A program made the translations under genes and the position numbers. From positions 558,001 to 622,000 of the forward strand of contig NZ_PGEN01000001.1 of NCBI RefSeq assembly GCF_002797435.1: DNA of 64,000 nucleotides, given 5' to 3'. Below the pieces are notes generated by a model that was not told the DNA's origin, did no database searches, and was given only the letters and a program-made list of their open reading frames with translations. This document shows positions 1 through 64,000 of this stretch, piece after piece. This DNA is from Sphingomonas koreensis (GTDB lineage: Bacteria; Pseudomonadota; Alphaproteobacteria; Sphingomonadales; Sphingomonadaceae). How positions within the stretch are numbered: the first letter of the stretch is position 1; every line of letters begins with the position of its first letter.

Positions 1-833
1 GTGCCGCAGGCGTGAAGCTCCACGCCCCCGCGCCATCGGCGGTGGTGGTGCCGATCGCCGTGCCGTTGTTGTAGATGGTGATCGTGGCATTGGCCTCGGC
101 GCCCGTCCCCGATAGCGTCGGGGTGGTGTCGTCGGTGACGCCGCCATTGCTCACGCTGCCCAGCACCGCCCCGACATTGTCGGCGATATCGCCGATCGTC
201 GGCACCGCCGGCGCGCTGGTGTCGATGGTGATCGCATAGGCAGCCGATTGCGCGCTGGCATTGCCCGCGGCGTCGGTCGCCGAGACGGTGAAGCTATGCG
301 CACCCGGCGGCAGTGCCGCGGGCGTGAAGCTCCACGCCCCCGCGCCATCGGCGGTGGTCGTGCCGATCGCCGTGCCGTTGTTGTAGATGGTGATCGTGGC
401 ATTGGCCTCGGCGCCCGTCCCCGACAGCGTCGGGGTGGTATCGTCGGTGACGCCGCCATTGCTCACGCTGCCGAGCACCGCCCCGACATTGTCGGCGATA
501 TCGCCGATCGTCGGCACCGCCGGGACGCTGGTGTCGATGGTGATCGCATAGGCAGCCGATTGCGCGCTGGCATTGCCCGCGGCGTCGGTCGCCGAGACGG
601 TGAAGCTGTGCGCACCCGGCGGCAGTGCCGCGGGCGTGAAGCTCCACGCCCCCGCGCCATCGGCGGTGGTCGTGCCGATCGCCGTGCCGTTGTTGTAGAT
701 GGTGATCGTGGCATTGGCCTCGGCGCCCGTCCCCGACAGTGTCGGGGTGGTATCGTCGGTGACGCCGCCATTGCTCACGCTGCCCAGCACCGCCCCGACA
801 TTGTCGGCGATATCGCCGATCGTCGGTACCGCG
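1..833 (-). repeat. 312-bp near-identical tandem repeats coding for 104-aa Ig-like domains
   Basis: The same sequence recurs with an exact 312-bp period. The gtgaagct text begins at 12, 324 and 636, and the units differ at only a handful of positions (for example ctatgc/ctgtgc in the codons for the HSF segment). The array has about 2.7 units in view and continues past the left edge. The homology ends near 833, where the sequence diverges into the 83-aa repeat type. The period is a multiple of three, so copy-number change keeps the adhesin in frame. Confidence 0.93.
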
Positions 834-2095
834 GGCGCCAGGGAATCGATCACGATGCTGGCGGGTGGCGATACATTGCCGACGGCATCGGCCGCCGTCG
901 CGATCACCGTCGTATTGTTGGGGATGGGGCTAGCGGGTGTATAGCTCCAGTTACCCGAGCCGTTCGCGGTGGCGGTCGCGTCGACATCGCCATCCCCATC
1001 GAGATCAAGCCTGACGGTCGCGCCTGCTTCGGCCGTGCCGGTCAGCACGTCTCCGCGGCTGGGATTGATCGTCGGGGCAGGCGGCGCAAGGCGATCGACC
1101 ACAACGCTGCCCGGAGGCGAGACATTGCCGACGGCATCCGTCGCCGTCGCGGTCACCGTGGTACCATTGGCAACGGGGGTCGCGGGCGTATAGGTCCAGT
1201 TCCCCGTCCCGTTTGCCGTCACCGTGGCATCCACAGTGCCGTCATTGTTGAGATCGAGGCGAACCGTCGCGCCGGCCTCCGCCGTACCCGCGATCACACT
1301 GCCGTTGGTTGGATTGATGACGGGCGCAGCCGGCGCTGCGGCATCGACGGTGACGGTGGTCGGCGGCGAGACGTTGCCGGCGGCGTCTGCCGCCGTCACC
1401 CGTACCGTCACACCATTTGCAAGCGCGGTGGTCGGGGTGAAGGTCCAGTTCCCCGATGCATTGGCCGTGGTCGTCCCATCGACGCTTCCGTCGCCATTCA
1501 CGTCGATGCGGATGGTCGCACCGGCCTCTGCCGTGCCCGTCAGTTCCCGGCCATTGGTCGGCGCAACGGTGGGTGCTGCAGGAGGCGTCGTATCAACCGG
1601 CGGGCCGCCGGGGTTGGAGCCGCCGCCACCCCCACCGCCACCGCCACCCGCCGCGGCTGCCACGCCGCCGCCAACAAGCAACGCGCCCAATCCGGCGAGC
1701 AGCCCGCCGCTAAGGCCCCCGCCCGCAGCCGCGCCCGATGACAAAGGCTCGAACGAATAGCCAAGCGCCTCTACGGAGTTGTCGGTAGGGAGATGACACG
1801 AACGCTCGCTCAACGCAGCGCGCCATTGTCCTCCCTCCCCTGGCTCGACAAAGACCACTTCAGGGATCGTTTCAGCGGGACAGTTGAAATAGCGATCGAG
1901 CCGCACCGTCGTGCCGTCGACGAACCGCAAGATGAGGTCATCCCCCTCTCGCACCATTTCCGCAAGCTCGCTGCGCGCAGCCGTAACCTTGATCCGCGCC
2001 GCATCTTCTATGGGTATAGTGGCATTCTTCTGTTGCACCAGGTGAGCTTCGACAGCTCCAGCTTTACGAGGCGTGATTTCGATACGCTTTTCCAT
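1..2095 (-). CDS. BapA-prefix giant adhesin with Ig-like tandem repeats (N-terminal part, runs off left edge)
   Basis: A large surface adhesin, probably for biofilm attachment. Only the first ~698 residues are in the window. It starts at ATG 2095 (MEKRIEITPRK), preceded by an AGGGGA Shine-Dalgarno about 7 nt upstream. Residues ~1-130 resemble the BapA/Bap/LapF prefix-like domain that opens such adhesins (a charged beta-rich head with EIVFVEP-like text). A Gly/Ala-rich hydrophobic stretch with a poly-Gly run follows at ~135-165. Next come three 83-residue Ig-like repeats (motifs GTAEAGAT, NGTGNWTYTP, DAVGNVSPP), then a longer 104-residue Ig-like type repeated nearly identically to the edge. 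There is no classical signal peptide; the family is exported by type I secretion, with the signal at the missing C-terminus. The transporter is not in the window. Family assignment is from pattern recognition; the repeat structure is directly visible. Confidence 0.85.
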   Translation of the reverse strand, partial: MEKRIEITPRKAGAVEAHLVQQKNATIPIEDAARIKVTAARSELAEMVREGDDLILRFVDGTTVRLDRYFNCPAETIPEVVFVEPGEGGQWRAALSERSCHLPTDNSVEALGYSFEPLSSGAAAGGGLSGGLLAGLGALLVGGGVAAAAGGGGGGGGGGSNPGGPPVDTTPPAAPTVAPTNGRELTGTAEAGATIRIDVNGDGSVDGTTTANASGNWTFTPTTALANGVTVRVTAADAAGNVSPPTTVTVDAAAPAAPVINPTNGSVIAGTAEAGATVRLDLNNDGTVDATVTANGTGNWTYTPATPVANGTTVTATATDAVGNVSPPGSVVVDRLAPPAPTINPSRGDVLTGTAEAGATVRLDLDGDGDVDATATANGSGNWSYTPASPIPNNTTVIATAADAVGNVSPPASIVIDSLAPAVPTIGDIADNVGAVLGSVSNGGVTDDTTPTLSGTGAEANATITIYNNGTAIGTTTADGAGAWSFTPAALPPGAHSFTVSATDAAGNASAQSAAYAITIDTSVPAVPTIGDIADNVGAVLGSVSNGGVTDDTTPTLSGTGAEANATITIYNNGTAIGTTTADGAGAWSFTPAALPPGAHSFTVSATDAAGNASAQSAAYAITIDTSAPAVPTIGDIADNVGAVLGSVSNGGVTDDTTPTLSGTGAEANATITIYNNGTAIGTTTADGAGAWSFTPAA
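836..1583 (-). repeat. Three diverged 249-bp (83-aa) Ig-like repeats
   Basis: The attgcc text in the AGNVSPP-coding segment recurs at 875, 1124 and 1373, an exact 249-bp spacing. Each unit encodes TNG..xxGTAEAGATxRxDxxxDGxVD, then NWT/SYTP and DAxGNVSPP. These copies are clearly more diverged from each other than the adjacent 312-bp units, which suggests an older array. Confidence 0.88.
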
Positions 2096-2741
2096 ATCTA
2101 ATCCCCTATGTGCGACAAAAAGATCAAATCAGATGCACGAACTACCCCAAAATCTTATAGTAATATCAATATTAACTAATCCAGATCGGATGTAAAACCG
2201 ACCTTACCAGTATCGATCCAATGCAATTTGCACATTGCAAAAGGCATTTCTGATTCGATAATCTACAAACACCCGCAGAACTTTAAATATGATAAGGAAT
2301 CTCAGCAGCAAGTTACGAATTCCTTAACAAGCCATGTCCTGAACTAAACATCCGTGATCGGCACTCATCATACCATCATACAACAAACAAGCCGTGACGA
2401 CTTTGACGGCGGCGATGCCGAAGCGGAAGGCGCGGCGCTTTAATGGCGAGCAGAATGTCTCTGCGAACCCCTGCACACGTAAATATGCGCGATGCGAGAG
2501 CCTGCTGACCTCGGTCAGTCGCTGAGGTAGCTGCGTGACGATCTGCTCAGACTCGCGACGCACGGGCAGGCGCGACTCGCAGTGGCTGACGGCAGACGCG
2601 CGTGCGCCGTCCCGGCCTAGACCGGTTCCGGCCCTGAGGAGCTGATCACCCGGGCAACCGGCAGCGGCGGGAGCCCCTCACCCGATCTCCACGATGGGAT
2701 CGCGGTGCGCGTGCCCGCGGCGCCTTATGCGTAATCCAACC
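2096..2741. other. Intergenic region: AT-rich adhesin leader, then GC-rich stretch without a recognisable gene
   Basis: From 2100 to about 2340 the DNA is markedly AT-rich compared with its surroundings. It should hold the promoter and upstream region of the adhesin gene; no operator could be assigned. From 2340 to 2741 base composition returns to normal. A 79-codon minus-strand reading frame at 2324-2563 looks like nothing I recognise, has no clear ribosome site and could be a decayed gene. No hairpin with a T-run was seen after the oxidoreductase stop at 2742. Confidence 0.6.
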
Positions 2742-4424
2742 TCATGTGCCGGCGCTGCGCAGCGTGCGGACCGCGTGGTCCGCCGCCCGGACGGTGAGCG
2801 CCATGAAGGTGAGCGAAGGGTTCACGCACGAAACCGATGCCATCTGCGCCCCGTCGGTCACGTACAGGTTCGAGGCGTCGTGCGCCTGACTCCAGCTGTT
2901 GAGGACCGAGCTGCGCGGATCGGCGCCCATACGCGCGCCACCCATTTCGTGGATGGCGTCACCTGGAACATGCTCGCCTTCCCAGCTGCGCACACTGCCC
3001 AGACCCGCCGCCTTGAGCATCGCCTCGCCCTGCGTCCTGGCGTCGGCCATCATGCGCAGCTCGTTCTCACGAAAACGGACATCGAAGCGCATCAGCGGAA
3101 CCCCGAAGCGATCGACCTTGTCCGCGTGCAACGAAACCGAGTTGTCGCGATAGGGCAGGCACTCGCCAAACGCGCTGATATGGAACTTCCACGGCGCGTA
3201 CTTGCGCATGCCGTGCTTCATCGACGCACCGAAACCGACCGGGGGTGCAACATCGCGATGGGCGCCGCCCTGATAGCCATAGCCGCGCTTGAAGCCGAGA
3301 TTCTCGTCAGCACCGATATTGCGGAAGCGCGGAATGTAGATCCCGCCCGGGCGCCGGCCATATTCGATATACTCGCTCATGCCGGGGATTTCCCCTTCGA
3401 TACCGACGCGGAAGATGTGATCCATCACATATTTGCCGAGCGTTCCGCTTGAATCGAAATGGCTGCGGCCGCTGCCGGCTGCCCGCGAGTTCATCAGGAT
3501 CTGGGTCGAAGCCATCGCCGAAGCACAGAGGAAGACGAGGTCGGCGTTGACCACTTCCGCCTGACGGGTCCTGGCATCGACGAAGCGCACGCCGGTCACG
3601 CGCTTCCTCACCGGATCATATTCGAGATTGGTGACGACCGCATCGGACCGGAGCGTCAGCCGCCCGGTCGCGCGTGCAGCCGGCAGCGTCACCGCCTGGG
3701 TCGAGAAATAGGCGCCGAACGAGCAGCCATTGCCGCACTGATTGCGCATCTGGCACTTCGTCCGGTTCTGTTCGGGCTTGTCCTCGGTCAGGTTGGACAG
3801 GCGCGCGTTGATCAGCTTGCGGCCCGGGAACTGGGTCTCAAGCCGCTGCTTCACCCATTTCTCCGCGATGTTCATCGGCATCGGCGGCTGGAACTCGCTG
3901 TCGGGAAGCTGGGGCAGATTCTCGCGCGAGCCGGAGACGCCGATATAGTTCTCGACCTTGCTGTACCAGGGCGCGATATCGTCATAGCGGATCGGCCAGT
4001 CGCCATCGATGCCCTCGCGCTTGTTGGCCTCGAAATCGTCGGCACTCCAGCGGAAGCTCCACCGCCCCCAGATCAGCGACTTGCCGCCGACGGCACCGGG
4101 CCGGATCCAGAAGAACTTGCTGCCTTCGTCATGGGCATAGGGGTTCAGCCGGTCGTCATTGTAGAAACGCCGGTTGCTGGGCGCGACATAGCCGTTCTTT
4201 GCGATGAAATAGTCGCTCTCGATCAGCGGCTTGGGCATGATGTTGCGTGCCGGGACCTCATAGGCCGGCTTGCCGTCATAGGTGTAGTCCTCGCCATGCT
4301 CGACCATCACGCCGCGATCGAGCATCAGCACGCGCAGGCCCTTCTCGGTGAGTTCCTTCGCCGCAAAGCCCCCGCTGACGCCGGACCCGATGACGATCGC
4401 ATCAAACCTGTTGGTCGAAGCCAT
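2742..4424 (-). CDS. GMC-family FAD oxidoreductase, probable glucoside 3-dehydrogenase large subunit
   Basis: The 560-aa flavoprotein subunit probably oxidises the C3 hydroxyl of a glycoside to a 3-keto-glycoside in the periplasm. It has an N-terminal Rossmann FAD motif (VIGSGVSGGFAAKEL, ~10-25), a CGNGCSFGAYFSTQ segment, the HEMGGARMG segment near the C-terminus and the closing NPSLTFMAL. The start at ATG 4424 is chosen because the open frame upstream would run into the neighbouring isomerase gene. It has no export signal of its own. In fructose and glucoside 3-dehydrogenases the FAD subunit is carried out by a small subunit with a Tat signal, and such a small subunit is encoded at 5272-5841. 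It is the last gene of the 11465-2742 cluster. Substrate is inferred from the DUF1080 neighbour; gluconate or sorbosone-type dehydrogenase is the alternative. Confidence 0.86.
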   Translation of the reverse strand: MASTNRFDAIVIGSGVSGGFAAKELTEKGLRVLMLDRGVMVEHGEDYTYDGKPAYEVPARNIMPKPLIESDYFIAKNGYVAPSNRRFYNDDRLNPYAHDEGSKFFWIRPGAVGGKSLIWGRWSFRWSADDFEANKREGIDGDWPIRYDDIAPWYSKVENYIGVSGSRENLPQLPDSEFQPPMPMNIAEKWVKQRLETQFPGRKLINARLSNLTEDKPEQNRTKCQMRNQCGNGCSFGAYFSTQAVTLPAARATGRLTLRSDAVVTNLEYDPVRKRVTGVRFVDARTRQAEVVNADLVFLCASAMASTQILMNSRAAGSGRSHFDSSGTLGKYVMDHIFRVGIEGEIPGMSEYIEYGRRPGGIYIPRFRNIGADENLGFKRGYGYQGGAHRDVAPPVGFGASMKHGMRKYAPWKFHISAFGECLPYRDNSVSLHADKVDRFGVPLMRFDVRFRENELRMMADARTQGEAMLKAAGLGSVRSWEGEHVPGDAIHEMGGARMGADPRSSVLNSWSQAHDASNLYVTDGAQMASVSCVNPSLTFMALTVRAADHAVRTLRSAGT

Positions 4425-4444
4425 AACCCAATACTCCTGTACGG

Positions 4445-5275
4445 TCAGAAGCGCAGCGCGCGCAGCGTCTGGAAACTCGTGGTGACGTCGGGAAGATAGG
4501 GCGCGGGTGCCTGGTCGTTCTCGACGTAGAAATGGCGCACGCCCGCACTGCCCTTGCGCTTGAACAGCGCCGCGAAATCGATCGTGCCGGCGCCGACCGC
4601 GACCATCCCGCCATCGGCGCGCATATCCTTGACGTGATAGGCATAGAGCCGGCTCGACAGGCGGTCGATCAGCGCGCCCGCATCCTCGCCGGCCTTCACC
4701 GCCCAGAACAGGTCGAGCTCGATCTTCACCAGCGCGGGATCGGTTTCCCTGAGCAGCTGCTCGAACAGGCTGACGCCGCCCGGCTTCAGCGTGAATTCGA
4801 AATCGTGATTGTGGTAGGCGAAGCCGAGCCCCGCCTTTTTGAGCTCCGCAGCGAAGCGCGCGATGTTCGGCAGCGCCGCCTGCCATCCCGGACCGGTGCG
4901 ATGCTCGTCGGTCATGTAGGGCAGGATGATCGTGTCGGCACCGAGCGTCTTGGCGAGACCGACCTGCCGCTCGAACTGGCCGAGCAGCGCGTCATAGCCG
5001 ACATGGATCGACGGCGCCTTCAGGCCGAGCCGGTCGAGCGTCGCGCGCAGCATGACGGGGTCCATCGCGTCATAGCCACCCCCGCCGAACTCGACCTCGC
5101 GATAGCCGATGCGTGCGACCTGCTCGAGCGTGCCGGCCGGGTCCTTCGCGAAGATCTCGCGCAGCGTGTAGAGCTGAAGACCGATCGCCCTGCGCGGTGC
5201 GGCGGCGGCAGCGGGGAAACAGGCAAGCGCGGCGGCCGCCGCAGCGCCTGCGAGCACGGTTCTGCGTGCGATCAT
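4445..5275 (-). CDS. Exported sugar phosphate isomerase/epimerase-like TIM barrel
   Basis: This 276-aa AP-endonuclease-2/xylose-isomerase-like TIM barrel has a Tat-type leader (ARRTVLAG followed by an Ala-rich hydrophobic core), so it should act in the periplasm. The barrel holds the usual acidic/His metal positions: REVEFGG, NHDFEF, KIELDLFWAV, HVKDM. Such proteins epimerise, isomerise or dehydrate keto-sugars. In this cluster it probably acts on the 3-keto-sugar released by the DUF1080 protein. ATG 5275 overlaps the upstream stop (ATGA, 4 nt), indicating translational coupling. The exact reaction is not readable from sequence. Confidence 0.8.
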   Translation of the reverse strand: MIARRTVLAGAAAAAALACFPAAAAAPRRAIGLQLYTLREIFAKDPAGTLEQVARIGYREVEFGGGGYDAMDPVMLRATLDRLGLKAPSIHVGYDALLGQFERQVGLAKTLGADTIILPYMTDEHRTGPGWQAALPNIARFAAELKKAGLGFAYHNHDFEFTLKPGGVSLFEQLLRETDPALVKIELDLFWAVKAGEDAGALIDRLSSRLYAYHVKDMRADGGMVAVGAGTIDFAALFKRKGSAGVRHFYVENDQAPAPYLPDVTTSFQTLRALRF

Positions 5276-5841
5276 GCGGAATACACCTTGTTGATCTGAG
5301 AGTAGAGAAACTCGCCGTTATACTCGCCCGGCACCGGGAGATATTCGCGCTCCTGCGTCATCCCGATCTCGGACGTGTAATAGCCGACGATGACGAGCTG
5401 CCGGAAAGGCTCGAAGAACGCGTCGGCTCCAGGGAGCTGCCTGTTCATGGCCAGCGTGAGCAGCGCGTCCAGCTGCTCCGCTGTCGCCTTGGCCGCAGAC
5501 ACGCCATGGTCGCGCAGGCTGCGCGCCTCGATCGCATCCAGCCCCGCGATGATCGGCACCCGATCGCCCGGCAGCGCCCAGTCGGCCAGCATCTTCTCGA
5601 TGAAGTCCGGCACCCCGGCGGCGATCGCGCCTGGAGTATCGGTGGCCGGGATGACACGATCGCTCAGCGCAGACATCGCCGCGCGCTGCACGGGGGTGAA
5701 CACCCGAACGCTCGGCGGACCTTCGGAAATGGCGGGGATATCCGCCCCGCGCGGCGCGCCGGCCGCACGCGCGAGCGGCGCGTACAGCGATGCGCCGAAC
5801 ATGGCAGTGACGCCCGCCAGCGCGGTTCTGCGGTTGATCAT
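5272..5841 (-). CDS. Gluconate 2-dehydrogenase subunit 3-like small subunit with Tat signal
   Basis: The 189-aa protein has a twin-arginine leader (INRRTALAG, then a hydrophobic core ending ARA), followed by the small-subunit fold of FAD-dependent membrane/periplasmic sugar dehydrogenases (RVFTPVQRAAMSALSDRVIP, later QLVIVGYYTSEIGM). In this family it stabilises the GMC catalytic subunit and carries it across the membrane on the Tat pathway. The catalytic partner is at 2742-4424, with an isomerase gene between them. It overlaps the upstream DUF1080 gene and the downstream isomerase by ATGA, so the three are translationally coupled. Confidence 0.86.
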   Translation of the reverse strand: MINRRTALAGVTAMFGASLYAPLARAAGAPRGADIPAISEGPPSVRVFTPVQRAAMSALSDRVIPATDTPGAIAAGVPDFIEKMLADWALPGDRVPIIAGLDAIEARSLRDHGVSAAKATAEQLDALLTLAMNRQLPGADAFFEPFRQLVIVGYYTSEIGMTQEREYLPVPGEYNGEFLYSQINKVYSA

Positions 5842-6653
5842 TTGGCTTCTCCGGGCAGATCGTGATCGACGGCGGCTTCGGGCAGCGGGCGTACCCAGAT
5901 GTTGCGGAACGAGACCGGCGATCCGTGATCCTGCAGCTGAAGCGGCGCCGCATCGGGGTGCGCCTGATAGGCCGCGACCTTGCGCCACACCGTCGTGCCG
6001 AGCAGCGCCTGCCGGTTCTGCACCAGCACGCCGTTCAGGAACGCCGTGACATAGGCCGGGCGAAGCAGCTTGCCGTCCGCGGCAAAGCGCGGCCGCTCGA
6101 ATACGATGTCGTAGCTTTGCCACTCGCCGGGCTTGCGCGCAGCGTTCACCAGCGGCGGCTTCCACCCATAGGCGGCGCCGACCGTGCCGTCGGCATAGGT
6201 GGGGTTCCGATACCCGTCGAGGATCTGCACCTCGTAGCGCTGCATGAACCACACGCCGCTATTGCCGCGATCCTGCGACGTGTCCTTGGGCGGGTTGGGC
6301 GAACGGAATTCGAGATGGAGCTGGACGTCGCCGAAGCTCTGACGCGAAACAAGATTGTTGTCGCCGCCGCCCGCCGGACGCGGCGGCACCGTCATCACGC
6401 CGCCGGCGACGGTCCACGGCGCCAGCTGGCCTTGCCATGCGTCCGGGGACAGGACGATCGCGTCGGAGGGTGCGCCCCCCGGCAGCGTCGCTGGCGTCAC
6501 CACCACGGGCGCCGGGCGGTCCGCATCATGGACTCGCCATTTGCCGTCGGGCAGCATCGGCGTGTCCCTGAACCCCGGCTTTTCCTGCGCGGATGCGCCG
6601 GCGACCGCGATCCATGCGGCCATCAGGCAACCGGCCTTGCGCATGCGCGTCAT
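5838..6653 (-). CDS. Exported DUF1080 protein (3-keto-disaccharide hydrolase domain)
   Basis: This 271-aa protein has a Sec-type signal peptide ending GASAQ (~23) and a single DUF1080/PF06439 beta-jelly-roll domain. Recognisable elements are LHLEFRSPNPP, a GNSGVWFMQRYEVQILDG block and a C-terminal LQLQDHGSPVSFRNIWVRPL. Members of this family are described as 3-keto-disaccharide hydrolases/lyases that cleave the glycosidic bond after C3 oxidation. That fits the dehydrogenase genes beside it and is the main evidence for a keto-glycoside pathway. ATG 6653 overlaps the upstream stop. An in-frame ATG at 6644 is an alternative start. Confidence 0.87.
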   Translation of the reverse strand: MTRMRKAGCLMAAWIAVAGASAQEKPGFRDTPMLPDGKWRVHDADRPAPVVVTPATLPGGAPSDAIVLSPDAWQGQLAPWTVAGGVMTVPPRPAGGGDNNLVSRQSFGDVQLHLEFRSPNPPKDTSQDRGNSGVWFMQRYEVQILDGYRNPTYADGTVGAAYGWKPPLVNAARKPGEWQSYDIVFERPRFAADGKLLRPAYVTAFLNGVLVQNRQALLGTTVWRKVAAYQAHPDAAPLQLQDHGSPVSFRNIWVRPLPEAAVDHDLPGEAK

Positions 6654-7573
6654 GCCTCTCCTCCTTGTCGATCGATGGTGCGATAGGCCGCGATCAGGCG
6701 CTCCTCACCGGCGCGGCCGGGTATCGAATTGCCATGCTCCATGCCGATCACGCCGGTGTAGTTGCGTGCGCGGAGCCAGCGGACGATCGTCGCATAGTTG
6801 ATCTCGCCGGTCCCGGGCTCCTTGCGGCCGGGATTGTCGCCGAACTGGAGATAGGCGATCTCTGGCCAGCAGGCATCGAGCGCGGGGATCAGATTCCCTG
6901 ACTGGATCTGCTCGTGATAGAGATCGGCGAGGATCTTGACCGCCGGGCTGTTCACGCCACGCGCCACGGCATAGCCCTGCGCGATCGTCCGCATGTATAC
7001 GCCGGGGTGATTGGTGCGCGTGTTCAGCGGCTCCATCACCATCGTCAGCTTGTGCGGCGCCATGATGTCGCCGGCGCGGCGCATGACGTCGATGAGCCGC
7101 GCGGTCTGAATATCGACCGGCACGCGCGGATCGAGGAACCCGGTCACCACGGTCATCTGCGTCGCGTTCAGCCTTTTCGCGACATCGACCGCATTGCGGA
7201 TATCGGCAAGAAACGCCTCGCGCTCGCCATCGTCGTTGCCGCCGAGCAGCGGCCGCGACTGTGCCCATTTCGGCATGCTCGCGACGAACACGCCCATGCG
7301 CATGCCGCGCTGGGCCAGCGCCCGCGCCATCCGCACTTGCTCGTCGACCGGACGGCCCGCGGCTTCATTGTCTTCCCACGCCCGGAAACCCTGATCGGCG
7401 GCGAAGGCGATCTGCTCGATCAGCCCGCCCCGGCTCGCGAAACTGCCCTCGTGCGGCGCATAAGCGAGCGAGAAACGGGCGGCATTGGACGCGGACTCGC
7501 GCGCGCCCGCCAGCGCTGCGAGCGGCAGCGCCGCCCCTCCCGCAAGCAGGCTTCTGCGCGCGATCGGCGGCAT
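6650..7573 (-). CDS. Exported hydroxypyruvate-isomerase-like TIM barrel
   Basis: This 307-aa protein has a Tat-like leader (ARRSLLAGGAALPLAALAGA), then a xylose-isomerase-like TIM barrel. Motifs resembling the Hyi family include MVMEPLNTRTNHPG, ILADLYHEQI and a C-terminal GVIGMEHGNS. It is the second exported barrel of the cluster, so two successive isomerisation, epimerisation or dehydration steps may occur in the periplasm. The ATG at 7573 shares one base with the cytochrome stop (TGATG); a GTG at 7576 is an equally coupled alternative. Substrate is inferred only from context. Confidence 0.78.
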   Translation of the reverse strand: MPPIARRSLLAGGAALPLAALAGARESASNAARFSLAYAPHEGSFASRGGLIEQIAFAADQGFRAWEDNEAAGRPVDEQVRMARALAQRGMRMGVFVASMPKWAQSRPLLGGNDDGEREAFLADIRNAVDVAKRLNATQMTVVTGFLDPRVPVDIQTARLIDVMRRAGDIMAPHKLTMVMEPLNTRTNHPGVYMRTIAQGYAVARGVNSPAVKILADLYHEQIQSGNLIPALDACWPEIAYLQFGDNPGRKEPGTGEINYATIVRWLRARNYTGVIGMEHGNSIPGRAGEERLIAAYRTIDRQGGEA

Positions 7574-7956
7574 CACTTTGCGCTCTCGGCCTTCAGATAG
7601 GCGATGATCGCGGCGCGCTTCGCCGGATCGGGCGTGCCGATCGGCATCCGTGTTCCAGGAACCTTCTTGGACGGATTGGCAAGGAAGGCGTCGAGCGTCT
7701 TCTCATCCCATTTCAGCTTCGAGCCCTTGAGCGCCGCGGAATAGCTGACGCCCGGCACCGCCGCGGCAGGTTTGCCGATAATCCCGTAGAGATTGGGGCC
7801 GAGACCGTTCTTGCCGCCCTTGTTGGCGGTGTGGCAGGCGCGGCAGGCAGCAAAGGCTGCGGGCGCCCCGCTGGTCTGCGCAAAGCTGGGCGCGAGCGCC
7901 GCGCCCAATGCCGCCAGCGCCACCGCTCCCGTCGCCACACCCGCTACCAACTTCAT
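7573..7956 (-). CDS. Periplasmic class I cytochrome c
   Basis: The 127-aa monohaem cytochrome c has a signal peptide ending SFAQ, one CRACH haem site near residue 38 and a Met ligand in GTRMPIG. The fold (NGLGPNLYGIIG, KVPGTRM, AIIAYL at the C-terminus) matches small cytochromes of the c552/c550 group. It is the likely electron acceptor of the GMC dehydrogenase, linking glycoside oxidation to the respiratory chain. The ATG at 7956 follows a GGGAGAG ribosome site. The gene lies 43 nt after the reductase gene and is coupled to the downstream isomerase. Confidence 0.9.
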   Translation of the reverse strand: MKLVAGVATGAVALAALGAALAPSFAQTSGAPAAFAACRACHTANKGGKNGLGPNLYGIIGKPAAAVPGVSYSAALKGSKLKWDEKTLDAFLANPSKKVPGTRMPIGTPDPAKRAAIIAYLKAESAK

Positions 7957-7999
7957 CTCGTCTCTCCCAATCGCTTGCTTCTCTCGGTGACGGGCCGCC

Positions 8000-9166
8000 T
8001 CATCCGCGGCCGATCGCGGTCCACTTCTCATCTGATGCTGCATTGGCGGCGACCGTCTCAACGAAGCGCATCGTGCGCAGCCCATCGGCGAGGCCCGGGA
8101 ACCAGCCCTCCGTGCCCGGCGCGATCTCGGCTCCGGGAGCTCCGCCCCGAACCGCAGTCGCAAAGGCGCGGTAGATATTGGCAAAGGCCTCCAGATACCC
8201 TTCCGGATGCCCCGCAGGGGTCCGGGTCAACGCAAGGGTACTGGGGTCGAGACCTGGGGCGCCGGTTCGCAACAGCTCCGCAGGCTTGTCGAGCCAGCGC
8301 AGGGTCAGCGTGTTCGGCTCCATCTGAGACCATTCGAGTCCGCCGAGCTCGCCATGGATGCGCAGCCTCAGCCCATTCTCCTCGCCCGCGGCGACCTGGC
8401 TGGCCTTGAGCACGCCCCGCGCACCGCCCTCGAAGCGGAGCAGCGCACTCACATCGTCGTCCAGCAGCCGCCCGGGCACATGCGTGGTCAGCTCGGCACA
8501 GACTGCTTGCGCGCGCAGGCCCGAGACATGCTCGGCAAGCTGGAAAGCGTGGGTCCCGATATCGCCCAGGCATCCGCCGATGCCCGCGCGGGCGGGGTCG
8601 GTGCGCCATTCGGCCTGTTTCTGGCCGTCCCGGTCGATCGGCCGGCTGAGCCAACCTTGCAGATACTCCGCCTGTACCAGTCGGATCGCGCCGAAATCGC
8701 CGCGCGCGACCCGAATGCGCGCTTCCTCGACCAGCGGATAGGCGGAATAGGTGAAGGCCAGCGCAAACAACCGTCCGCTTGCCTTCACGGAACGTTCGAT
8801 GGCTTCGGCCTCGGCGACGCTCATCGCCATCGGCTTTTCGCACAGCACGTGAAAGCCGGCTTCGAGCGCGGCGATCGCCACCGGCGCATGGAGGTGGTTG
8901 GGCGTGACGATCGCAATCGCATCGACCCGTTCTTCCGGCAGCAGCGCCCGCTCGCGCTCCACCAGCTGCTGGAACGTGCCGTAGACGCGCTGCGGATCGA
9001 GCCCGAGCGCCTCACCGGTCCGCGCGTTGCGGCCAGCATCGGTGCTGAACGCGCCTGCGGTCATTCGCCACTCGCCGTCGATCGCGGCGGCAATGCGATG
9101 AACGGCGCCGATGAACGCGCCCTCCCCCCCGCCGACCATGCCGAGCCGAAGTGGCTGCCGCGCCAT
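8000..9166 (-). CDS. Gfo/Idh/MocA family oxidoreductase
   Basis: This 388-aa cytoplasmic NAD(P)-dependent sugar oxidoreductase has an N-terminal Rossmann domain (LGMVGGGEGAFIGAVHR), the family's EKP motif (LCEKPMAM, ~120) and the catalytic D..TH pattern in GDIGTHAFQLAE. It has no signal peptide. In a 3-keto-sugar pathway it would reduce the imported keto-sugar, regenerating an aldose, or act on an inositol-like intermediate. The start at ATG 9166 gives the normal family length; the longer upstream frame overlaps the next gene. The downstream barrel gene ends only 2 nt before this start. Confidence 0.85.
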   Translation of the reverse strand: MARQPLRLGMVGGGEGAFIGAVHRIAAAIDGEWRMTAGAFSTDAGRNARTGEALGLDPQRVYGTFQQLVERERALLPEERVDAIAIVTPNHLHAPVAIAALEAGFHVLCEKPMAMSVAEAEAIERSVKASGRLFALAFTYSAYPLVEEARIRVARGDFGAIRLVQAEYLQGWLSRPIDRDGQKQAEWRTDPARAGIGGCLGDIGTHAFQLAEHVSGLRAQAVCAELTTHVPGRLLDDDVSALLRFEGGARGVLKASQVAAGEENGLRLRIHGELGGLEWSQMEPNTLTLRWLDKPAELLRTGAPGLDPSTLALTRTPAGHPEGYLEAFANIYRAFATAVRGGAPGAEIAPGTEGWFPGLADGLRTMRFVETVAANAASDEKWTAIGRG

Positions 9167-9168
9167 GC

Positions 9169-10218
9169 TCACAGCCCCAGCAGCTTGCGGATCGCGTCGC
9201 GGTCGGCGCCGCTTGCCGCGAAATCGTCGAACGGCCGCTCCGTCAGGCGGATGATATGATCGCGGATGAAGGGTGCACCTTCGCGCGCGCCATCCTCGGG
9301 GTGCTTGAGCGCGCATTCCCATTCGAGCACCGCCCAGCCGGTATAGCCATATTGCGCCAGCTTGCTGAAAATACCGACGAAATCGACCTGCCCGTCGCCA
9401 AGCGAGCGGAACCGGCCGGCGCGGTCCACCCAGCTCTCGTAACCGCCATAGACCCCGCTCCGCCCGGTCGGGTTGAACTCGGCATCCTTAACATGGAAGC
9501 ACGAGATGCGGTCGTGATAGCGATCGATGAAGTCGAGATAGTCGAGCTGCTGCAGCACATAATGCGACGGGTCGAACAGGATGCGCGCGCGCGGATGATT
9601 GCCGACCGCGGCAAGGAAACGCTCCCAGGTCGCGCCGTCATGAATATCCTCGCCGGGATGGATCTCGAACGCGCAATCGACGCCCGCCTCCTCGAACGCG
9701 TCGAGGATCGGCAGCCAGCGCCGGGCAAGCTCGGCGAACGCTTCCTCGACCAGCCCCGCCGGCCGTTGCGGCCACGGATAGACATAGGGCCAGGCAAGCG
9801 CGCCGGAGAAGGTCGCGTGCGCATTGAGCCCGAGATTGGCGCTCGCCTCCGCGGCAAGCTTGACCTGCTCCACCGCCCAGGCCTGACGCTCCGCAGGCTT
9901 GCCGTGAAGCTCGACCGGCGCGAACCCGTCGAACAACTGGTCATAGGCAGGGTGCACCGCGACGAGTTGGCCCTGAAGATGGGTCGAAAGCTCCGTCGGC
10001 TCGATGCCGTGGTCTGCGAGCCGGCCGCGCAGATCGTCGCAATAGGCCTTGCTCTCCGCGGCCAGCCTGAGGTCGATCAGCCGCGGGTCGCACGGGATCT
10101 GCACACCCTTGTAGCCAAGCTGCCCCGCCCATTTCGCGAGCCCGTCCAGCGTATCGAACGGCGCGGTGTCGCCCATGAACTGGGCAAGGAAGATCGCGGG
10201 GCCCTTCATCGCGGTCAT
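9169..10218 (-). CDS. Cytoplasmic sugar phosphate isomerase/epimerase-like TIM barrel
   Basis: The 349-aa xylose-isomerase-like barrel has no export signal. Metal-binding segments are visible: CAFEIHPGEDIHDGATWE, ILFDPSHYVLQ, CFHVKDAEFN and AVLEWECALK. This is the long IolE/IolH-like type commonly paired with a Gfo/Idh/MocA dehydrogenase, as here at 8000-9166. It probably handles a keto-sugar or inosose-like intermediate after import. ATG 10218 overlaps the permease stop (ATGA). The longer open frame upstream lies inside the permease gene and is not coding. Confidence 0.85.
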   Translation of the reverse strand: MTAMKGPAIFLAQFMGDTAPFDTLDGLAKWAGQLGYKGVQIPCDPRLIDLRLAAESKAYCDDLRGRLADHGIEPTELSTHLQGQLVAVHPAYDQLFDGFAPVELHGKPAERQAWAVEQVKLAAEASANLGLNAHATFSGALAWPYVYPWPQRPAGLVEEAFAELARRWLPILDAFEEAGVDCAFEIHPGEDIHDGATWERFLAAVGNHPRARILFDPSHYVLQQLDYLDFIDRYHDRISCFHVKDAEFNPTGRSGVYGGYESWVDRAGRFRSLGDGQVDFVGIFSKLAQYGYTGWAVLEWECALKHPEDGAREGAPFIRDHIIRLTERPFDDFAASGADRDAIRKLLGL

Positions 10219-11465
10219 GCGGCGGCTCCCTGCTTGCTGTCGTCGCGGAACAGAAGCTGGAACAGCACGGTGATGACCGCCGCAGCGATCGCCGGATACC
10301 ACCACATCTGCTGCCAGTCCGCGATCGTCGGCACCGCGGGCAGCTGGGCGTAGAGCAGCCCGCCGATCTGCGAACCGAGCAGCATACCGACGCCATAGGT
10401 GAACAAGGTCAGCATCCCCTGCGCCTGGGCGTTGACCCCCTTGGGCGTGGCGATGGTACCGGTGTAGATTGCGCCGGCGACGAAGAAGAAGTCGTAGCAG
10501 ACCCCATGCAGCGCCACGCCGAGATAGATGGCCCAAAGCGATGCGCCGCCATCGCCAATCGCGAACAGGGCGTAGCGCAGTGCCCAGGCGGCCATGCCCA
10601 CCAGCAACAGCGGCTTCACACCGAACCGGCGGTAGAGCCACGGCATCGAGAACATGAAGGCCAGCTCGGACATCTGCCCGATCGACATCGTACCCCCGAC
10701 ATTGGTGATGCCCGCCGCACCGATATAGGCCGAAGCATAGGCGTAATACATCGCCAGCGGGATCGAGATCAGCGTCGCGCAGATCACGAAGATCAGATAG
10801 GAGCGCTGGCGCATCAGGCCGAACGCCTCGACGCACAGCACCTGGCGAACCAGGCTCTCGTCGCTCGGCGCGTCGGGCTCGATCGCGGGAAGCGTCAGGC
10901 TGTAGATGCCGAGCGCGATGGACACGACCGCCGCGACGCGGAAGATCTCCGGACTTGCCGACAGCGCCGCCCAGCCGATGATCAGCCCGGCCACGATCCA
11001 GCCGAGCGTGCCGAATGCGCGGACGAAGGGGAAACGGTCATCGCGTTCGCCCAGGCTCTTGAGCGCGATCGTGTTCGCGAGGCCGACGGTCGGCATGTAG
11101 AGGATCATGTAGCCGAACAGCACCCAGACGAAGGTGCCGCCGCTCTCCGGCGTCAGCAGCGCCGGCAGCGCCAGCAGGATCGCACCGCCGAGGAGGTGGA
11201 GGATCACCATCAGTGCCTTGGGGCTGAAATAGCGGGTCGCCGCCATGCCGAGCAGGAAGGATCCGGCGATCGAGGCGATCGGGCCGACCGAAAAGGCGTT
11301 GGCGATCAGGTTGCCAACCCCGACCGTCTGCATCACCAGCCCGAGCGTGACCGCCCAGGCGCCCCAGACGAAGAATTGCATGAACATGAGCGCGCTCAGC
11401 CGCGCCATGAGCATTGCCGATACCGGATGCGAAGCGACATTCTGCGCTCCATGGGCCGTGGCCAT
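10215..11465 (-). CDS. MFS transporter, nucleoside:H+ symporter (NupG-like) type
   Basis: The 416-aa inner-membrane protein has about 12 hydrophobic segments. The first helix carries MQFFVWGAWAVTLGLVMQ, typical of the nucleoside:proton symporter group that also includes carbohydrate importers. It is the first gene of the minus-strand cluster, so it probably imports the product of the periplasmic enzymes. It starts at ATG 11465 after a GGGAGGGG ribosome site. The promoter is divergent from the LacI gene: a TAAAAT -10-like hexamer (11549-11554, minus strand) lies just upstream of the palindromic operator at 11529-11546. Confidence 0.85.
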   Translation of the reverse strand: MATAHGAQNVASHPVSAMLMARLSALMFMQFFVWGAWAVTLGLVMQTVGVGNLIANAFSVGPIASIAGSFLLGMAATRYFSPKALMVILHLLGGAILLALPALLTPESGGTFVWVLFGYMILYMPTVGLANTIALKSLGERDDRFPFVRAFGTLGWIVAGLIIGWAALSASPEIFRVAAVVSIALGIYSLTLPAIEPDAPSDESLVRQVLCVEAFGLMRQRSYLIFVICATLISIPLAMYYAYASAYIGAAGITNVGGTMSIGQMSELAFMFSMPWLYRRFGVKPLLLVGMAAWALRYALFAIGDGGASLWAIYLGVALHGVCYDFFFVAGAIYTGTIATPKGVNAQAQGMLTLFTYGVGMLLGSQIGGLLYAQLPAVPTIADWQQMWWYPAIAAAVITVLFQLLFRDDSKQGAAA

Positions 11466-11528
11466 GCGATCCCCTCCCGTCGATATAGTCCGTTCTTTTC
11501 GCGACTCAGGCTACGCAGATCGCGGATT

Positions 11529-11546
11529 GATGTAAAGGATTACATC
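11529..11546. promoter_or_regulatory. LacI-type operator in the divergent MFS/LacI intergenic region
   Basis: A perfect inverted repeat, GATGTAA-AGGA-TTACATC, lies between the divergent permease and LacI genes. A -10-like TAAAAT on the minus strand sits immediately upstream of it, so a bound repressor would block the permease operon. The even spacer is as in LacI-family operators, though these usually have a central CG. Assignment to the neighbouring regulator is inferred. Confidence 0.7.
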
Positions 11547-11589
11547 GAATTTTATCGACACGCTGCGCAGCAGGCTACATGAAGCCACG

Positions 11590-12588
11590 ATGCCGACGAT
11601 CATCGACGTCGCCGCGGTCGCGGGCGTCTCCACTGCCACGGTTTCGCGCGTGTTGAGCCAGCCCGAGCGGGTGGCGGAAGCGACGCGCAAGCGCGTGCTC
11701 GAGGTGGTTCAGTCGCTGGGCTATGCCCCGAATGTCGCGGCGCGGACGCTGCGCACGTTGCGGGCCGCCAAGATCCTGCTGACGGTGCCCGACATCTCCA
11801 ACCCCTTCTTCGCCAGCATCATCCGCGGCGCCGAGGAAGCGGCGCGCGACGCGGGCTATGCGGTGGTGGTCGGCGACACCCGGCACGACCCGCAGGTCGA
11901 GGATCAATATGCCGAGATGCTCTCGCGCCGCGAAGTCGACGGGCTCATCTTCCTCGGCCACCGCCTGCCCGACAATCTGAGCCCGCTCCTGTCCCGGCCC
12001 GGCATCGCCGCGCCGGTCGTGAACGGCTGCGAATACAGCCCCGACCTCGGCGTCCCCAGCGTACATATCGACAATGCCGCAGCGAGCAGCGATGCCATCG
12101 AGCATCTGGTCGGCCTTGGCCATCGCGATATCGGCATCGTCACCGGCCCGCTCATCAGTCCGATCAGCCGCGACCGTCTTTCTGGCGCGATGGAGGCTGC
12201 CGAACGCCACGGGCTGAGGGATCGTCTGCAGGTCCGGAACGGCGACTATTCGGCAAAGCTGGCGTTCGAACTGGCCGGCGATCTGCTCGAGCAGAACGTC
12301 ACCGCGATCTTCTGCTTCAGCGACGAAATGGCGATGGGCGCGATCAGCGCGATCGGCGCGGCCGGCCTGACCTGTCCCGGCCATGTCTCGGTCGTCGGCT
12401 TCGACGATCTCCCCACCGCCCGCTTCTTCCAGCCCGCGCTCACCACGATCGCCCAGCCAAAGGGACTGATCGGGCAGCGAACGGTCGAATTGCTGGTCGA
12501 GATCCTGCGCGATCCGCAAAGTCCGATCCGCCAGATCACCCTGCCCCACGAACTCGTCGTCCGCGACAGCACCGGGCCGCTTCCCTAG
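11590..12588 (+). CDS. LacI-family transcriptional regulator of the keto-glycoside cluster
   Basis: The 332-aa repressor has an N-terminal helix-turn-helix (IIDVAAVAGVSTATVSRVL, ~4-22), a hinge helix (AARTLRTLRA) and a periplasmic-binding-protein-like sensor domain (DISNPFFASIIRGAEEAA, FCFSDEMAMGAI, VVGFDDLPTARFF). It is divergent from the nine-gene catabolic cluster, with an 18-bp palindrome between them, so it very likely represses that cluster until a pathway sugar binds. Its TAG stop shares the tetranucleotide CTAG with the convergent histidine kinase stop, leaving no room for a terminator between the two genes. Confidence 0.93.
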   Translation: MPTIIDVAAVAGVSTATVSRVLSQPERVAEATRKRVLEVVQSLGYAPNVAARTLRTLRAAKILLTVPDISNPFFASIIRGAEEAARDAGYAVVVGDTRHDPQVEDQYAEMLSRREVDGLIFLGHRLPDNLSPLLSRPGIAAPVVNGCEYSPDLGVPSVHIDNAAASSDAIEHLVGLGHRDIGIVTGPLISPISRDRLSGAMEAAERHGLRDRLQVRNGDYSAKLAFELAGDLLEQNVTAIFCFSDEMAMGAISAIGAAGLTCPGHVSVVGFDDLPTARFFQPALTTIAQPKGLIGQRTVELLVEILRDPQSPIRQITLPHELVVRDSTGPLP

Positions 12589-13946
12589 CGCGCCAGCCGC
12601 AGCTCGACCAGCAATCCGCCTTCGGGATGATTGCGGAGGGTCAGTTCGCCGCCGGTCGCGCGCGCCTGCGCCTGGGCGATGGTAAGGCCGATGCCGGTTC
12701 CGAGCGTGGTGTCCTGCCCCTCGCCCCGGACGAACGGTTCGAACGCGCGCGTGATCAGGTCTTCGGACATGCCCGGGCCGTGATCGCGAACGCTCACGAT
12801 CACGCCGCCCGCGTCGCGACGGCAGGCCAGGTCGGCGCCGCCGGCATAGCGGATCGCATTGTCGATCACATTGCCCAGGCACCGGGACAAGGCATCGGGC
12901 TTGACCCGTACCCGCGCGCCACAGCCCCCGGCGAAGCGGACCGGATGGCCGAACTCGGCAGCATCCTCGACCATCGCGGAAAGCATCGAATCGAGATCGA
13001 TCACCGACCATTGCTCGGCGCTTTCGCTGCTCCGCGCGAGGTCGAGTCCGCGCCGGACCATCGCCAGCGTCGCCGACAGGTCCGTGACCAGACGTTCGCG
13101 CAATGCGGCATCCTCGACCTGCTCGAGCCGCAACCGCAACCGGGTGAGCGGCGTCTGGAGATCATGGCTGATCGCCGCGAGCAGGCGGGTGCGCTCGCGC
13201 AGTCCTTCGCGGACCCGCTCCTGCATCGTGTTGAAGGTCGCCAGCGCCTGCCGCACGTCTTCCGGCCCGCGCTCAGGCACCGGATCGGCGTCGATCGAGC
13301 GGGCGAAGGCGCGCGAGGCCGCGGCGAGGCGACGGATCGGCGCCATGGCGATGCTGGCGACGAGGATCGACAACAGAGTGCTCGCGGCGATGATCAGGAC
13401 AAGGAAAAGCGGCTGGGTGATCGGGCTCGGCGGCGCTGCCAGCCGCGGCATGTCGACGCTGATGCGCACGGTCTCGCCGTTCGAATCCACGGTCAGCAGC
13501 CAGCATTCGGGCGAGATCGGGAACTTGAACCCGGCGACCCGCGGCTGCTTCCAGAAGGGCTCGTTCGAGATGCAGACTGACGGCGCGACCTTGAACAGTG
13601 CGAGTGCCATGCCCGCCGGCGCGCGTCCGCGCGCCATGTCGGTATGGGCCTGATCCGGCGTCCCGGGAAAGGCGACGCCGGGCGGGATCAGCCTGACGCC
13701 GATCAGCCCGCGATCGCGCAGCAGATCGAGCGTTCCCTGACGATTGCGCTCGAGGCGCCCGGCCACGTCGATCGCACTCAGCACGACCTGCTCGCCGCGC
13801 CAGCGCTGATAGTCGGCCTGCCTTACCTGATCGGCGACGAACAGCGCGGCGATCGCGGCGCACGAGATACCGATCGCCAGGATCAGCGCGATGCGCCCTG
13901 CAAGAGACAGGGCAAATCGCTGCAGGCCGCGCCAGGCGGCGATCAT
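12585..13946 (-). CDS. Sensor histidine kinase (partner of the adjacent OmpR-type regulator)
   Basis: The 453-aa membrane kinase has TM1 at ~18-38, a periplasmic sensor region at ~40-178 with two cysteines (C125, C148) that could form a disulfide or bind a ligand, and TM2 at ~180-200. A HAMP linker follows, then an H-box ISHDLQTPLTRLRL with phospho-acceptor His ~261, an N-box (NVIDNAIRYA) and a G-box (GTGIGLTIAQ). It overlaps the response-regulator gene by ATGA and lies at the end of the efflux operon, so it probably senses pump substrates or envelope stress and tunes pump expression. Confidence 0.92.
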   Translation of the reverse strand: MIAAWRGLQRFALSLAGRIALILAIGISCAAIAALFVADQVRQADYQRWRGEQVVLSAIDVAGRLERNRQGTLDLLRDRGLIGVRLIPPGVAFPGTPDQAHTDMARGRAPAGMALALFKVAPSVCISNEPFWKQPRVAGFKFPISPECWLLTVDSNGETVRISVDMPRLAAPPSPITQPLFLVLIIAASTLLSILVASIAMAPIRRLAAASRAFARSIDADPVPERGPEDVRQALATFNTMQERVREGLRERTRLLAAISHDLQTPLTRLRLRLEQVEDAALRERLVTDLSATLAMVRRGLDLARSSESAEQWSVIDLDSMLSAMVEDAAEFGHPVRFAGGCGARVRVKPDALSRCLGNVIDNAIRYAGGADLACRRDAGGVIVSVRDHGPGMSEDLITRAFEPFVRGEGQDTTLGTGIGLTIAQAQARATGGELTLRNHPEGGLLVELRLAR

Positions 13947-14680
13947 TCGAACGCCACGTTCGCCGCGAGCAGATAGCCCTGATTGCGCACGGTCAGGATC
14001 AGCTCGTCATTCCCGCCCACCCGAGCGAGCTTGTGGCGCAATCGGCTGATCTGGTTATCGATCGTGCGGTCGAACTCGGCGGTGGCGCCGCGGCTGGGAA
14101 ACAGGGCGGAGCGCGACAAGGGTTGATGCGGCGCCTCGATCAGCCGGTTCAGGATGGCGAACTCGGTCGAGGACAGCATGACCAGGCTGTCGTCAGGCGC
14201 GATCAGCCGGCGCTTGACCAGATCGAGCCGCCACGGGCCGAACCGCGCAACCTGTGCGCCGCCCGGCCGGGCCTCGACCCGGGGCCGCCGCCGCAGCAGG
14301 TTGCGCACGCGCGCGCTCAACTCGCGCGGCTCGAACGGCTTGGTGAGATAGTCATCGGCACCGAGCTCGAGCCCGAGCACCCGGTCGATCGCGCTGTCGC
14401 GCGCGGTGACCATGATGATCGCGCCCTCATGCCCTTCGGCACGAAGCTGGCGGCACAGGGTCAGCCCGTCGCCGTCGGGCAGGTTGAGGTCGAGGACGAT
14501 CAGGTCGACCGGCTCGCGCGCAAGCGTGGCGCGGACCTCGGCGACATTCCCGGCAGCGTTCAGTGCATAGCCCTCGCGGGCGAGCTGCTGGATCACCAGC
14601 TCGCGGATATCGGGATCGTCATCGACGACCAGCAGCCGCGGCACATGCCCGAAATCTTCAGCCAACCTGTCCTCCAGCAT
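13943..14680 (-). CDS. OmpR/PhoB-family response regulator
   Basis: The 245-aa protein has an N-terminal receiver (VVDDDPDIREL, phospho-acceptor D64 in VLDLNLPDG, conserved T in MVTAR, K in LTKPF) and a C-terminal winged-helix DNA-binding domain (FDRTIDNQISRLRHKL). ATG 14680 gives the normal family length. It lies 38 nt after the outer-membrane factor gene in the same direction and overlaps the kinase gene. It probably activates or represses the pump promoter upstream of 20361, forming a feedback loop within one operon. Confidence 0.93.
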   Translation of the reverse strand: MLEDRLAEDFGHVPRLLVVDDDPDIRELVIQQLAREGYALNAAGNVAEVRATLAREPVDLIVLDLNLPDGDGLTLCRQLRAEGHEGAIIMVTARDSAIDRVLGLELGADDYLTKPFEPRELSARVRNLLRRRPRVEARPGGAQVARFGPWRLDLVKRRLIAPDDSLVMLSSTEFAILNRLIEAPHQPLSRSALFPSRGATAEFDRTIDNQISRLRHKLARVGGNDELILTVRNQGYLLAANVAFE

Positions 14681-14718
14681 CGGCTATAGCGCCTCCGCCG
14701 GTACTGCCAAAGGCCGTG

Positions 14719-16119
14719 TCACAGGCTGTCGTCCGAACCGATCGACTGGTAGAGCGCGATACGGTTGGCGATGTCGGTGAGCGTCAGGCCGATCTCGCTT
14801 TGCTGCGCAGCATAGAGCGTGCGCTGCGCGACGAGCGCGGTGAGGAAGCTGTCGATGCCCTGGCGGTAGCGCGCATCGGCGACCGTCCAGCTCTTGTTCG
14901 CCGCCGCGACCAGATCGGCCTGAGCGTCGCGCTGCCGCACGATCGTGCCGCGCCGGGCAAGCCCGTCGGAAACTTCCTTGTACGCCGTCTGCGCCGCCTT
15001 GCGGTACGTCGCGAGCGCATAGTCGGACTGCGCCTTGGCATAGTCGAGATTGCCGCGATTGGCGCCACCGAAGACCGGCAGGCTGACCGAGGGGTTGGCC
15101 GACCAGGTGCTCGTCGGTCCGGAGAAGAGACTCGTCAGCGCGTTGCTGGCCACCCCGATCACGCTGGTGAGCGAGATGGTCGGGAAGAACGCCGCCCGCG
15201 CCGCGCCGATATTGGCGTTGGCGCCCTTCAGCTGATGCTCCGCCTCGACCACGTCCGGGCGATCGAGCAGCACGGTCGAGGAAAGCCCTGCGGGGACATT
15301 GGCAACCCCCGTGTCGAGCGCGGCAAGGCCCGCGGGCAGCAGCGCGTCGTCGATCCTTCCGCCCGCCAGCAGCTCCAGCGCGTTCCGGTCCTGCGCGACA
15401 CGGGTCGTGTAGGCTTCGACGTCGGCCTTCGCCTGGGCAAGGATCGTCTGCGCATTGGCGACGTCGCTCCCGCTGACCAGCCCGGCATCGTGGAGCTTGC
15501 GGGTGAGCCGCACGGTCTCCTCACCGCTCTTCACCTGGCGTTGCGCCACATCGAGCAGGTCCTGGTCGGCCGCAAGCGTCGCATAGGCCGTCGCAGTCTC
15601 GGCGACGATGGCGAAGCGCGTCGATCGCGCGCCCGATTCGCTCGCGAGATATTGTTCGAACGCCTGACGCGAGAGGTTCTTGAGCCGGCCGAACAGGTCG
15701 ATCTCGAACCCGCTGATCCCGACAGTGCCGGAGAATTGCGTCGTGTCGCCCGTGCCGGCGGTTTGCGGGCCACCCAGCGTGCGCTGGACCGAAGCCCCTG
15801 CCCCGGCCGTCAGCGTCGGCGCCTCACGCGATCGCTGCGAGCGATACTGCGCGCGCGCCATCCCGACATTGGCAACCGCGGCGGCGAGATCCTGGTTCCG
15901 CGACAGTGCCTGCTCGATCACCTGGCGCAGCTTCTCGTCCCCGACCAGCGTGCGCCACGGCATCCCCGCGGCCCCTTCCTGACCCGGGGCGTAAGCAGCG
16001 CCCTGCGGCCATTCCGGCGGCACATAGTCGGCGACCGAACGCACATAGGTGGGCGCCATGTTGCAGGCGGTCAGCGAAGCGGCGCCGGCGAGCAGCACCA
16101 GGGTACGAAAGGCATTCAC
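14719..16119 (-). CDS. RND efflux outer-membrane lipoprotein (NodT/OprM family)
   Basis: The 466-aa TolC-like channel lipoprotein forms the outer-membrane exit duct of a tripartite pump. It begins at GTG 16119 (VNAFRTLV), which overlaps the RND stop as GTGA. The long open frame that extends upstream in the same phase is a shadow of the RND gene. It has a lipobox LTAC at ~16-19, an FEIDLFGR segment, two OEP repeats and typical endings (DARYRQGIDSFLTAL, AQQSEIGLTLTDIANRIALY). It acts with the proteins at 16116-20361. Confidence 0.92.
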   Translation of the reverse strand: MNAFRTLVLLAGAASLTACNMAPTYVRSVADYVPPEWPQGAAYAPGQEGAAGMPWRTLVGDEKLRQVIEQALSRNQDLAAAVANVGMARAQYRSQRSREAPTLTAGAGASVQRTLGGPQTAGTGDTTQFSGTVGISGFEIDLFGRLKNLSRQAFEQYLASESGARSTRFAIVAETATAYATLAADQDLLDVAQRQVKSGEETVRLTRKLHDAGLVSGSDVANAQTILAQAKADVEAYTTRVAQDRNALELLAGGRIDDALLPAGLAALDTGVANVPAGLSSTVLLDRPDVVEAEHQLKGANANIGAARAAFFPTISLTSVIGVASNALTSLFSGPTSTWSANPSVSLPVFGGANRGNLDYAKAQSDYALATYRKAAQTAYKEVSDGLARRGTIVRQRDAQADLVAAANKSWTVADARYRQGIDSFLTALVAQRTLYAAQQSEIGLTLTDIANRIALYQSIGSDDSL

Positions 16120-19100
16120 GACTGGGTCTCCTGCGCCTTGGGCGCGCGGCTGTGGAACAGCTTGGCGATGACCACGAAGAACATCGGCACATAGAAGATT
16201 GCGAGCACGGTCGCGGTCAGCATGCCGCCGATCACCGCCGTGCCGATCGCGATCCGGCTGTTGGCGCCGGCACCCGTGGCGATCGCCAGCGGCAGCACGC
16301 CGAAGATGAAGGCGAGGCTGGTCATCAGGATCGGACGCAGACGCAGCCGGGCTGCTTCCAGTGCCGATTCCACCAGATCCTTGCCGCGGCGGCGCGCATC
16401 TTCGGCGAACTCGACGATCAGGATCGCGTTCTTCGCCGCCAGGCCGATGGTGGTGATCAGGCCGACCTGGAAGTAGATGTCGTTGTTCAGGCCGCGCATC
16501 GTCACCGCCAGCACCGCACCGATGATGCCGAGCGGCAGCACCAGCAGCACCGCGATCGGCACCGACCAGCTTTCGTACAGCGCCGCAAGGCAGAGGAAGA
16601 CGATCAGGATCGAGGCGCCGTACAACAGGGGCGCCTGCCCGCTCGACTGGCTCTCCTGGAAGGAGAGTCCGGCCCAGGCATAGCTGGTGCCCGGCGCAAG
16701 CTCCTGCTGCAGCTCGACCATCCGCTGCATCGCCTCGCCCGAGCTGGTACCGGCCGCTGCCGAGCCCTGGATCTCGTAGGAAGGGAGACCATTGAAGCGC
16801 GCGACGCTGTTCGGCCCCTTTTCCCACGACAGTGTGGCGAAGGACGAGAACGGGACCATCTCGCCCGTGCCCGGATTGCGCACCTGCCACTGGTTGATGT
16901 CCTCGGGCAGCATGCGGAACGGCGCATCGCCCTGCATGTAGACGCGCTTGACCCGGCCGCGATCGACGAAGTCGTTGATATAGGTGCCGCCCCAGGCGGA
17001 GCTCAGCGCGCTGGTCACATCGTCGACGCTGAGGCCCAGCACGGCGAGCTTCGCCTCGTCGAGCTTGATGTCGAGCTGCGGCGTGTCGGGCAAGGTAGAG
17101 GCGCGCACGGCCATCAACTCGGGGTCCTTTGCCGCCGCGGCGATCAGCTTGTCGCGCAGCGCCACGAACTCGGCCTGCGGCATGCCGCTCGAATTGAGCA
17201 GCTGAAAGGTGAACCCGTTCGACTGGCCAAGGCCCGAGATCGGCGGCGGGGTCATCGCGAAGACCTGCGCATCGCGGATCTTCGAGAAGGCCGCCATCGC
17301 CTTGCCATTGACCGCGCCCGCCGAATGTTCGGCGCCCGGGCGTTCGTCGAACGGCTTCAGGCTGGCGAAGCCCATGCCGGCATTCTGGCCCGACCCGCCG
17401 AAGCTGAAGCCCGAGACGGTAAAGGCGTTCGCGATGTCCTTCTCGTTGCCGTAGAAACGCTGGATCTCGGCACGGACCTGTTCGGTCCGCTCGGCGGTGG
17501 CGCCGGCGGGCAGCGTGTACATCACCATCGCCGTGCCCTGATCCTCCTCGGGCAGGAAGCTGGTCGGCAGCCGCGCGAACAACAGGCCGAGCACCACCGT
17601 GATCGCGATGAACACGCCGAAGTGCATCAGGCGCCGGCGGATCACCGAATGTGCGCCGTCCTGATAGCGGCCGGTGATCCGCGCGAACCAACGGTTGAAC
17701 CGTCCGGCCAGCCCCTTGCGCTCGAGCGGGTCATGATGCCCGGGCTTGAGCAAGGTGGCGGTGAGCGCCGGGCTGAGCACCAGCGCGACCACGACCGACA
17801 GCACCATCGCCGAGACGATCGTCACCGAGAACTGGCGGTAGATCACGCCCGCCGATCCGCCGAAAAAGGCCATGGGCAGGAACACCGCGGACAGCACCAG
17901 CGCGATGCCGACCAGCGCGGACCCGATCTCGCTCATCGACTTGATCGTCGCCTCGCGCGGGTTGAGTCCTTCCTCCGCCATCACGCGCTCGACATTCTCG
18001 ACCACGACGATCGCGTCGTCGACGAGCAGGCCGATCGCCAGCACCATCGCGAACAGGGTGAGCGTATTGACCGAATAGCCCGCGACCGCGAGCACCCCGA
18101 AGGTACCGAGCAGCACGACCGGCACCGCGATCGCCGGGATCAGCGTGGCGCGCCAGCTCTGCAGGAAGACGAACATCACGATGACGACCAGCACGACCGC
18201 CTCGATCAGCGTCTTGATCACTTCCTTGATCGACAGCTTCACGAAATCCGTCGTGTCGCGCGGATAGGTGATCGCATAGCCGGCGGGCAGGTCCTTCGAC
18301 AGCTCGGCGACCCGTTCCTTGACCGCCGCTGCCGTCTTGAGCGCGTCGGCGCCCGTCGCGAGCTGGATGGCGATACCCGACGCCGGGTGGCCGTTGAGTT
18401 TGGCCGAGGCGGCATAGCTTTCCTGCCCAAGCTCGACCCGTGCGACATCGGCGAGGCGAACGACCGAACCGTCGCTCTCGGTCTTCACCACGATGTCGTT
18501 GAACTGATCGACCGAGGTCAGGCGCGACTTGCCGCGCACCACGGCGTTGAGCATCTGCCCCTTCACCGCCGGCAGCCCGCCGATCTGGCCCGCGGAGACG
18601 TCCGCATTCTGCGCGCGCACCGCCGCGGAAACGTCCGCCGGCATCAGCTTGCGTGCGGCAAGCTTGTTCGGATCGAGCCAGATCCGCATCGCATATTGCG
18701 CGCCGAACACCTGGGTCTGGCCGACGCCCTCGACACGGCCGAGCGGGTCCTGGAAATTGGTGACGAGATAGTCCGCGACATCGCTCGCGGTGCTCTTGTC
18801 GCTCCCGTCGTAGAGCGCGACGATCATCAGGAAGTCGTTGTTCGCCTTGGTGACGGTGACGCCCTGCGAGGTAACGGCCGAAGGCAGGCGCGAGGTCGCC
18901 TGCTGGACCTTGTTCTGCACCTGGACCTGCGCGGTATCGGGATCGGTTCCCTTGGCGAAGGTCGCCGTGATCGACGCGCTGCCCGAGCTGTCCGACGACG
19001 ACTGGAAATAGAGCAGCCCGTCGATCCCGGTAAGCTGCTGCTCGATGACCTGGGTGACGCTGGTTTCCAGCGTCTGTGCCGAAGCGCCCGGGTAGTTCGC

Positions 19101-19244
19101 GCTGACCCGGATCGTCGGCGGCGCGACATCCGGATATTGCGCGACCGGGAGGCTGGCCAGCCCGAGCAGACCCGCCAGCATGATGACGATCGAGATCACC
19201 CAGGCAAAGATCGGGCGATCGATGAAGAAGCGGCTGATACCCAT
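16116..19244 (-). CDS. RND multidrug efflux permease, HAE1 family (AcrB/MexB-like)
   Basis: The 1042-aa inner-membrane proton/drug antiporter has a typical start (MGISRFFIDRPIFAWVISI) and the proton-relay Asp pair in LLVDDAIVVVENVERV in TM4. It also has the TM10 lysine in GLAAKNAILIVEFAED and the usual NYPGASAQ porter-domain text. Length matches the family. It is the second gene of adaptor-pump-channel-regulator-kinase, 1 nt after the adaptor stop and overlapping the channel start. The substrate range cannot be read from sequence. Confidence 0.96.
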   Translation of the reverse strand: MGISRFFIDRPIFAWVISIVIMLAGLLGLASLPVAQYPDVAPPTIRVSANYPGASAQTLETSVTQVIEQQLTGIDGLLYFQSSSDSSGSASITATFAKGTDPDTAQVQVQNKVQQATSRLPSAVTSQGVTVTKANNDFLMIVALYDGSDKSTASDVADYLVTNFQDPLGRVEGVGQTQVFGAQYAMRIWLDPNKLAARKLMPADVSAAVRAQNADVSAGQIGGLPAVKGQMLNAVVRGKSRLTSVDQFNDIVVKTESDGSVVRLADVARVELGQESYAASAKLNGHPASGIAIQLATGADALKTAAAVKERVAELSKDLPAGYAITYPRDTTDFVKLSIKEVIKTLIEAVVLVVIVMFVFLQSWRATLIPAIAVPVVLLGTFGVLAVAGYSVNTLTLFAMVLAIGLLVDDAIVVVENVERVMAEEGLNPREATIKSMSEIGSALVGIALVLSAVFLPMAFFGGSAGVIYRQFSVTIVSAMVLSVVVALVLSPALTATLLKPGHHDPLERKGLAGRFNRWFARITGRYQDGAHSVIRRRLMHFGVFIAITVVLGLLFARLPTSFLPEEDQGTAMVMYTLPAGATAERTEQVRAEIQRFYGNEKDIANAFTVSGFSFGGSGQNAGMGFASLKPFDERPGAEHSAGAVNGKAMAAFSKIRDAQVFAMTPPPISGLGQSNGFTFQLLNSSGMPQAEFVALRDKLIAAAAKDPELMAVRASTLPDTPQLDIKLDEAKLAVLGLSVDDVTSALSSAWGGTYINDFVDRGRVKRVYMQGDAPFRMLPEDINQWQVRNPGTGEMVPFSSFATLSWEKGPNSVARFNGLPSYEIQGSAAAGTSSGEAMQRMVELQQELAPGTSYAWAGLSFQESQSSGQAPLLYGASILIVFLCLAALYESWSVPIAVLLVLPLGIIGAVLAVTMRGLNNDIYFQVGLITTIGLAAKNAILIVEFAEDARRRGKDLVESALEAARLRLRPILMTSLAFIFGVLPLAIATGAGANSRIAIGTAVIGGMLTATVLAIFYVPMFFVVIAKLFHSRAPKAQETQS

Positions 19245-19245
19245 C

Positions 19246-20361
19246 TTACTTGCTTCCCGCCGCGACAGCCTTCACCTCAGCGCCCGGACGCGCCTTGTCG
19301 GTACCCTCGACGATCAGCCGTTCACCGGCCTTGAGCCCGCCGGTGACCAGCCACTTGTCGCCGATCGCCTGCGCGACGCTCACCGTGCGCTGTTCGACCT
19401 TGCCGTCCCTGCTGACCACCAGCGCGGTGGCATTGCCCTTGGCGTCGCGGGTGATGCCCTGCTGGGGCGCGAGGATGCCGTTCCGCACCACCGCCTGCGG
19501 CGCCTTCACCCGGACGAACATACCGGGCAGCAGCAGATTGTTGGGATTGGGGAAGCGCGCGCGCAGCGTGACCATGCCGCTACCCGGATCGACCGAGACT
19601 TCACCGAACTCGATCGTGCCGGTCTGGGGATAGACGCGGCCGTTGCTCAGAACGAGCTGTACGGTCGTGCTCGCCGGCAGCACGTCGCCCTTGGCCAGGC
19701 TCTCGCGCAGCGCGAGCAGCGCGTCGCTCGATTGCTGGATATCGACATAGATCGGATCGAGCTGCTGGATCGTCGCGAGCGCCGTGGCCTGTCCGGTTCC
19801 GACCAGCGCACCCTGTGTCACGTTCGACCGGCCGATCCGGCCAGAGATCGGCGCATAGACGCGGGTGAAGCCGAGATTGACCTTCGCACTGTCCAGCGTC
19901 GCGGCATATTGGCGAACGCTCGCCTCGCCCGCACGCGCCGTGGCGACGGCGTCGTCGATCTCCTGCTTGCTGACTGCATCCGCGCCGCCGAGCTGGCGAT
20001 AGCGCGCAACCTTGGCATTGGCGGTGATCACCGACGCCTGCGCGCTTGCCAGCTGTGCCGCTGCCTGGTTGCGCGAGGCGACGTAGAGCCGCGGATCGAT
20101 CTGGTAGAGCGGCTGGCCGGCTCGGACATAGGAGCCCTCCGTGAACAGCCGTGCCTTGATGATCCCGTCGACCTGCGGCCGGATTTCCGCGATCGCCGTT
20201 GCCGTGGTCCGGCCGGTGAGCTCCGAGGTCATCGTCACGGGTTCGGCGCGCAGCGTGACGACGCCGACTTCGGCCGGTCCTTGCGGCGGCATCTGCTTCG
20301 CCCCGCCGCACCCGGCGAGCAGCAAGGCCGCGGTGACGGCGATCGGAGTACGTAACGGCAT
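19246..20361 (-). CDS. RND efflux periplasmic adaptor lipoprotein (AcrA/MexA family)
   Basis: The 371-aa membrane-fusion protein has a lipoprotein leader with lipobox LAGC (~16-19), a biotinyl-lipoyl-like half (RPQVDGIIKARLFTEGSYV), a coiled-coil hairpin, the second lipoyl half (VYAPISGRIGRSNVTQGALV) and a beta-barrel. It links the pump to the channel. ATG 20361 is preferred over an upstream ATG because it places the lipobox correctly. It is the first gene of the efflux operon; its promoter must lie in the 159-bp gap up to 20520. Confidence 0.94.
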   Translation of the reverse strand: MPLRTPIAVTAALLLAGCGGAKQMPPQGPAEVGVVTLRAEPVTMTSELTGRTTATAIAEIRPQVDGIIKARLFTEGSYVRAGQPLYQIDPRLYVASRNQAAAQLASAQASVITANAKVARYRQLGGADAVSKQEIDDAVATARAGEASVRQYAATLDSAKVNLGFTRVYAPISGRIGRSNVTQGALVGTGQATALATIQQLDPIYVDIQQSSDALLALRESLAKGDVLPASTTVQLVLSNGRVYPQTGTIEFGEVSVDPGSGMVTLRARFPNPNNLLLPGMFVRVKAPQAVVRNGILAPQQGITRDAKGNATALVVSRDGKVEQRTVSVAQAIGDKWLVTGGLKAGERLIVEGTDKARPGAEVKAVAAGSK

Positions 20362-20520
20362 GATCGGGACCCTTTGTCGAGGAAGCGCCCCGCCTAACGA
20401 TGCCGCACCGCACAAAATACCGGCGCTTGGTAAGCAATTGTAACGCTACGTAACCGTCCGCCCGAAGGCTGGCCCGCACCGCAATTCGGCGAGCGGTCTT
20501 TGGCCGGGCTCTTTACGTTG

Positions 20521-23049
20521 CTATAGCCGCCGCAGCGCTTGTGCGGGTCGCGCAGACAGCACAGGCAGCGATCCAAGCAATCCGATACCGAGCGTGATCA
20601 CGGCACCGGCGCCAAGCGTCGCCAGCACGACGCCCCAATCCGGAGCCCAGCGGAACTCGAACACGCCCGTGATCACATACCATGCTGCCGTTCCGCCAAC
20701 GGCCAGCGCAAGCGCCGCCAGGACGAGGGCAAGCAGCGCATATTCGAGTGCCTGGGCAGCAAGGATTTGCCGCCGCGTCGCACCCAGTGTCTTGAGGATG
20801 ACGCTGTCATAGGTCCGCGCCTGGCGCGAGGCGGCGATCGCCCCGATCAGCACCGCGATTCCCGCCAGGACGGCCACTGACGCCGACAACAGGATCGCGG
20901 TCGCCATCTGGTCCAGGATCGTGCGGACTTGCCCGATCACCTCGCTCACCGCGATGATCGATGCCGAGGGGAAGGCCGCGAGCAGCGCGCGCGATACGGC
21001 GCCCTCGTTCCGTGCGTCCATGTCGATCGTCGAGGTCAGGCTGTGCGGCGCGCTCGCCAGCGTATTGGGCGAGAAGACGAGCACATAGTTGAACCCCATC
21101 GTGTCCCAATTGACCTGTCTCAGCGACGCGATGCGCGCCTCGATCTCGCGACCGAGGATGCTCACCGTCATCGTGTCGCCCACGCTCAGGTTGAGGATGC
21201 GCGCAGCCTCGCGATCGAGCGAGACCAGCGCCGGACCGGCATAGTCCTTCGGCCACCATTCGCCCGCCACCAGTTCGCTGCCCTGCGGCAGCGTCTCGGC
21301 ATAGGTCACGCCGCGCTCGCCGCGCAGAAACCAGGCGCCCTCCGGCAACGTCGCCAGATCGGCGACGCGCTGTTTGCCATAGGCGGTGATCGTACCGCGC
21401 AGCGAAGGGACGATGTTCAGCTTCGCCTCGGGCGCCTCGCGCTTCACCACGGCGGCGAAGCGATCCCGCGATTCCGACGGGATGTCGAGCACGAACTGGT
21501 TGGGCGCGCGCGCGGGCACGGCGCGACTGATCTCTGCGTCCAGGCTGGTCTGGATCGCGGCGAGCGTGACGAACAGGGTCAGAGCCAGCCCCAGCGCAAT
21601 CACCAGCGCGACCGTCTGGGCACCGGGGCGATAGAAATTGGCGATGGCGAGGCGCAGCAGCGGGCGGCGGGGACGCGGTACGCGCGCAGCGAGCCAGCGG
21701 ATCAGCGCGCCGATACCGAGCAGCACCAGCAACACTCCCGCGACCGCGCCGAGCACGGCGGCAGCGAACAGCGGCTCACGCGCGGCAGCAAGCGCCAGCG
21801 CGATGACCAGCCCGCCGGCGAGCGCGACCAGCAACAGGCTGCGCCGGTCGATCCGCCGGGTGCCCTCGACCCCGCTGCGCAGCTGCGCGGCAGCGGGATG
21901 CGTCCGCGCCCGCGCGAGCGGCGGCAATGCGAAGGCGAGCGCGATCAGGATGCCATAGGCTGCACTCGTCGCCAGCGGCAACGGATACACGCCGATCCCC
22001 GGCGCGACCGGCAGCAGGTCGCGCGCCAGGGTGACGAAGCCGATCGGCAGCAACGCCCCGACCGCGAGGCCCGCGATCACCGCAAGCGCTGTCGCGGCGC
22101 CGATCTGGAGCAGATAGATGCGGCTGATATCGCCTGAAGTCGCGCCCAGGATCTTGAGGGTCGCGATGCTGCCCCGTTTCTGCGCGAGATAGGAGGCGAC
22201 GCCGTTGCTCACCCCGATCCCGGCGATCACCAGCGCGGCGAGCCCGATCAGCGACAGGAACTGTCCCATCCGCTCGAAGAAGCGCACCGCGCCCGGGGCG
22301 GCGCGGTCGCGATCCTTGTATTCCCAGCCGGCCGCCGGAAATCTCGACTTGAGGCGGTCCATCGCTTCCTTGGGCGCGATGCCGGGCTTGAGGCGGATCC
22401 GGTACTTGGTCTCGTACAGCGCACCGGGCTGAAGCAGCGCGGTGCGCTTGAGCCCGTCGAGCGATACGATGGCGACCGGGCCGAGGGTGAATCCCTCACC
22501 GACGCGATCGGGCTCGTCGGCGATGATGCCGGCAATGCGGAACTCGGCCTCGCCATAGCGGATGCGGTCACCGGACTTGAGCAGCAGCCGTTCGGCGAGA
22601 GACCGCCCGATCAGCACCGCGTCCGGTGCGAGCGGGGCGTACCGCCCCGCGGCGAGCGTCAGGCTGCCATAGAGCGGATAGCGCGTGTCGACCCCCTTGA
22701 GCTCGGTCAGCACGGCATCCGGCGCGCCGCTGGTCGGCGCCGCACGGCGCGCCATCGCGCGAGTACGGATCGTGTCGCCGACCGCCCCCAGCTCCGCGAG
22801 GGCAGCGTGCTCCGCAGCGGATGCCTGGCGCTGGGTCATCGCCACCTCGACATCGCCGCCCAGCAGGGCCTGGCCGCGCGCGGAGAGCTCCGCGGTAATC
22901 GAAGCCGTCAGGCTGCCGATCGTGGCAAGTGTCGCGACGCCAAGGAACAGGCACACCAGCAGCAGCCGCAAGCCGCGAAAGCCGGCATGAAGGTCGCGCC
23001 GGGCGATCTGCCAACTGGCCCGCCAGCCAAGCGCTTGCACGGCGCTCAA
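20521..23049 (-). CDS. ybbP: ABC transporter permease, FtsX-like (YbbP family)
   Basis: The 842-aa inner-membrane protein has one N-terminal TM, two FtsX-like four-helix regions (about 270-420 and 720-840) and large periplasmic loops, the layout of YbbP-type permeases. These belong to the MacB/LolCDE-like superfamily and use ATP for mechanotransmission or lipid handling rather than classical transport. The likely start is TTG 23049, overlapping the ATPase stop (TTGA); a GTG 9 nt downstream is possible. Gene order with the ATPase and the divergent esterase matches the ybbP-ybbA-tesA group of other proteobacteria. Confidence 0.88.
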   Translation of the reverse strand: MSAVQALGWRASWQIARRDLHAGFRGLRLLLVCLFLGVATLATIGSLTASITAELSARGQALLGGDVEVAMTQRQASAAEHAALAELGAVGDTIRTRAMARRAAPTSGAPDAVLTELKGVDTRYPLYGSLTLAAGRYAPLAPDAVLIGRSLAERLLLKSGDRIRYGEAEFRIAGIIADEPDRVGEGFTLGPVAIVSLDGLKRTALLQPGALYETKYRIRLKPGIAPKEAMDRLKSRFPAAGWEYKDRDRAAPGAVRFFERMGQFLSLIGLAALVIAGIGVSNGVASYLAQKRGSIATLKILGATSGDISRIYLLQIGAATALAVIAGLAVGALLPIGFVTLARDLLPVAPGIGVYPLPLATSAAYGILIALAFALPPLARARTHPAAAQLRSGVEGTRRIDRRSLLLVALAGGLVIALALAAAREPLFAAAVLGAVAGVLLVLLGIGALIRWLAARVPRPRRPLLRLAIANFYRPGAQTVALVIALGLALTLFVTLAAIQTSLDAEISRAVPARAPNQFVLDIPSESRDRFAAVVKREAPEAKLNIVPSLRGTITAYGKQRVADLATLPEGAWFLRGERGVTYAETLPQGSELVAGEWWPKDYAGPALVSLDREAARILNLSVGDTMTVSILGREIEARIASLRQVNWDTMGFNYVLVFSPNTLASAPHSLTSTIDMDARNEGAVSRALLAAFPSASIIAVSEVIGQVRTILDQMATAILLSASVAVLAGIAVLIGAIAASRQARTYDSVILKTLGATRRQILAAQALEYALLALVLAALALAVGGTAAWYVITGVFEFRWAPDWGVVLATLGAGAVITLGIGLLGSLPVLSARPAQALRRL

Positions 23050-23744
23050 GCGGCGCTGTCCGCGACGATCAGGCCATCGCGCATCGTCAGCACGCGATCG
23101 CAGCGCTCCGCAAGCGCCGGATCATGCGTGATGATCAGCAAGGTGGCGTCCGCCGCACGCTGGCGATCGAACAGCAGGTCGACGATCGCGCCGCTGGTGG
23201 CGCCGTCGAGATTGCCGGTGGGCTCGTCGGCGAACAGGATTTCCGGGCGCCCCGCGACCGCACGGGCGATGGCGACGCGTTGCTGCTCGCCGCCCGAAAG
23301 CTGGACCGGATAATGGGTCAGCCGGTGGCCGAGTCCGACGGCGTCAAGCTCTGCCCCGGCACGTGCGAAGGCGTCGGGCGCACCGGCCAGTTCGAGCGGC
23401 ACCGCGACATTCTCGTGCGCGGTCATCGTCGGAAGCAGGTGAAACGCCTGGAGCACGATACCGACGCGACCGCGCCGCGCGCGCGCCAGCCCGTCCTCGT
23501 CGAGCGTGCCATAGGCAATCCCCGCCACGCTGACCTCGCCGCCGCTCGCGCGCTCGAGCCCCGACAGGATCGCCATCAGCGACGACTTGCCCGATCCCGA
23601 CGGCCCCAGGATCGCGACGCTGCTGCCGCGCGCGATATCGACATCTATCCCCTTGAGAATTTCGGTCGGCGCCTCGCGCGTGCCGAGGGTAAGGGTGACA
23701 TTGCGTGCGCGGATTGCGATATCCGCCGCCGGATCAATCGACAT
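23046..23744 (-). CDS. ybbA: ABC transporter ATP-binding protein (YbbA family)
   Basis: The 232-aa ATPase partners the YbbP-like permease. Walker A is GPSGSGKSS, the Q-loop is VLQAFHLLP, the signature is LSGGEQQR and Walker B is ILFADEPTGNLD; the H-loop follows in IITHDPAL. ATG 23744 is used here; an in-frame GTG at 23759 would add five residues but would overlap the divergent esterase start. LolD is a homologue, but the divergent TesA-like gene favours YbbA. Confidence 0.92.
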   Translation of the reverse strand: MSIDPAADIAIRARNVTLTLGTREAPTEILKGIDVDIARGSSVAILGPSGSGKSSLMAILSGLERASGGEVSVAGIAYGTLDEDGLARARRGRVGIVLQAFHLLPTMTAHENVAVPLELAGAPDAFARAGAELDAVGLGHRLTHYPVQLSGGEQQRVAIARAVAGRPEILFADEPTGNLDGATSGAIVDLLFDRQRAADATLLIITHDPALAERCDRVLTMRDGLIVADSAA

Positions 23745-23752
23745 GCTTGGAG

Positions 23753-24472
23753 ATGACACCCTTGCCTAACAGACTTGCCCCATATGCGGGCGCGCTGCTG
23801 CTGCTCCAAGGGCTCGCGGCATGTTCGAGCGAGAATAATTCCGCAAACCAGACGATCGCGGAGACGCCGGGCGCGCAGAGCAACGCCACGGCCCCCTCGG
23901 AAGCCGCGAGCGGCCGGCTGATCGTCGCGTTCGGCGACAGCCTCTATGCGGGTTACGGCGTCCTGCCGCAGCAGAGCTTCCCGGCCCGGCTCGAAAAGGC
24001 GCTGGCCGCGCGCGGGGTCGCCGCGACGGTGCGGAACGCCGGGGTTTCGGGCGACACCAGCTCGGCCGGCCTCCGGCGGCTGGCCTTCACGCTCGACGGG
24101 CTCGACCGCAAGCCCGATCTGGTGATGGTCAATCTGGGCGGCAACGACATGCTGCGGGGCATCGATCCCAAGGAAACCCGCGCCAACCTGACCGCGATCT
24201 GCGAGGAGCTGAAGCGTCGCGGTATCCCGATCCTGCTCACCGGGATGGTCGCCGCACCGAATATGGGCCGCGACTATGCGGAGCGCTTCAACCCCATCTA
24301 CGCCGATCTAGCGGAGCGCTACGACGCTGTCCTCTATCCCTTCTTTCTCGACGGTGTCGTCACCGATCAGCAGTTGATGCTGCCCGATCGCATCCACCCC
24401 AATCCCGCGGGAATCGACTCGATCGTGATGAAAGTGACGCCGCTGGTGGCGAGCGCCGTCGCGGACGAGTGA
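23753..24472 (+). CDS. tesA: Arylesterase/lysophospholipase L1-like SGNH hydrolase, probable lipoprotein (TesA-like)
   Basis: The 239-aa SGNH hydrolase has blocks visible in order: GDSLYAGYG (nucleophile Ser), the Gly in GVSGDTSS, GGNDMLRG and a C-terminal DRIHPN (catalytic Asp/His). The leader ends LAAC, a lipobox, so it is probably anchored in the periplasm. The start could be ATG 23753 or TTG 23762; the GGAG at 23749-23752 is spaced better for the TTG. It is divergent from the ybbA/ybbP genes, with almost no space between the start codons. Confidence 0.9.
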   Translation: MTPLPNRLAPYAGALLLLQGLAACSSENNSANQTIAETPGAQSNATAPSEAASGRLIVAFGDSLYAGYGVLPQQSFPARLEKALAARGVAATVRNAGVSGDTSSAGLRRLAFTLDGLDRKPDLVMVNLGGNDMLRGIDPKETRANLTAICEELKRRGIPILLTGMVAAPNMGRDYAERFNPIYADLAERYDAVLYPFFLDGVVTDQQLMLPDRIHPNPAGIDSIVMKVTPLVASAVADE

Positions 24473-24502
24473 CATCGGCGCGCCGGTGCTTCCGAAGCGA
24501 CG

Positions 24503-25675
24503 CTACGGATCAGCCTTACCCCGGCCGCGCAACCGGTCGCTGTCCTCGTCGAGCAGAGGCGCCTTGAACGGATCGGGCCCCGGGGTGCGGCCGAACTTGA
24601 TCGCGCGCGCGACGCCGCGATAGCTGCCGAGCACGGGGTGCGGGATGTCGCTCAACATCGCTTCGGCGGCGACCTGGGCGTCGTCGAACATGTCGTCGAT
24701 CGACCGAGCGACCGAGCACGGGACGGCATCCCCGAGCGACGCCTCCCATTCCGCGGCCGTCCGTTCCATCAGCGCCGCGCGCAATCGCGGGATGATCTCG
24801 TCGGCATGTGCGGCGCGGCCCTTGACGGTGTCGAACCGTGAATCCTCGAGCAGATCGGCCAGGCCCGTCCGCTCGCACAAGGCGCGCCAGAAATGCGGCG
24901 TGTTGGCCGACAGATAGAGATGCCCCAAGGCTGTGGGATGCAGGCCGGTAATCCCGCCCGAACGCATGTCGCGGGAGATGCCGGGGTCCTCCCCTTCCGC
25001 GCGGATCAGCCGCGCCGACTGCATGGTGAGCGCGCTGCGCAGCAGCGAGACGCCGACATATTGCCCGACTCCGCTCCGCTCCCGCTCATACAGCGCCGAG
25101 GCGACCCCCGCCGCGACCAGCGCCGCGGCATAATAATCGACCGGCGAGCCATAGGTGATCTCCGGCGTACCCGGCGGCCCCTGCAGCACGCACATGCCGG
25201 TCATCGCCTGCAGCACCTGATCATAGCCGGCCTTGGCGCGCAGCGGTCCCTCCTCGCCATAGCCGGTCACGGCGCAGTAGATCAGCCGCGGGTTTCGTGC
25301 GGAGAGCGCCGCATGGTCGATGCCGAGCCGCTCGGGCACGCCCGGCCGGAAATTATGGACCAGTACATCGGCCTGATCGGCCAGGTCGAGCAGCACCGCC
25401 CGCTCGCCGTCCTGCTTGAGGTCCAGCACCACGCCCTGCTTGCTGCGGTTGACGCCGAGAAAGGCGCGGTTCTCGCCCGCCAGCGTCGAGGGATATTGGC
25501 GCAGATTGTCGCCGCCGGGCGGCTCGACCTTGATGACGTCGGCACCCTGATCGGCAAGCAGGCTGCAGCCATAGGGGCCCGCGATATAGGCGCTGAGGTC
25601 GAGTACCCTGATGCCGCTGAGCGGTCCGGCAGGCCCGGTACGGCGGGGGCTGGAAAAGGGGGAAGAGCCGCTCAT
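24503..25675 (-). CDS. CoA-transferase family III (CaiB/BaiF type)
   Basis: The 390-aa family III CoA-transferase moves CoA between carboxylic acids. It shows GIRVLDLSAYIAGPYG at the N-terminus, DVIKVEPPGGDNLR, VLDLKQDGER and the segment YGSPVDYYAA, whose Asp aligns with the family's catalytic aspartate. The last helix-rich third is normal in length. It begins 4 nt after the carboxylesterase gene and ends the minus-strand run from 34340. The acid substrate is unknown; it may activate the acid released by the esterase next door (inference). Confidence 0.88.
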   Translation of the reverse strand: MSGSSPFSSPRRTGPAGPLSGIRVLDLSAYIAGPYGCSLLADQGADVIKVEPPGGDNLRQYPSTLAGENRAFLGVNRSKQGVVLDLKQDGERAVLLDLADQADVLVHNFRPGVPERLGIDHAALSARNPRLIYCAVTGYGEEGPLRAKAGYDQVLQAMTGMCVLQGPPGTPEITYGSPVDYYAAALVAAGVASALYERERSGVGQYVGVSLLRSALTMQSARLIRAEGEDPGISRDMRSGGITGLHPTALGHLYLSANTPHFWRALCERTGLADLLEDSRFDTVKGRAAHADEIIPRLRAALMERTAAEWEASLGDAVPCSVARSIDDMFDDAQVAAEAMLSDIPHPVLGSYRGVARAIKFGRTPGPDPFKAPLLDEDSDRLRGRGKADP

Positions 25676-25679
25676 CAAG

Positions 25680-27218
25680 TCAGGTTCCGGGTTGCGTATA
25701 GGGATAGGGTGCGAACAGCCGGCGCTGCCAGCCGCGCGGATCGCGAACCACGCGCGAACGGCGGTCGAAGACCATCGTCGCGCGATCGCGCAGGCGATAG
25801 GCGGGCCAGGCCGGAAGCCCGGGCGCGTTGGGCGTGCCGGAACGCGCAAAGGCGACGAACCGGTCCTGCATCGCCGCGCTTACCGCGCGCGATTCCGGCC
25901 CGGTTCCGGCGGGCGATCCCGCCAGCGTTCCGAACACGAACGGCATGTCGAGCGCATGGAACGCGCCGCGTACAGGCTCCACTGGCGAGGCGAAGTCGAA
26001 CTGATAGACGAAGGCCGGGCGTCCCGCGCGGGCAAGCGCTTCGGCTTCCTCCAGCATCGGGCGCCAGCTGCGCCCGTCGCTTGTCGCCGCGAAGAAGACA
26101 TCGGCAGGAGCATGGGCGGGAAAGCGGCGGCGATATTCGGCGACGATGGTTTCGACCGGCGCCTTCACCGGCAGCTCGGCCGCGATCTTCGCGCCGACAG
26201 CATCCCAGCTCAGCGTACGCATCTCCATGCTATCCGGGTCGAAATAGGCGCGGGTCTCGTCACGCGTACCGCCCAGCATCCAGGCGAGCTCGCGCGCCGC
26301 AGGTGCCGCACCGGGGCTGAACGGATGGCGCATCACGTTCCGGCGATCGAGGACGGGGCCCATATAGACCGGCGAATCCTCGAACGGGTCACGGGCCGAA
26401 AGCGCCTCGAGCAGCCGTTCGACCGGAACGGTCAGCGCTGGAGACACGTCCCGCGGCGAAGCCCCGAGTGCGGCGAGATAGGCCCGCGCCCGCTCGGTTG
26501 AGCGCTCGGCATCCGTCACGGCGACCTGCTGCCCACTCATCGTCGCAGCGCGATGGAACAGGCCGCGCGCTGCCGGCATCGCGGTGAGTGTGGCGATCTT
26601 GGCGCCTCCGCCCGACTGACCGAACATCGTCACCTGCGATGGGTCGCCGCCGAACGCCGCGATGTTCGCGCGCACCCATTGCAGTGCGAGGACGAGGTCG
26701 AGCTGTCCGTTGTTGCCGCTGTCCGGAAGGCGCCGGTCGAAGGGAGCGAGATAGAGATAACCGAGCGCGTTGAGCCGGTGGTTCACCGTCACCAGCACCA
26801 CCCCCTTCCCTGCCAGCAACGCGCCGTCATTCTCGGGATCGGTGACGCTGCCGTTCGCATAGGCGCCGCCATGGACATAGACCATCACCGGCAGCCGTGC
26901 GCGCGCATCGGCCTGTGGCGTCCAGATGTTGAGGAACAGGCAATCCTCGGACTGCGGGCGGTACTTGCCCCGCTGGGGACAGGCGGGACCGAAGGCGGTC
27001 GCGCGGACCGGATCGCGCTCCGGCGGCACGGCCATAGCACGGCGGAAACGTTCGGCACGGCCGTAGCGAATGCCGCGAAACCGGGCGATACCGCCGACCC
27101 GTTCGCCGGTGAAACGGCCGGCCGGACAGGTCACCTCCGCGCCCCCGGGTGCCTGCGCAAAGGCGCGCGCGCCCAGCAGCGCTGCCGGTCCGGCCAGGAA
27201 GGCACGGCGGGCGAACAT
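25680..27218 (-). CDS. Exported type-B carboxylesterase
   Basis: The 512-aa alpha/beta hydrolase has a signal peptide (RRAFLAGPAALLGARAFAQA). It shows the carboxylesterase-B signature EDCLFLNIW, oxyanion-hole HGGAYANG, nucleophile elbow FGQSGGGAK, catalytic Glu in TRDETRAYF and His in GAFHALDMPF. It should act in the periplasm on esters, for example acyl or aromatic esters on sugars. Its ATG shares one base with the GH127 stop (TGATG), so the esterase and the glycosidase are made together. Confidence 0.9.
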   Translation of the reverse strand: MFARRAFLAGPAALLGARAFAQAPGGAEVTCPAGRFTGERVGGIARFRGIRYGRAERFRRAMAVPPERDPVRATAFGPACPQRGKYRPQSEDCLFLNIWTPQADARARLPVMVYVHGGAYANGSVTDPENDGALLAGKGVVLVTVNHRLNALGYLYLAPFDRRLPDSGNNGQLDLVLALQWVRANIAAFGGDPSQVTMFGQSGGGAKIATLTAMPAARGLFHRAATMSGQQVAVTDAERSTERARAYLAALGASPRDVSPALTVPVERLLEALSARDPFEDSPVYMGPVLDRRNVMRHPFSPGAAPAARELAWMLGGTRDETRAYFDPDSMEMRTLSWDAVGAKIAAELPVKAPVETIVAEYRRRFPAHAPADVFFAATSDGRSWRPMLEEAEALARAGRPAFVYQFDFASPVEPVRGAFHALDMPFVFGTLAGSPAGTGPESRAVSAAMQDRFVAFARSGTPNAPGLPAWPAYRLRDRATMVFDRRSRVVRDPRGWQRRLFAPYPYTQPGT

Positions 27219-29053
27219 CAGCCGATCGTTTCCGGCGCGAGCTGCATCCAGGTCAGCCGCCAGGTGCCGTCGCGGCGTCCGCCCGCGCTGAACCAGGGTT
27301 CGAACGGAATGGGCGCGCGGCCCGCCGGCTTGAGGAACAGGATGCCGTCCTTCTCCTCGACCTCCGGCTCACCGTCGAAACGAAGCGTCTCGCTCAGCTT
27401 GTACCCATCGATCAGGCCCGTCGCCTGAACCAGCGGCCCCCGGGTGATCGCCAGATAGTCGTAGCGCATCACCTGCTGCGCCACCGGCGAACCATCGGGC
27501 GCAAGCGACTCCTGCACGTTGCGCCGTGCGGCGCGGTGCAATGCGGGGCGGATCGGCAGCGTCAGCACGACGCGATCGCCCGATCGCCAGCGGCGAACCA
27601 CACGCGCATAGTCGCCGGCGGGCGCCGCGACTGCGTCCCCGGCAACCGTCAGCTGCGCACCATCGGCCCAATCGGGAATGCGGATACGCAGCGGAAACTC
27701 GGCCGGGCGGTCCGTTTCAACGACGATCTCGACCCTGCCCTCGAACGGGTATCCGGTCTCTTGCCGTACCCGTACGGCACCGCCGGGCAGGTTCAACCGC
27801 GCCTCGCCGGGCCCGAGCAGGTTGACCGCAATGCCGCCATCCGCCGTCACCGCATAGGCAATGGCGGGCAGTTCCTCGATCGCCATCGCCCCGCTCGACT
27901 TGCAGCAACGCCAGTAGGTGGTGTGGACGCGGCGGCCATTGGGGAAGCAGTAATAGCACCAGTCCTCCCCATCCGGGGCCTGCGCGCCGATCAGATCATT
28001 ATAGGCGCTGCGCTCGATCTCCTGCGCGAATTGCGCCTCGCCGAGGATGCCGAGCAGCTCGCGGTTGAGCTGGATCCACGCCATGGTCGAACAGGTTTCG
28101 ACATAGCCGTCGGGATCGAACACCGCCGCAGGGTTGAACACCTCGCGCGATCGATGCGCGACCCCGCCCCACGGCCCGCCGCCCAGCGTCAGATGATGAT
28201 CGCGCACCGCGGTCCACAGGTTGCGGACGGCGGTGAGATACGTCTCCTCCCCCGTCGCACGATGGAGCTTGGCGAGACCGACGAGATTCCAGAGCAGCTG
28301 ATAGGCCTTGCCGGTCGCGATCTCCGACGGATCGGCACCAGCCAGCGCCTGGCTCAGCAGCCGGTTATGCGGCTCGCCCTCCGCCTGCGCGACGATCTTC
28401 AGCGCAAGATCGAGATAGCGTTGCTCGCCGCTCGCGAAATACAGCTCCAGCGCCGGATCGAGCATCACCGTCGCGGACAGGCCGAAATGATTGCCCATGT
28501 CGGTGATGTTCAGCCCGTCTTCCGTCAGGGCTCGCCAGACGAGATCGCCGATCCTGCGCGCGGCGTCGAGATAAATGCCCTCACCCGTCACCCGCCACAG
28601 CTCGACCAGGCCCAGCGCCAGATAGGCGTGCGTCCAGATGTCCCAGGTGCGAAGGCTCGGCTCGCCGTTCCAGCTGACGGGCTTCTCCGGATGCCTTGTG
28701 GTGAAACGGCGCGGCGGCGGATAGTTGCCGAGATAGCCGTCCCGCCCCTGCCGCGCGATCAGCCAGTCGGCAACCCGCCGAACCCTGCCCAGAAGCGCCG
28801 TATCGCTGCTGCGCGCCGCCGCGCGCGATGCGGCGGCGAGCCACTTTCCGGCATGCTCGCCATACCAGTCGCCCCCTTCGTTCGCGGCCACCGTTTCGGG
28901 CGCGAAGATCGCGATGGCAGGGCTGGTCTCGTCGGTGATGAAATGGCTTAGCCGGCCAAGATGGTTGGCGGCGAGCGCATCGCCCAGCACGCCGTCCAGC
29001 GCCACCGCTCCGGGCGGCGCAAGGGTCTGGGCAGGTTCAGAGATCGACGGCAC
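27218..29053 (-). CDS. GH127-like glycoside hydrolase (beta-L-arabinofuranosidase, DUF1680 type)
   Basis: The 611-aa (alpha/alpha)6 barrel plus beta domains is of the GH127/DUF1680 group. Characterised members are cysteine-dependent beta-L-arabinofuranosidases with a Zn-Cys-Glu site. Here a Glu near 319 lies in VETCSTMAW, and cysteines lie at ~366/369 (WCYYC) and in a Cys-Cys pair at ~383-384 (WRCC), matching that site. It has no signal peptide. The start is GTG 29053, overlapping the upstream gene by 17 nt. The substrate could be an arabinofuranosyl or related furanoside; related families GH137/GH146 cannot be excluded. Confidence 0.85.
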   Translation of the reverse strand: MPSISEPAQTLAPPGAVALDGVLGDALAANHLGRLSHFITDETSPAIAIFAPETVAANEGGDWYGEHAGKWLAAASRAAARSSDTALLGRVRRVADWLIARQGRDGYLGNYPPPRRFTTRHPEKPVSWNGEPSLRTWDIWTHAYLALGLVELWRVTGEGIYLDAARRIGDLVWRALTEDGLNITDMGNHFGLSATVMLDPALELYFASGEQRYLDLALKIVAQAEGEPHNRLLSQALAGADPSEIATGKAYQLLWNLVGLAKLHRATGEETYLTAVRNLWTAVRDHHLTLGGGPWGGVAHRSREVFNPAAVFDPDGYVETCSTMAWIQLNRELLGILGEAQFAQEIERSAYNDLIGAQAPDGEDWCYYCFPNGRRVHTTYWRCCKSSGAMAIEELPAIAYAVTADGGIAVNLLGPGEARLNLPGGAVRVRQETGYPFEGRVEIVVETDRPAEFPLRIRIPDWADGAQLTVAGDAVAAPAGDYARVVRRWRSGDRVVLTLPIRPALHRAARRNVQESLAPDGSPVAQQVMRYDYLAITRGPLVQATGLIDGYKLSETLRFDGEPEVEEKDGILFLKPAGRAPIPFEPWFSAGGRRDGTWRLTWMQLAPETIG

Positions 29054-31178
29054 AACGGAACCCGATTCCGGCCGAGCGATCCTTGGACGGCGCCATCAGC
29101 AGATATTTGCCATGCTCGTCGAGGCGATAGGCCTGCGGGAAATACCAATGGCTGGTCTGCGGCTGATAGGCGCTCCCGCCGCGCAGCACGGCGCCGCGGA
29201 CATGGCGGTCGCGATATTCGTCGGTCCATTCCCAGACATTGCCGACCAGATCCATCACGCCGAACGGGCTGGCGCCCGCGGGATGGCCATCGACGTCGGC
29301 GGGAACGGGCATCGTCCGGTCGAGGCATGGTTCCGGGACCGCGTCCGGGTTCCAGTCATTGCCCCAGGGATAAAGGCGCCCGTCATCGCCCTGCGCGGCA
29401 TATTGCCATTCCCATTCGCGGCAGAGCCGCTTGCCCGCCCAGGCGGCATAGGCGCGGGCGTCCTCGATCCCGATCCAGGTGACCGGCTTGTTCTCCCACC
29501 CGGCGGGCGGCGCGCCGTCGATCCAGTGGACGAGGAAATTCTGCGCGTCTGTTGGCGCATAGCCGCTCGCGTCGAGGAAGCGCTTGAACTCCGCGTTGGT
29601 GACCGGGAATCTGTCGATCGCGAAGGCCGGGATGTTCACCCGGTGGCGATGGGTGCGGCGCGGATCGGGCTCCCACGGATACTGGATATCCACGCCCGCG
29701 GTGGCGTAGCCCTCGATCACCACACCGCGTACCTTGAAGTCGAACTCTGCGGCAGGGATCGCAATCATCCCTTCCGGTGCCGCACCATGGGGCGCGGTTG
29801 CCTCGATCTCGACCAGTTCCTGCTGCGCGGCAGCCCAGGCGGACGAGAAGGACGACAGCGGCGTCGCCGCGCGGTCGGCCATCGCCTTCAGGAATTCGGC
29901 AAGTCCGGGCTCCTCACCGCTCGCCGCCAGCACCGCGCCGAACCCGCGGCCGTCGATCGCCAACGCGATAATGGCACGATCACCCTCGATCCGCGGCGAC
30001 AGCTCGGTGCCGTTCCAGACATCGTAATAGCGCGCGCCAGCGACATGCGGGACCTTGAGCTGCTCGCCCGTCACCGCGAACTCGCTGCGGTTGATCAACG
30101 TCCACAGCGTCCGCCCTTCACCGGGGAAACGGCTGGCGAAGATGCCGAACTGGAGCGTGCGTTCGTAGGGCCGCCAGTCCTTGCTCACGAACAGCGGCGC
30201 GAACCGGCGCTGCACCATCGCCACGCGCCGCAGCGTCTCGGCATCGCGATCGGTGATCAGGTTGACGAAGCCGAAGACATTCTCCCACGCGACATAGCCG
30301 ATGCCGTTGAAGAAGGCATGTTGCAGGTCGTTGGTCCGGTTGCGGCTCCAGCGGTTCTCGATGTTGATGATGTGGCGCGGCTCGAGCCATTTGAGCTTGA
30401 TGACGGTCGGAATGCTTTCGTCCGGCACCCGCTTGGTCCAGCTCTGCAGGTTCCACGAGAGGTGATGGTCGCCCGCCTGCGCGGTGGATTCGGGCTGAAG
30501 GATCACCGGCCGCCCGCGCGCTTCGCACGCGACGTGGAAGGCGCGCGGCACGCCCGAATAGGTGTCGCCGTTGATCCCGTCGGCGCCGGTCGCCGCGACC
30601 AGATCGGCCATCCGCTCCCAGTCCGGACGGTCGCCCTCGCGCGTGCCATTGTCCCACGGCATCGTCGGCAGGAACACCTTGACCCCGCGGCGATGGAAGT
30701 CCGCGACGACCTGCTTGAGTGCTTCGACCCCGCCCGGCAGCGCGTCGGCCAGGTCGAACTGGCTGCGGTCGTCGATCCCGATATTGGGATAGATATACCA
30801 GGGCAGTACGCTGTCGATCCCGCCGAACCGCGCCTCGAGATCGTCGAGATAGCGGTCGACCGTGTAGCGGCCGGTGTCGGGATCGTAGAAATAGCGATCC
30901 TCGACCATCAGCAGCGCATGGACGAAATTGCCCTGCGCCCAGACCAGGTCCGGATGGCGGTACAGGCTGTCGTCGAAGCCGATGCGGATCAGGTGCTCGC
31001 GCCGCCATTCGATCAGGCCCCGCACCCATTCATCGGCCTCGCCATCGGCGTCGATCCGCCAGCGCCCCATCTCCTGGAACGGCCAGCCCAATGCCTTGCC
31101 CGGCGTGGGCAGATAGGGGCCGGTCAGCGCGTGGCTGAACTTGTAGTCGCTGGTGGTGCGGATCGGGTGGTCGGTCAT
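29037..31178 (-). CDS. TIM-barrel glycosidase-like protein fused to a cysteine-less FGE/SUMF1 domain
   Basis: This 713-aa two-part protein has no signal peptide. Residues ~1-430 look like a glycoside-hydrolase-type barrel (VLPWYIYPNIGIDD, KVFLPTMPWDNGTR, ADGINGDTYSGVPR, VILQPESTAQ) with a small beta domain. Residues ~480-713 are a formylglycine-generating-enzyme (SUMF1/FGE-sulfatase) domain, with IDRFPVTNAEFKRFL, WEWQYAAQG, YPWGNDWN, VMDLVGNVWEWTDEY and RGGSAYQPQ near the end. The two active-site cysteines of true FGE after RGGSW are absent (SAYQPQTSHWYF instead), so it should not mature sulfatases. The domain may bind ligand or the barrel. Function unknown; it lies directly upstream of the GH127 gene. 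Confidence 0.78.
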   Translation of the reverse strand: MTDHPIRTTSDYKFSHALTGPYLPTPGKALGWPFQEMGRWRIDADGEADEWVRGLIEWRREHLIRIGFDDSLYRHPDLVWAQGNFVHALLMVEDRYFYDPDTGRYTVDRYLDDLEARFGGIDSVLPWYIYPNIGIDDRSQFDLADALPGGVEALKQVVADFHRRGVKVFLPTMPWDNGTREGDRPDWERMADLVAATGADGINGDTYSGVPRAFHVACEARGRPVILQPESTAQAGDHHLSWNLQSWTKRVPDESIPTVIKLKWLEPRHIINIENRWSRNRTNDLQHAFFNGIGYVAWENVFGFVNLITDRDAETLRRVAMVQRRFAPLFVSKDWRPYERTLQFGIFASRFPGEGRTLWTLINRSEFAVTGEQLKVPHVAGARYYDVWNGTELSPRIEGDRAIIALAIDGRGFGAVLAASGEEPGLAEFLKAMADRAATPLSSFSSAWAAAQQELVEIEATAPHGAAPEGMIAIPAAEFDFKVRGVVIEGYATAGVDIQYPWEPDPRRTHRHRVNIPAFAIDRFPVTNAEFKRFLDASGYAPTDAQNFLVHWIDGAPPAGWENKPVTWIGIEDARAYAAWAGKRLCREWEWQYAAQGDDGRLYPWGNDWNPDAVPEPCLDRTMPVPADVDGHPAGASPFGVMDLVGNVWEWTDEYRDRHVRGAVLRGGSAYQPQTSHWYFPQAYRLDEHGKYLLMAPSKDRSAGIGFRCAVDL

Positions 31179-31190
31179 CGGGATCGGGAT

Positions 31191-32138
31191 CTACTCGCTT
31201 ATGCCGCAATAGGCGGCCAGTGTACGCGCATCGGCTTCGGCCGCATCGGCCAGGAAAGCGGCGACTTCCGCCGCCGTCGGAATGCTGGTCTGCGCGCCGG
31301 CGCGGGTCGCCGACAGTGCCGCCGCGGCCGCCGCCCGGCGCAGCGCGCCGAGCAGGTCGGTGCCGCCCGCCAGCGCCGCACCCAGCACGCCACAGAAGGT
31401 GTCGCCGGCCGCCGTCGTGTCGGTCGCCGCGACCGAAAAGGCTGCCTGCGAAATCAATGTTCCATGATCGGCCGCACAGCAGCCGCGCTCGCCCAGGGTC
31501 ACCACGGTGGTGGCGACGCCGGTCCGCGCGACCCGCTCGGCGATGCTGCCCTGCTTGCCGGTGATCGCCGCCAGCTCTTCCTCATTGACCACCAGCAGAT
31601 CGACCAGCGCCAGCAGCTCGGCCGGAAGCGGCTGCGCCGGCGCTGCGTTCAGCATCACCCCGACGCCCGCGACCCGCGCCGCCCGCGCATAGGCGATCAC
31701 GCTCGCGATCGGGGTTTCGAGCTGAAGCAACAGCCACGACACCCCTTCCAGCGACGGCAGATGCTCCGGCGCCAGCTCGCCATTCGCCCCCTGGGCGACG
31801 GTGATCGCATTCTCGGCCCCGTCCGACACGGTGATCAGCGCCGCGCCGGTCGGGCGGGAGGCCCGAACCACGTGCAGGCTCACTCCCGCCGCGCGCAGCG
31901 AATCCTCCAGCACCCCCGCCGAAGGATCGTCACCCAGCGCAAGCAGCATCGCGGTGTCCGCGCCGCCGGCACGGGCTGCCGCGACCGCCTGGTTGGCGCC
32001 CTTCCCGCCCGGCACGACCGACAGGTCGCCGCCCAGCACCGTCTCGCCCGGCGCCGGGATGTGCGGCGCGCGGACGACGAAGTCGACATTGGCGGATCCG
32101 GCGACCAGCACCCGGCCGCCGGGCGTGGTCCCGGTCAT
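31191..32138 (-). CDS. rbsK: Ribokinase-like PfkB-family sugar kinase
   Basis: The 315-aa cytoplasmic kinase has PfkB signature 1 (GGKGANQAVAAARAGG, ~45-60) and signature 2 with catalytic Asp (DTTAAGDTFCG), where the usual DTxGAGD is DTTAAGD. Its closest type is ribokinase (GSANVDFVV, PGETVLGGD), which phosphorylates ribose at O5. In this operon it could phosphorylate the pentose released by the GH127-like enzyme. It lies 12 nt before the fusion gene and 30 nt after the receptor gene, all on one strand. Confidence 0.86.
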   Translation of the reverse strand: MTGTTPGGRVLVAGSANVDFVVRAPHIPAPGETVLGGDLSVVPGGKGANQAVAAARAGGADTAMLLALGDDPSAGVLEDSLRAAGVSLHVVRASRPTGAALITVSDGAENAITVAQGANGELAPEHLPSLEGVSWLLLQLETPIASVIAYARAARVAGVGVMLNAAPAQPLPAELLALVDLLVVNEEELAAITGKQGSIAERVARTGVATTVVTLGERGCCAADHGTLISQAAFSVAATDTTAAGDTFCGVLGAALAGGTDLLGALRRAAAAAALSATRAGAQTSIPTAAEVAAFLADAAEADARTLAAYCGISE

Positions 32139-32168
32139 ATCGGTCCTCTTATCAAAGGTGGCGGAGCT

Positions 32169-34340
32169 TCAGAAATCGCTCCTGAGCGTCAGCGACACCG
32201 TCCGTCCGCGGCCCGCGAAGTAATTCTGGAAGAAATCGATCTGCGAGAAGGCGAGGAAATAATATTTGTTGAACAGATTCTCCACGCCCAGCGAGACGGT
32301 GCCGACGTCCTTCATCTTGTACTTGGCGGTCAGGTCGAACAGCGTGCGGCCGGTGGTCCGCTCGGTGACGGTCTGGCCCGTCCGGACGGTCCGGTCGAAG
32401 GTCTTGTCCATCCCGAACGAGAGCGAGACGGCGTCGGTGGGCGTCCAGGTCGCGCTCAGGTTCAGCTTGTCCGGCGCGATATTGACGATGCCGAGCTGGA
32501 CGTTGAGCGGGCGGCTCTGGAAGTTGGCCGGGCTCGTATAGCCCTCGAGCGAGCTGTAGACCGCGTTGAAGCGCAACTGCGAGATCGGCCGGACCTCGGC
32601 GGTCACGTCCCAGCCCTTGACCCGGATCGGGCGGCGGTTGAGCACGAAGTCGAGCGTGACCGGATCGACGCCATAGGTCGAGCCCAGTTTCGAATAGGAA
32701 TTGTAGCGCGAGATGCCGAAGCTGCCCCAGCTGCCGCGCCAGTTCACCCCGACTTCCTTGTTCTCGAACACCACCGCCTGCAGCTCGTCAAAGGTGCTCG
32801 AGACCGACTGGCCCGGCGTGCTGATATTGCGCAGCGGGATGCCGACATTGGGCAGCGTGAACCCTTCGCTGTACGACGCGAATGCCGAGAAGCCATGGCC
32901 CAGCCGGACGATCACGCCGCCGTTGAGCAGGGTGTTCTTGTACTTGAGCTCGCCGCCCTTCACCGCCTGGCGGCCACGGAAGAAGGTGGTGGTATAGTCA
33001 TCGACCTTGATCGTGCCGTTCTCATGGCGAACGCCGCCCGACAGGGTAACCGCGCCGATATCCCAGGAAAGCTGGGCATAGGGGCCGAAGCTCGTATATT
33101 TCATCGGAGGAACCCAGACCCGGTTGGTCAGCGCCAGCCGCTGCTCGGTCTCGTCATGCACCGCATCGATGCCGACGCGGACTTCAAGGCCGTCGATCAG
33201 GAAATTGGGCCGCGAATAGGATGTGCGCAGGCCATATTTCTCCGACCGGATCTCCGACTGATCGACCAGCGTGCCGATCGGCGCGATCAGCGGGTCCTGG
33301 CGGTCGGTGCTGTTCTCGCCGCCGAAGCGCATCGCCTGCTTCGCATAATAGCCGGTCATCACCAGATTGCCGCCGAACAGGTCGGTATGCGTGTAGGTCA
33401 GTGCGCCCTGGATGAACTCGTTGAACTCCTCGCGCAGCACGTCCAGGCCATTGACCAGCAACGGGCCCGGCTCGGCAGTGTCGGGAAGCCCTGTCGCACG
33501 GTTGCCTGCGACATAATGATAGCCCCCCTTGCTCGCGAGCTTGAAGTAGCTGCCCGTCGCCTCCAGCCGCTGCACGCCGGCACTGCCGAAATCGGTGCCG
33601 ACCTTCAGGAAGAAGTTGCGCTGCGTCGAATCCGCCAGCGAGCTCGACGCGGACAGGCCGATGCGGCGGCCCTTCGCGTCATAGGTCATCCCGCGATCGA
33701 CATAGGCGGCGGCGACGAACACGTCGAACGCGCCGCCCTTGTAGGCGATGTCGCCCTTGATGCCCCAGGTCTCGCTGTCGTCACGGAACTGGCTGCCCAG
33801 CCGGCCGCCGATATTGGCGTGGAAGCCGTCACGGGTGGCGCGTCGTGAGATATAGTTGATGACGCCGCCGGCCGCGCCGATGCCTTCGGCCGCGGAAGCG
33901 CCGCCGATGACCTCGATCTTCTCGACCGTAGACATGTCGGTGAAGGTCGCGTTGCGGCTGCCGTCGCGCAGCGGGGTCGATTGCGGCACGCCGTCGAACA
34001 GATAGAGCGCGGTGCGCCCGCGCATCGTCTCGCCCAGCGTGTTCAGCGTCTGGTTCGATTCCGAATAGCCCGGAACGGTCTTGGCCAGCACCGCGGTATT
34101 GTCCTCGGTGATCGCAAGCGAGCGCTGCAATTCGGCGGGCGAGATCACCGTGATCGCGCCGGCGATCTTGTCGACCGCCTTGGGCGCACGGTTGCCCGTG
34201 ACGATCACGTCCTTGGAATTCTCGTCGGCCTCCTCGGCTGCGGCGGCGCCATCTTGCGCATCGACCTGCTGTGCCCAGGCCGGCATAGCGACCCCGCCCA
34301 GCATCAATGCTGCGGCCGTGGCGCGTGCGAAACTCCTCAT
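32169..34340 (-). CDS. TonB-dependent outer-membrane receptor
   Basis: The 723-aa receptor has a signal peptide ending AWAQ, a TonB-box-like region (DVIVTGNRAP), a plug domain (TVEKIEVIGGASAAEGIGAAGGVINYIS) and a 22-stranded barrel ending in Phe (TLRSDF). The plug wording (STPLRDGSRNATFTDM) resembles the FepA/siderophore-type subgroup, but its position at the head of a glycosidase/esterase/kinase run suggests uptake of a glycoside ester. It starts at ATG 34340 after a GGGAGGGG ribosome site. Its promoter lies in the 227-bp gap shared with the divergent lyase gene. Confidence 0.92.
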   Translation of the reverse strand: MRSFARATAAALMLGGVAMPAWAQQVDAQDGAAAAEEADENSKDVIVTGNRAPKAVDKIAGAITVISPAELQRSLAITEDNTAVLAKTVPGYSESNQTLNTLGETMRGRTALYLFDGVPQSTPLRDGSRNATFTDMSTVEKIEVIGGASAAEGIGAAGGVINYISRRATRDGFHANIGGRLGSQFRDDSETWGIKGDIAYKGGAFDVFVAAAYVDRGMTYDAKGRRIGLSASSSLADSTQRNFFLKVGTDFGSAGVQRLEATGSYFKLASKGGYHYVAGNRATGLPDTAEPGPLLVNGLDVLREEFNEFIQGALTYTHTDLFGGNLVMTGYYAKQAMRFGGENSTDRQDPLIAPIGTLVDQSEIRSEKYGLRTSYSRPNFLIDGLEVRVGIDAVHDETEQRLALTNRVWVPPMKYTSFGPYAQLSWDIGAVTLSGGVRHENGTIKVDDYTTTFFRGRQAVKGGELKYKNTLLNGGVIVRLGHGFSAFASYSEGFTLPNVGIPLRNISTPGQSVSSTFDELQAVVFENKEVGVNWRGSWGSFGISRYNSYSKLGSTYGVDPVTLDFVLNRRPIRVKGWDVTAEVRPISQLRFNAVYSSLEGYTSPANFQSRPLNVQLGIVNIAPDKLNLSATWTPTDAVSLSFGMDKTFDRTVRTGQTVTERTTGRTLFDLTAKYKMKDVGTVSLGVENLFNKYYFLAFSQIDFFQNYFAGRGRTVSLTLRSDF

Positions 34341-34567
34341 CGTCCCCTCCCAATTCTTATGGTTCGTTATCTGCGCGCTATCCTATGCCGCCTGCAGGGC
34401 GATAAAACCGGGGTTGTGCTGCGTTCATACCCGACAATTTGTGCGGTCCCGATTGGCCCACCAATTCGGAACGCACATTTCCTGCGGTGTGAAACCAGCA
34501 TCAATTTCCTCCATGCGCGGTTATCGATGACGCAGATCGGGATCGACCCGGCGGGGAGGATGTGTTG

Positions 34568-35389
34568 ATGCGCAGCAAGCTGTTCGTGCCCTGCTCGCGT
34601 CCCGAGTTTTTCGACAAGGCGCTGGCGAGTGCGGCCGACGCGCTGTCCTTCGATCTCGAGGATTCGGTACCGGCGGACGGCAAGGCGGCGGCGCGCGCGC
34701 GGCTCGCCGCGTTTCTCGCCAGCGACGCGGTACGCGGGACCCCGAAACGGATCATCGTCCGCGTCAACGATCCTGCCGGGCCCGATTTCACGGCCGACAT
34801 CGAAGCGATCCGGAACTGCCGTATCGATCTGATCAACCTTCCCAAGATCGAGGATGCGCCCGGCGTGATCGCCGCGGCCAATGCGACCGGCAGGGCGATC
34901 GGCCTGCTCGTCAATATCGAGACTCCACATGCGCTGATGCGCGCAGCCGCGATCGCGAACGCGCATCCGCGCGTCGCGGGATTGCAGGTCGGCCTCAACG
35001 ATCTCTTCGCCACCCTCGGCGCCGACCGCCGCGATCCGCGCGCCGTGCATGCGGCGCTGTGGCAGATCAGGCTCGGCGCAGCTGCTGCGGGCATCTTCGC
35101 CTATGACGGCGCCTGGCCCGACCTTGCCGACGAAGCGGGGTTCCGCGCAGAGGCCGGGATGGCGCAGGCGCTCGGATATATGGGCAAGAGCTGCATCCAC
35201 CCGCGCCAGATCGCCGCCGCGAATGAAGTGTTCGATCATACGCTCGACCGCGCCGTTGCAAGGCGGCTGGTCGCCGCGGCGCAGGCGGCCGCACTGGACG
35301 GCCGCGGCGCATTCCTGTTCGAAGGACGCATGGTCGACCGGCCGATGATCGCGCAAGCGCAAGCCCTGCTCGCCGGAGACGACGCATGA
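34568..35389 (+). CDS. HpcH/HpaI aldolase / CitE-like CoA-ester lyase
   Basis: The 273-aa TIM barrel is of the citrate-lyase-beta (CitE-like) group, which splits or makes malyl-, citramalyl- or related CoA esters. It has RSKLFVPCSRPEFF at the start, FDLEDSVP (Mg-binding Asp/Glu), the family Arg in IIVRVND, an ETPHALM Glu and GKSCIHPRQI near the end. ATG 68 is set by the GGAGGA at 34555-34560; the GTG six bases earlier is less well spaced. It overlaps the symporter gene by ATGA, so carrier and enzyme are coupled. Confidence 0.85.
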   Translation: MRSKLFVPCSRPEFFDKALASAADALSFDLEDSVPADGKAAARARLAAFLASDAVRGTPKRIIVRVNDPAGPDFTADIEAIRNCRIDLINLPKIEDAPGVIAAANATGRAIGLLVNIETPHALMRAAAIANAHPRVAGLQVGLNDLFATLGADRRDPRAVHAALWQIRLGAAAAGIFAYDGAWPDLADEAGFRAEAGMAQALGYMGKSCIHPRQIAAANEVFDHTLDRAVARRLVAAAQAAALDGRGAFLFEGRMVDRPMIAQAQALLAGDDA

Positions 35390-37767
35390 CCGCCCGCCTG
35401 TTGTCCTGGCCGCTGGCCGTCCTGCTGCTGGTCCTGACCTCCGTCGCTCCCGCAATGGCGGGCACCGGGGCGCCAGTGTCGAGCAAGACGTCCCCCCTGC
35501 CCGCCTTGCCGGATACGGGGGACCGGATCCGGCTGGCCGGTGTGGACGGGCAGCCCGTCGTTCTGGACGGGCGGCGCGCGTTCCGGCTGTCCGCGGACAA
35601 GCGCCGCTGGGAACCGTTGCGTGCAGACGCGCTTGCCGATCTGGGCGAGATCGCTGCCGCGAGCGACGGCAACCGTACCGTGCTGATCGCGGGCCGGGGC
35701 GGGGTGGCCGAACGGATCGTCCGGTTGACTATTGCCAATGACGGGCTTGCCGTCCACCCGCTCGCAGCCCTGCCCGTCCCGCTGCACGCGGCGCAGGCAG
35801 CGATCCGCGACGACAGCATCTGGCTGGCCGGACTCGGCCCCGACGGCGCAGCCCGGCTGTACAAGGCTTCCCTCTCCGCCCCCGGCCGCTGGGCGGCGCA
35901 GGCCGCATGGCCGGGCGGCGCTGCGCCGGTCGCGCTCGGCGCGCAGAACAAGGGCGTGTTCGTAACGCTGGCCGACGGCGCGCAATGGCGCTGGTTCTCC
36001 GACAAGGGCTGGCGCGTCGGGGCAAGGGCGCCGGCGGCGATCGTGCCGGGATCGACGCGGGCGATCGGACAGGCCTATCTCCTCTATCTCGGCTCGGGCG
36101 CCGACGGCGCGACGCGGCTCTACAGTTACAGCGCGATCACCGACGCATGGGCCGCGCTCGGCGCACCGCAGGCGGGAACGCCGCAAGCCGCGGTCAGCTA
36201 TGGCGAGGGTCTGCTGGCCGCGCGGAGCAATGCGAACGGCCTCGCATTCACCACCACCGAACTGGTCAGCGAACGCCAGTCGCTGGCGCTGCTCGATTGG
36301 CTGATCATCGGCGTCTACATGTTCGGGATGCTGGGGGTAGGCTTCTACTTCTACCGTGGCGCCAAGAACGGCTCGTCGAATGAGTTCTTCCTGGGGAGCC
36401 GGTCGATCCCGGCCTGGGCGGCGGGGATCAGCATGTTCGCGGGCAGCATCAGCTCGATCAGCTATCTCGCCATTCCGGCCAAGGCGTACGAGACCAACTG
36501 GCAGTACATCATGTCGAAGATGTCGACGATCGCGGGCCTGATCTTCGTCGCGATCATGATCGTGCCGCTGTTCCGGCGGCTCAATCTCGTGTCGGTTTTC
36601 AACTATCTCGAAACGCGCTTTCACCCCTCGATCCGCCTGCTCTCGAGCGCGCTGTGGATGCTGATGCAGATCGGCGGGCGGATGGGCATCGTGCTGTTCC
36701 TGCCCGCGATGGCGATCGGCACGATCACCGATACCAACATCGTCGCCTGCATCGTCGTCGTCGGCATCTTCACGATCATCTACACCGCGCTCGGCGGCAT
36801 GAAGGCGGTGGTTTGGACCGACGTGTTCCAGGTGATGGTGCTGACCGGCGGCGCCTGTTTCGCGATCGGCTTCATCATCTACCAGCTCGGCCTGATGCCG
36901 GTCGTCGAGACCGCGCGCGCGTTCGAGAAGACCGACATGGTCAATCTGAGCTTCGATATCACCCAGCCGACCCTCTGGGGCTTCCTGATCCTGGTGCTGT
37001 TCGACGTGGTGCTCACCTTCCCCAAGGATCAGGTGCTGATGCAGCGCGTGCTGGCGACGCCGTCCGAAAAGGAAGCGAGCCGCTCTGTCTGGGTGTTTGC
37101 CGTCGTGCTGCTGCCCAGCGCCTTCATGTTCTACATCATCGGCACCGTGCTGTTCGCCTATTACCGGGAGAATCCCGCACAGCTGAACCCGATGCTGCCG
37201 ATCGACGCGGTGTTCCCGGCCTTTATCGGCACCGAGCTGCCCGCCGGCGTCACCGGCCTGATCATCGCGGGCCTGTTCGCGGCGGCGATGGGTACGCTGT
37301 CGGGCATCATCAATTCCGTCGCGACCCTGCTCTCGGTCGATTTCTACGGCAAGTTCCGCAACCCCACGCAGGAGCAGACAGTGCGCTTCGCCGAGTGGAT
37401 GAGCGTGGTGGTCGGCCTGATCGGCATCGGCATCGCGATCATCCTGTCGCGGATGGACATCCATTCGCTGCTCGACCTGACGATCGAGCTGTTCGGGCTG
37501 CTCGGCGGCAGCTGCGCGGGGGCCTATACGCTCGGCATGTTCACTCGACGCGCCAACTGGCAGGGGGTGGCGATCGGCATCGTCGCCGCATCGCTGCTGA
37601 CGCTGGTCGTGTGGATCTTCGGGCTGATCCATCCCTATTGGTATCTCGCGCTGGCGATCATGGCCTCGATCGTGATCGGCTATCTCGCAAGCCTGCTCTT
37701 CCCCCCGCCCAGCCATTCGCTGGAGGGCCTGACCATCTACGATAAAGCGCGTAAGCAGGCGGCCTGA
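35386..37767 (+). CDS. Beta-propeller domain fused to a sodium:solute symporter
   Basis: The 793-aa fusion has a signal peptide at ~1-25 (ending PAMAG). Residues ~30-285 are a periplasmic beta-propeller/kelch-like domain of short repeats (TVLIAGRGG, IWLAGLGPDG, YLLYLGSGADG). Residues ~300-775 are an SSS-family symporter with about 13 TM helices (FFLGSRSIPAWAAGISMFAG, ALGGMKAVVWTDVFQ, LFAAAMGTLSGIINSVATL). Similar fusions of an epimerase-type propeller to SSS symporters are known in sialic-acid systems, where the propeller mutarotates the sugar before uptake. Here the cargo is unknown; the coupled lyase suggests an acidic or keto sugar. Confidence 0.87.
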   Translation: MTARLLSWPLAVLLLVLTSVAPAMAGTGAPVSSKTSPLPALPDTGDRIRLAGVDGQPVVLDGRRAFRLSADKRRWEPLRADALADLGEIAAASDGNRTVLIAGRGGVAERIVRLTIANDGLAVHPLAALPVPLHAAQAAIRDDSIWLAGLGPDGAARLYKASLSAPGRWAAQAAWPGGAAPVALGAQNKGVFVTLADGAQWRWFSDKGWRVGARAPAAIVPGSTRAIGQAYLLYLGSGADGATRLYSYSAITDAWAALGAPQAGTPQAAVSYGEGLLAARSNANGLAFTTTELVSERQSLALLDWLIIGVYMFGMLGVGFYFYRGAKNGSSNEFFLGSRSIPAWAAGISMFAGSISSISYLAIPAKAYETNWQYIMSKMSTIAGLIFVAIMIVPLFRRLNLVSVFNYLETRFHPSIRLLSSALWMLMQIGGRMGIVLFLPAMAIGTITDTNIVACIVVVGIFTIIYTALGGMKAVVWTDVFQVMVLTGGACFAIGFIIYQLGLMPVVETARAFEKTDMVNLSFDITQPTLWGFLILVLFDVVLTFPKDQVLMQRVLATPSEKEASRSVWVFAVVLLPSAFMFYIIGTVLFAYYRENPAQLNPMLPIDAVFPAFIGTELPAGVTGLIIAGLFAAAMGTLSGIINSVATLLSVDFYGKFRNPTQEQTVRFAEWMSVVVGLIGIGIAIILSRMDIHSLLDLTIELFGLLGGSCAGAYTLGMFTRRANWQGVAIGIVAASLLTLVVWIFGLIHPYWYLALAIMASIVIGYLASLLFPPPSHSLEGLTIYDKARKQAA

Positions 37768-37782
37768 CCGGAGAGAGACGCC

Positions 37783-38643
37783 ATCGACATCAACTTCCTG
37801 CGCACCTTCGTGGCCGTTGTCGAGCATGGCTCGATGGCGGCGGCGTCGCGTGCGCTGACGCTCAGCCCGTCGGCGGTCGCGCAGCAGCTGCATGCGCTCG
37901 AACGCGAGCTGGGGGCACCGCTGATCGTGCGCGTCGGCCGCACCGTGCGGATGACCGAGCAGGGCGACCGCATCCTCGCTCAGGCCCGTCAGCTGCTCCG
38001 CGATGCCGCCGATCTGCGCAGCCTCGCCCGCGACGGCGATCTGAGCGGCGAATTGCGGCTCGGCGCCTGCACCACTCCGCTGATCGGCATGCTCCCCGAG
38101 ATCCTTGCAAGGGTCAGCGCAAAATTCCCTCAGATCAACGTCCACATCCGCTCCAGCCACTCGGCCCAGCTCTATGCGGAAGTGGAAGCCGGGAACCTCG
38201 ATGCTGCTTTCGTGCTCGAAGCGCCGCATCCCCTGCCCAAGACCTGCGAGTGGCGCGTGCTGCGCGAGGAGCAGTTGGTCGTGCTCGCGCCGCCTGCGCT
38301 GGCAGATCGCGACCCGCACGCCCTGCTACGCGAAGAGCCGCTGATCAGGTACGACCGCAACCAATGGGGTGGCCGTCGCGCCGACGAATATCTGCGCGCA
38401 TCGGGCATTATCCCGCGCGAACGGTTCGAACTCAACGCGCTCAATGCGATCGCGGTGATGGTCGACCGCGGCCTCGGCGTATCGCTCGTGCCCGACTGGA
38501 TGCCACCCTGGCCCGAGGGACTAAACCTCAGCCGCCTTCCCCTGCCCGGCGCACCGGTCGGCCGGCGAATCGGTATCGTCTGGTCGCGCGCCACGGTTCG
38601 CCTCCGGCTGGTCGATATCCTGCTGGACGAGATCGAGCGTTGA
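37783..38643 (+). CDS. LysR-family transcriptional regulator, apparently starting at ATC
   Basis: The 286-aa LysR regulator has a winged-HTH (FLRTFVAVVEHGSMAAASRA, PSAVAQQLHALERELG) and a LysR substrate-binding domain (LRLGACTTPLIGMLPEIL). No ATG, GTG or TTG fits the family start. The frame opens after the symporter TGA and reads IDINFLRTF from an ATC at 37783, with GGAG 9 nt upstream. The first normal codon, GTG 37810, would cut into helix 1 of the HTH. Usual relatives begin MDINxLRTF, so the ATC is either a rare start or a recent ATG-to-ATC change or sequence error. It probably regulates the lyase/symporter genes. Confidence 0.85.
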   Translation: MDINFLRTFVAVVEHGSMAAASRALTLSPSAVAQQLHALERELGAPLIVRVGRTVRMTEQGDRILAQARQLLRDAADLRSLARDGDLSGELRLGACTTPLIGMLPEILARVSAKFPQINVHIRSSHSAQLYAEVEAGNLDAAFVLEAPHPLPKTCEWRVLREEQLVVLAPPALADRDPHALLREEPLIRYDRNQWGGRRADEYLRASGIIPRERFELNALNAIAVMVDRGLGVSLVPDWMPPWPEGLNLSRLPLPGAPVGRRIGIVWSRATVRLRLVDILLDEIER

Positions 38644-38772
38644 TCAGCCGTCGTCGCGCTGGCTGACACGGGCATGTGGTCCGGCTGCTGTTGCGCACGA
38701 TCGGGCGCACCGAAATACGGGTCAGCGGGTATTTCACCCCGGGGCTATCCGCCGAATATCGGGCGGGCAGGC

Positions 38773-40311
38773 CTATCGCTCGAATTGCGGCGGAAACGGC
38801 GCGCCCTTTGGCCCCCTGGCGCTGCGCAGCACATTACGCCCCTCTGAATCCGCGCTCAGCGGGATCTGCATCCCGTCGGTCTCCTCGAGCAGCTTGAACA
38901 GCTTCGCGCCCATCCGCTTCGCCAGCGCCTCATGCCCCGGCCGGGCGAGCAGATTGTCGTTCTCGTGCGGATCGGCCTCAAGGTCGTACAGCTCGTCCAG
39001 ATCCCAGATGCCGTGGAAGCGGATATATTTGTAGCGGTCTTCGCGCAGCGCGTGGACGGTCGGGGTCTGGGGGAAATTACGCTCCCAATAATATTCATAG
39101 ACCAGTTCCTTGCGCCAGGGCACCGTCTCGCCGCGCGCAAGCGGAAGCATGTTCGCGCCCGCCATGCTCTCCGGCGCGGCGAGGCCGGCGGCGGCGAGCA
39201 TCGTCGGGGCGACATCGATATTCGCAACCACCTGGTCGACCGTCCGGGGCCCGAACAGCGCCGGGCAGCGCGCGATCATCGGTACGCGCATCGATTCCTC
39301 ATATGCCGCACGCTTGTCGATCAGGCCATGCTCGCCGAACATGAAGCCGTTGTCGCCCATGTAGAGGATCAGCGTGTCGTCGAGCTCGCCGCGCTGCGCC
39401 AGCAGATCCATGATCCGCGCCAGCCCTTCATCGACCGCCAGCAAAGTCTCCATATAGGCCTTGTAGTAGTCGGCGATGTCGAGCGTCGAATGATAGGGGA
39501 AATCGACGCCGTGCCAGCTGTTACGCTGGTTCTCGACCCACATCGGCCGGCCGGGCATGCCGGGCTTCATATTCTCCGGATATCGGAACTTCGCGTCCCT
39601 GTAGCGCCCTGCATGGCGCGGCGCCGGGATGAATTCCGAATGCACCGCCTTGTGCGCCAGGTGCATCATCCACGGCCGCTTGCGGTCGCGCTTGCCGATC
39701 CAGTCGAGCGCATAGTCGGTCAGCTCGTCGGTAATGTAGCCCCGTTGCGGCACCTTGCGTCCGTCGACATTCAGGCCGTCGGGATGCGGCATGTAGTGGC
39801 CCTGCCCCTTAAAGCTCACCCAATGGTCGAAGCCGGGCTGCGGCCGGTCGGTCTCCGCGCCCATATGCCATTTGCCGATGAACGCGGTCTCATACCCCGC
39901 GCGCTGGAGATACTCCGGGTAGTAGGTCAGGCCCGGCGGGATCGGATGGTTGTTGTCCACCACGCGGTGCTGGTGGGCGTAGAGGCCGGTGAAGATCGAC
40001 GCGCGCGAGGGCGAGCATAGCGCAGTGGTGACGAAGGCGTTGCGGAAATGCACGCCCTCGCGCGCCAACCGGTCGAGCGTCGGGGTCTCGCCGAAATCCT
40101 GGGTCTTCATGAACCCCATCGCGTCGAAGCGATGGTCGTCGGTCAGCACAACCAGGATGTTGCGCGGCCGCGTGCGCGGTATGCGCTTGAGGAGGAGGCT
40201 CCTCTTCTGCGCCGCCGGCGCGGCGGCCGCGTCCGCTGCCCAGCTATAGAGGCCGAACGCACCGCCGCTCCCTGCGAGAAGGACGCCGCGCCGGTCGATT
40301 TCGTTGCTCAT
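38773..40311 (-). CDS. Exported type I sulfatase
   Basis: The 512-aa sulfatase has a Tat-like leader (DRRGVLLAGSGGAFG) and an N-terminal metal site (LTDDHRFDAMG). The formylglycine motif is CSPSRAS (Cys ~99), and the segments IGKWHMG and YMGDNGFMFGEHG carry further active-site residues. The fold is that of family S1 arylsulfatases acting on sulfate esters of carbohydrates. It needs maturation of the cysteine by an FGE, and no active FGE is in the window. It overlaps the esterase gene by ATGA, so the two are made together. Substrate unknown. Confidence 0.92.
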   Translation of the reverse strand: MSNEIDRRGVLLAGSGGAFGLYSWAADAAAAPAAQKRSLLLKRIPRTRPRNILVVLTDDHRFDAMGFMKTQDFGETPTLDRLAREGVHFRNAFVTTALCSPSRASIFTGLYAHQHRVVDNNHPIPPGLTYYPEYLQRAGYETAFIGKWHMGAETDRPQPGFDHWVSFKGQGHYMPHPDGLNVDGRKVPQRGYITDELTDYALDWIGKRDRKRPWMMHLAHKAVHSEFIPAPRHAGRYRDAKFRYPENMKPGMPGRPMWVENQRNSWHGVDFPYHSTLDIADYYKAYMETLLAVDEGLARIMDLLAQRGELDDTLILYMGDNGFMFGEHGLIDKRAAYEESMRVPMIARCPALFGPRTVDQVVANIDVAPTMLAAAGLAAPESMAGANMLPLARGETVPWRKELVYEYYWERNFPQTPTVHALREDRYKYIRFHGIWDLDELYDLEADPHENDNLLARPGHEALAKRMGAKLFKLLEETDGMQIPLSADSEGRNVLRSARGPKGAPFPPQFER

Positions 40312-41351
40312 TTCCGTCTGCCCAGATGCGTGTCGAAGAACCGCGTGATGACCCGATATGCCTCGATCGATTCGGGCATGTCGGGCCACACGAAGAAAGC
40401 ATGGGGCAATCCGTCGAACAGGAACAGCTCGCTTGGCACGCCTGCCTGCGCCAGCCGGCGATGCGCCAGCGTCAGCGCGCTCGCCGCGAAGTCGCGGCTA
40501 CCCGCCAGCAGCAGCGTCGGCGGGAAGGCCTTGATCTCGGCGTCGGAGAGCAGCGGGTACGCCGCCGCATCCTCGCCCGCGACCCCGGCCATATAGGCCG
40601 TTGGCAACAGCTTTGGCAGCGGCCCGGCCGGCGGCACGGTGCCTTCGGCGATCGGCCCGGCAAGATAGGGGCTGTCCCCGCTGAACCCGGCTGCGGTTCC
40701 GCAGAAGGTGCCGATCGCGCCGGGGCGCGGCAGCCCCTGCTTGCGGATCCACGCCACCGACTGGGCGGTGATCACCCCGCCCGCCGAGCAGCCATAGATG
40801 CCGATCTGCTCCGGCCGGTATTGCTTGAGCAGCGCGCGATAGACCGCGGTCACGTCCTCCGACGCCGCCGGATAGCGATGTTCGGGGGTCAGGCGATAGT
40901 CGACCGTGACGACCTTGATCCCCATGGTCGCGGCGATCGGGATCGCCTCGACCAGCGCGCCGCTGCCCGATCCCCACATGAACGCGCCGCCATGGACGTT
41001 GATCAGCACGCGGTCCTTATTGCCCGGTGTGATGCCCGCGCCGGGTACGACGACATCCACTGCAACTCCGCCCAGCGACGCCCTTTCCTCGCGGGTCCGG
41101 AAATGCCGCCGCATCTCCGCCAGCCGGTCGTCATTGTATTTCTGATAGAAGGCCCGCTGCCGCGCGATGTCGTCCTTGAGGTCGGGTGCCCGCGCCGCAC
41201 GCATCCGCAGCAGCACAGACTTCGCCTCCTCGCTCAGCTGGTCCGAGGGCGGCAGCGTGAAGGCGGGAACCTCGACGGCGGCGCTATCCTGCCACGCCAG
41301 TGCCGGTGCTGCGGCGAACAAGGCGAGCAGCGCGCCGAAGACCCTCATCAT
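40308..41351 (-). CDS. Exported alpha/beta-hydrolase, HSL (family IV) esterase
   Basis: The 347-aa esterase has a signal peptide (VFGALLALFAAAPALAWQ). It has the HSL oxyanion motif HGGAFMWG, nucleophile YGCSAGG (the family has GDSAGG; here Cys replaces Asp), catalytic Asp in AGSRDFAA and His in DGLPHAFF. It removes acyl groups from short-chain esters. Its position between two sulfatase genes suggests deacylation of an acylated, sulfated substrate. The start is ATG 41351 or 41348. It lies 10 nt after the second sulfatase gene. Confidence 0.9.
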   Translation of the reverse strand: MMRVFGALLALFAAAPALAWQDSAAVEVPAFTLPPSDQLSEEAKSVLLRMRAARAPDLKDDIARQRAFYQKYNDDRLAEMRRHFRTREERASLGGVAVDVVVPGAGITPGNKDRVLINVHGGAFMWGSGSGALVEAIPIAATMGIKVVTVDYRLTPEHRYPAASEDVTAVYRALLKQYRPEQIGIYGCSAGGVITAQSVAWIRKQGLPRPGAIGTFCGTAAGFSGDSPYLAGPIAEGTVPPAGPLPKLLPTAYMAGVAGEDAAAYPLLSDAEIKAFPPTLLLAGSRDFAASALTLAHRRLAQAGVPSELFLFDGLPHAFFVWPDMPESIEAYRVITRFFDTHLGRRK

Positions 41352-41361
41352 ATCGATGTCC

Positions 41362-42774
41362 TCATCCTTGTTTCAGATGTGCATATGGATCGGTCTGTCC
41401 CGCCAGCCACGGATCGCGCGTGTCGATGCGCATCTTCAGCATCCGTGCGCGCAGCTCCGCCAGCACTCCGGCATAGGCGCGACTCCCCACGACATTCGCC
41501 ACCTCGTCGGGATCGCGCGTCAGATCGTACAGCTCCTCGGCCGGCCGCCTGAGATAGGCGGCCTGGGTGCGCCTGCCGAGCCGGATCGAGCGGTCCGCAC
41601 GGATCGCCTTCCAGCTCGGCGATCCCGCCACATCGCCCGCGATCGGATAGTCGAGCGGGTGGGCGAGGTTGAGGATGTAGCTGTGCGTCCGCGTCCGGAC
41701 GGCACGCATGGGGTAATATTGGTTGATCTCGTGAAACTCGTGGCTCGCGAACACCGCGTCGCGCGCCGGATCGCCAGCCTTGCCCAGGATCGACAGCAGC
41801 GAACGGCCCGACAGCGGATAGCCGGGCGCTGCCACGCCGGCCCAGTCCAGGATCGTGGGTGCGATATCGATCCAGCTCACCATCGCATCGTTGACCGACG
41901 CCGTACTGCCCGGCGCACGCACGATCAGCGGGAGGTGCAGCCCCGGCGCGTAGAGGTTGGTTTTGGCGCCCGGAAACGGCCGGCCATTGTCGCTCAGGAA
42001 CACCACCAGCGTGTCCTCGGCCCGCCCGCTCTCCGCGAGCAAGTCGAGCAGCATCCCGACCCCAGTGTCGAGCCGACTGAGCGACTCGTGATATTCGGCA
42101 AGGTCACGCCGTACCTCGGGCAGGTCTGGCAGATGCGGCGGGATATGGACCGTCGCCGGATCGTAGCTGACCGGCGTCACCCCGGGCCAGGCGCGGTCGT
42201 TGCCATAGTCGGTCGCGGCGCGGTGCGGGTCGCTATAAGCGACGGTGACGAAGAACGGCCGGTCACTGGTCGATCGGATGAAGCTTGCCGCCGCGACCGC
42301 CATCTCGCGCACGTCGCGGATGCCGGACCGCTCGGGCACCAGCTCGGCCTCGAACGGAAAGGCCTTGTCCGGCCCGATATGTTTCTTGCCCACCAAAGCC
42401 GTGGCATAGCCTGCCCGGCGCAGCATCGACGGCAAGGTCTCGACCCCGTCGAGCAACGATTGGTGATGCACGTCGTGCTGCAGCCCATACATGCCGTTCT
42501 GGTGGCCGTAGAGGCCGGTATGGATTACCGCCCGGCTCGGGCTGCACGACGAAACGGCGGCGAAGGCGTGGCTGAACCGGGTCCCCTCCCCTGCCAGCCG
42601 GTCGAGCCGCGGCGTCGCGACGGGTGTTCCGTAGCAGCCGAGATCCAGCCCCTGATCGTCGGAGATCAGCAGCAACACATTACGCTGCCGTCCATTGGCG
42701 CGTGCGATAGTCGAAGCGGTCGCAGAAATCGCCGCTGCCCCGGCCATTCCCTTGAGCAGACTGCGGCGGCGCAT
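41362..42774 (-). CDS. Exported sulfatase (S1 family, heparan N-sulfatase-like)
   Basis: The 470-aa sulfatase has a Tat-like leader (MRRRSLLKGMAGAAAIS), metal site ISDDQGLDLGCYGT and formylglycine motif CSPSRAV (Cys ~77). It also has VGKKHIG and SDNGRPFPGAK segments. The LDLGCYGTP..TPRLDRLAGEG wording resembles N-sulfoglucosamine/heparan-type S1_8 sulfatases. It is the first gene of the sulfatase-esterase-sulfatase run. An intrinsic terminator separates it from the receptor gene upstream, so it needs its own promoter in the 42775-42821 gap. Confidence 0.92.
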   Translation of the reverse strand: MRRRSLLKGMAGAAAISATASTIARANGRQRNVLLLISDDQGLDLGCYGTPVATPRLDRLAGEGTRFSHAFAAVSSCSPSRAVIHTGLYGHQNGMYGLQHDVHHQSLLDGVETLPSMLRRAGYATALVGKKHIGPDKAFPFEAELVPERSGIRDVREMAVAAASFIRSTSDRPFFVTVAYSDPHRAATDYGNDRAWPGVTPVSYDPATVHIPPHLPDLPEVRRDLAEYHESLSRLDTGVGMLLDLLAESGRAEDTLVVFLSDNGRPFPGAKTNLYAPGLHLPLIVRAPGSTASVNDAMVSWIDIAPTILDWAGVAAPGYPLSGRSLLSILGKAGDPARDAVFASHEFHEINQYYPMRAVRTRTHSYILNLAHPLDYPIAGDVAGSPSWKAIRADRSIRLGRRTQAAYLRRPAEELYDLTRDPDEVANVVGSRAYAGVLAELRARMLKMRIDTRDPWLAGQTDPYAHLKQG

Positions 42775-42821
42775 GGGCGAATCTCCGGTTACGCTACGGA
42801 CAGCATCTCAGGATAGAAAAT

Positions 42822-42859
42822 CCCCGGGCCAAAGAGGAGGGAGAGGGTTTGGCCCGGGG
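42822..42859 (-). terminator. Intrinsic terminator of the trehalose-locus TonB receptor gene
   Basis: A perfect 12-bp inverted repeat, CCCCGGGCCAAA with TTTGGCCCGGGG, lies around a 14-nt loop. On the minus strand it begins 12 nt after the receptor stop and is followed by ATTTTC. It should end receptor transcription before the sulfatase genes. Confidence 0.85.
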
Positions 42860-42871
42860 AGGGGGAGGCCG

Positions 42872-45259
42872 TCAGAACTTCAGCGCAGCGCTGAAGCGGA
42901 ACGAACGGCCGAGGATGGGTCGCGCCAGGATCGTGCCCGAGCCCTGCCCGCCGATGATGCGCGGGTTGCCCTCGGTCAGGCCGATCTCGTTGGTCAGGTT
43001 GTTGCCGGTCACCGCCAAGGTCAGATGTTCGCCGACATCGACCGAGACGCCTGCATCGAGCTGGTAGAAGCTGGGCAGAACCTGCAGGTTTTCAGGATCG
43101 GAGAAGCGGTCGCCGGTATATTGCAGCGTTGCGAAAAGCGACGGTTTCACGCCGCCCAGATCGACCTCGTAGGCCGGGGTCACGCGCCACGCCCATTTCG
43201 GCTGGCGCTGCACGCGGTTGCCGGTGTTGTCGATCGTGCCGCCACCCGAGAAGAAATCGACATAGGTCGCGTCGAGATAGGTCCCCGCGGCCGTGATGCT
43301 GAAGCCCTGGAACGGCCGGATCGCCCCTTCCAACTCGACGCCGGTCGCCTTCGCGCCGCCGACCGCGCTGAGCGGTACATTGTTGATAAGCGCCGTCGTC
43401 GCCAGCCCGTCGAACTTGTTGTGGAACAGCGTGGCATAGAAGCTGACCATCGGGGTCGAGATCTTGAGGCCGCCCTCATAGGTATCGACCTCGGCGATCA
43501 GCGTCAGGCCCTCACGCAGATTGTCGAACATCGGGAAGCTGTTGCCACGGCTGTAGCGGGCGAACACGCCGATCTGGCTGGTGATGTCGTAGTTGATGCC
43601 CGCCGTCCACGACCACGCCGAGTCGGCATAGCGAAGCTGACGCGAGCCACCGAGCACGTTGACGGCATTGTCGTACAGCGTGTTCGGATTGCCATCCAGA
43701 TCGACCGTCGCCGCTTGTGGCGTACGCAGCGTCGCATCGACGACGTGGCGCTGCCAGCGGATGCCGCCGTCGATCCGCAGCTCGGGCGTGATCTGGAACT
43801 CATCGACGGCGTAGAAGGAGTAATCGGTGCCCTTGTAGAAGGCATCGACCTGGAAACCGGGGCCGCTGGTGAAGCCGCCGAGCGTCGCCGTGCGCCCGCC
43901 GTTCAGCGTCATGTTGAGCAGCCGCGCATTGGGCTCGGCGGTCAGCAGCACCTGGTTGCCCAGCACCCATTTATCGCGCGAGCTATAGTCCGCGAAGTAG
44001 AAGCCGCCCGTCAGCTTGTTGCCGCCCGAAGTCCATTCGAAAGCGGTGTCCGACACGAAGGACGAGATCTTCTTGCGCACTTCCCACAGGCCGGCGCGCA
44101 TCACCTGCGCATTGGCCCCGCCGGCAACGGCCTGGCCGCCATTGACATAAGTCAGGCTCGACACGGTCGATCCCGCACCGCCCAACGTCGTCGCCATCGC
44201 CGAAGCCGCGACCGGCGCTCCGGCCGGGACCATGCCGACGGTATCGGCATTGCCGCCCAGATAGCTCAGGCGTTCGCGCAGGCGCAGCCCGTCGGCGACT
44301 TCATATTCGAAGGACAAGCCCGTGTTGATCACATCGGCGCCGCGGCCCTGCGCCAGATCCAGCGTGCGGCCGACGATATTGGTCGTCACGCGCGTCTCGC
44401 GACCGGGGAGCGTGCCGGTGCCCGCGTCGAAGCCGGGATAGGCGCTGATCTTGCCATTGTTCGAGACGATCGGGATCGGCAGCAGCCACTGGCCGCGATC
44501 GTTCAGATAGCGGGCATAAATTTCGACCGATCCGCGATTGTCGAACTCGTGACGGATGTTCGCGGTGATCTGGCCGCCCTTTTCGGCGCGGAACTGCGGG
44601 TCGCGGACGCCATTGCCCTGGGCGTAATAGCCACCGATCATGAAGCCGGTATTCTCGCCGAGCGGGCCGGAGACCCAGGCGTCGCCGCGAACCTCGCCAT
44701 AATCGGTGTAGCTGACCTTGCCGAACGCCTCGAACCGGCTGCCGCCGGTGCGCGGCACGACGTTGACGGTCAGGCCCGGCTGGCCGCTCGAGAAGAGCGA
44801 GCCGGTGCCGCCACGGACCGCCTCGATGCGCTTCACCGTCTCGTCGAGGCGGATGAGCTGCGAGTTCTCGAGGAAAGAGAGGGTCGCGGGCGGGTAGATC
44901 GGCACGCCGCCCATCTGGAAGGTCACGAATTGCGCGTCGCCGCCCGACGGGTAGCCGCGCACGAAGATGTTGGCGCCGTTCTGGCCGCCCGAGCTCTCGG
45001 CCATCACGCCCGGCACGGTGCGCAGGATGTCGGCGGTGCTAGTCGGGGCGGCGCGGTCGATGGCGTCTTCGCTCAGCGTCGTGACGGCGAAGGCCGCGTC
45101 CTGACGGCGCGTGCCGCCGCCCGCGGTACCGACGACGACAATCTCTTCCTCGGCGGCGGGTTCGGGTGCAGCCTGCGAATCGGCAGTCTGCGCATGCGCG
45201 GCGCCGGCGATCAGCGCCAGCGGCGCAGCGCCCAGCATGAGAATTGCACTTCGAAGCAT
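42872..45259 (-). CDS. TonB-dependent outer-membrane receptor of the trehalose locus
   Basis: The 795-aa receptor has a signal peptide (ILMLGAAPLALIAGAAHAQ), a TonB-box-like EEEIVVVGTAGG, a plug domain (STADILRTVPGVMAESSG) and a barrel ending ALKF. ATG 45259 follows GGGGAGGACAC; the upstream in-frame ATG at 45319 would spoil the signal peptide. It is divergent from the LacI gene, with a TGAAATGC-type operator in the gap. By context it probably imports trehalose or a trehalose-containing molecule; the cargo cannot be read from sequence. Confidence 0.91.
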   Translation of the reverse strand: MLRSAILMLGAAPLALIAGAAHAQTADSQAAPEPAAEEEIVVVGTAGGGTRRQDAAFAVTTLSEDAIDRAAPTSTADILRTVPGVMAESSGGQNGANIFVRGYPSGGDAQFVTFQMGGVPIYPPATLSFLENSQLIRLDETVKRIEAVRGGTGSLFSSGQPGLTVNVVPRTGGSRFEAFGKVSYTDYGEVRGDAWVSGPLGENTGFMIGGYYAQGNGVRDPQFRAEKGGQITANIRHEFDNRGSVEIYARYLNDRGQWLLPIPIVSNNGKISAYPGFDAGTGTLPGRETRVTTNIVGRTLDLAQGRGADVINTGLSFEYEVADGLRLRERLSYLGGNADTVGMVPAGAPVAASAMATTLGGAGSTVSSLTYVNGGQAVAGGANAQVMRAGLWEVRKKISSFVSDTAFEWTSGGNKLTGGFYFADYSSRDKWVLGNQVLLTAEPNARLLNMTLNGGRTATLGGFTSGPGFQVDAFYKGTDYSFYAVDEFQITPELRIDGGIRWQRHVVDATLRTPQAATVDLDGNPNTLYDNAVNVLGGSRQLRYADSAWSWTAGINYDITSQIGVFARYSRGNSFPMFDNLREGLTLIAEVDTYEGGLKISTPMVSFYATLFHNKFDGLATTALINNVPLSAVGGAKATGVELEGAIRPFQGFSITAAGTYLDATYVDFFSGGGTIDNTGNRVQRQPKWAWRVTPAYEVDLGGVKPSLFATLQYTGDRFSDPENLQVLPSFYQLDAGVSVDVGEHLTLAVTGNNLTNEIGLTEGNPRIIGGQGSGTILARPILGRSFRFSAALKF

Positions 45260-45322
45260 GTGTCCTCCCCTTCGAATATGACCGGGCACATTTGCCCTTC
45301 GAGGATCGATGCTATGCAATTA

Positions 45323-45336
45323 TGAAATGCTTTTCA
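45323..45336. promoter_or_regulatory. LacI operator 1 (TGAAATGCTTTTCA) upstream of the receptor gene
   Basis: A 14-bp dyad, TGAAA-TGCT-TTTCA, lies in the divergent gap between the TonB receptor (45259) and the LacI gene (45403). Its near-copy on the far side of the LacI gene (46472-46485) is the strongest evidence that both are binding sites for this LacI protein. Confidence 0.8.
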
Positions 45337-45402
45337 AGATAGTTTGCAAAGCCACTGCGCGGCGCTTGATGCGCACCCGCTGCCCGCCTACGGTCGGCGC
45401 AG

Positions 45403-46434
45403 ATGAGCGAGGAGCCCCCAGAATCAGCGAAGCCACGCGGCGGTCGGCCGACGATGCGCGACATTGCGCGCCTCGCGAACGTGTCGATGCCCACGGTATC
45501 GCGCGTACTCAACGACAGCCCGCTGGTGACGGGCGAGACGCGGGCCCGCGTGCTCGAAGTGGCGCAAGCGAACGGTTATGCCGTAAACCGCAACGCCAAG
45601 AAGCTGCGCCAGGCACGCACAGGCACGATCGCGGTGATGCTCGACTTCGCTTCGCACCGTCACGGTGCGATCGGCGATCCCTTCATCTTCGAGTTGCTGG
45701 CCGGCGTGTCGGAGGCATTATCGATCCGCAACCAGGAGTTGCTGCTCTCCCCGCCCGGCCTCGACGACGCGCGCGCGTTCGAGGATTTCCACCGCGCCCG
45801 CGCCGCCGACGGCTTCATCATCCTGGGCCAGGGGACGCGTGACGCGATGCTGCGCGGCCTTGCGCGGCGGGGCGTGCCGATGGCGGTCTGGGGCGCGGTG
45901 TCCAAGGATGCCGGCTATTGCGCGGTGGGCAGCGACAATCTGCTCGGCGGGCGGCTGGCGGGTGAGTATTTTCACACGCGCGGACGTACCAAATGGCTGT
46001 TCGTCGGCGACATCCGGCACGAGGAGCTACGGCTACGCTATGAGGGGCTGTGCCAGGAAGCGGCGCGGCACCCTGGCGTTACGGTCGACTATCTCCCCAT
46101 CGTATCGATGGCCTTCACCGCCACGGCGGAAACGGTCGCCTCCTATCTCACCGGCGGTGCCCGGCCGGATGCGGTCTTCGCCTTTTCCGACACAGCCGCG
46201 ATGGCGGCGATCGGAGCGTTCCGCGATCGCGGGCTCACCGCCCCGCAGGATTACTCGCTTGTCGGCTACAACAACATTCCGCCTGCCGGGCATTTCAACC
46301 CCAGCATCACCACGATCGACCAGAAGACTGATGTCGCAGGCGCGTTACTGGTCGAAAAGCTGATGCAGCAGATCGACGGCGCCCGCGCCCGCTCGACCCT
46401 GCTGCCCACCCAGATGGTGATCCGAGAGACCTGA
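45403..46434 (+). CDS. LacI-family regulator of the trehalose locus
   Basis: The 343-aa repressor has a 17-residue leader, an HTH (MRDIARLANVSMPTVSRVL), a hinge helix (AKKLRQA) and a sensor domain (GYCAVGSDNLLGGRLAGEYF, VFAFSDTAAMAAIGAF, LVGYNNIPPAGHFN). Operators of the same sequence flank it on both sides, so it should control the divergent receptor, probably itself, and the downstream permease/trehalase operon. The inducer is probably a trehalose-pathway sugar (inferred from the trehalase gene). Confidence 0.93.
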   Translation: MSEEPPESAKPRGGRPTMRDIARLANVSMPTVSRVLNDSPLVTGETRARVLEVAQANGYAVNRNAKKLRQARTGTIAVMLDFASHRHGAIGDPFIFELLAGVSEALSIRNQELLLSPPGLDDARAFEDFHRARAADGFIILGQGTRDAMLRGLARRGVPMAVWGAVSKDAGYCAVGSDNLLGGRLAGEYFHTRGRTKWLFVGDIRHEELRLRYEGLCQEAARHPGVTVDYLPIVSMAFTATAETVASYLTGGARPDAVFAFSDTAAMAAIGAFRDRGLTAPQDYSLVGYNNIPPAGHFNPSITTIDQKTDVAGALLVEKLMQQIDGARARSTLLPTQMVIRET

Positions 46435-46471
46435 GCGTCCGCCAAGAATCCGCTCGACTCAGCATCGGCCT

Positions 46472-46485
46472 TGAAATGCATTTCA
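46472..46485. promoter_or_regulatory. LacI operator 2 (TGAAATGCATTTCA) upstream of the permease/trehalase operon
   Basis: This perfect 14-bp palindrome lies 37 nt after the LacI stop and 64 nt before the permease start. It differs from operator 1 at a single central base. A TTTATA -10-like element (46490-46495) follows closely, so repressor binding would cover the core promoter. Confidence 0.82.
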
Positions 46486-46549
46486 TAACTTTATAGGCCT
46501 GTGCGTAGAAACGACGGGTCGACTGGCCCGCGCCACGGGGAGGTGCGTG

Positions 46550-47818
46550 ATGACCGAAGGCTTGGGAAGCCATTCTCCTGGAGATGGACCGATGAGCCGC
46601 ATCCGCGTCATCATCGCGCTCGCGCTCACTTACGCCGTGCTCGGCATCCTGATGAACAGCGTCGGCGTGGTGATCCTCCAGTCGATCCGTCATTTCGACG
46701 CAACCAAGCCGATGGGTTCGACGCTGGAGGCGTGCAAGGACCTGTCGGTGGTCGCAGCCTCCTTCCTGCTCGCGACGCGCGTTCCGGCTTTTGGATACCG
46801 CCGTGCTTTGATCGGGGTGATGACGCTGATCGGCATCGCCTGCCTGCTTGCCTCCTTCGCCAGCGGCTTTGTCGCGATGCAGGCGCTGTTTGTGGCGACG
46901 GGCCTCAGCTTCGGCATCGCCAAGGTCGCGACCTATTCCTCGATCGGGCTGCTCGCGCGCGATCCCGCCGATCACGCCAGCATCACCGGGCTGATCGAGG
47001 GCGTGTTCATGGTCGGACTGCTCGTCGGCGTCTGGCTGTTCGGTTGGTTCGTCGGCGCCGACACCACCGGTAGCGACTGGCTTCACGTCTATTGGGTGCT
47101 TGGCGGGGCCTGCCTCGCGCTGGCGCTGCTATGGTTCGCTACGCCGCTCGACGAGCGCGGAGCGGTCGCGACCGACGGAGCCGAGACCGCTCACTGGAGT
47201 GAGATGCTTCGCCTCGCCGCCTTACCCGCCAGCATCACGGTGCTCGCCGGCCTGTTCCTCTATGTGCTGGTCGAGCAGAGCGTAGGCACCTGGCTCCCCA
47301 CGTTCAACAATGAAGTGCTGCACCTGCCCGCGGCGATGAGCGTTCAGATGACCAGCATCTTCGTCGGCGCGCTCGCAGTCGGCCGCCTCGCTTCAGGCGT
47401 GGTGCTACGCCGCGTGGCTTGGCTCCCCGCCCTGCTCGGCTGCCTGGGCTGCATCGCGGTGCTGATCGTCGTGTCGCTCCCCTTGGCGAGCGGGGTCACC
47501 CCGCGTCCCGACACCGGCTGGTTCGACGCGCCGGCCGCAGCCTATCTCTTTCCGCTCCTCGGTGTCTTCCTGGCGCCGATCTATCCGACGCTCTGCTCGG
47601 TCGCCCTGAGCGCCCTCCCCCGCCACCGCCATGCGGCGATGATGGGGCTGATCGTCATCTTCTCGGCACTTGGGGGTACCTTGGGCTCGTTCATTACCGG
47701 CTTGCTGTTCCAGCGTCTTCCCGGAGCGCTGGCCTTCTATTTCACGCTCATCCCGATCGCGATGATCGCCGTTGCTTTGCCCGTGATCCGCAAGCGCCAG
47801 GCAGTCGCAGCGACATGA
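46550..47818 (+). CDS. MFS sugar transporter (probable trehalose permease)
   Basis: The 422-aa inner-membrane carrier has about 12 TM segments (IRVIIALALTYAVLGILMNS at the first helix, FGYRRALIGVM as the loop 2-3 motif). ATG 46550 is set by GGGGAGG 6-7 nt upstream; an in-frame GTG lies just before it and an ATG at 46592 is possible. Its stop overlaps the trehalase start by ATGA, so transport and hydrolysis are coupled. Trehalose as cargo is inferred from that coupling. Confidence 0.87.
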   Translation: MTEGLGSHSPGDGPMSRIRVIIALALTYAVLGILMNSVGVVILQSIRHFDATKPMGSTLEACKDLSVVAASFLLATRVPAFGYRRALIGVMTLIGIACLLASFASGFVAMQALFVATGLSFGIAKVATYSSIGLLARDPADHASITGLIEGVFMVGLLVGVWLFGWFVGADTTGSDWLHVYWVLGGACLALALLWFATPLDERGAVATDGAETAHWSEMLRLAALPASITVLAGLFLYVLVEQSVGTWLPTFNNEVLHLPAAMSVQMTSIFVGALAVGRLASGVVLRRVAWLPALLGCLGCIAVLIVVSLPLASGVTPRPDTGWFDAPAAAYLFPLLGVFLAPIYPTLCSVALSALPRHRHAAMMGLIVIFSALGGTLGSFITGLLFQRLPGALAFYFTLIPIAMIAVALPVIRKRQAVAAT

Positions 47819-49302
47819 GCGTGCCTCAGCCCTCCGACCTGTTTGGCGACTTGTTCACGACCGTGCAGGAATGCGCCCTGTTCCCCGATTCCAAGACCTT
47901 CGCCGATGCCGTCCCGCGCCGCGGTCCAGAGGCGATCATGCAGGACTGGAAAGCGCAGCCTCCCTCCGGCGACGCGGGTCTACGGGCGTTCGTCGACGCG
48001 AACTTCGTCTTGCCGACCGAGGCCGATTGCGACGCGCCCGATGGCCGGCCGTTGCGCGAGCATATCACCCAGCTGTGGCCAGTGCTGACGCGCGAGCCCG
48101 AAACGCCGGCGCCCGGTTCCTCGCTCCTCGCGCTGCCGCGCCGCCATGTCGTACCGGGCGGGCGTTTCCGCGAACTTTACTATTGGGACAGCTATTTCAC
48201 GATGCTGGGGCTGGTCCGTTCCGACCGGCAGGACCTGGTCGAGGATATGATCGCCGTGTTCGGCAGCCTGCTCGACGGCTACGGCCATATCCCAAACGGC
48301 ACGCGCAGCTATTATCTCAGCCGCTCGCACCCGCCGGTCTTCTACCTGATGGCGGCGCTGTCACAGGACCGGTCCGCGAATGCGCGTGCGCAGCGGCTCA
48401 GTTGGATGCGCGCCGAGCATGAATTCTGGATGGCGGGCGAGAAGGACCTCGCGCCCGGCGGCGAGCATCGCCGCGTGGTCCGGCTCGCGGACGGCGCGTT
48501 GCTCAACCGCTATTGGGACGATCGCGCCGCGCCGCGCGACGAGAGCTGGCGTGAGGATATCGAACTGGCGCAGCGCGCTCCGGATCGCGACGCACCCGAA
48601 TTGTGGCGCGACATCCGAGCCGCCGCGGAGAGCGGGTGGGACTTCAGTTCCCGCTGGTTGGGCGACGGACAGTCGCTCGAGACGATCCGCACCACCCGCC
48701 TGCTTCCGATCGATCTCAACGCGCTGCTCTTCGGGTTGGAACAGGCAATCGCGGAAGAAGCGAAGGCGCTCGGCGACGACACGGCCGCTACGGAATTTGC
48801 CCGGCGCGCGGATGCCCGGCGCGAAGCGATCGATCTTCATCTGTGGCATCCGGACGCCGCATTCTATGCGGACTATGATCTCGATCTGGGACGTGCATCC
48901 GGCCGGCTGACGGCTGCGCTGGGCTTCGCCTTGTTCACCGGGGTTGCTTCGGCGCAGCGCGCGCCGGATGCGGCCAATGCGATCGCAGGCCTGCTGCGCG
49001 CGGGCGGGTTGCTCACAACGGAATGCGTTACCGGGCAGCAATGGGACGCCCCCAATGGCTGGGCACCGCTGCACTGGGTCGTGATCGAAGGGCTGCGTGC
49101 CTATGGCCAGAACGCGCTGGCCGACACCATCGCGCAGCGCTGGCTGGCGATGGTCGCGAGCCACTACGACGCCACCGGTCAACTGCTTGAGAAATACGAC
49201 ATCGAGCAATGCCGGGCCGGTGGCGGCGGCGAATACGGGACAGAGATCGGCTTTGGCTGGACCAATGGCGTGACATTGGCGCTTATGCAGGATCTTGGCT
49301 GA
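47815..49302 (+). CDS. treF: Cytoplasmic trehalase (GH37)
   Basis: The 495-aa (alpha/alpha)6-barrel enzyme hydrolyses trehalose to two glucoses. It has trehalase signature 1 (PGGRFRELYYWDSY, ~114-127), signature 2 (QWDAPNGWAPLHW, ~408-420) and the Gly-rich EYGTEIGFGWTNG segment near the C-terminus. There is no signal peptide, so it should act in the cytoplasm after import, as E. coli TreF does. Length matches the family. It is the last gene of the LacI-controlled operon. Confidence 0.95.
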   Translation: MSVPQPSDLFGDLFTTVQECALFPDSKTFADAVPRRGPEAIMQDWKAQPPSGDAGLRAFVDANFVLPTEADCDAPDGRPLREHITQLWPVLTREPETPAPGSSLLALPRRHVVPGGRFRELYYWDSYFTMLGLVRSDRQDLVEDMIAVFGSLLDGYGHIPNGTRSYYLSRSHPPVFYLMAALSQDRSANARAQRLSWMRAEHEFWMAGEKDLAPGGEHRRVVRLADGALLNRYWDDRAAPRDESWREDIELAQRAPDRDAPELWRDIRAAAESGWDFSSRWLGDGQSLETIRTTRLLPIDLNALLFGLEQAIAEEAKALGDDTAATEFARRADARREAIDLHLWHPDAAFYADYDLDLGRASGRLTAALGFALFTGVASAQRAPDAANAIAGLLRAGGLLTTECVTGQQWDAPNGWAPLHWVVIEGLRAYGQNALADTIAQRWLAMVASHYDATGQLLEKYDIEQCRAGGGGEYGTEIGFGWTNGVTLALMQDLG

Positions 49303-49308
49303 CGGCTG

Positions 49309-49327
49309 AGCCGGAGCGGCGGCTTTT
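49309..49327 (+). terminator. Weak candidate terminator after trehalase
   Basis: AGCCG-gagcgg-CGGCT forms a 5-bp stem followed by TTT, 7 nt after the trehalase stop. The stem is short and the region very GC-rich, so this is only a candidate. Confidence 0.35.
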
Positions 49328-49375
49328 CGTCGTGCTGCGGCGCCGGATCGCTGCAGCCGGCGCCCAGCCTCACAT

Positions 49376-50521
49376 TCATGGAGCAGCGGAGGAGGACGGC
49401 GTAACCGACAGGGCGCTGAAGCCCCCCGCGCGATATCGCATCAGCGCAAGCTCCGCGCTCTGCGCGCCTTTCGCGCCCAAGTTCTTCGCGACATAGAACA
49501 GCCCGCCGCCAACCGGCTGGAAACCGACATCGGCCTTCTGGTTCCAACCGCGAATTCCGGTGACAGGATCTCTGAGACCCGCATCGGCAAGTGTAAGCAA
49601 CGCGCCCTGTTCCCAGCCGTTGCCATCCGGGGCAGGCACGCCCGACAGGTCACCGCGGCGAGGCCGGGTATCGGCATCGACAGCGAACAGCAGATAGTTG
49701 GGGAACGCCGGCTTCTTACCGCGATAGACACCCATGAACCAGCGTCGCGAGGCCGCATCATAGGCCAGATTCTGCACGCCATAGGTCGTGTTGCCGGTGC
49801 GCACGAAGTATTTTCCGTGGACGGTGGCCGGACCGCTGCGATGCGGCGCCTGCTCGACCAAAGGTTTTGCAAAGCGCGACCAGTCCCCGATGTCATACTG
49901 CAACAGCACTTGATGGTCGTTGTCGGCCCGCGCGGCGTTGCCGTAGATGCCGTAGGCGACAGTGAGCAACATCGGCCCTGTACTCCGCCCGAACGCCGGA
50001 CCGAACGAAACGCCGTCGATCCCCGAACAGCCGTAGCGATGGTCGGGCGACGCGGCAGCGTTGTCGCGGAACTGGCCGTCGTCGCCGTCGAACCGCCCGT
50101 CCCCGTTGACGTCGGCGGTATAGTCCTTCGCGACTTCGGGGAGATAGACCGTGCGCAGAATGTCGCCTTTGCCGGCTTCGATCCCGACACGATCGATCCG
50201 CGCGACATCGATCACCGCGATGTAGAAAGCCTGGTCCTTCTTGTATTCGAGCGAGCCGTAAACGCGACCATCGGCAGGGTTGAAATCGAGGTCGCCCAGA
50301 TGTCCGGTCCACCCCACCAGCGTCCCGATCAATTTGCCGTCGATATCATATTTGGCGAGCAGGTTCGTGAACGAATAGTAGATGTAGCCGCCGTGCCGGT
50401 CGATCGCGATCCCTTGCACGTGCCCCGACGCCCAGGGCCCGCTGCGGTGCGTGCGGGGCAGTGGATGATCTGCAGCCGCGGGTGCAACCGCGGCAAGGAA
50501 CAGCAAGACCGCCTTGATCAT
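49376..50521 (-). CDS. Exported beta-propeller-like protein with an EF-hand-type calcium loop
   Basis: The 381-aa protein has a signal peptide ending APAAA, then WD/NHL-like blade text (IDRHGGYIYYSFTNLLAKYD, DLDFNPADGRVYGSLEY, YGVQNLAYDAASRRWFMGVY). A clear EF-hand-type loop lies at ~150 (DVNGDGRFDGDDGQF, with Asp/Asn at the ligand positions). I do not recognise a specific enzyme family; phytase-like or lactonase-like propellers are possible. ATG 50521 overlaps the PhoD stop (ATGA), so it is co-produced with the phosphatase and probably acts on the same phosphate ester. Confidence 0.75.
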   Translation of the reverse strand: MIKAVLLFLAAVAPAAADHPLPRTHRSGPWASGHVQGIAIDRHGGYIYYSFTNLLAKYDIDGKLIGTLVGWTGHLGDLDFNPADGRVYGSLEYKKDQAFYIAVIDVARIDRVGIEAGKGDILRTVYLPEVAKDYTADVNGDGRFDGDDGQFRDNAAASPDHRYGCSGIDGVSFGPAFGRSTGPMLLTVAYGIYGNAARADNDHQVLLQYDIGDWSRFAKPLVEQAPHRSGPATVHGKYFVRTGNTTYGVQNLAYDAASRRWFMGVYRGKKPAFPNYLLFAVDADTRPRRGDLSGVPAPDGNGWEQGALLTLADAGLRDPVTGIRGWNQKADVGFQPVGGGLFYVAKNLGAKGAQSAELALMRYRAGGFSALSVTPSSSAAP

Positions 50522-52143
50522 GCCAATGCCCTCCGGCCACGCTCGACATGCATGCGGTGCGTTCCTGACAGCTGGGTGGAGCGTTCGGCGATCGTCCGCA
50601 GGAACTGCCACTCCCCGGTCACGCGCTGCGGCGTCACCTCGACCATCAGATAGCCGCGGCGGCTGGTATCCGCCCATCTGAGTTCCGGATTGGCGGCGAC
50701 AAAGCCCTGCGCCACGACGCGGGGATCGGCACCCATGCCGCCCTCCATTCCGCCGGAGGTGACCGCCTGCCCCGCCAGATCGACCCCGGCCGGCTTGCCG
50801 TCCTCGACCAGCGAATAGGCCCAGGCGTTGTGGCTGTCGCCCGACAGCATCACCAGATCCGCATCGGCGCGCTGCGCCGCTCGCAACAGTCGCGAACGCG
50901 CCGCGGGATAACCGTCCCACCGGTCCATCCACATCGGCACGCCGTGCTTCGCGGCGCGGATATGGTTGCGGAACTTGGCAACGGTGCCCGCGCTTGCATC
51001 CGGCTTGAGCCAGTCAATCGCCGCCTCAGGCATCACTGTCCGTCCGATAATCGTGGCCATGCCCACCAGCTGCCATGCGCTGGTTCGCGCATTGGCCTTG
51101 AACGCATGCGCCAGCCAGCTTTCCTGCGCGGATCCCAACATTGTTGCCGAAGAATCCTGCCACACCCCGTCGCGGAACGCACTCAGCGCCGCATCGGGGT
51201 TCGCCGCCTTGAACGCAGCGTCGAGATCGGCCGGCCGGGTCCGCGCGAGCAGACGGGATTCCGTTCGGTAGAGCGTCGCCAGCGTACCGATCGGATAGGC
51301 CTTCCACGGCTCGTCGCTGATCGGCAGCCACTCGCGATAGGCCTGCATCGCCGCGGCACGGCGCGAGTTCCATTCGCCCTCCCTGGCGGGCTGGTGGTTC
51401 TGCGCGCCATATTCATAGCTGTCATTGGTCGATTCATGATCGTCCCACAGTGCGACCATCGGCGCCATCCGGTGCAGCCGCTGCAGATCGGGATCGGTGC
51501 GGTAGCAGGCGAAGCGCAACCGGTAGTCGGCCAGCGCGACCATCTCATGATCGGGCTGGAGCACCCGGCCGGGGAGCGCCTTCCCGGCATAGGCGGCGTT
51601 GCCATACTCATAGACATAGTCGCCGACGTGCAGCCACAGGTCGAGATCGTCGCGTGCCGCGGCGTGGCCATAGGCGTTGAACCAGCCATTGGGCAGGTTC
51701 GAGCAGGAGAAGACGCCGAGCCCGAAACGCGATGCGTTGCCCTCAGGCAGCGTCTTGGTCCGCCCGACGGGCGACCTGCTGCCGTCAGGCCCGATAAAGC
51801 GGTACCAATAGACGGTGCCGGGTTTCAGGCCATCGACCGTGACCTTCGCGGTCCAGTCGCGATACGCGCCGGTACGGACGCTTCCGCCTGACACTTTCCG
51901 CGTGAACGCCTGGTCCAGCGCAACTTCGGCATCGAGCCGCACGATGCTTTCGCCATTCGCGGGAACGTAGCGCGTCCACAGCAGCATCGAATCCGGTCCG
52001 GGCTCGCCGCTCGCGACATTGTGGGTGAAGCCGCGCGCGCCGGCCAACTCCGCGGCGAGTGCCCGTCCCGCGGGCAGCAGCAACGCGCCAAGGCCAAGAC
52101 CGCCGCCGAGGATGAGGCGGCGGCGATCGATGTTCAGCACCAT
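50518..52143 (-). CDS. phoD: PhoD-like alkaline phosphatase/phosphodiesterase
   Basis: The 541-aa exported metallo-phosphatase has a Tat-type leader (DRRRLILGGGLGLGALLLP). The PhoD N-terminal beta domain (FTHNVASGEPGPDSMLLWTR) is followed by the metallophosphatase core. Metal residues appear in GVFSCSN (Cys ligand of Fe), HVGDYVYEYG, WDDHESTND and LSGDSHNAWAYSL. ATG 52143 is chosen because GGAG lies 6 nt upstream; GTG 52164 is a weaker start. It releases phosphate from organic phosphate diesters/monoesters in the periplasm. It lies downstream of the FecIR-type receptor, separated from it by a terminator hairpin. Confidence 0.91.
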   Translation of the reverse strand: MVLNIDRRRLILGGGLGLGALLLPAGRALAAELAGARGFTHNVASGEPGPDSMLLWTRYVPANGESIVRLDAEVALDQAFTRKVSGGSVRTGAYRDWTAKVTVDGLKPGTVYWYRFIGPDGSRSPVGRTKTLPEGNASRFGLGVFSCSNLPNGWFNAYGHAAARDDLDLWLHVGDYVYEYGNAAYAGKALPGRVLQPDHEMVALADYRLRFACYRTDPDLQRLHRMAPMVALWDDHESTNDSYEYGAQNHQPAREGEWNSRRAAAMQAYREWLPISDEPWKAYPIGTLATLYRTESRLLARTRPADLDAAFKAANPDAALSAFRDGVWQDSSATMLGSAQESWLAHAFKANARTSAWQLVGMATIIGRTVMPEAAIDWLKPDASAGTVAKFRNHIRAAKHGVPMWMDRWDGYPAARSRLLRAAQRADADLVMLSGDSHNAWAYSLVEDGKPAGVDLAGQAVTSGGMEGGMGADPRVVAQGFVAANPELRWADTSRRGYLMVEVTPQRVTGEWQFLRTIAERSTQLSGTHRMHVERGRRALA

Positions 52144-52175
52144 GATTTGCTCCGCAATCAACACAGGAAAGAAAG

Positions 52176-52198
52176 GCGGCTGCGCCAGGCGCAGCCGC
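52176..52198 (-). terminator. Intrinsic terminator between the receptor and PhoD genes
   Basis: GCGGCTGCGC-CAG-GCGCAGCCGC is a perfect 10-bp stem with a 3-nt loop. On the minus strand it starts 11 nt after the receptor stop (52210) and is followed by CTTTCTTTCC. It may terminate or attenuate transcription into phoD. Confidence 0.75.
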
Positions 52199-52209
52199 AG
52201 GAGGGGACT

Positions 52210-55200
52210 TCAGAAGGTGCCCTTGATCCCGACGTTCCACATCGATCCGTAGATGCTGTACTGCTGCACCCGGCTGCGCTCGTTCGAGTAGACGATGTCG
52301 GGCGCGTTGAAGATGTTGCGGCCGGCCAGCATCACCTCGAAATTCCTGGTGACCTTGTAGCTCGCGCTGATGTTCCACAGCTCGCGTTCGGCACGGTAGA
52401 GGATGCCGTTGTTGGCGGTGGTTGGCGTGTTGCCGAGCGCGCTGATACGGTAGCTCGACTGCCAGTTGCCGGTCAGCTGGAAATCGAACGGACCGCGGCT
52501 GTAGCGCAGGCCCCAGTTCGCCGCCCGCTCGGGCAGATTCTGGCGCACGCCGTCCGGATCGACGAGGGTGAACGAGGCGCGCAGACCCAGCCCCTTGAGC
52601 GCACCCGGCAGGAAGGTCAGCTGCTGATCATATTCGAGGATCAGGCCGTTGTTGGTGCTGGTCCCCGGCGCGTTCTGTGCGCTGCGGAAGGTGTAGCCGA
52701 CATATTCGTTCGGATCATAGCCGACATCCTCCGGGTTCACAGTGATGCCGGTGACCTGCATGTCCTTGATGTCGAGCTTGTACGCAGAGATCGCGACGAT
52801 GCCCGACGGCTCGAGAAAATACTGAAGCCGCGCGAAATACTTGGTCGAATGCTCGGGCTTGAGCATCGGGTTGGGCACATTGACGATCATCGTGTCGTCG
52901 TTGACCGACACCACCCCGCCCAGATTGCCGTAGTCCGGCCGCAGGATCGACTGGCTGAACGAAACTTGCGCCACGAGCTTGTCGGTGAAGTCGTACTTCA
53001 CCCCGCCGCTGAGGAACCAGTCTTCATAGTCGCCGCGCCGCGTCGCATAGGTGCCGCCATTATACTGGTAGAGCAGGCCTTCCACCGTGGTGGCCGCGGT
53101 CGCGCTTACCGGATAGCCGGCAGCCGCCACTTCCGAGAGCGGACGGATATTGGCGATGCGCGCACCCGTCCGGGTCCGTTCATAGCGCACGCCGAGGTCG
53201 AAGGATGCGCGCCCCGCGCGGGCCTGCAACTCGAGATACCCGGCGTAGATGTCTTCCTTGACGCGCTTGTTGTTGTCGAGGTCGCGCTTCAGGTTGCCGA
53301 GCGTGTCGGGCACGAAATATTCGGGGTGATCCTTGTAGATATCGTACATCGCGTAGTTGCTGTCCGCGCGCCAGCCCTGCGCGTTCATATTGCCCGCGTC
53401 GAAGCCGTGGATCTGGAACTTGTAATGTTGCGTCCAGGGGATCACCGCCTCGGGCGCCTTCTGGGTAAGGTCGCCGGTCGGGCCGACATATTGGAACTGG
53501 TTCCACGACCCTTCATTGGTGCGCCAGTCGTTGGTGCGAGCCGCAGCGCCGGCCATCAGCGTCATCGGCACGCCGCCGATCTCGAACCTCTCCTTCAGGT
53601 CGAGATTGACGCCGAACATCTCGTTCACCGCATCGGACTCGGCGGTACGGATATTGTTGCCGATATCGTCGTCGCGATTGAAGCTGCGCGGATCACCCCA
53701 CGGCCGCCCCGCGGTCTGCGCGAGCGTCCAGGCGTTCGAGTCTTCCGAAGCACGATCGAGCGTGAACCCGATCCGCGTCAGATAGCTGTCGGTGCGCTGG
53801 AAGAAGCCCTTGCTGTTGTCGCGGAAGTTGAACTCCGAGCGGGAGTAGCTGCCGCGCAAGGTCGCCTCGAAGGTATCGCCGCGATATTCCAGCTTCGGCG
53901 CGACCAGATAGGCCGGCGTGCCGGCATAGCGGTGCGAATATTGCGTATGCAGCCGGGTGGCAGTGGGGGTGCCAGCGACCGGATTGACCACGATGTGTGT
54001 CGGCGTCGAATCCGGCGTGGCATAGGACCGGGTGGTCGTGCCGAAGATCAGGTAGGTGTACTGGTTGAAATACTCGACGTCGTAATAGGAATATGAGCTG
54101 CGCAGCGAGAAGGCGAGATCGTCGGTGATCTTGTAGTCGAGCGCGAGATTGGCGGCGGTACGGCTGGTGAATTTGGGGCCGGGGCGCCACATCACCTGAT
54201 AGGGCATCACCCGCCCGCCGGGCAGGTACGACCAATCGGTCTGGATCCGGTCCTGCTGGACGTAGTTGGCGTTGTAACTGGCGTTGAACGCGATGCCGAG
54301 CCGGCCGTCGAGGACGACGTCGGCAAAACCGATCTGCCCGGAAGGGTAGATGCGGGCATGCTTCCTGTCGTCCGGGAAATAGGCCGGAGACAGGGCGGAG
54401 TCCGATGTGCCCACGCCGCCCAGCTGGAAACGCAGCTGGCGCCCCTTGCGCTGGAACGCATATTTGCTGCGCAGGTTGATGCTGCCGCCCGGAGAGTCGG
54501 CATCCATGCTCGCGGTGAGCGTATTGTTGAGCTCGATCGATTCGATGCCGGTGATCGACATCTGCTCGAACGAGTTCTGGCGGCCATTATTGTTGTTCGA
54601 GGTCGCCGTCGCCATGCGCGCGCCATCGGTCGTGAACGTCGAGTATTTGGGATCGAGCCCGCCGATGCGCACCGCGGTCGCATCCACCTCCGTATAGTCG
54701 AGTGACAGGCCCGGCATGTTCTTCATGAACTCGCCGACATCGCCCATGGTGAGCCCGCCATAATTGTCAGCGGCGACCACCGTCTTCGCGTTCATCGCCG
54801 CGCGACGCTCCATGATCGCAGCCGCCTGGCCGTCGCGCGCGGCAGTGATCGTCACCGACTCCACCTCGCCGCCGCCATCGGCCGCAAAGGACTGCGCCTC
54901 CAGTGCGACCTGCAATGTCGCCACCTGCCCGGCGGCTACGGTCGCCATGGCCCGCGTTTCCTGGAGGCCGGTATAGCGCACGATGATGGTGACTTGCCCG
55001 GCGGGAAGGCCCGTCAGACGGAAATTGCCACCCTCATCCGAATAGGCGACGATCGTCGTGCCCTCGGCGCGGATTTCGGCGTTGCGCACATATTCGCCGG
55101 TGGCGGTGTTGAGCACCCGCCCGGCAAGCACCCCTTGCCCGATCACCCGCCCCGATTGCGGCGAGGCCGGCGCGCGTGCCGAGCGCAGAGTCACCACCTG

Positions 55201-55476
55201 CCCATCGTCGCTGGCGATCTTGAGCGGCGTGCCGGCGATCAGACGCCGGAGCGCTGCGCGTGCGTCCATTCGCCCCTTGATCGCTGGCGTGCGCACCCCG
55301 GCAAGGTCGCGGGCAGATGCAACGATCTGCAGCTGGGCCTGGCGTGCGAATGCCGGAATGGCCTTGACCGCAGGCTGTGCGGGAAGGTCGAAGCTGCGCT
55401 CCTGCGCGATGGCAGGAGTCGCGGCGATGACGGCGGCGATCGCCGTGCCCGACAGGATCGAATTGCGGATGAACAT
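52210..55476 (-). CDS. TonB-dependent receptor with N-terminal STN signalling domain
   Basis: The 1088-aa outer-membrane receptor has a signal peptide (ILSGTAIAAVIAATPAIAQ), then an STN secretin/TonB short N-terminal domain at ~30-100 (SFDLPAQPAVKAIPAFARQ) that contacts FecR. A carboxypeptidase-regulatory-like beta domain (~115-200, VLAGRVLNTATGEYVRNAE) and a plug (MKNMPGLSLDYTEVDATAV) come next, then a long barrel ending IKGTF. ATG 55476 gives a clean signal peptide; the longer upstream frame lies in the FecR gap. With FecR and the sigma factor it forms a cell-surface signalling system. Cargo unknown; a phosphorylated compound is likely because PhoD is next to it. Confidence 0.93.
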   Translation of the reverse strand: MFIRNSILSGTAIAAVIAATPAIAQERSFDLPAQPAVKAIPAFARQAQLQIVASARDLAGVRTPAIKGRMDARAALRRLIAGTPLKIASDDGQVVTLRSARAPASPQSGRVIGQGVLAGRVLNTATGEYVRNAEIRAEGTTIVAYSDEGGNFRLTGLPAGQVTIIVRYTGLQETRAMATVAAGQVATLQVALEAQSFAADGGGEVESVTITAARDGQAAAIMERRAAMNAKTVVAADNYGGLTMGDVGEFMKNMPGLSLDYTEVDATAVRIGGLDPKYSTFTTDGARMATATSNNNNGRQNSFEQMSITGIESIELNNTLTASMDADSPGGSINLRSKYAFQRKGRQLRFQLGGVGTSDSALSPAYFPDDRKHARIYPSGQIGFADVVLDGRLGIAFNASYNANYVQQDRIQTDWSYLPGGRVMPYQVMWRPGPKFTSRTAANLALDYKITDDLAFSLRSSYSYYDVEYFNQYTYLIFGTTTRSYATPDSTPTHIVVNPVAGTPTATRLHTQYSHRYAGTPAYLVAPKLEYRGDTFEATLRGSYSRSEFNFRDNSKGFFQRTDSYLTRIGFTLDRASEDSNAWTLAQTAGRPWGDPRSFNRDDDIGNNIRTAESDAVNEMFGVNLDLKERFEIGGVPMTLMAGAAARTNDWRTNEGSWNQFQYVGPTGDLTQKAPEAVIPWTQHYKFQIHGFDAGNMNAQGWRADSNYAMYDIYKDHPEYFVPDTLGNLKRDLDNNKRVKEDIYAGYLELQARAGRASFDLGVRYERTRTGARIANIRPLSEVAAAGYPVSATAATTVEGLLYQYNGGTYATRRGDYEDWFLSGGVKYDFTDKLVAQVSFSQSILRPDYGNLGGVVSVNDDTMIVNVPNPMLKPEHSTKYFARLQYFLEPSGIVAISAYKLDIKDMQVTGITVNPEDVGYDPNEYVGYTFRSAQNAPGTSTNNGLILEYDQQLTFLPGALKGLGLRASFTLVDPDGVRQNLPERAANWGLRYSRGPFDFQLTGNWQSSYRISALGNTPTTANNGILYRAERELWNISASYKVTRNFEVMLAGRNIFNAPDIVYSNERSRVQQYSIYGSMWNVGIKGTF

Positions 55477-55577
55477 GTATTGCCCCTGTTGCTCGCGGCG
55501 GTCGCCGCGCGGTTCGGAGGCTGAGAGTCGCGGCGCGGCATTTGCCGCCATCCGCGACGCGAAAAAATATGGATGCC

Positions 55578-56567
55578 CTAGCGGCGGGTGAGAATGACGG
55601 TGTCGGCCTGCTGCTCGACATGCGCGTCGAGCGCGCTCGCCACCGCACGGCTGAAGCCTATCGGATCGCTGGCGGCGAACAATCCGGTGATCGGCTCCTG
55701 CGCAAGCGCAGGATCGCGGATCTCGATCCGTGTCTTGCTGTAGCGCGCGAACTCGGCAGCCGCTTCGCTCAGCGGCTCGCCCTCGAAGGCGATCCGCCCC
55801 TCTCGCCATGCCAGCGCCCGCGAAACCAGATCGGCGGGGATGGGCTGCGGCGCCGGAATCGGTCCTGCTTCCGGCAAGGCCAGGCGGGTCTGCGCCGGCA
55901 TGAGAACTGCACCCGCTGTCCCCGCCTCTCCTAGCGAGACCGCGCCCTGATCGACCAGGATGTCGACGGGTTTGTCATCGAGCTTGCGCACGCGGAAGGT
56001 GCCGCGCGCGGCACGCAGCGGATGCCCCTCCAAATCGACGACGAAGGGCCGTTTCCCATCCGGCAGGACCGTGAAATAGGCCTCGCCATAGAGAAGTTCG
56101 ACGCGCCGGATTCTGTCGCTGTAGCGCACCCGCATGCTGCTCTGCGTGTTGAGGACGATCGTTGAGCCATCGTCGAGCGTGACCAGCCGGACCTCGCCAA
56201 GTCCGGTCGTGATCGCTGCCGCCGGGCGCACGGCGACGACGAGCATCGCGAGCGAGGCCGCAGCGAGCCCCCCTGCCCCCGTCCAGGCGAGCATCCTTCT
56301 CCGCGAAACCGGCGATTGGGCCACGGCCTTCGGCAGCGCCGCAGGCGCGAACTGCGTCGCATCGAAATCGGGGCCAAGCGCCCGGGCCGCCTCGCTCTGG
56401 AGCGAAAGGGCATCGGCACGCAGCAATGCCCCGCGCCGCCGGGCATCCCCGCTCAGCCACGCCTCAAGCGCCTGCGATTCCTCTTGTGAAAGCGGCCCGC
56501 GATCGAGCCGCGCAATCCAGTCGGCCGCGGTCGCGTCAATGTACCGACTGGATTCTCGCTCGCTCAT
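55578..56567 (-). CDS. fecR: FecR-family anti-sigma sensor
   Basis: The 329-aa inner-membrane regulator has a cytosolic N-terminal anti-sigma part (ATAADWIARLDRGPLSQEES), one TM at ~93-113, a periplasmic FecR domain (GEVRLVTLDDGSTIVLNTQS, VELLYGEAYFTV) and a C-terminal STN-like/DUF4974 domain (IAFEGEPLSEAAAEFARYS). It passes the receptor's signal to the sigma factor. Its start overlaps the sigma gene end by 32 nt and its stop is 101 nt before the receptor start, so all three genes act together. Confidence 0.93.
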   Translation of the reverse strand: MSERESSRYIDATAADWIARLDRGPLSQEESQALEAWLSGDARRRGALLRADALSLQSEAARALGPDFDATQFAPAALPKAVAQSPVSRRRMLAWTGAGGLAAASLAMLVVAVRPAAAITTGLGEVRLVTLDDGSTIVLNTQSSMRVRYSDRIRRVELLYGEAYFTVLPDGKRPFVVDLEGHPLRAARGTFRVRKLDDKPVDILVDQGAVSLGEAGTAGAVLMPAQTRLALPEAGPIPAPQPIPADLVSRALAWREGRIAFEGEPLSEAAAEFARYSKTRIEIRDPALAQEPITGLFAASDPIGFSRAVASALDAHVEQQADTVILTRR

Positions 56568-57138
56568 CTAGGGACATATTCTCCGAATCTCTCGCCCTAG
56601 AGGCTTCTGCCAGAGCATTTCCGCCATGACCAAACCAATCGGCGAGAAAACGAAGCCCGCGAGAGATATGTTTCTCCACGGTGTTTTCGGAGATCGCCAT
56701 CCGCGATGAAATCTCGCGTTGCGAAAGTCCATCGACCCGCCGCAGCACGAATGCCTCCTGTGTCCGATCAGGCATGGATGCGATCGCCTCCGCAAGCCGG
56801 CGCAGTTGATCGCGATCGATCGCTATGCGCTCGGGCGAAGGATAGTCGTCGCAAGGCTCCAGATCGGTGAGGTCATCCATCGTGCGGATCGACACGACCC
56901 GTGCCCGCCGGACATGCTTGGTGATCACCGATCGCGCCACCTGGAACAGATAGGCGCGCGGGAAGCGGATTTCCTCCACCGTTTCCAGATCGGCGAAGAT
57001 CGCATAGGTTTCCTGAATGATGTCATCGATCTCGAGCCCCATCGGCTGACGCCGCGCAAGCCAGTTCCGCAGCGCCTGCTCGTGCGGCAGGATGTTGCGG
57101 AGAAACCACCGCGTCCGTTCCCGATCGATCGCGTGCAT
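56536..57138 (-). CDS. fecI: ECF-type RNA polymerase sigma factor (FecI-like)
   Basis: The 200-aa sigma-70-family ECF factor has region 2 (EIDDIIQETYAIFADL, FPRAYLFQVARSVITKHVRR) and region 4 (IASMPDRTQEAFVLRRVDGLSQREISSRM in two stretches, with the HTH at ISENTVEKHISRGL). ATG 57138 is used; the codon before it is TTG. With FecR and the STN receptor it should switch on the receptor operon when the ligand is bound. An overlap of 32 nt with fecR suggests translational coupling. Confidence 0.93.
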   Translation of the reverse strand: MHAIDRERTRWFLRNILPHEQALRNWLARRQPMGLEIDDIIQETYAIFADLETVEEIRFPRAYLFQVARSVITKHVRRARVVSIRTMDDLTDLEPCDDYPSPERIAIDRDQLRRLAEAIASMPDRTQEAFVLRRVDGLSQREISSRMAISENTVEKHISRGLRFLADWFGHGGNALAEASRARDSENMSLDERARIQSVH

Positions 57139-57453
57139 CAACTATCCCTGGAGAGCCCAAACCCGCTGGAGTGACGCCGCTGCGAGTTGCCCTTTCGAGA
57201 AGGTGTTCACCGCGAGTCGCGGTCCGGTTAGGCGATGAATGTGACAGTCGTTGTTCGCGGATCGCAGCATGCGACGGGCCGAAGCCCGGGGGAAGCTCGG
57301 GTCTTGTGTCGATCGATTGCGAGGCTCGTCCCATGAGGGAAGGTCTCTTGCACCCTCCCCTTTTCGCTTATCCCATATGCGCAGGCGACCGGCATCGCTT
57401 TGTTGCCCATATTCCGGAGATTCGCAGCCGCGCACGATGACGGGTGAGCATCG
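57139..57453. other. Intergenic region upstream of the sigma factor gene
   Basis: This 315-bp gap between two divergent genes should carry the sigma-factor promoter (minus strand). No convincing operator, ECF promoter pair, RNA gene or coding frame was recognised. Short frames in it have no ribosome site or family resemblance. Confidence 0.5.
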
Positions 57454-58299
57454 ATGAAATCCGCGTCAGATCTGGACTGCCCGCCATCACGGATGATCCC
57501 GTTGCTGACGGAGGTGACGCTGGCGGATCTGTTGTGGTGGCTGTTATTCGCGACTTCCGCGACGGTTGCGGCATTGAACATGCGCTTCATCTGGATCGAC
57601 GTCGCGAGCATCATGCATCGCGCGGTCGATCATCTCGAGCACGATCGCATCAAGCTTTACCTTCACCTCGGCACGGCGCCGGCCATCCTGATGTCCGGCG
57701 TGCTGAACCTGAAGCCCGGACTTCGTGATCGCTGGCCGGCCTTTCACCGCTGGAACGGGCGCTTCTACCTGATCGCCGTGCTGGTCACTGCGCCAGTGAC
57801 CTTCCTGCTTGCGCTGAACGAGACCGAGGGTCCGATGACAGTCTGGGGCTTTGCCACATTGTCTGCGCTCTGGGGCGGCTCGGCGATTCTCGCCTGGGTC
57901 TATGCGGTGAAAGGGAATATCGACGCACATCGCGACTGGATGATCCGCAACGTCGCCCTCGTTCTCACCAACGTGACATTCCGGGTCGAACTTCATCTGG
58001 CGCTGCTGCTCGGCATCCCGTTCGACGCAGTCTACGAACCGATCCGTTCGCTCCAGTTCATTCCCAACCTGCTCGCCGCGGAACTGCTGATCCGGTCCGG
58101 CATGCTGAAGACCGGCCGGGGCCTGGCTAAAGCGACCAGCGGCGTATCCCGGGACGGATCGGCGGTCGCCGAGCCGGTCCCTGATGTCAACAAACACGGC
58201 CCGATCGTTCAACATGGTCGATATCCGCGCCGGAGAGATCGCATCATAGGCGGTATGCGGCACCGCAAGGGTCAGCGCGTCGAGCCAGAAGTCGGTTAA
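57454..58299 (+). CDS. DUF2306 membrane protein with an unusual C-terminal tail
   Basis: The 281-aa inner-membrane protein has about six TM segments and the DUF2306 features HLGTAPAILMSGVLNL, HRWNGRFYLIAVLV and the His-containing HRDWMIRNVALV. The family function is unknown. The conserved part ends near residue ~225 (IPNLLAAELLIRSG). The last ~55 residues are charged and Arg-rich, and they are read from the opposite strand of a nucleotide-sugar dehydrogenase remnant, so they look accidental. A start at ATG 57493 (MIPLLTEVT) is also possible and gives a more typical N-terminus. Confidence 0.78.
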   Translation: MKSASDLDCPPSRMIPLLTEVTLADLLWWLLFATSATVAALNMRFIWIDVASIMHRAVDHLEHDRIKLYLHLGTAPAILMSGVLNLKPGLRDRWPAFHRWNGRFYLIAVLVTAPVTFLLALNETEGPMTVWGFATLSALWGGSAILAWVYAVKGNIDAHRDWMIRNVALVLTNVTFRVELHLALLLGIPFDAVYEPIRSLQFIPNLLAAELLIRSGMLKTGRGLAKATSGVSRDGSAVAEPVPDVNKHGPIVQHGRYPRRRDRIIGGMRHRKGQRVEPEVG

Positions 58300-58450
58300 T
58301 GCACGCAACAGCTCGCAAACGGCGGAATTCCGTAGGTCGTTGGCATTTTCCTTGAAGGTAAGGCCGAGGATGCCGACCCTAGCGCCGGGCAGCGTGGCCT
58401 TCGGCAGCCATCAATCGAATGGTTTCGTGCGCAACATAGCCAGGTCGATC
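58130..58450 (-). pseudogene. Remnant of a UDP-sugar (GDP-mannose/UDP-GlcNAc type) dehydrogenase
   Basis: On the minus strand, text typical of nucleotide-sugar dehydrogenases (WbpA/TviB type) can be read: YVAHETIRLMAAEGHA, then, after a one-base frameshift near 58388, ARVGILGLTFKENANDLRNS and AVCELLRALT. A stretch of about 25-30 residues expected between RALT and the next motif is missing. The sequence resumes at LTLAVPHTAYDAIS and FVDIRDRLGD, the family's C-terminal part. The N-terminal catalytic half is absent. The gene has therefore been broken by truncation, a frameshift and an internal deletion. It lies just downstream of the polysaccharide deacetylase gene on the same strand. Confidence 0.8.
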
Positions 58451-58484
58451 AGAACGATGCGTTCGCCGGGCACCGGAGACTCCT

Positions 58485-59579
58485 TCACTCTTCCTCCCCC
58501 TGGGCAGGCGGGGCCTTCAACGTGCGTTCGCCCAGTTCGCCCATCGAGACGCTGGCCATGCCGAAGCGATCGGCAAGATGCCGATAATCTTCGAGAATCC
58601 CGCGCAGCACCTCGATATTCGCTGCGACGTCGAGGCCGAAATTCTGCGGGTGCCACCACAGGTGGTACATCGCGCCCGCTCGTGCCGCGCGGACCATCCC
58701 CTTCCGGATGCGCGCGCGCTGGAGCCGGTCTGCGATGGCACGGCCGGCGCGAGTCGGCCGCAGGAAATGGCTGGCAGCGAGATTGGCCAGCCCCCCGTCG
58801 ATGGACGGCCGGCTCGGCGGATGTGCTCCATTCTCCGGCAGATAGGCTCGGGCCCATCGCGAGGCGCGGTGCCAGGCCCGTTCGGCGCCGCGCGAACGGC
58901 TGGCATGCGCTGCACCCCGCTGCACCCCGCGAAAGCTGAGATACCCCGCCTGTCTGCAGATCGGCAGATAGGCCGGGTTCACCTGGTTTCGGGGAAAGAC
59001 GAAGCTCTTCAGTTCGATTTCCATCAGCGCGGCGGCGCGCGCAGCCGCAGCCAGATCGGCCTCGAACGCAACAGCGTTCCCGGCGTCTTCGAACGTATAG
59101 TAATGTGAGAAGCTGTGACCGCCGATCTCCTGCAACGGACAGCTCTGGATTTGCCGCAGCAGGGAACGCCCGAAGTGCAGCGGGTCGGTCTTCTCGTCCG
59201 GCCCGACTGTTGCAAGGCGCGAATAGGCGCACAGGCTGGGATCGGCATAGTGGGGGCGCTCGGCGGGCAGATGCGCGAGCATCTCGTCGCGATCGTCGAA
59301 GAACAACAGGCCGACCGTCGCCCAGGTGATCGCGACACCATACCGCTCGGCAAGGTCCAGGATCCTCGGAACCGCGTCTCGCACGCCCAGAAACGCCGCG
59401 CGTTCGGCAGCGCCGATGCGATGCGGTTCGCAGCCCCAGGCCTGTTCGAGATCGAGGGATATGACGATCGACGAAGATTGGCCCACGACCAGTTTAGGTC
59501 TCCGCAGCGTTCCGGCCCCGGATTCTACGCGGGACGTGCCGCCGCCGCATTGTCCACCAAGGTGTCCTGTCAGGCGCAT
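58485..59579 (-). CDS. Polysaccharide deacetylase-like protein (NodB-type fold)
   Basis: The 364-aa NodB-homology carbohydrate esterase-like protein has the metal Asp motif in VISLDLEQAWG, the HSxxH motif in GGHSFSHYYT, an Arg motif in FVFPRNQVNP and a late motif in MYHLWWHPQNFG. It probably deacetylates a surface polysaccharide or its precursor. The start is uncertain: ATG 59579 is used, but a downstream GTG before VGQSSS gives a more compact N-terminus. No clear signal peptide. Together with the broken sugar dehydrogenase and the glycosyltransferase nearby it points to a partly decayed polysaccharide locus. Confidence 0.84.
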   Translation of the reverse strand: MRLTGHLGGQCGGGTSRVESGAGTLRRPKLVVGQSSSIVISLDLEQAWGCEPHRIGAAERAAFLGVRDAVPRILDLAERYGVAITWATVGLLFFDDRDEMLAHLPAERPHYADPSLCAYSRLATVGPDEKTDPLHFGRSLLRQIQSCPLQEIGGHSFSHYYTFEDAGNAVAFEADLAAAARAAALMEIELKSFVFPRNQVNPAYLPICRQAGYLSFRGVQRGAAHASRSRGAERAWHRASRWARAYLPENGAHPPSRPSIDGGLANLAASHFLRPTRAGRAIADRLQRARIRKGMVRAARAGAMYHLWWHPQNFGLDVAANIEVLRGILEDYRHLADRFGMASVSMGELGERTLKAPPAQGEEE

Positions 59580-59733
59580 CGAGACTACCGCATCCGGGCT
59601 ACCCCCATCTGGGTCGGACGGCTTACCCGCAATCGAATTTGCCCCATGCGCCGGTTCGAACCAGCTTCGATGGAGATCGACGGAGATTGCGACAGCACTC
59701 GCTCACTCCGCTTCGACGGAAAGTGCCAGGCGG

Positions 59734-61146
59734 ATGTGGGATCTCGACATACTCATCGTCGGCGCCGGGCCTTCCGGCCTGACCGCCGCCGATCACCTGG
59801 TTGCGGCGGGGCGGCGCCCGCTTGTCATCGAGCGATCCGCTCAAACCGGCGGCCTGATCCGCTCGATCCGTCGCGGCGAGTTCGTCGTCGATCTGGGCCG
59901 GAAGGAGCTCTACACGCGCATTCCGGAAATCGATCGTCTCTGGAACGCGGTGCTGGGCGCCGCGTATCGCCCCTATCCGCATCGCGTCGGCAGCCTGTTC
60001 GGCGGGCGCATCCTTGAACTGTCGGGGCGCGATCGCGGCCCGTTGCGCGGTATGCCGCCGCAATTGCTCTGTGCAGGCGGCATCGATCTGATTCGTGGCT
60101 GGATCGACGGGGCGATCCGAAGACCTGACAGCTACGAGCGCTTCTGGCACCAGCGTGTGGGCCGACGCTTCTCCTACGCGCTCGCCCAGGGATATTGGGA
60201 GAAGTTCCGCGGGCAGCCATGGCACGCGTTGCCCGTGCCCGAAGCGCTCGCGGGCGGCGAGCAGCGTGTTTCCCATGGCTTCGCCGCGGTGGTGCAATCG
60301 CTCCAGCTTGCCGCACGCGGCGGCGTGAGCCGTCAGCATAGCTGGCGTCACCCCGCGCTGGGAACCGGCCAGCTGACCGATAGGCTCGCAGCGCGCGTCC
60401 GTGAAGGCGGCGGCGAGATCTGGTTGAACGCGGAGCTCATCGCACTCGAGCGGTCTGACGGGGGACGATTGCTGGCGACGATCCGGCGGAAAGGCGCGAA
60501 CCTGACGTGCCGCGCCGAAGCCGTGATTTCGAGTCTGACGCCAGAGGCGCTCGATGCACTGATGCGGCCCAACGCGCCGGAGATCGTGACCCGGCACAAG
60601 CGCGCGGTCATGCTGGTTTATCTGTTCCTGAAGGCCCCACCGTGTTTCCCCCATGCTTGGCTGGAGGTGAACGATCCGGCATTCTGCGCCGGCCGCATCT
60701 CGAACTACGCAGGGTTCAACGGCGACATGGTCCCTCCCGGGCATTCGGCGCTTTGCGTCGAATATTTCCTGAACGGAGATGATCCCCAGCTCCGTTCCAA
60801 CCACGATCAGGCCTGGATCGCGCGAGCCCTGGCCGAATGCTCCGCCAATGACCTCATCGATCCCGATCGCCTCATCGATGCCATGGCCATCCGGCTCGAT
60901 CGCTGCAACGCCGCCGCCAGCTGGCGTGAGGAGCAGGACAGCGCACGGACCGATCTCTATGATCGCCTCGCCGCCTATCCCAACCTTTTTCACGTGCACA
61001 GGCCGGGCGCAGACTGGGCAAGTTTCGCCGGCCTTTGCGCCGCCAAGGCCATCCTGACGCAGGATCGCAAGGACTTTGACCGCCGCGCCGACCCGGGACG
61101 CAGCTATGCCGCATCGAACGCTGAGACGATGCGAGAAGAAGCCTGA
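59734..61146 (+). CDS. FAD/NAD(P)-binding amine-oxidase-like oxidoreductase
   Basis: The 470-aa flavoprotein has an N-terminal dinucleotide-binding motif (ILIVGAGPSGLTAADHL). The overall pattern is that of the protoporphyrinogen-oxidase/UDP-galactopyranose-mutase-like group (LDTVQ-like segment replaced by GGLIRSIRRGEFVVDLG). Similar enzymes lie in exopolysaccharide clusters. ATG 59734 places the Rossmann motif at residue ~5, as usual; the longer upstream frame is antisense to the deacetylase gene. It shares one base with the glycosyltransferase start (TGATG). The reaction is not known. Confidence 0.83.
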   Translation: MWDLDILIVGAGPSGLTAADHLVAAGRRPLVIERSAQTGGLIRSIRRGEFVVDLGRKELYTRIPEIDRLWNAVLGAAYRPYPHRVGSLFGGRILELSGRDRGPLRGMPPQLLCAGGIDLIRGWIDGAIRRPDSYERFWHQRVGRRFSYALAQGYWEKFRGQPWHALPVPEALAGGEQRVSHGFAAVVQSLQLAARGGVSRQHSWRHPALGTGQLTDRLAARVREGGGEIWLNAELIALERSDGGRLLATIRRKGANLTCRAEAVISSLTPEALDALMRPNAPEIVTRHKRAVMLVYLFLKAPPCFPHAWLEVNDPAFCAGRISNYAGFNGDMVPPGHSALCVEYFLNGDDPQLRSNHDQAWIARALAECSANDLIDPDRLIDAMAIRLDRCNAAASWREEQDSARTDLYDRLAAYPNLFHVHRPGADWASFAGLCAAKAILTQDRKDFDRRADPGRSYAASNAETMREEA

Positions 61147-62366
61147 TGCCGCGGGAAACGATCATCGTGGCCGCAAGCCTCGCCTATTCGCTCACCAACT
61201 TTCGAGGGCCGTTGATCGCGCGAATGGTGCAGGCAGGGTACCGTGTCATCGCATGTGCGCCGGACGCGAACGGGCCCGTGATCGCCGAACTCGCGGCGCT
61301 CGGCGTCGGCTTTCGGCGCGTACCGATGGATCGAACCGGCCGCAATCCGCTCCATGACGTACGGACCTGCCTCGCCTACTTGCGGATGTTCAGTGCCGAA
61401 CGCCCCTCTCTTGTGATCGCCTATACCCAAAAGCCGATCATCTATGCCGGACTTGCGTTGCGTGCCGTTCGCAACACGAGCTTTATCCCGATCGTTACAG
61501 GTCTCGGCTATGTCTTCAGCGAGGCAGGGCGGAACCGGCGCCTGCAGGCACTCACCACGCGGCTCTTCCGTGCTTCGCTGAAACGAGCCAGCCAGGTTCT
61601 AGTCTTCAACGACGACGATGCCCAGGAGCTGCGTCGACGTGGCATGGTCGATGACGGCCAGGCGCTGTATCGATTGCCCGGTTCGGGCGTCGATCTCGTC
61701 CGGTTCCGGCGCCATCCTATCCCCGGCGGGGCGCCGAAGTTCCTGCTGATCGCGCGGCTGCTGTCGGACAAGGGCCTGCGCGAATTCGCCCAGGCCGCCG
61801 CCATCGTCCGAGCCCGCTTCCCGGCGGCGCGGTTTCAGCTGCTGGGGCCTTTCGACCCGAATCCCGCGGCGATCCCGCGCGACGAGATCGAGGGCTGGGT
61901 CCGATCAGGCGATATCGAGTATCTCGGCGCGACCGATGATGTCGTCCCCAACCTTGCCGACTGTACAGTCTATGTGTTGCCGAGCTATCGCGAAGGTCTC
62001 CCCCGGACCGTGCTCGAGGCCATGGCGGTGGGGCGCGCGATCATCACGACAGACGCGCCGGGTTGCCGCGACACGGTTGAGCAGGGCGGAAACGGATTCC
62101 TCGTGACCCCGCGCTCGGCGCCGGACCTTGCAGCGGCAATGCTCCATTTCTGCGAAGACCCGGCACTCGCATCTCGAATGGGCGCCCGATCACGAACCCT
62201 CGCCGAGGAGCGCTATGATGCCGTAGAGGTCAGCAGGCAGACGATGGAGGCCATTCTGCTCGGGCGATATCCCGAACAGCGTTCGAGGATATCACCGGCC
62301 GAAGCGGACGGATGCGAGCACCGCGCCGGTGCTGCACCATTGGGGCATATAGGTTTTCAGCCGTAG
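61146..62366 (+). CDS. GT4-family glycosyltransferase
   Basis: The 406-aa GT-B glycosyltransferase shows the PglA-like opening (SLTNFRGPLIARMVQAGYRV), an acceptor-domain YTQKPIIYAGL and a C-terminal donor domain with the E-x7-E motif in SYREGLPRTVLEAMAVG. It probably adds a sugar to a lipid-linked polysaccharide precursor at the inner face of the membrane. Start and oxidoreductase stop overlap by one base, so the two act together. The donor sugar cannot be read from sequence. The last ~30 residues are poorly conserved-looking. Confidence 0.9.
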   Translation: MPRETIIVAASLAYSLTNFRGPLIARMVQAGYRVIACAPDANGPVIAELAALGVGFRRVPMDRTGRNPLHDVRTCLAYLRMFSAERPSLVIAYTQKPIIYAGLALRAVRNTSFIPIVTGLGYVFSEAGRNRRLQALTTRLFRASLKRASQVLVFNDDDAQELRRRGMVDDGQALYRLPGSGVDLVRFRRHPIPGGAPKFLLIARLLSDKGLREFAQAAAIVRARFPAARFQLLGPFDPNPAAIPRDEIEGWVRSGDIEYLGATDDVVPNLADCTVYVLPSYREGLPRTVLEAMAVGRAIITTDAPGCRDTVEQGGNGFLVTPRSAPDLAAAMLHFCEDPALASRMGARSRTLAEERYDAVEVSRQTMEAILLGRYPEQRSRISPAEADGCEHRAGAAPLGHIGFQP

Positions 62367-62413
62367 CAGCGCCGTCCCGCAAGAATCGACGGGCGGCCGC
62401 TCGCGGCCCGCTG

Positions 62414-63685
62414 TCAGGCAGGCCCTCCGGCGAATCCGCCACGTGCGCTCTCTGCCACCAGCGCCCGGGCCAGCATGTCCATCTCCTCCAGGCTGTTGAA
62501 CAGCGCCGGCGTCACCCGCACGCACGCCCCTTTGGCCGGGCCGTCGCGGTGGACCGTGAAGATGCGGTGGCGTTCGAGCAGGCGCGCGGCGAGCGCCACA
62601 TTGTCCTTGACGGCGGTGATGCCCCTGAAGCGGAACGAGGTGATACCGCCGTGGAGCGCGACATCATCGGGCGTCAGCACCTCGATCCCTGCCAGCGGAC
62701 GGACTGCCTTCACCCAGCGATCGCGCAGCGCCCGCAGCCGTGCCGCTCGGCGGGAACGCCCGATCGCCTGCTGGAATGCGAGCGCGGCCGGTACGGTAAG
62801 CAACGCCGCGAAATCGCTCGTTCCCGGATGGACCCGCGCGCTTACGGTATCGCGCCCCTCGGCCGGCTCGGCCGGATCGCGGTCTATCCGCGACAGCGCG
62901 GTCTTGCGGATATGAATCGCGCCAACCCCAAGCGGCGCGCCGAGCCATTTGTGGCAGTTGATGCCGACAAAGTCGCAGTCAAGATCGGCCAGGCTCATGT
63001 CGAGCTGGCCCCAGCTGTGCGCTGCATCGACAATCGCATCGATCCCCCGCGCCCGTGCCAGAGCCGCGATCTCGCGCACCGGTAAAACCAGCCCGGTGCG
63101 GTGACTGAGATGCGTCAGCAACACCATCTTCAACCGCGGATTGGCGTCGAACGCGGTGGCATAGGCATCGATCAGCGCCTGCCGCGTCGCCGGTTCGGGC
63201 AGCGCGATGCGGACCACCGAGACCCCGCGCCGCACACGCAGATGCTCCATGCAATCCTGCATGCTGTCATAGTCCAGATCGGCGTACAGCACGGCATCAC
63301 CCGGCTGAAGCCGGTTATAGCCCAGGATCAGCGCCTTGAGCGCCTCGGTCGCGTTGCGGGTGAAGGCGATCTCGTCCGCCGGAATGCCAAGCTCCGCTGC
63401 CAGCGCATCGCGCACCGCCATTGCGTCAGCGCCGAAACGCCGCCGCGTGTAGTAACTGGTGTCGCGGTTCACCCGCGCGAGCTGTTCCTTGTACGCATCC
63501 AGCACCGGCCGGGCCATCATGCCCCAATTGCCGTTCTCGAGCTGGATCACCTCACGCGTCACATCATATTGGGCCGCGATGCCGCGCCAATAGGCTTCGT
63601 CATCGGCCCCGGCGAATGCCGCCGGTGCTGCCTGAGCGGCCCCGGGAAGGGCGGCGAGTCCAGTCAGCAGCGTCCGGCGGTTCAT
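62414..63685 (-). CDS. Exported class-V aminotransferase-fold PLP protein (isopenicillin N epimerase-like)
   Basis: The 423-aa PLP-dependent enzyme has a Tat-like leader (NRRTLLTGLAALPGAAQAAP). The PLP fold shows FTRNATEALKALI, the Asp-x-Ala-His motif DAAHSWGQLD and the Schiff-base Lys ~246 in NCHKWLGAPLG. The family includes isopenicillin N epimerases, cysteine desulfurases and serine-pyruvate aminotransferases. An exported member is unusual because PLP enzymes are mostly cytoplasmic; the leader would deliver a folded holoenzyme by Tat. It lies 14 nt after a TonB receptor gene on the same strand, so it may process an imported amino-acid derivative. Confidence 0.85.
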   Translation of the reverse strand: MNRRTLLTGLAALPGAAQAAPAAFAGADDEAYWRGIAAQYDVTREVIQLENGNWGMMARPVLDAYKEQLARVNRDTSYYTRRRFGADAMAVRDALAAELGIPADEIAFTRNATEALKALILGYNRLQPGDAVLYADLDYDSMQDCMEHLRVRRGVSVVRIALPEPATRQALIDAYATAFDANPRLKMVLLTHLSHRTGLVLPVREIAALARARGIDAIVDAAHSWGQLDMSLADLDCDFVGINCHKWLGAPLGVGAIHIRKTALSRIDRDPAEPAEGRDTVSARVHPGTSDFAALLTVPAALAFQQAIGRSRRAARLRALRDRWVKAVRPLAGIEVLTPDDVALHGGITSFRFRGITAVKDNVALAARLLERHRIFTVHRDGPAKGACVRVTPALFNSLEEMDMLARALVAESARGGFAGGPA

Positions 63686-63699
63686 GGTGCTTCCCTTCG

Positions 63700-64000
63700 T
63701 CAGAACGTCACGCCCAGCCGTACATAATATTGGCCGCCGTCGGTGTCATAGGGGGCGTTGCGCGAGTAGATGAGCCCACGCACCGCCTGGTTGGTCGCCT
63801 CATCCGGATAGGTGTCGAACACATTCTCCGCACCAGCGCGCAGGGTGAAATGCTCGTCGAAGCGATAGGCGACCGCCACGTCGAACAGGGCGATACCGCC
63901 GAAGCGCTGGAACAGTTCGCCCGTGGCGTTGCCGCTGACATCGGTCCACGCGCCGTAATAGCGGCCACGCATCAGCAGCGAGAAGCCGCCGATCTCATAG
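63700..64000 (-). CDS. TonB-dependent receptor, C-terminal end (runs off right edge)
   Basis: Only the last ~100 residues are present. They read as the final barrel strands of a TonB-dependent receptor, with the aromatic/Gly strand pattern (GGFSLLMRGRYYGAW), the common end motif ENVFDTYPDEATNQ and the terminal VRLGVTF. It probably forms one unit with the exported PLP protein that follows 14 nt downstream. The cargo is unknown. Confidence 0.9.
   Translation of the reverse strand, partial: YEIGGFSLLMRGRYYGAWTDVSGNATGELFQRFGGIALFDVAVAYRFDEHFTLRAGAENVFDTYPDEATNQAVRGLIYSRNAPYDTDGGQYYVRLGVTF

What the first reader, a model, noticed from the sequence alone, without database searches (positions are those of the whole stretch)
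2742..11465. Nine-gene 3-keto-glycoside pathway with periplasmic and cytoplasmic arms
The cluster pairs a GMC dehydrogenase, a Tat-carrying small subunit and a cytochrome c (the set seen in glucoside 3-dehydrogenases) with a DUF1080 protein (3-keto-disaccharide hydrolase family). Two isomerase-like barrels carry export leaders, while a third barrel and a Gfo/Idh/MocA reductase do not. An MFS importer sits at the head of the operon under a divergent LacI gene. The layout suggests oxidation, non-classical cleavage and isomerisation outside, import, then reduction inside, with no ordinary glycosidase. The separate roles of the two exported barrels appear undescribed. Almost every junction is an ATGA or TGATG overlap.
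Basis: partly seen in the sequence, partly recalled or inferred. Interest (0 to 1): 0.78.

Follow-up and report, generated by a model that had tools for sequence, protein, structure and literature searches.

The report
Operon breaking glycosides by oxidation, elimination
A Sphingomonas operon appears to break sugar-conjugates by oxidising and then eliminating them outside the inner membrane instead of hydrolysing them, and to finish the job inside the cell; the chemistry has recently been described in other bacteria, but one exported enzyme that travels with it still has no known job.

Summary
In detail: nine minus-strand genes at 2742-11465 with a divergent lacI; five of eight junctions overlap. 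The 3-keto-glycoside reading is well supported, but the barrels' roles need changing. Barrel A (4445-5275, Tat-like leader) looks like a lyase, not an isomerase: its closest solved structures are 3-keto-beta-glucopyranoside-1,2-lyases, and it keeps all eight metal-site/catalytic residues of the Agrobacterium eliminase AtOGE. The leaderless barrel (9172-10218) is a full-length relative of Agrobacterium 2-hydroxy-3-keto-glucal hydratase AtHYD. Proposed scheme: oxidise and eliminate in the periplasm, import, hydrate and reduce in the cytoplasm. This is a split-compartment form of a published pathway and resembles the Caulobacter lactose locus. Barrel B (6650-7576), an exported hydroxypyruvate-isomerase-fold protein, is the undescribed part: it lies beside the dehydrogenase in 85 of 87 Sphingomonas genomes with a close dehydrogenase match. 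A relative forms small-subunit/GMC/B triads without barrel A, so I place it at the oxidised glycoside, as a keto-isomerase or epimerase. The DUF1080 gene is missing between B and A in 24 of those 85, and all 24 carry another DUF1080 gene elsewhere. A palindrome in the lacI-MFS gap, unique in the genome, is the likely operator. No activity was tested.

The parts
10215..11465 (-). MFS importer, Nuc_H_symport family (PF03825); proposed importer of the keto-sugar product
   Evidence: PF03825 E 1.4e-82; an ABC sugar importer stands in its place in the Palleronia locus; substrate inferred
9169..10218 (-). leaderless AP_endonuc_2 barrel: proposed cytoplasmic 2-hydroxy-3-keto-glycal hydratase (AtHYD type)
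   Evidence: 8ro4 '2-hydroxy-3-keto-glucal hydratase', E 1.5e-185, query 2-349 on chain 2-349; 74% identical to the protein in an A. tumefaciens MAG locus (L058)
8000..9166 (-). Gfo/Idh/MocA oxidoreductase without leader: proposed 3-keto-hexose reductase
   Evidence: PF01408, PF22725, PF02894; 45% identical to the Gfo next to GMC, OGE-like and HYD-like genes in L058, 51% to that of L052
7573..7956 (-). c-type cytochrome with Sec-like leader and a CRACH haem motif: proposed electron acceptor of the dehydrogenase
   Evidence: PF00034 E 2.3e-6; sequence
6650..7576 (-). barrel B: exported (twin-arginine leader) hydroxypyruvate-isomerase-fold protein; role undescribed, proposed keto-isomerase/epimerase acting on the oxidised glycoside
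5838..6653 (-). DUF1080 / 3keto-disac_hyd protein with Sec-like leader: proposed 3-keto-glycoside hydrolase or lyase
   Evidence: PF06439 E 5.9e-35; 4qhz E 5.7e-49
5272..5841 (-). dehydrogenase small subunit (Gluconate_2-dh3) with twin-arginine leader
   Evidence: PF13618 E 9.8e-32; N-terminus
4445..5275 (-). barrel A: exported (twin-arginine leader) AP_endonuc_2 barrel, proposed Mn-type 3-keto-beta-glycoside 1,2-lyase (OGE/AL1 type)
2742..4424 (-). GMC flavoprotein: proposed glycoside 3-dehydrogenase catalytic subunit, exported together with the small subunit (inferred)
   Evidence: PF00732, PF05199; best solved relatives FAD fructose and glucose dehydrogenases; invariant C224, C230, C234, H492, N535 in 9 relatives
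11530..11545 (.). palindrome ATGTAA-N4-TTACAT in the lacI-MFS gap, candidate LacI operator
   Evidence: only site in the 4.4-Mb genome; present in 6 of 6 sphingomonad loci with lacI divergent from the MFS gene
11590..12588 (+). LacI-family regulator, divergent
   Evidence: PF00356 E 9.6e-19, PF13377 E 3.2e-35

Best explanation
A LacI-controlled operon for breaking glycosides by oxidation, elimination, hydration and reduction, with the steps divided between two compartments. Outside the inner membrane the GMC dehydrogenase with its small subunit oxidises the sugar at C3 and passes electrons to the cytochrome. The exported barrel A then removes the aglycone by metal-assisted beta-elimination, leaving a 2-hydroxy-3-keto-glycal; DUF1080 cleaves 3-keto-glycosides in parallel, probably those that barrel A handles poorly. 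The MFS carrier imports the glycal and/or the 3-keto-hexose. Inside, the AtHYD-like barrel adds water to the glycal and the Gfo enzyme reduces the 3-keto-hexose to a normal hexose. Barrel B works in the periplasm on the oxidised glycoside, moving or epimerising next to the ketone. Shown here by sequence: gene set, families, leaders as read by eye, site residues, conserved linkage. Inferred: every reaction, the direction and cargo of transport, and barrel B's role.
For: AtHYD relative over the full length, E 1.5e-185. Barrel A: AL1, BT1 and AtOGE are the top named solved relatives by fold and AtOGE by sequence; of the eight AtOGE residues named by Bitter et al. 2023 (PMC10628242, section read) H91, H155, H157, D188, H214, E252 are in 48 of 48 aligned relatives, E62 in 47, E186 in 46. 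An A. tumefaciens MAG locus (L058) has LacI, HYD, Gfo, exported OGE-like barrel, GMC, small subunit and cytochrome in a row, the operon type in which Bitter et al. showed elimination by AtOGE. PF06439 family for DUF1080; Price et al. [quoted passage not shown] An uncultured Caulobacter contig (L052) has that same order: MFS, barrel A, Gfo, HYD, cytochrome, GMC, small subunit. In 151 Sphingomonas genomes GMC and barrel A occur in the same 87, barrel B in 85 of them. Candidate operator unique in the genome and conserved.
Against: No activity, substrate or localisation was measured. Barrel A is only about 25-30% identical to the characterised lyases. In 6 of the 87 genomes the best hydratase match lies more than 12 kb from GMC or on another contig, and 5 of 92 genomes with a hydratase match lack a close GMC match. 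AtOGE prefers beta-glucosides, whereas the Caulobacter DUF1080 gene is needed on the beta-galactoside lactose, so a simple split by anomer is not established. Which compound crosses the membrane is a guess from the leaders.
Confidence: 0.78

Rival explanations
1. Barrel B is a periplasmic C4-epimerase of 3-keto-glycosides (YcjR-like), turning galacto- or gulo-configured 3-keto sugars into gluco-configured ones before cleavage.
Confidence: 0.25
2. Barrel B is a 2-keto/3-keto glycoside isomerase that returns spontaneously formed 2-keto-glycosides to the 3-keto form that the lyase can use.
For: Hyi-family chemistry moves a carbonyl to the next carbon (recalled; NCBIfam lists 2-oxo-tetronate isomerase among its relatives). 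Bitter et al. 2023 describe spontaneous 3-keto to 2-keto conversion and a 2-keto C-glucoside that the eliminase does not use (passages). Barrel B relatives occur in small-GMC-B triads without barrel A.
Against: The published isomerisation concerns C-glucosides; need for it on O-glycosides is not shown. Score far below the Hyi curated cut-off (123.6 against 353.45 bits).
Confidence: 0.28
3. DUF1080 is the main glycosidic cleaver (net hydrolysis in the periplasm, importing a 3-keto-hexose), and barrel A plus the hydratase form a secondary or rescue route.
For: Fitness data for the Caulobacter DUF1080 gene. 24 of 24 genomes that lack DUF1080 between B and A carry another DUF1080 at E <= 1e-40, 8 of them within 12 kb, so the function seems to be wanted.
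Against: Barrel A is never missing where GMC is present (87 of 87), whereas the in-operon DUF1080 is missing in 24 of 85. The Agrobacterium operon works on a 3-keto-beta-glucoside with AtOGE, AtHYD and Gfo, and its relative L058 shows no DUF1080 in the 21.7 kb held.
Confidence: 0.3
4. The dehydrogenase is for an unrelated sugar or alcohol (fructose, gluconate, sorbose) and the neighbours are accessory.
For: The nearest solved relatives of the GMC protein are FAD fructose and glucose dehydrogenases.
Against: Linkage to relatives of an eliminase, a glycal hydratase and a 3-keto-disaccharide hydrolase in one operon; linkage conserved in 87 of 87 genomes for barrel A.
Confidence: 0.05

Closest known systems
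Agrobacterium tumefaciens GlycDH/AtOGE/AtHYD/Gfo glycoside operon (Bitter et al. 2023, PMC10628242; sections 7, 8 and 14 and passages read)
   Same: GMC dehydrogenase with Tat small subunit, OGE-type barrel with the same eight site residues, AtHYD-type hydratase, Gfo reductase in one operon
   Different: Window adds DUF1080, barrel B and an MFS carrier in the operon; barrel A and hydratase are clearly split by leaders here (the OGE-like protein of the A. tumefaciens MAG L058 also begins with a leader-like stretch)
Caulobacter crescentus lacABC / DUF1080 lactose locus (Price et al. 2022, PMC9007349; passages read)
   Same: GMC, cytochrome and small subunit, DUF1080, transporter, two 'sugar epimerases', reductase; judged through an uncultured Caulobacter contig (L052), where the two epimerases are barrel A and the hydratase
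   Different: No barrel B seen on that 8.4-kb contig; C. crescentus itself was not fetched
Gut 3-keto-beta-glucopyranoside-1,2-lyases AL1 (Alistipes) and BT1 (B. thetaiotaomicron), PDB 8tcd, 8tcr, 8tct (paper not held; titles only)
   Different: 24-25% identity; the gut systems' dehydrogenases are, as recalled, Gfo-type rather than GMC
Hydroxypyruvate isomerase family (Hyi; PDB 1k77, 3ngf)
   Same: Fold and metal-site pattern of barrel B (E182, D218, Q244, E280; H221, R251)
   Different: Exported, in a glycoside operon, and far below the family's curated score
E. coli YcjR 3-keto-D-glucoside 4-epimerase (PDB 6wn6)
   Same: Same superfamily as barrel B; acts on 3-keto-glycosides
   Different: Lower fold score, His instead of Gln at the third ligand position

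Membership tests
Oxidation-elimination-hydration-reduction glycoside pathway (AtOGE/AtHYD type) | GMC glycoside 3-dehydrogenase with Tat small subunit | tested here: met
   PF00732/PF05199 and PF13618; twin-arginine N-terminus; C3 regiochemistry itself not testable here
Oxidation-elimination-hydration-reduction glycoside pathway (AtOGE/AtHYD type) | OGE-type barrel with the Mn site and catalytic His | tested here: met
   All eight residues present in the window protein; 46-48 of 48 aligned rows each
Oxidation-elimination-hydration-reduction glycoside pathway (AtOGE/AtHYD type) | 2-hydroxy-3-keto-glucal hydratase relative | tested here: met
   8ro4, E 1.5e-185, 348 aligned residues
Oxidation-elimination-hydration-reduction glycoside pathway (AtOGE/AtHYD type) | Gfo reductase in the same operon | tested here: met
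   45% identity to the Gfo of L058
Oxidation-elimination-hydration-reduction glycoside pathway (AtOGE/AtHYD type) | Release of aglycone and 2-hydroxy-3-keto-glycal | not testable with these tools
   Needs purified enzymes
LacABC/DUF1080 lactose-type locus (Caulobacter) | GMC + cytochrome + small subunit + DUF1080 in one locus | tested here: met
LacABC/DUF1080 lactose-type locus (Caulobacter) | Transporter, two AP_endonuc_2 barrels and reductase alongside | tested here: met
   Met with a third barrel (B) in addition
LacABC/DUF1080 lactose-type locus (Caulobacter) | Growth on lactose depends on it | not testable with these tools
   No growth data for this strain
Hydroxypyruvate isomerase (for barrel B) | Score above the curated NCBIfam cut-off (TIGR03234) | tested here: not met
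   123.6 bits against 353.45
Hydroxypyruvate isomerase (for barrel B) | Fold and ligand pattern Glu-Asp-Gln-Glu | tested here: met
YcjR 3-keto-glycoside 4-epimerase (for barrel B) | Closest relative among solved structures | tested here: inconclusive

The most novel reading that the evidence does not exclude
Barrel B is a new periplasmic enzyme step of the 3-keto-glycoside pathway: a Tat-exported keto-sugar isomerase (or epimerase) that acts on the freshly oxidised glycoside and keeps it in the form the lyase can cut, while the reactive 2-hydroxy-3-keto-glycal, not a finished sugar, is what the cell imports and hydrates inside.
Probability: 0.35. Interest if true: 0.68.

Novelty: new variant of a known kind. 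Interest (0 to 1): 0.5.

Why it matters
It turns a vague 'isomerase' operon into a testable compartment scheme, and offers an answer to a question that Price et al. 2022 left open (the fate of the 3-keto-galactose and the roles of the two 'sugar epimerases' at the Caulobacter lactose locus): by homology they would be an eliminase and a glycal hydratase. It also singles out one exported enzyme, barrel B, conserved with the dehydrogenase across a genus and, as more distant relatives, in other phyla, for which my literature searches found no description (searches returned nothing; the library lacks most subscription papers). Sphingomonads live on plants and in soils rich in glycosides, so the operon may matter for how they use plant glycosides; that last point is inference.

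Tried and rejected
Both exported barrels as isomerases: rejected for barrel A, whose nearest solved relatives are lyases. The leaderless barrel as inosose dehydratase (NCBIfam IolE, 66.4 bits against a cut-off of 290): rejected for the AtHYD match.

DUF1080 loss read as 'DUF1080 is dispensable': not kept, because 24 of 24 genomes without it between B and A carry another DUF1080 at E <= 1e-40, against 3 of 61 with it (two divergent, one a second close copy). The contrast depends on the threshold: with the looser Pfam model several genomes that have the in-operon copy show further, more distant family members. Fisher tests ignore relatedness of the genomes and are not quoted as probabilities.

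Strict coupling of B to A: holds in the genus sample, not beyond. In 196 genomes of the order, B (E <= 1e-60) is in 14 and A in 9, both in 8, B without A in 6, A without B in 1. I looked at three of those six B loci: two are small-GMC-B triads, one has B next to DUF1080 beside sulfatase and GH43 genes. Of 70 more distant GMC loci, 19 have an A relative, 20 a B relative (only 3 of these above 250 bits), 11 both, 15 DUF1080, 28 hydratase plus Gfo; none shows all nine, and contig ends and the 10-kb flank limit these counts.

Operator: the alphaproteobacterial locus L073 has lacI divergent from an MFS gene but no such site, and sphingomonad loci with a distant lacI at the other end (L020, L027, L033, L037) have none.

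Papers: Nasseri et al. 2024 and Kastner et al. 2024 were not seen (only PDB titles and citations). Bitter 2023: sections 7, 8, 14 and passages. Kastner 2026 (PMC13273386): parts 1 and 3 of 3 and passages. Price 2022 and PMC9765024: passages only. Searches returned nothing; 12, 13, 17, 38, 66 and 73 were read as listings.

Errors of mine: the 'in-operon' count of 36 used a strand-blind distance band and is wrong; replace it. Searches took the first-listed rather than the best query per ORF; one search recounts (it adds the hydratase of L029).
Full report
What is there. Nine genes lie on the minus strand at 2742-11465, with a LacI gene divergent at 11590-12588. In order of transcription: MFS carrier of the Nuc_H_symport family; AP_endonuc_2 barrel without leader; Gfo/Idh/MocA; cytochrome c; barrel B; DUF1080 (PF06439, named 3-keto-disaccharide hydrolase); small subunit; barrel A; GMC. 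Five of eight junctions overlap by 4 nt; the others are gaps of 2, 43 and 20 nt. Leaders were read by eye, not by a program. The window lies in a 4.40-Mb single-contig genome; its nearest named protein relatives are from Sphingomonas.

The leaderless barrel. Residues 2-349 align to residues 2-349 of PDB 8ro4, named 2-hydroxy-3-keto-glucal hydratase (AtHYD of A. tumefaciens by its title), E 1.5e-185. The protein in an A. tumefaciens MAG locus (L058) is 74% identical. This barrel has no leader, so hydration is placed in the cytoplasm; that placement is inference.

DUF1080. PF06439 E 5.9e-35; nearest solved relative 4qhz, a putative glycosyl hydrolase. Price et al. 2022 (passages) cite BT2157 as a 3-ketotrehalose hydrolase and show fitness defects of a Caulobacter DUF1080 gene on lactose. 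Residues E115, R129, N131, E141, Q143 and D146 are in 26 of 26 aligned relatives.

The dehydrogenase. GMC with invariant H492 and N535 and three cysteines C224, C230 and C234 in nine aligned relatives. The 6/4 spacing recalls the [3Fe-4S] site of FAD fructose and glucose dehydrogenases, which are its nearest solved relatives; the cluster assignment is recalled, not tested.

Linkage. In 151 genomes of the genus the GMC protein (E <= 1e-200) is in 87, barrel A (E <= 1e-60) in the same 87 and always within 12 kb, barrel B in 85 of those 87 and always within 12 kb, and the hydratase in 92, of which 81 of the 87 lie within 12 kb. The two genomes without B are a fragmented 84%-complete assembly (G007) and G325; there the gene order leaves about 420 bp between DUF1080 and Gfo. 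DUF1080 lies between B and A in 61 of 85 (spacing 2205-2477) and is absent there in 24 (spacing 1408-1572). All 24 have another DUF1080 at E <= 1e-40, 8 of them within 12 kb, against 3 of the 61. So the two barrels stay together while DUF1080 can be supplied from elsewhere. Beyond the genus B also occurs without A (6 of 14 B genomes in 196 of the order). Two of the three such loci that I looked at are small-GMC-B triads, which places B next to the oxidation step.

Other loci. Four of ten sphingomonad loci carry close relatives of all nine genes (L028, L029, L030, L034; L035 passes the loose thresholds but its B match is only 55 bits). S. parapaucimobilis plasmid NZ_CP155753 has all nine by annotation. 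Xanthomonas sacchari plasmid NZ_CP010410 has the nine kinds by annotation, with a distant barrel B. In Palleronia an ABC sugar importer stands where an MFS is found elsewhere. The A. tumefaciens MAG (L058) has LacI-HYD-Gfo-OGE-GMC-small-cytochrome, with no DUF1080 or B detected in the 21.7 kb held. The uncultured Caulobacter contig L052 reads MFS (partial, 59 bits)-A-Gfo-HYD-cytochrome-GMC-small. [quoted passage not shown] C. crescentus itself was not fetched.

Regulation. The 16-bp palindrome ATGTAA-N4-TTACAT at 11530-11545 occurs once in the genome; the backwards-read control finds none. It is in 6 of 6 sphingomonad loci with lacI divergent from MFS, and in a Halomonas locus (twice) and an Alteromonas locus; 9 of 108 fetched loci match, one being the window's own site. 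About 0.12 sites are expected by chance in 1.96 Mb at 50% GC. L073 has the divergent arrangement but no site.

Mechanism. Oxidation at C3 in the periplasm; elimination by barrel A, or cleavage by DUF1080; import; hydration; reduction. The steps are inferred from relatives. AtOGE, AtHYD and Gfo of Agrobacterium are reported to take 3-keto-phlorizin towards glucose in one pot, the hydratase role there being called preliminary (section 7). For barrel B I commit to an isomerase or epimerase on the oxidised glycoside (about 0.55 together), slightly favouring keto-shift over C4 epimerisation, because its fold and its Gln ligand are Hyi-like and because spontaneous 3-keto to 2-keto shifts that disable an eliminase have been described for C-glucosides.

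Novelty. The core is a known kind; the split of lyase and hydratase between compartments together with DUF1080, an MFS and an exported Hyi-like barrel is a variant; barrel B's role is not described in what I could search.

Noticed in passing
window 2-2095, minus strand: Open-ended ORF of at least 698 aa with BapA prefix-like and many bacterial Ig-like domains, with near-identical 312-bp tandem repeats at 1-836: a large surface adhesin just downstream of the operon.
   Followed up: partly
window 25680-34340, minus strand: A second carbohydrate cluster: carboxylesterase, GH127-family, FGE-sulfatase-type and TonB-dependent receptor genes.
   Followed up: no
window 12585-14680, minus strand: Genes that read like a sensor kinase and response regulator pair next to the lacI gene (judged from the translations only).
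   Followed up: no
window 16116-19244, minus strand: AcrB-type RND transporter gene.
   Followed up: no
L110:6708-9997 and L111:4570-7898: Small-subunit/GMC/barrel-B triads without barrel A or hydratase nearby, in a different family of the order: possibly a minimal oxidase-isomerase unit.
   Followed up: partly
L109:9149-10914: Barrel B relative directly followed by DUF1080, beside GH43 and sulfatase genes.
   Followed up: partly
24 of 85 Sphingomonas genomes: The in-operon DUF1080 is missing between B and A and another, 47-54% identical DUF1080 is present elsewhere in each of them.
   Followed up: partly
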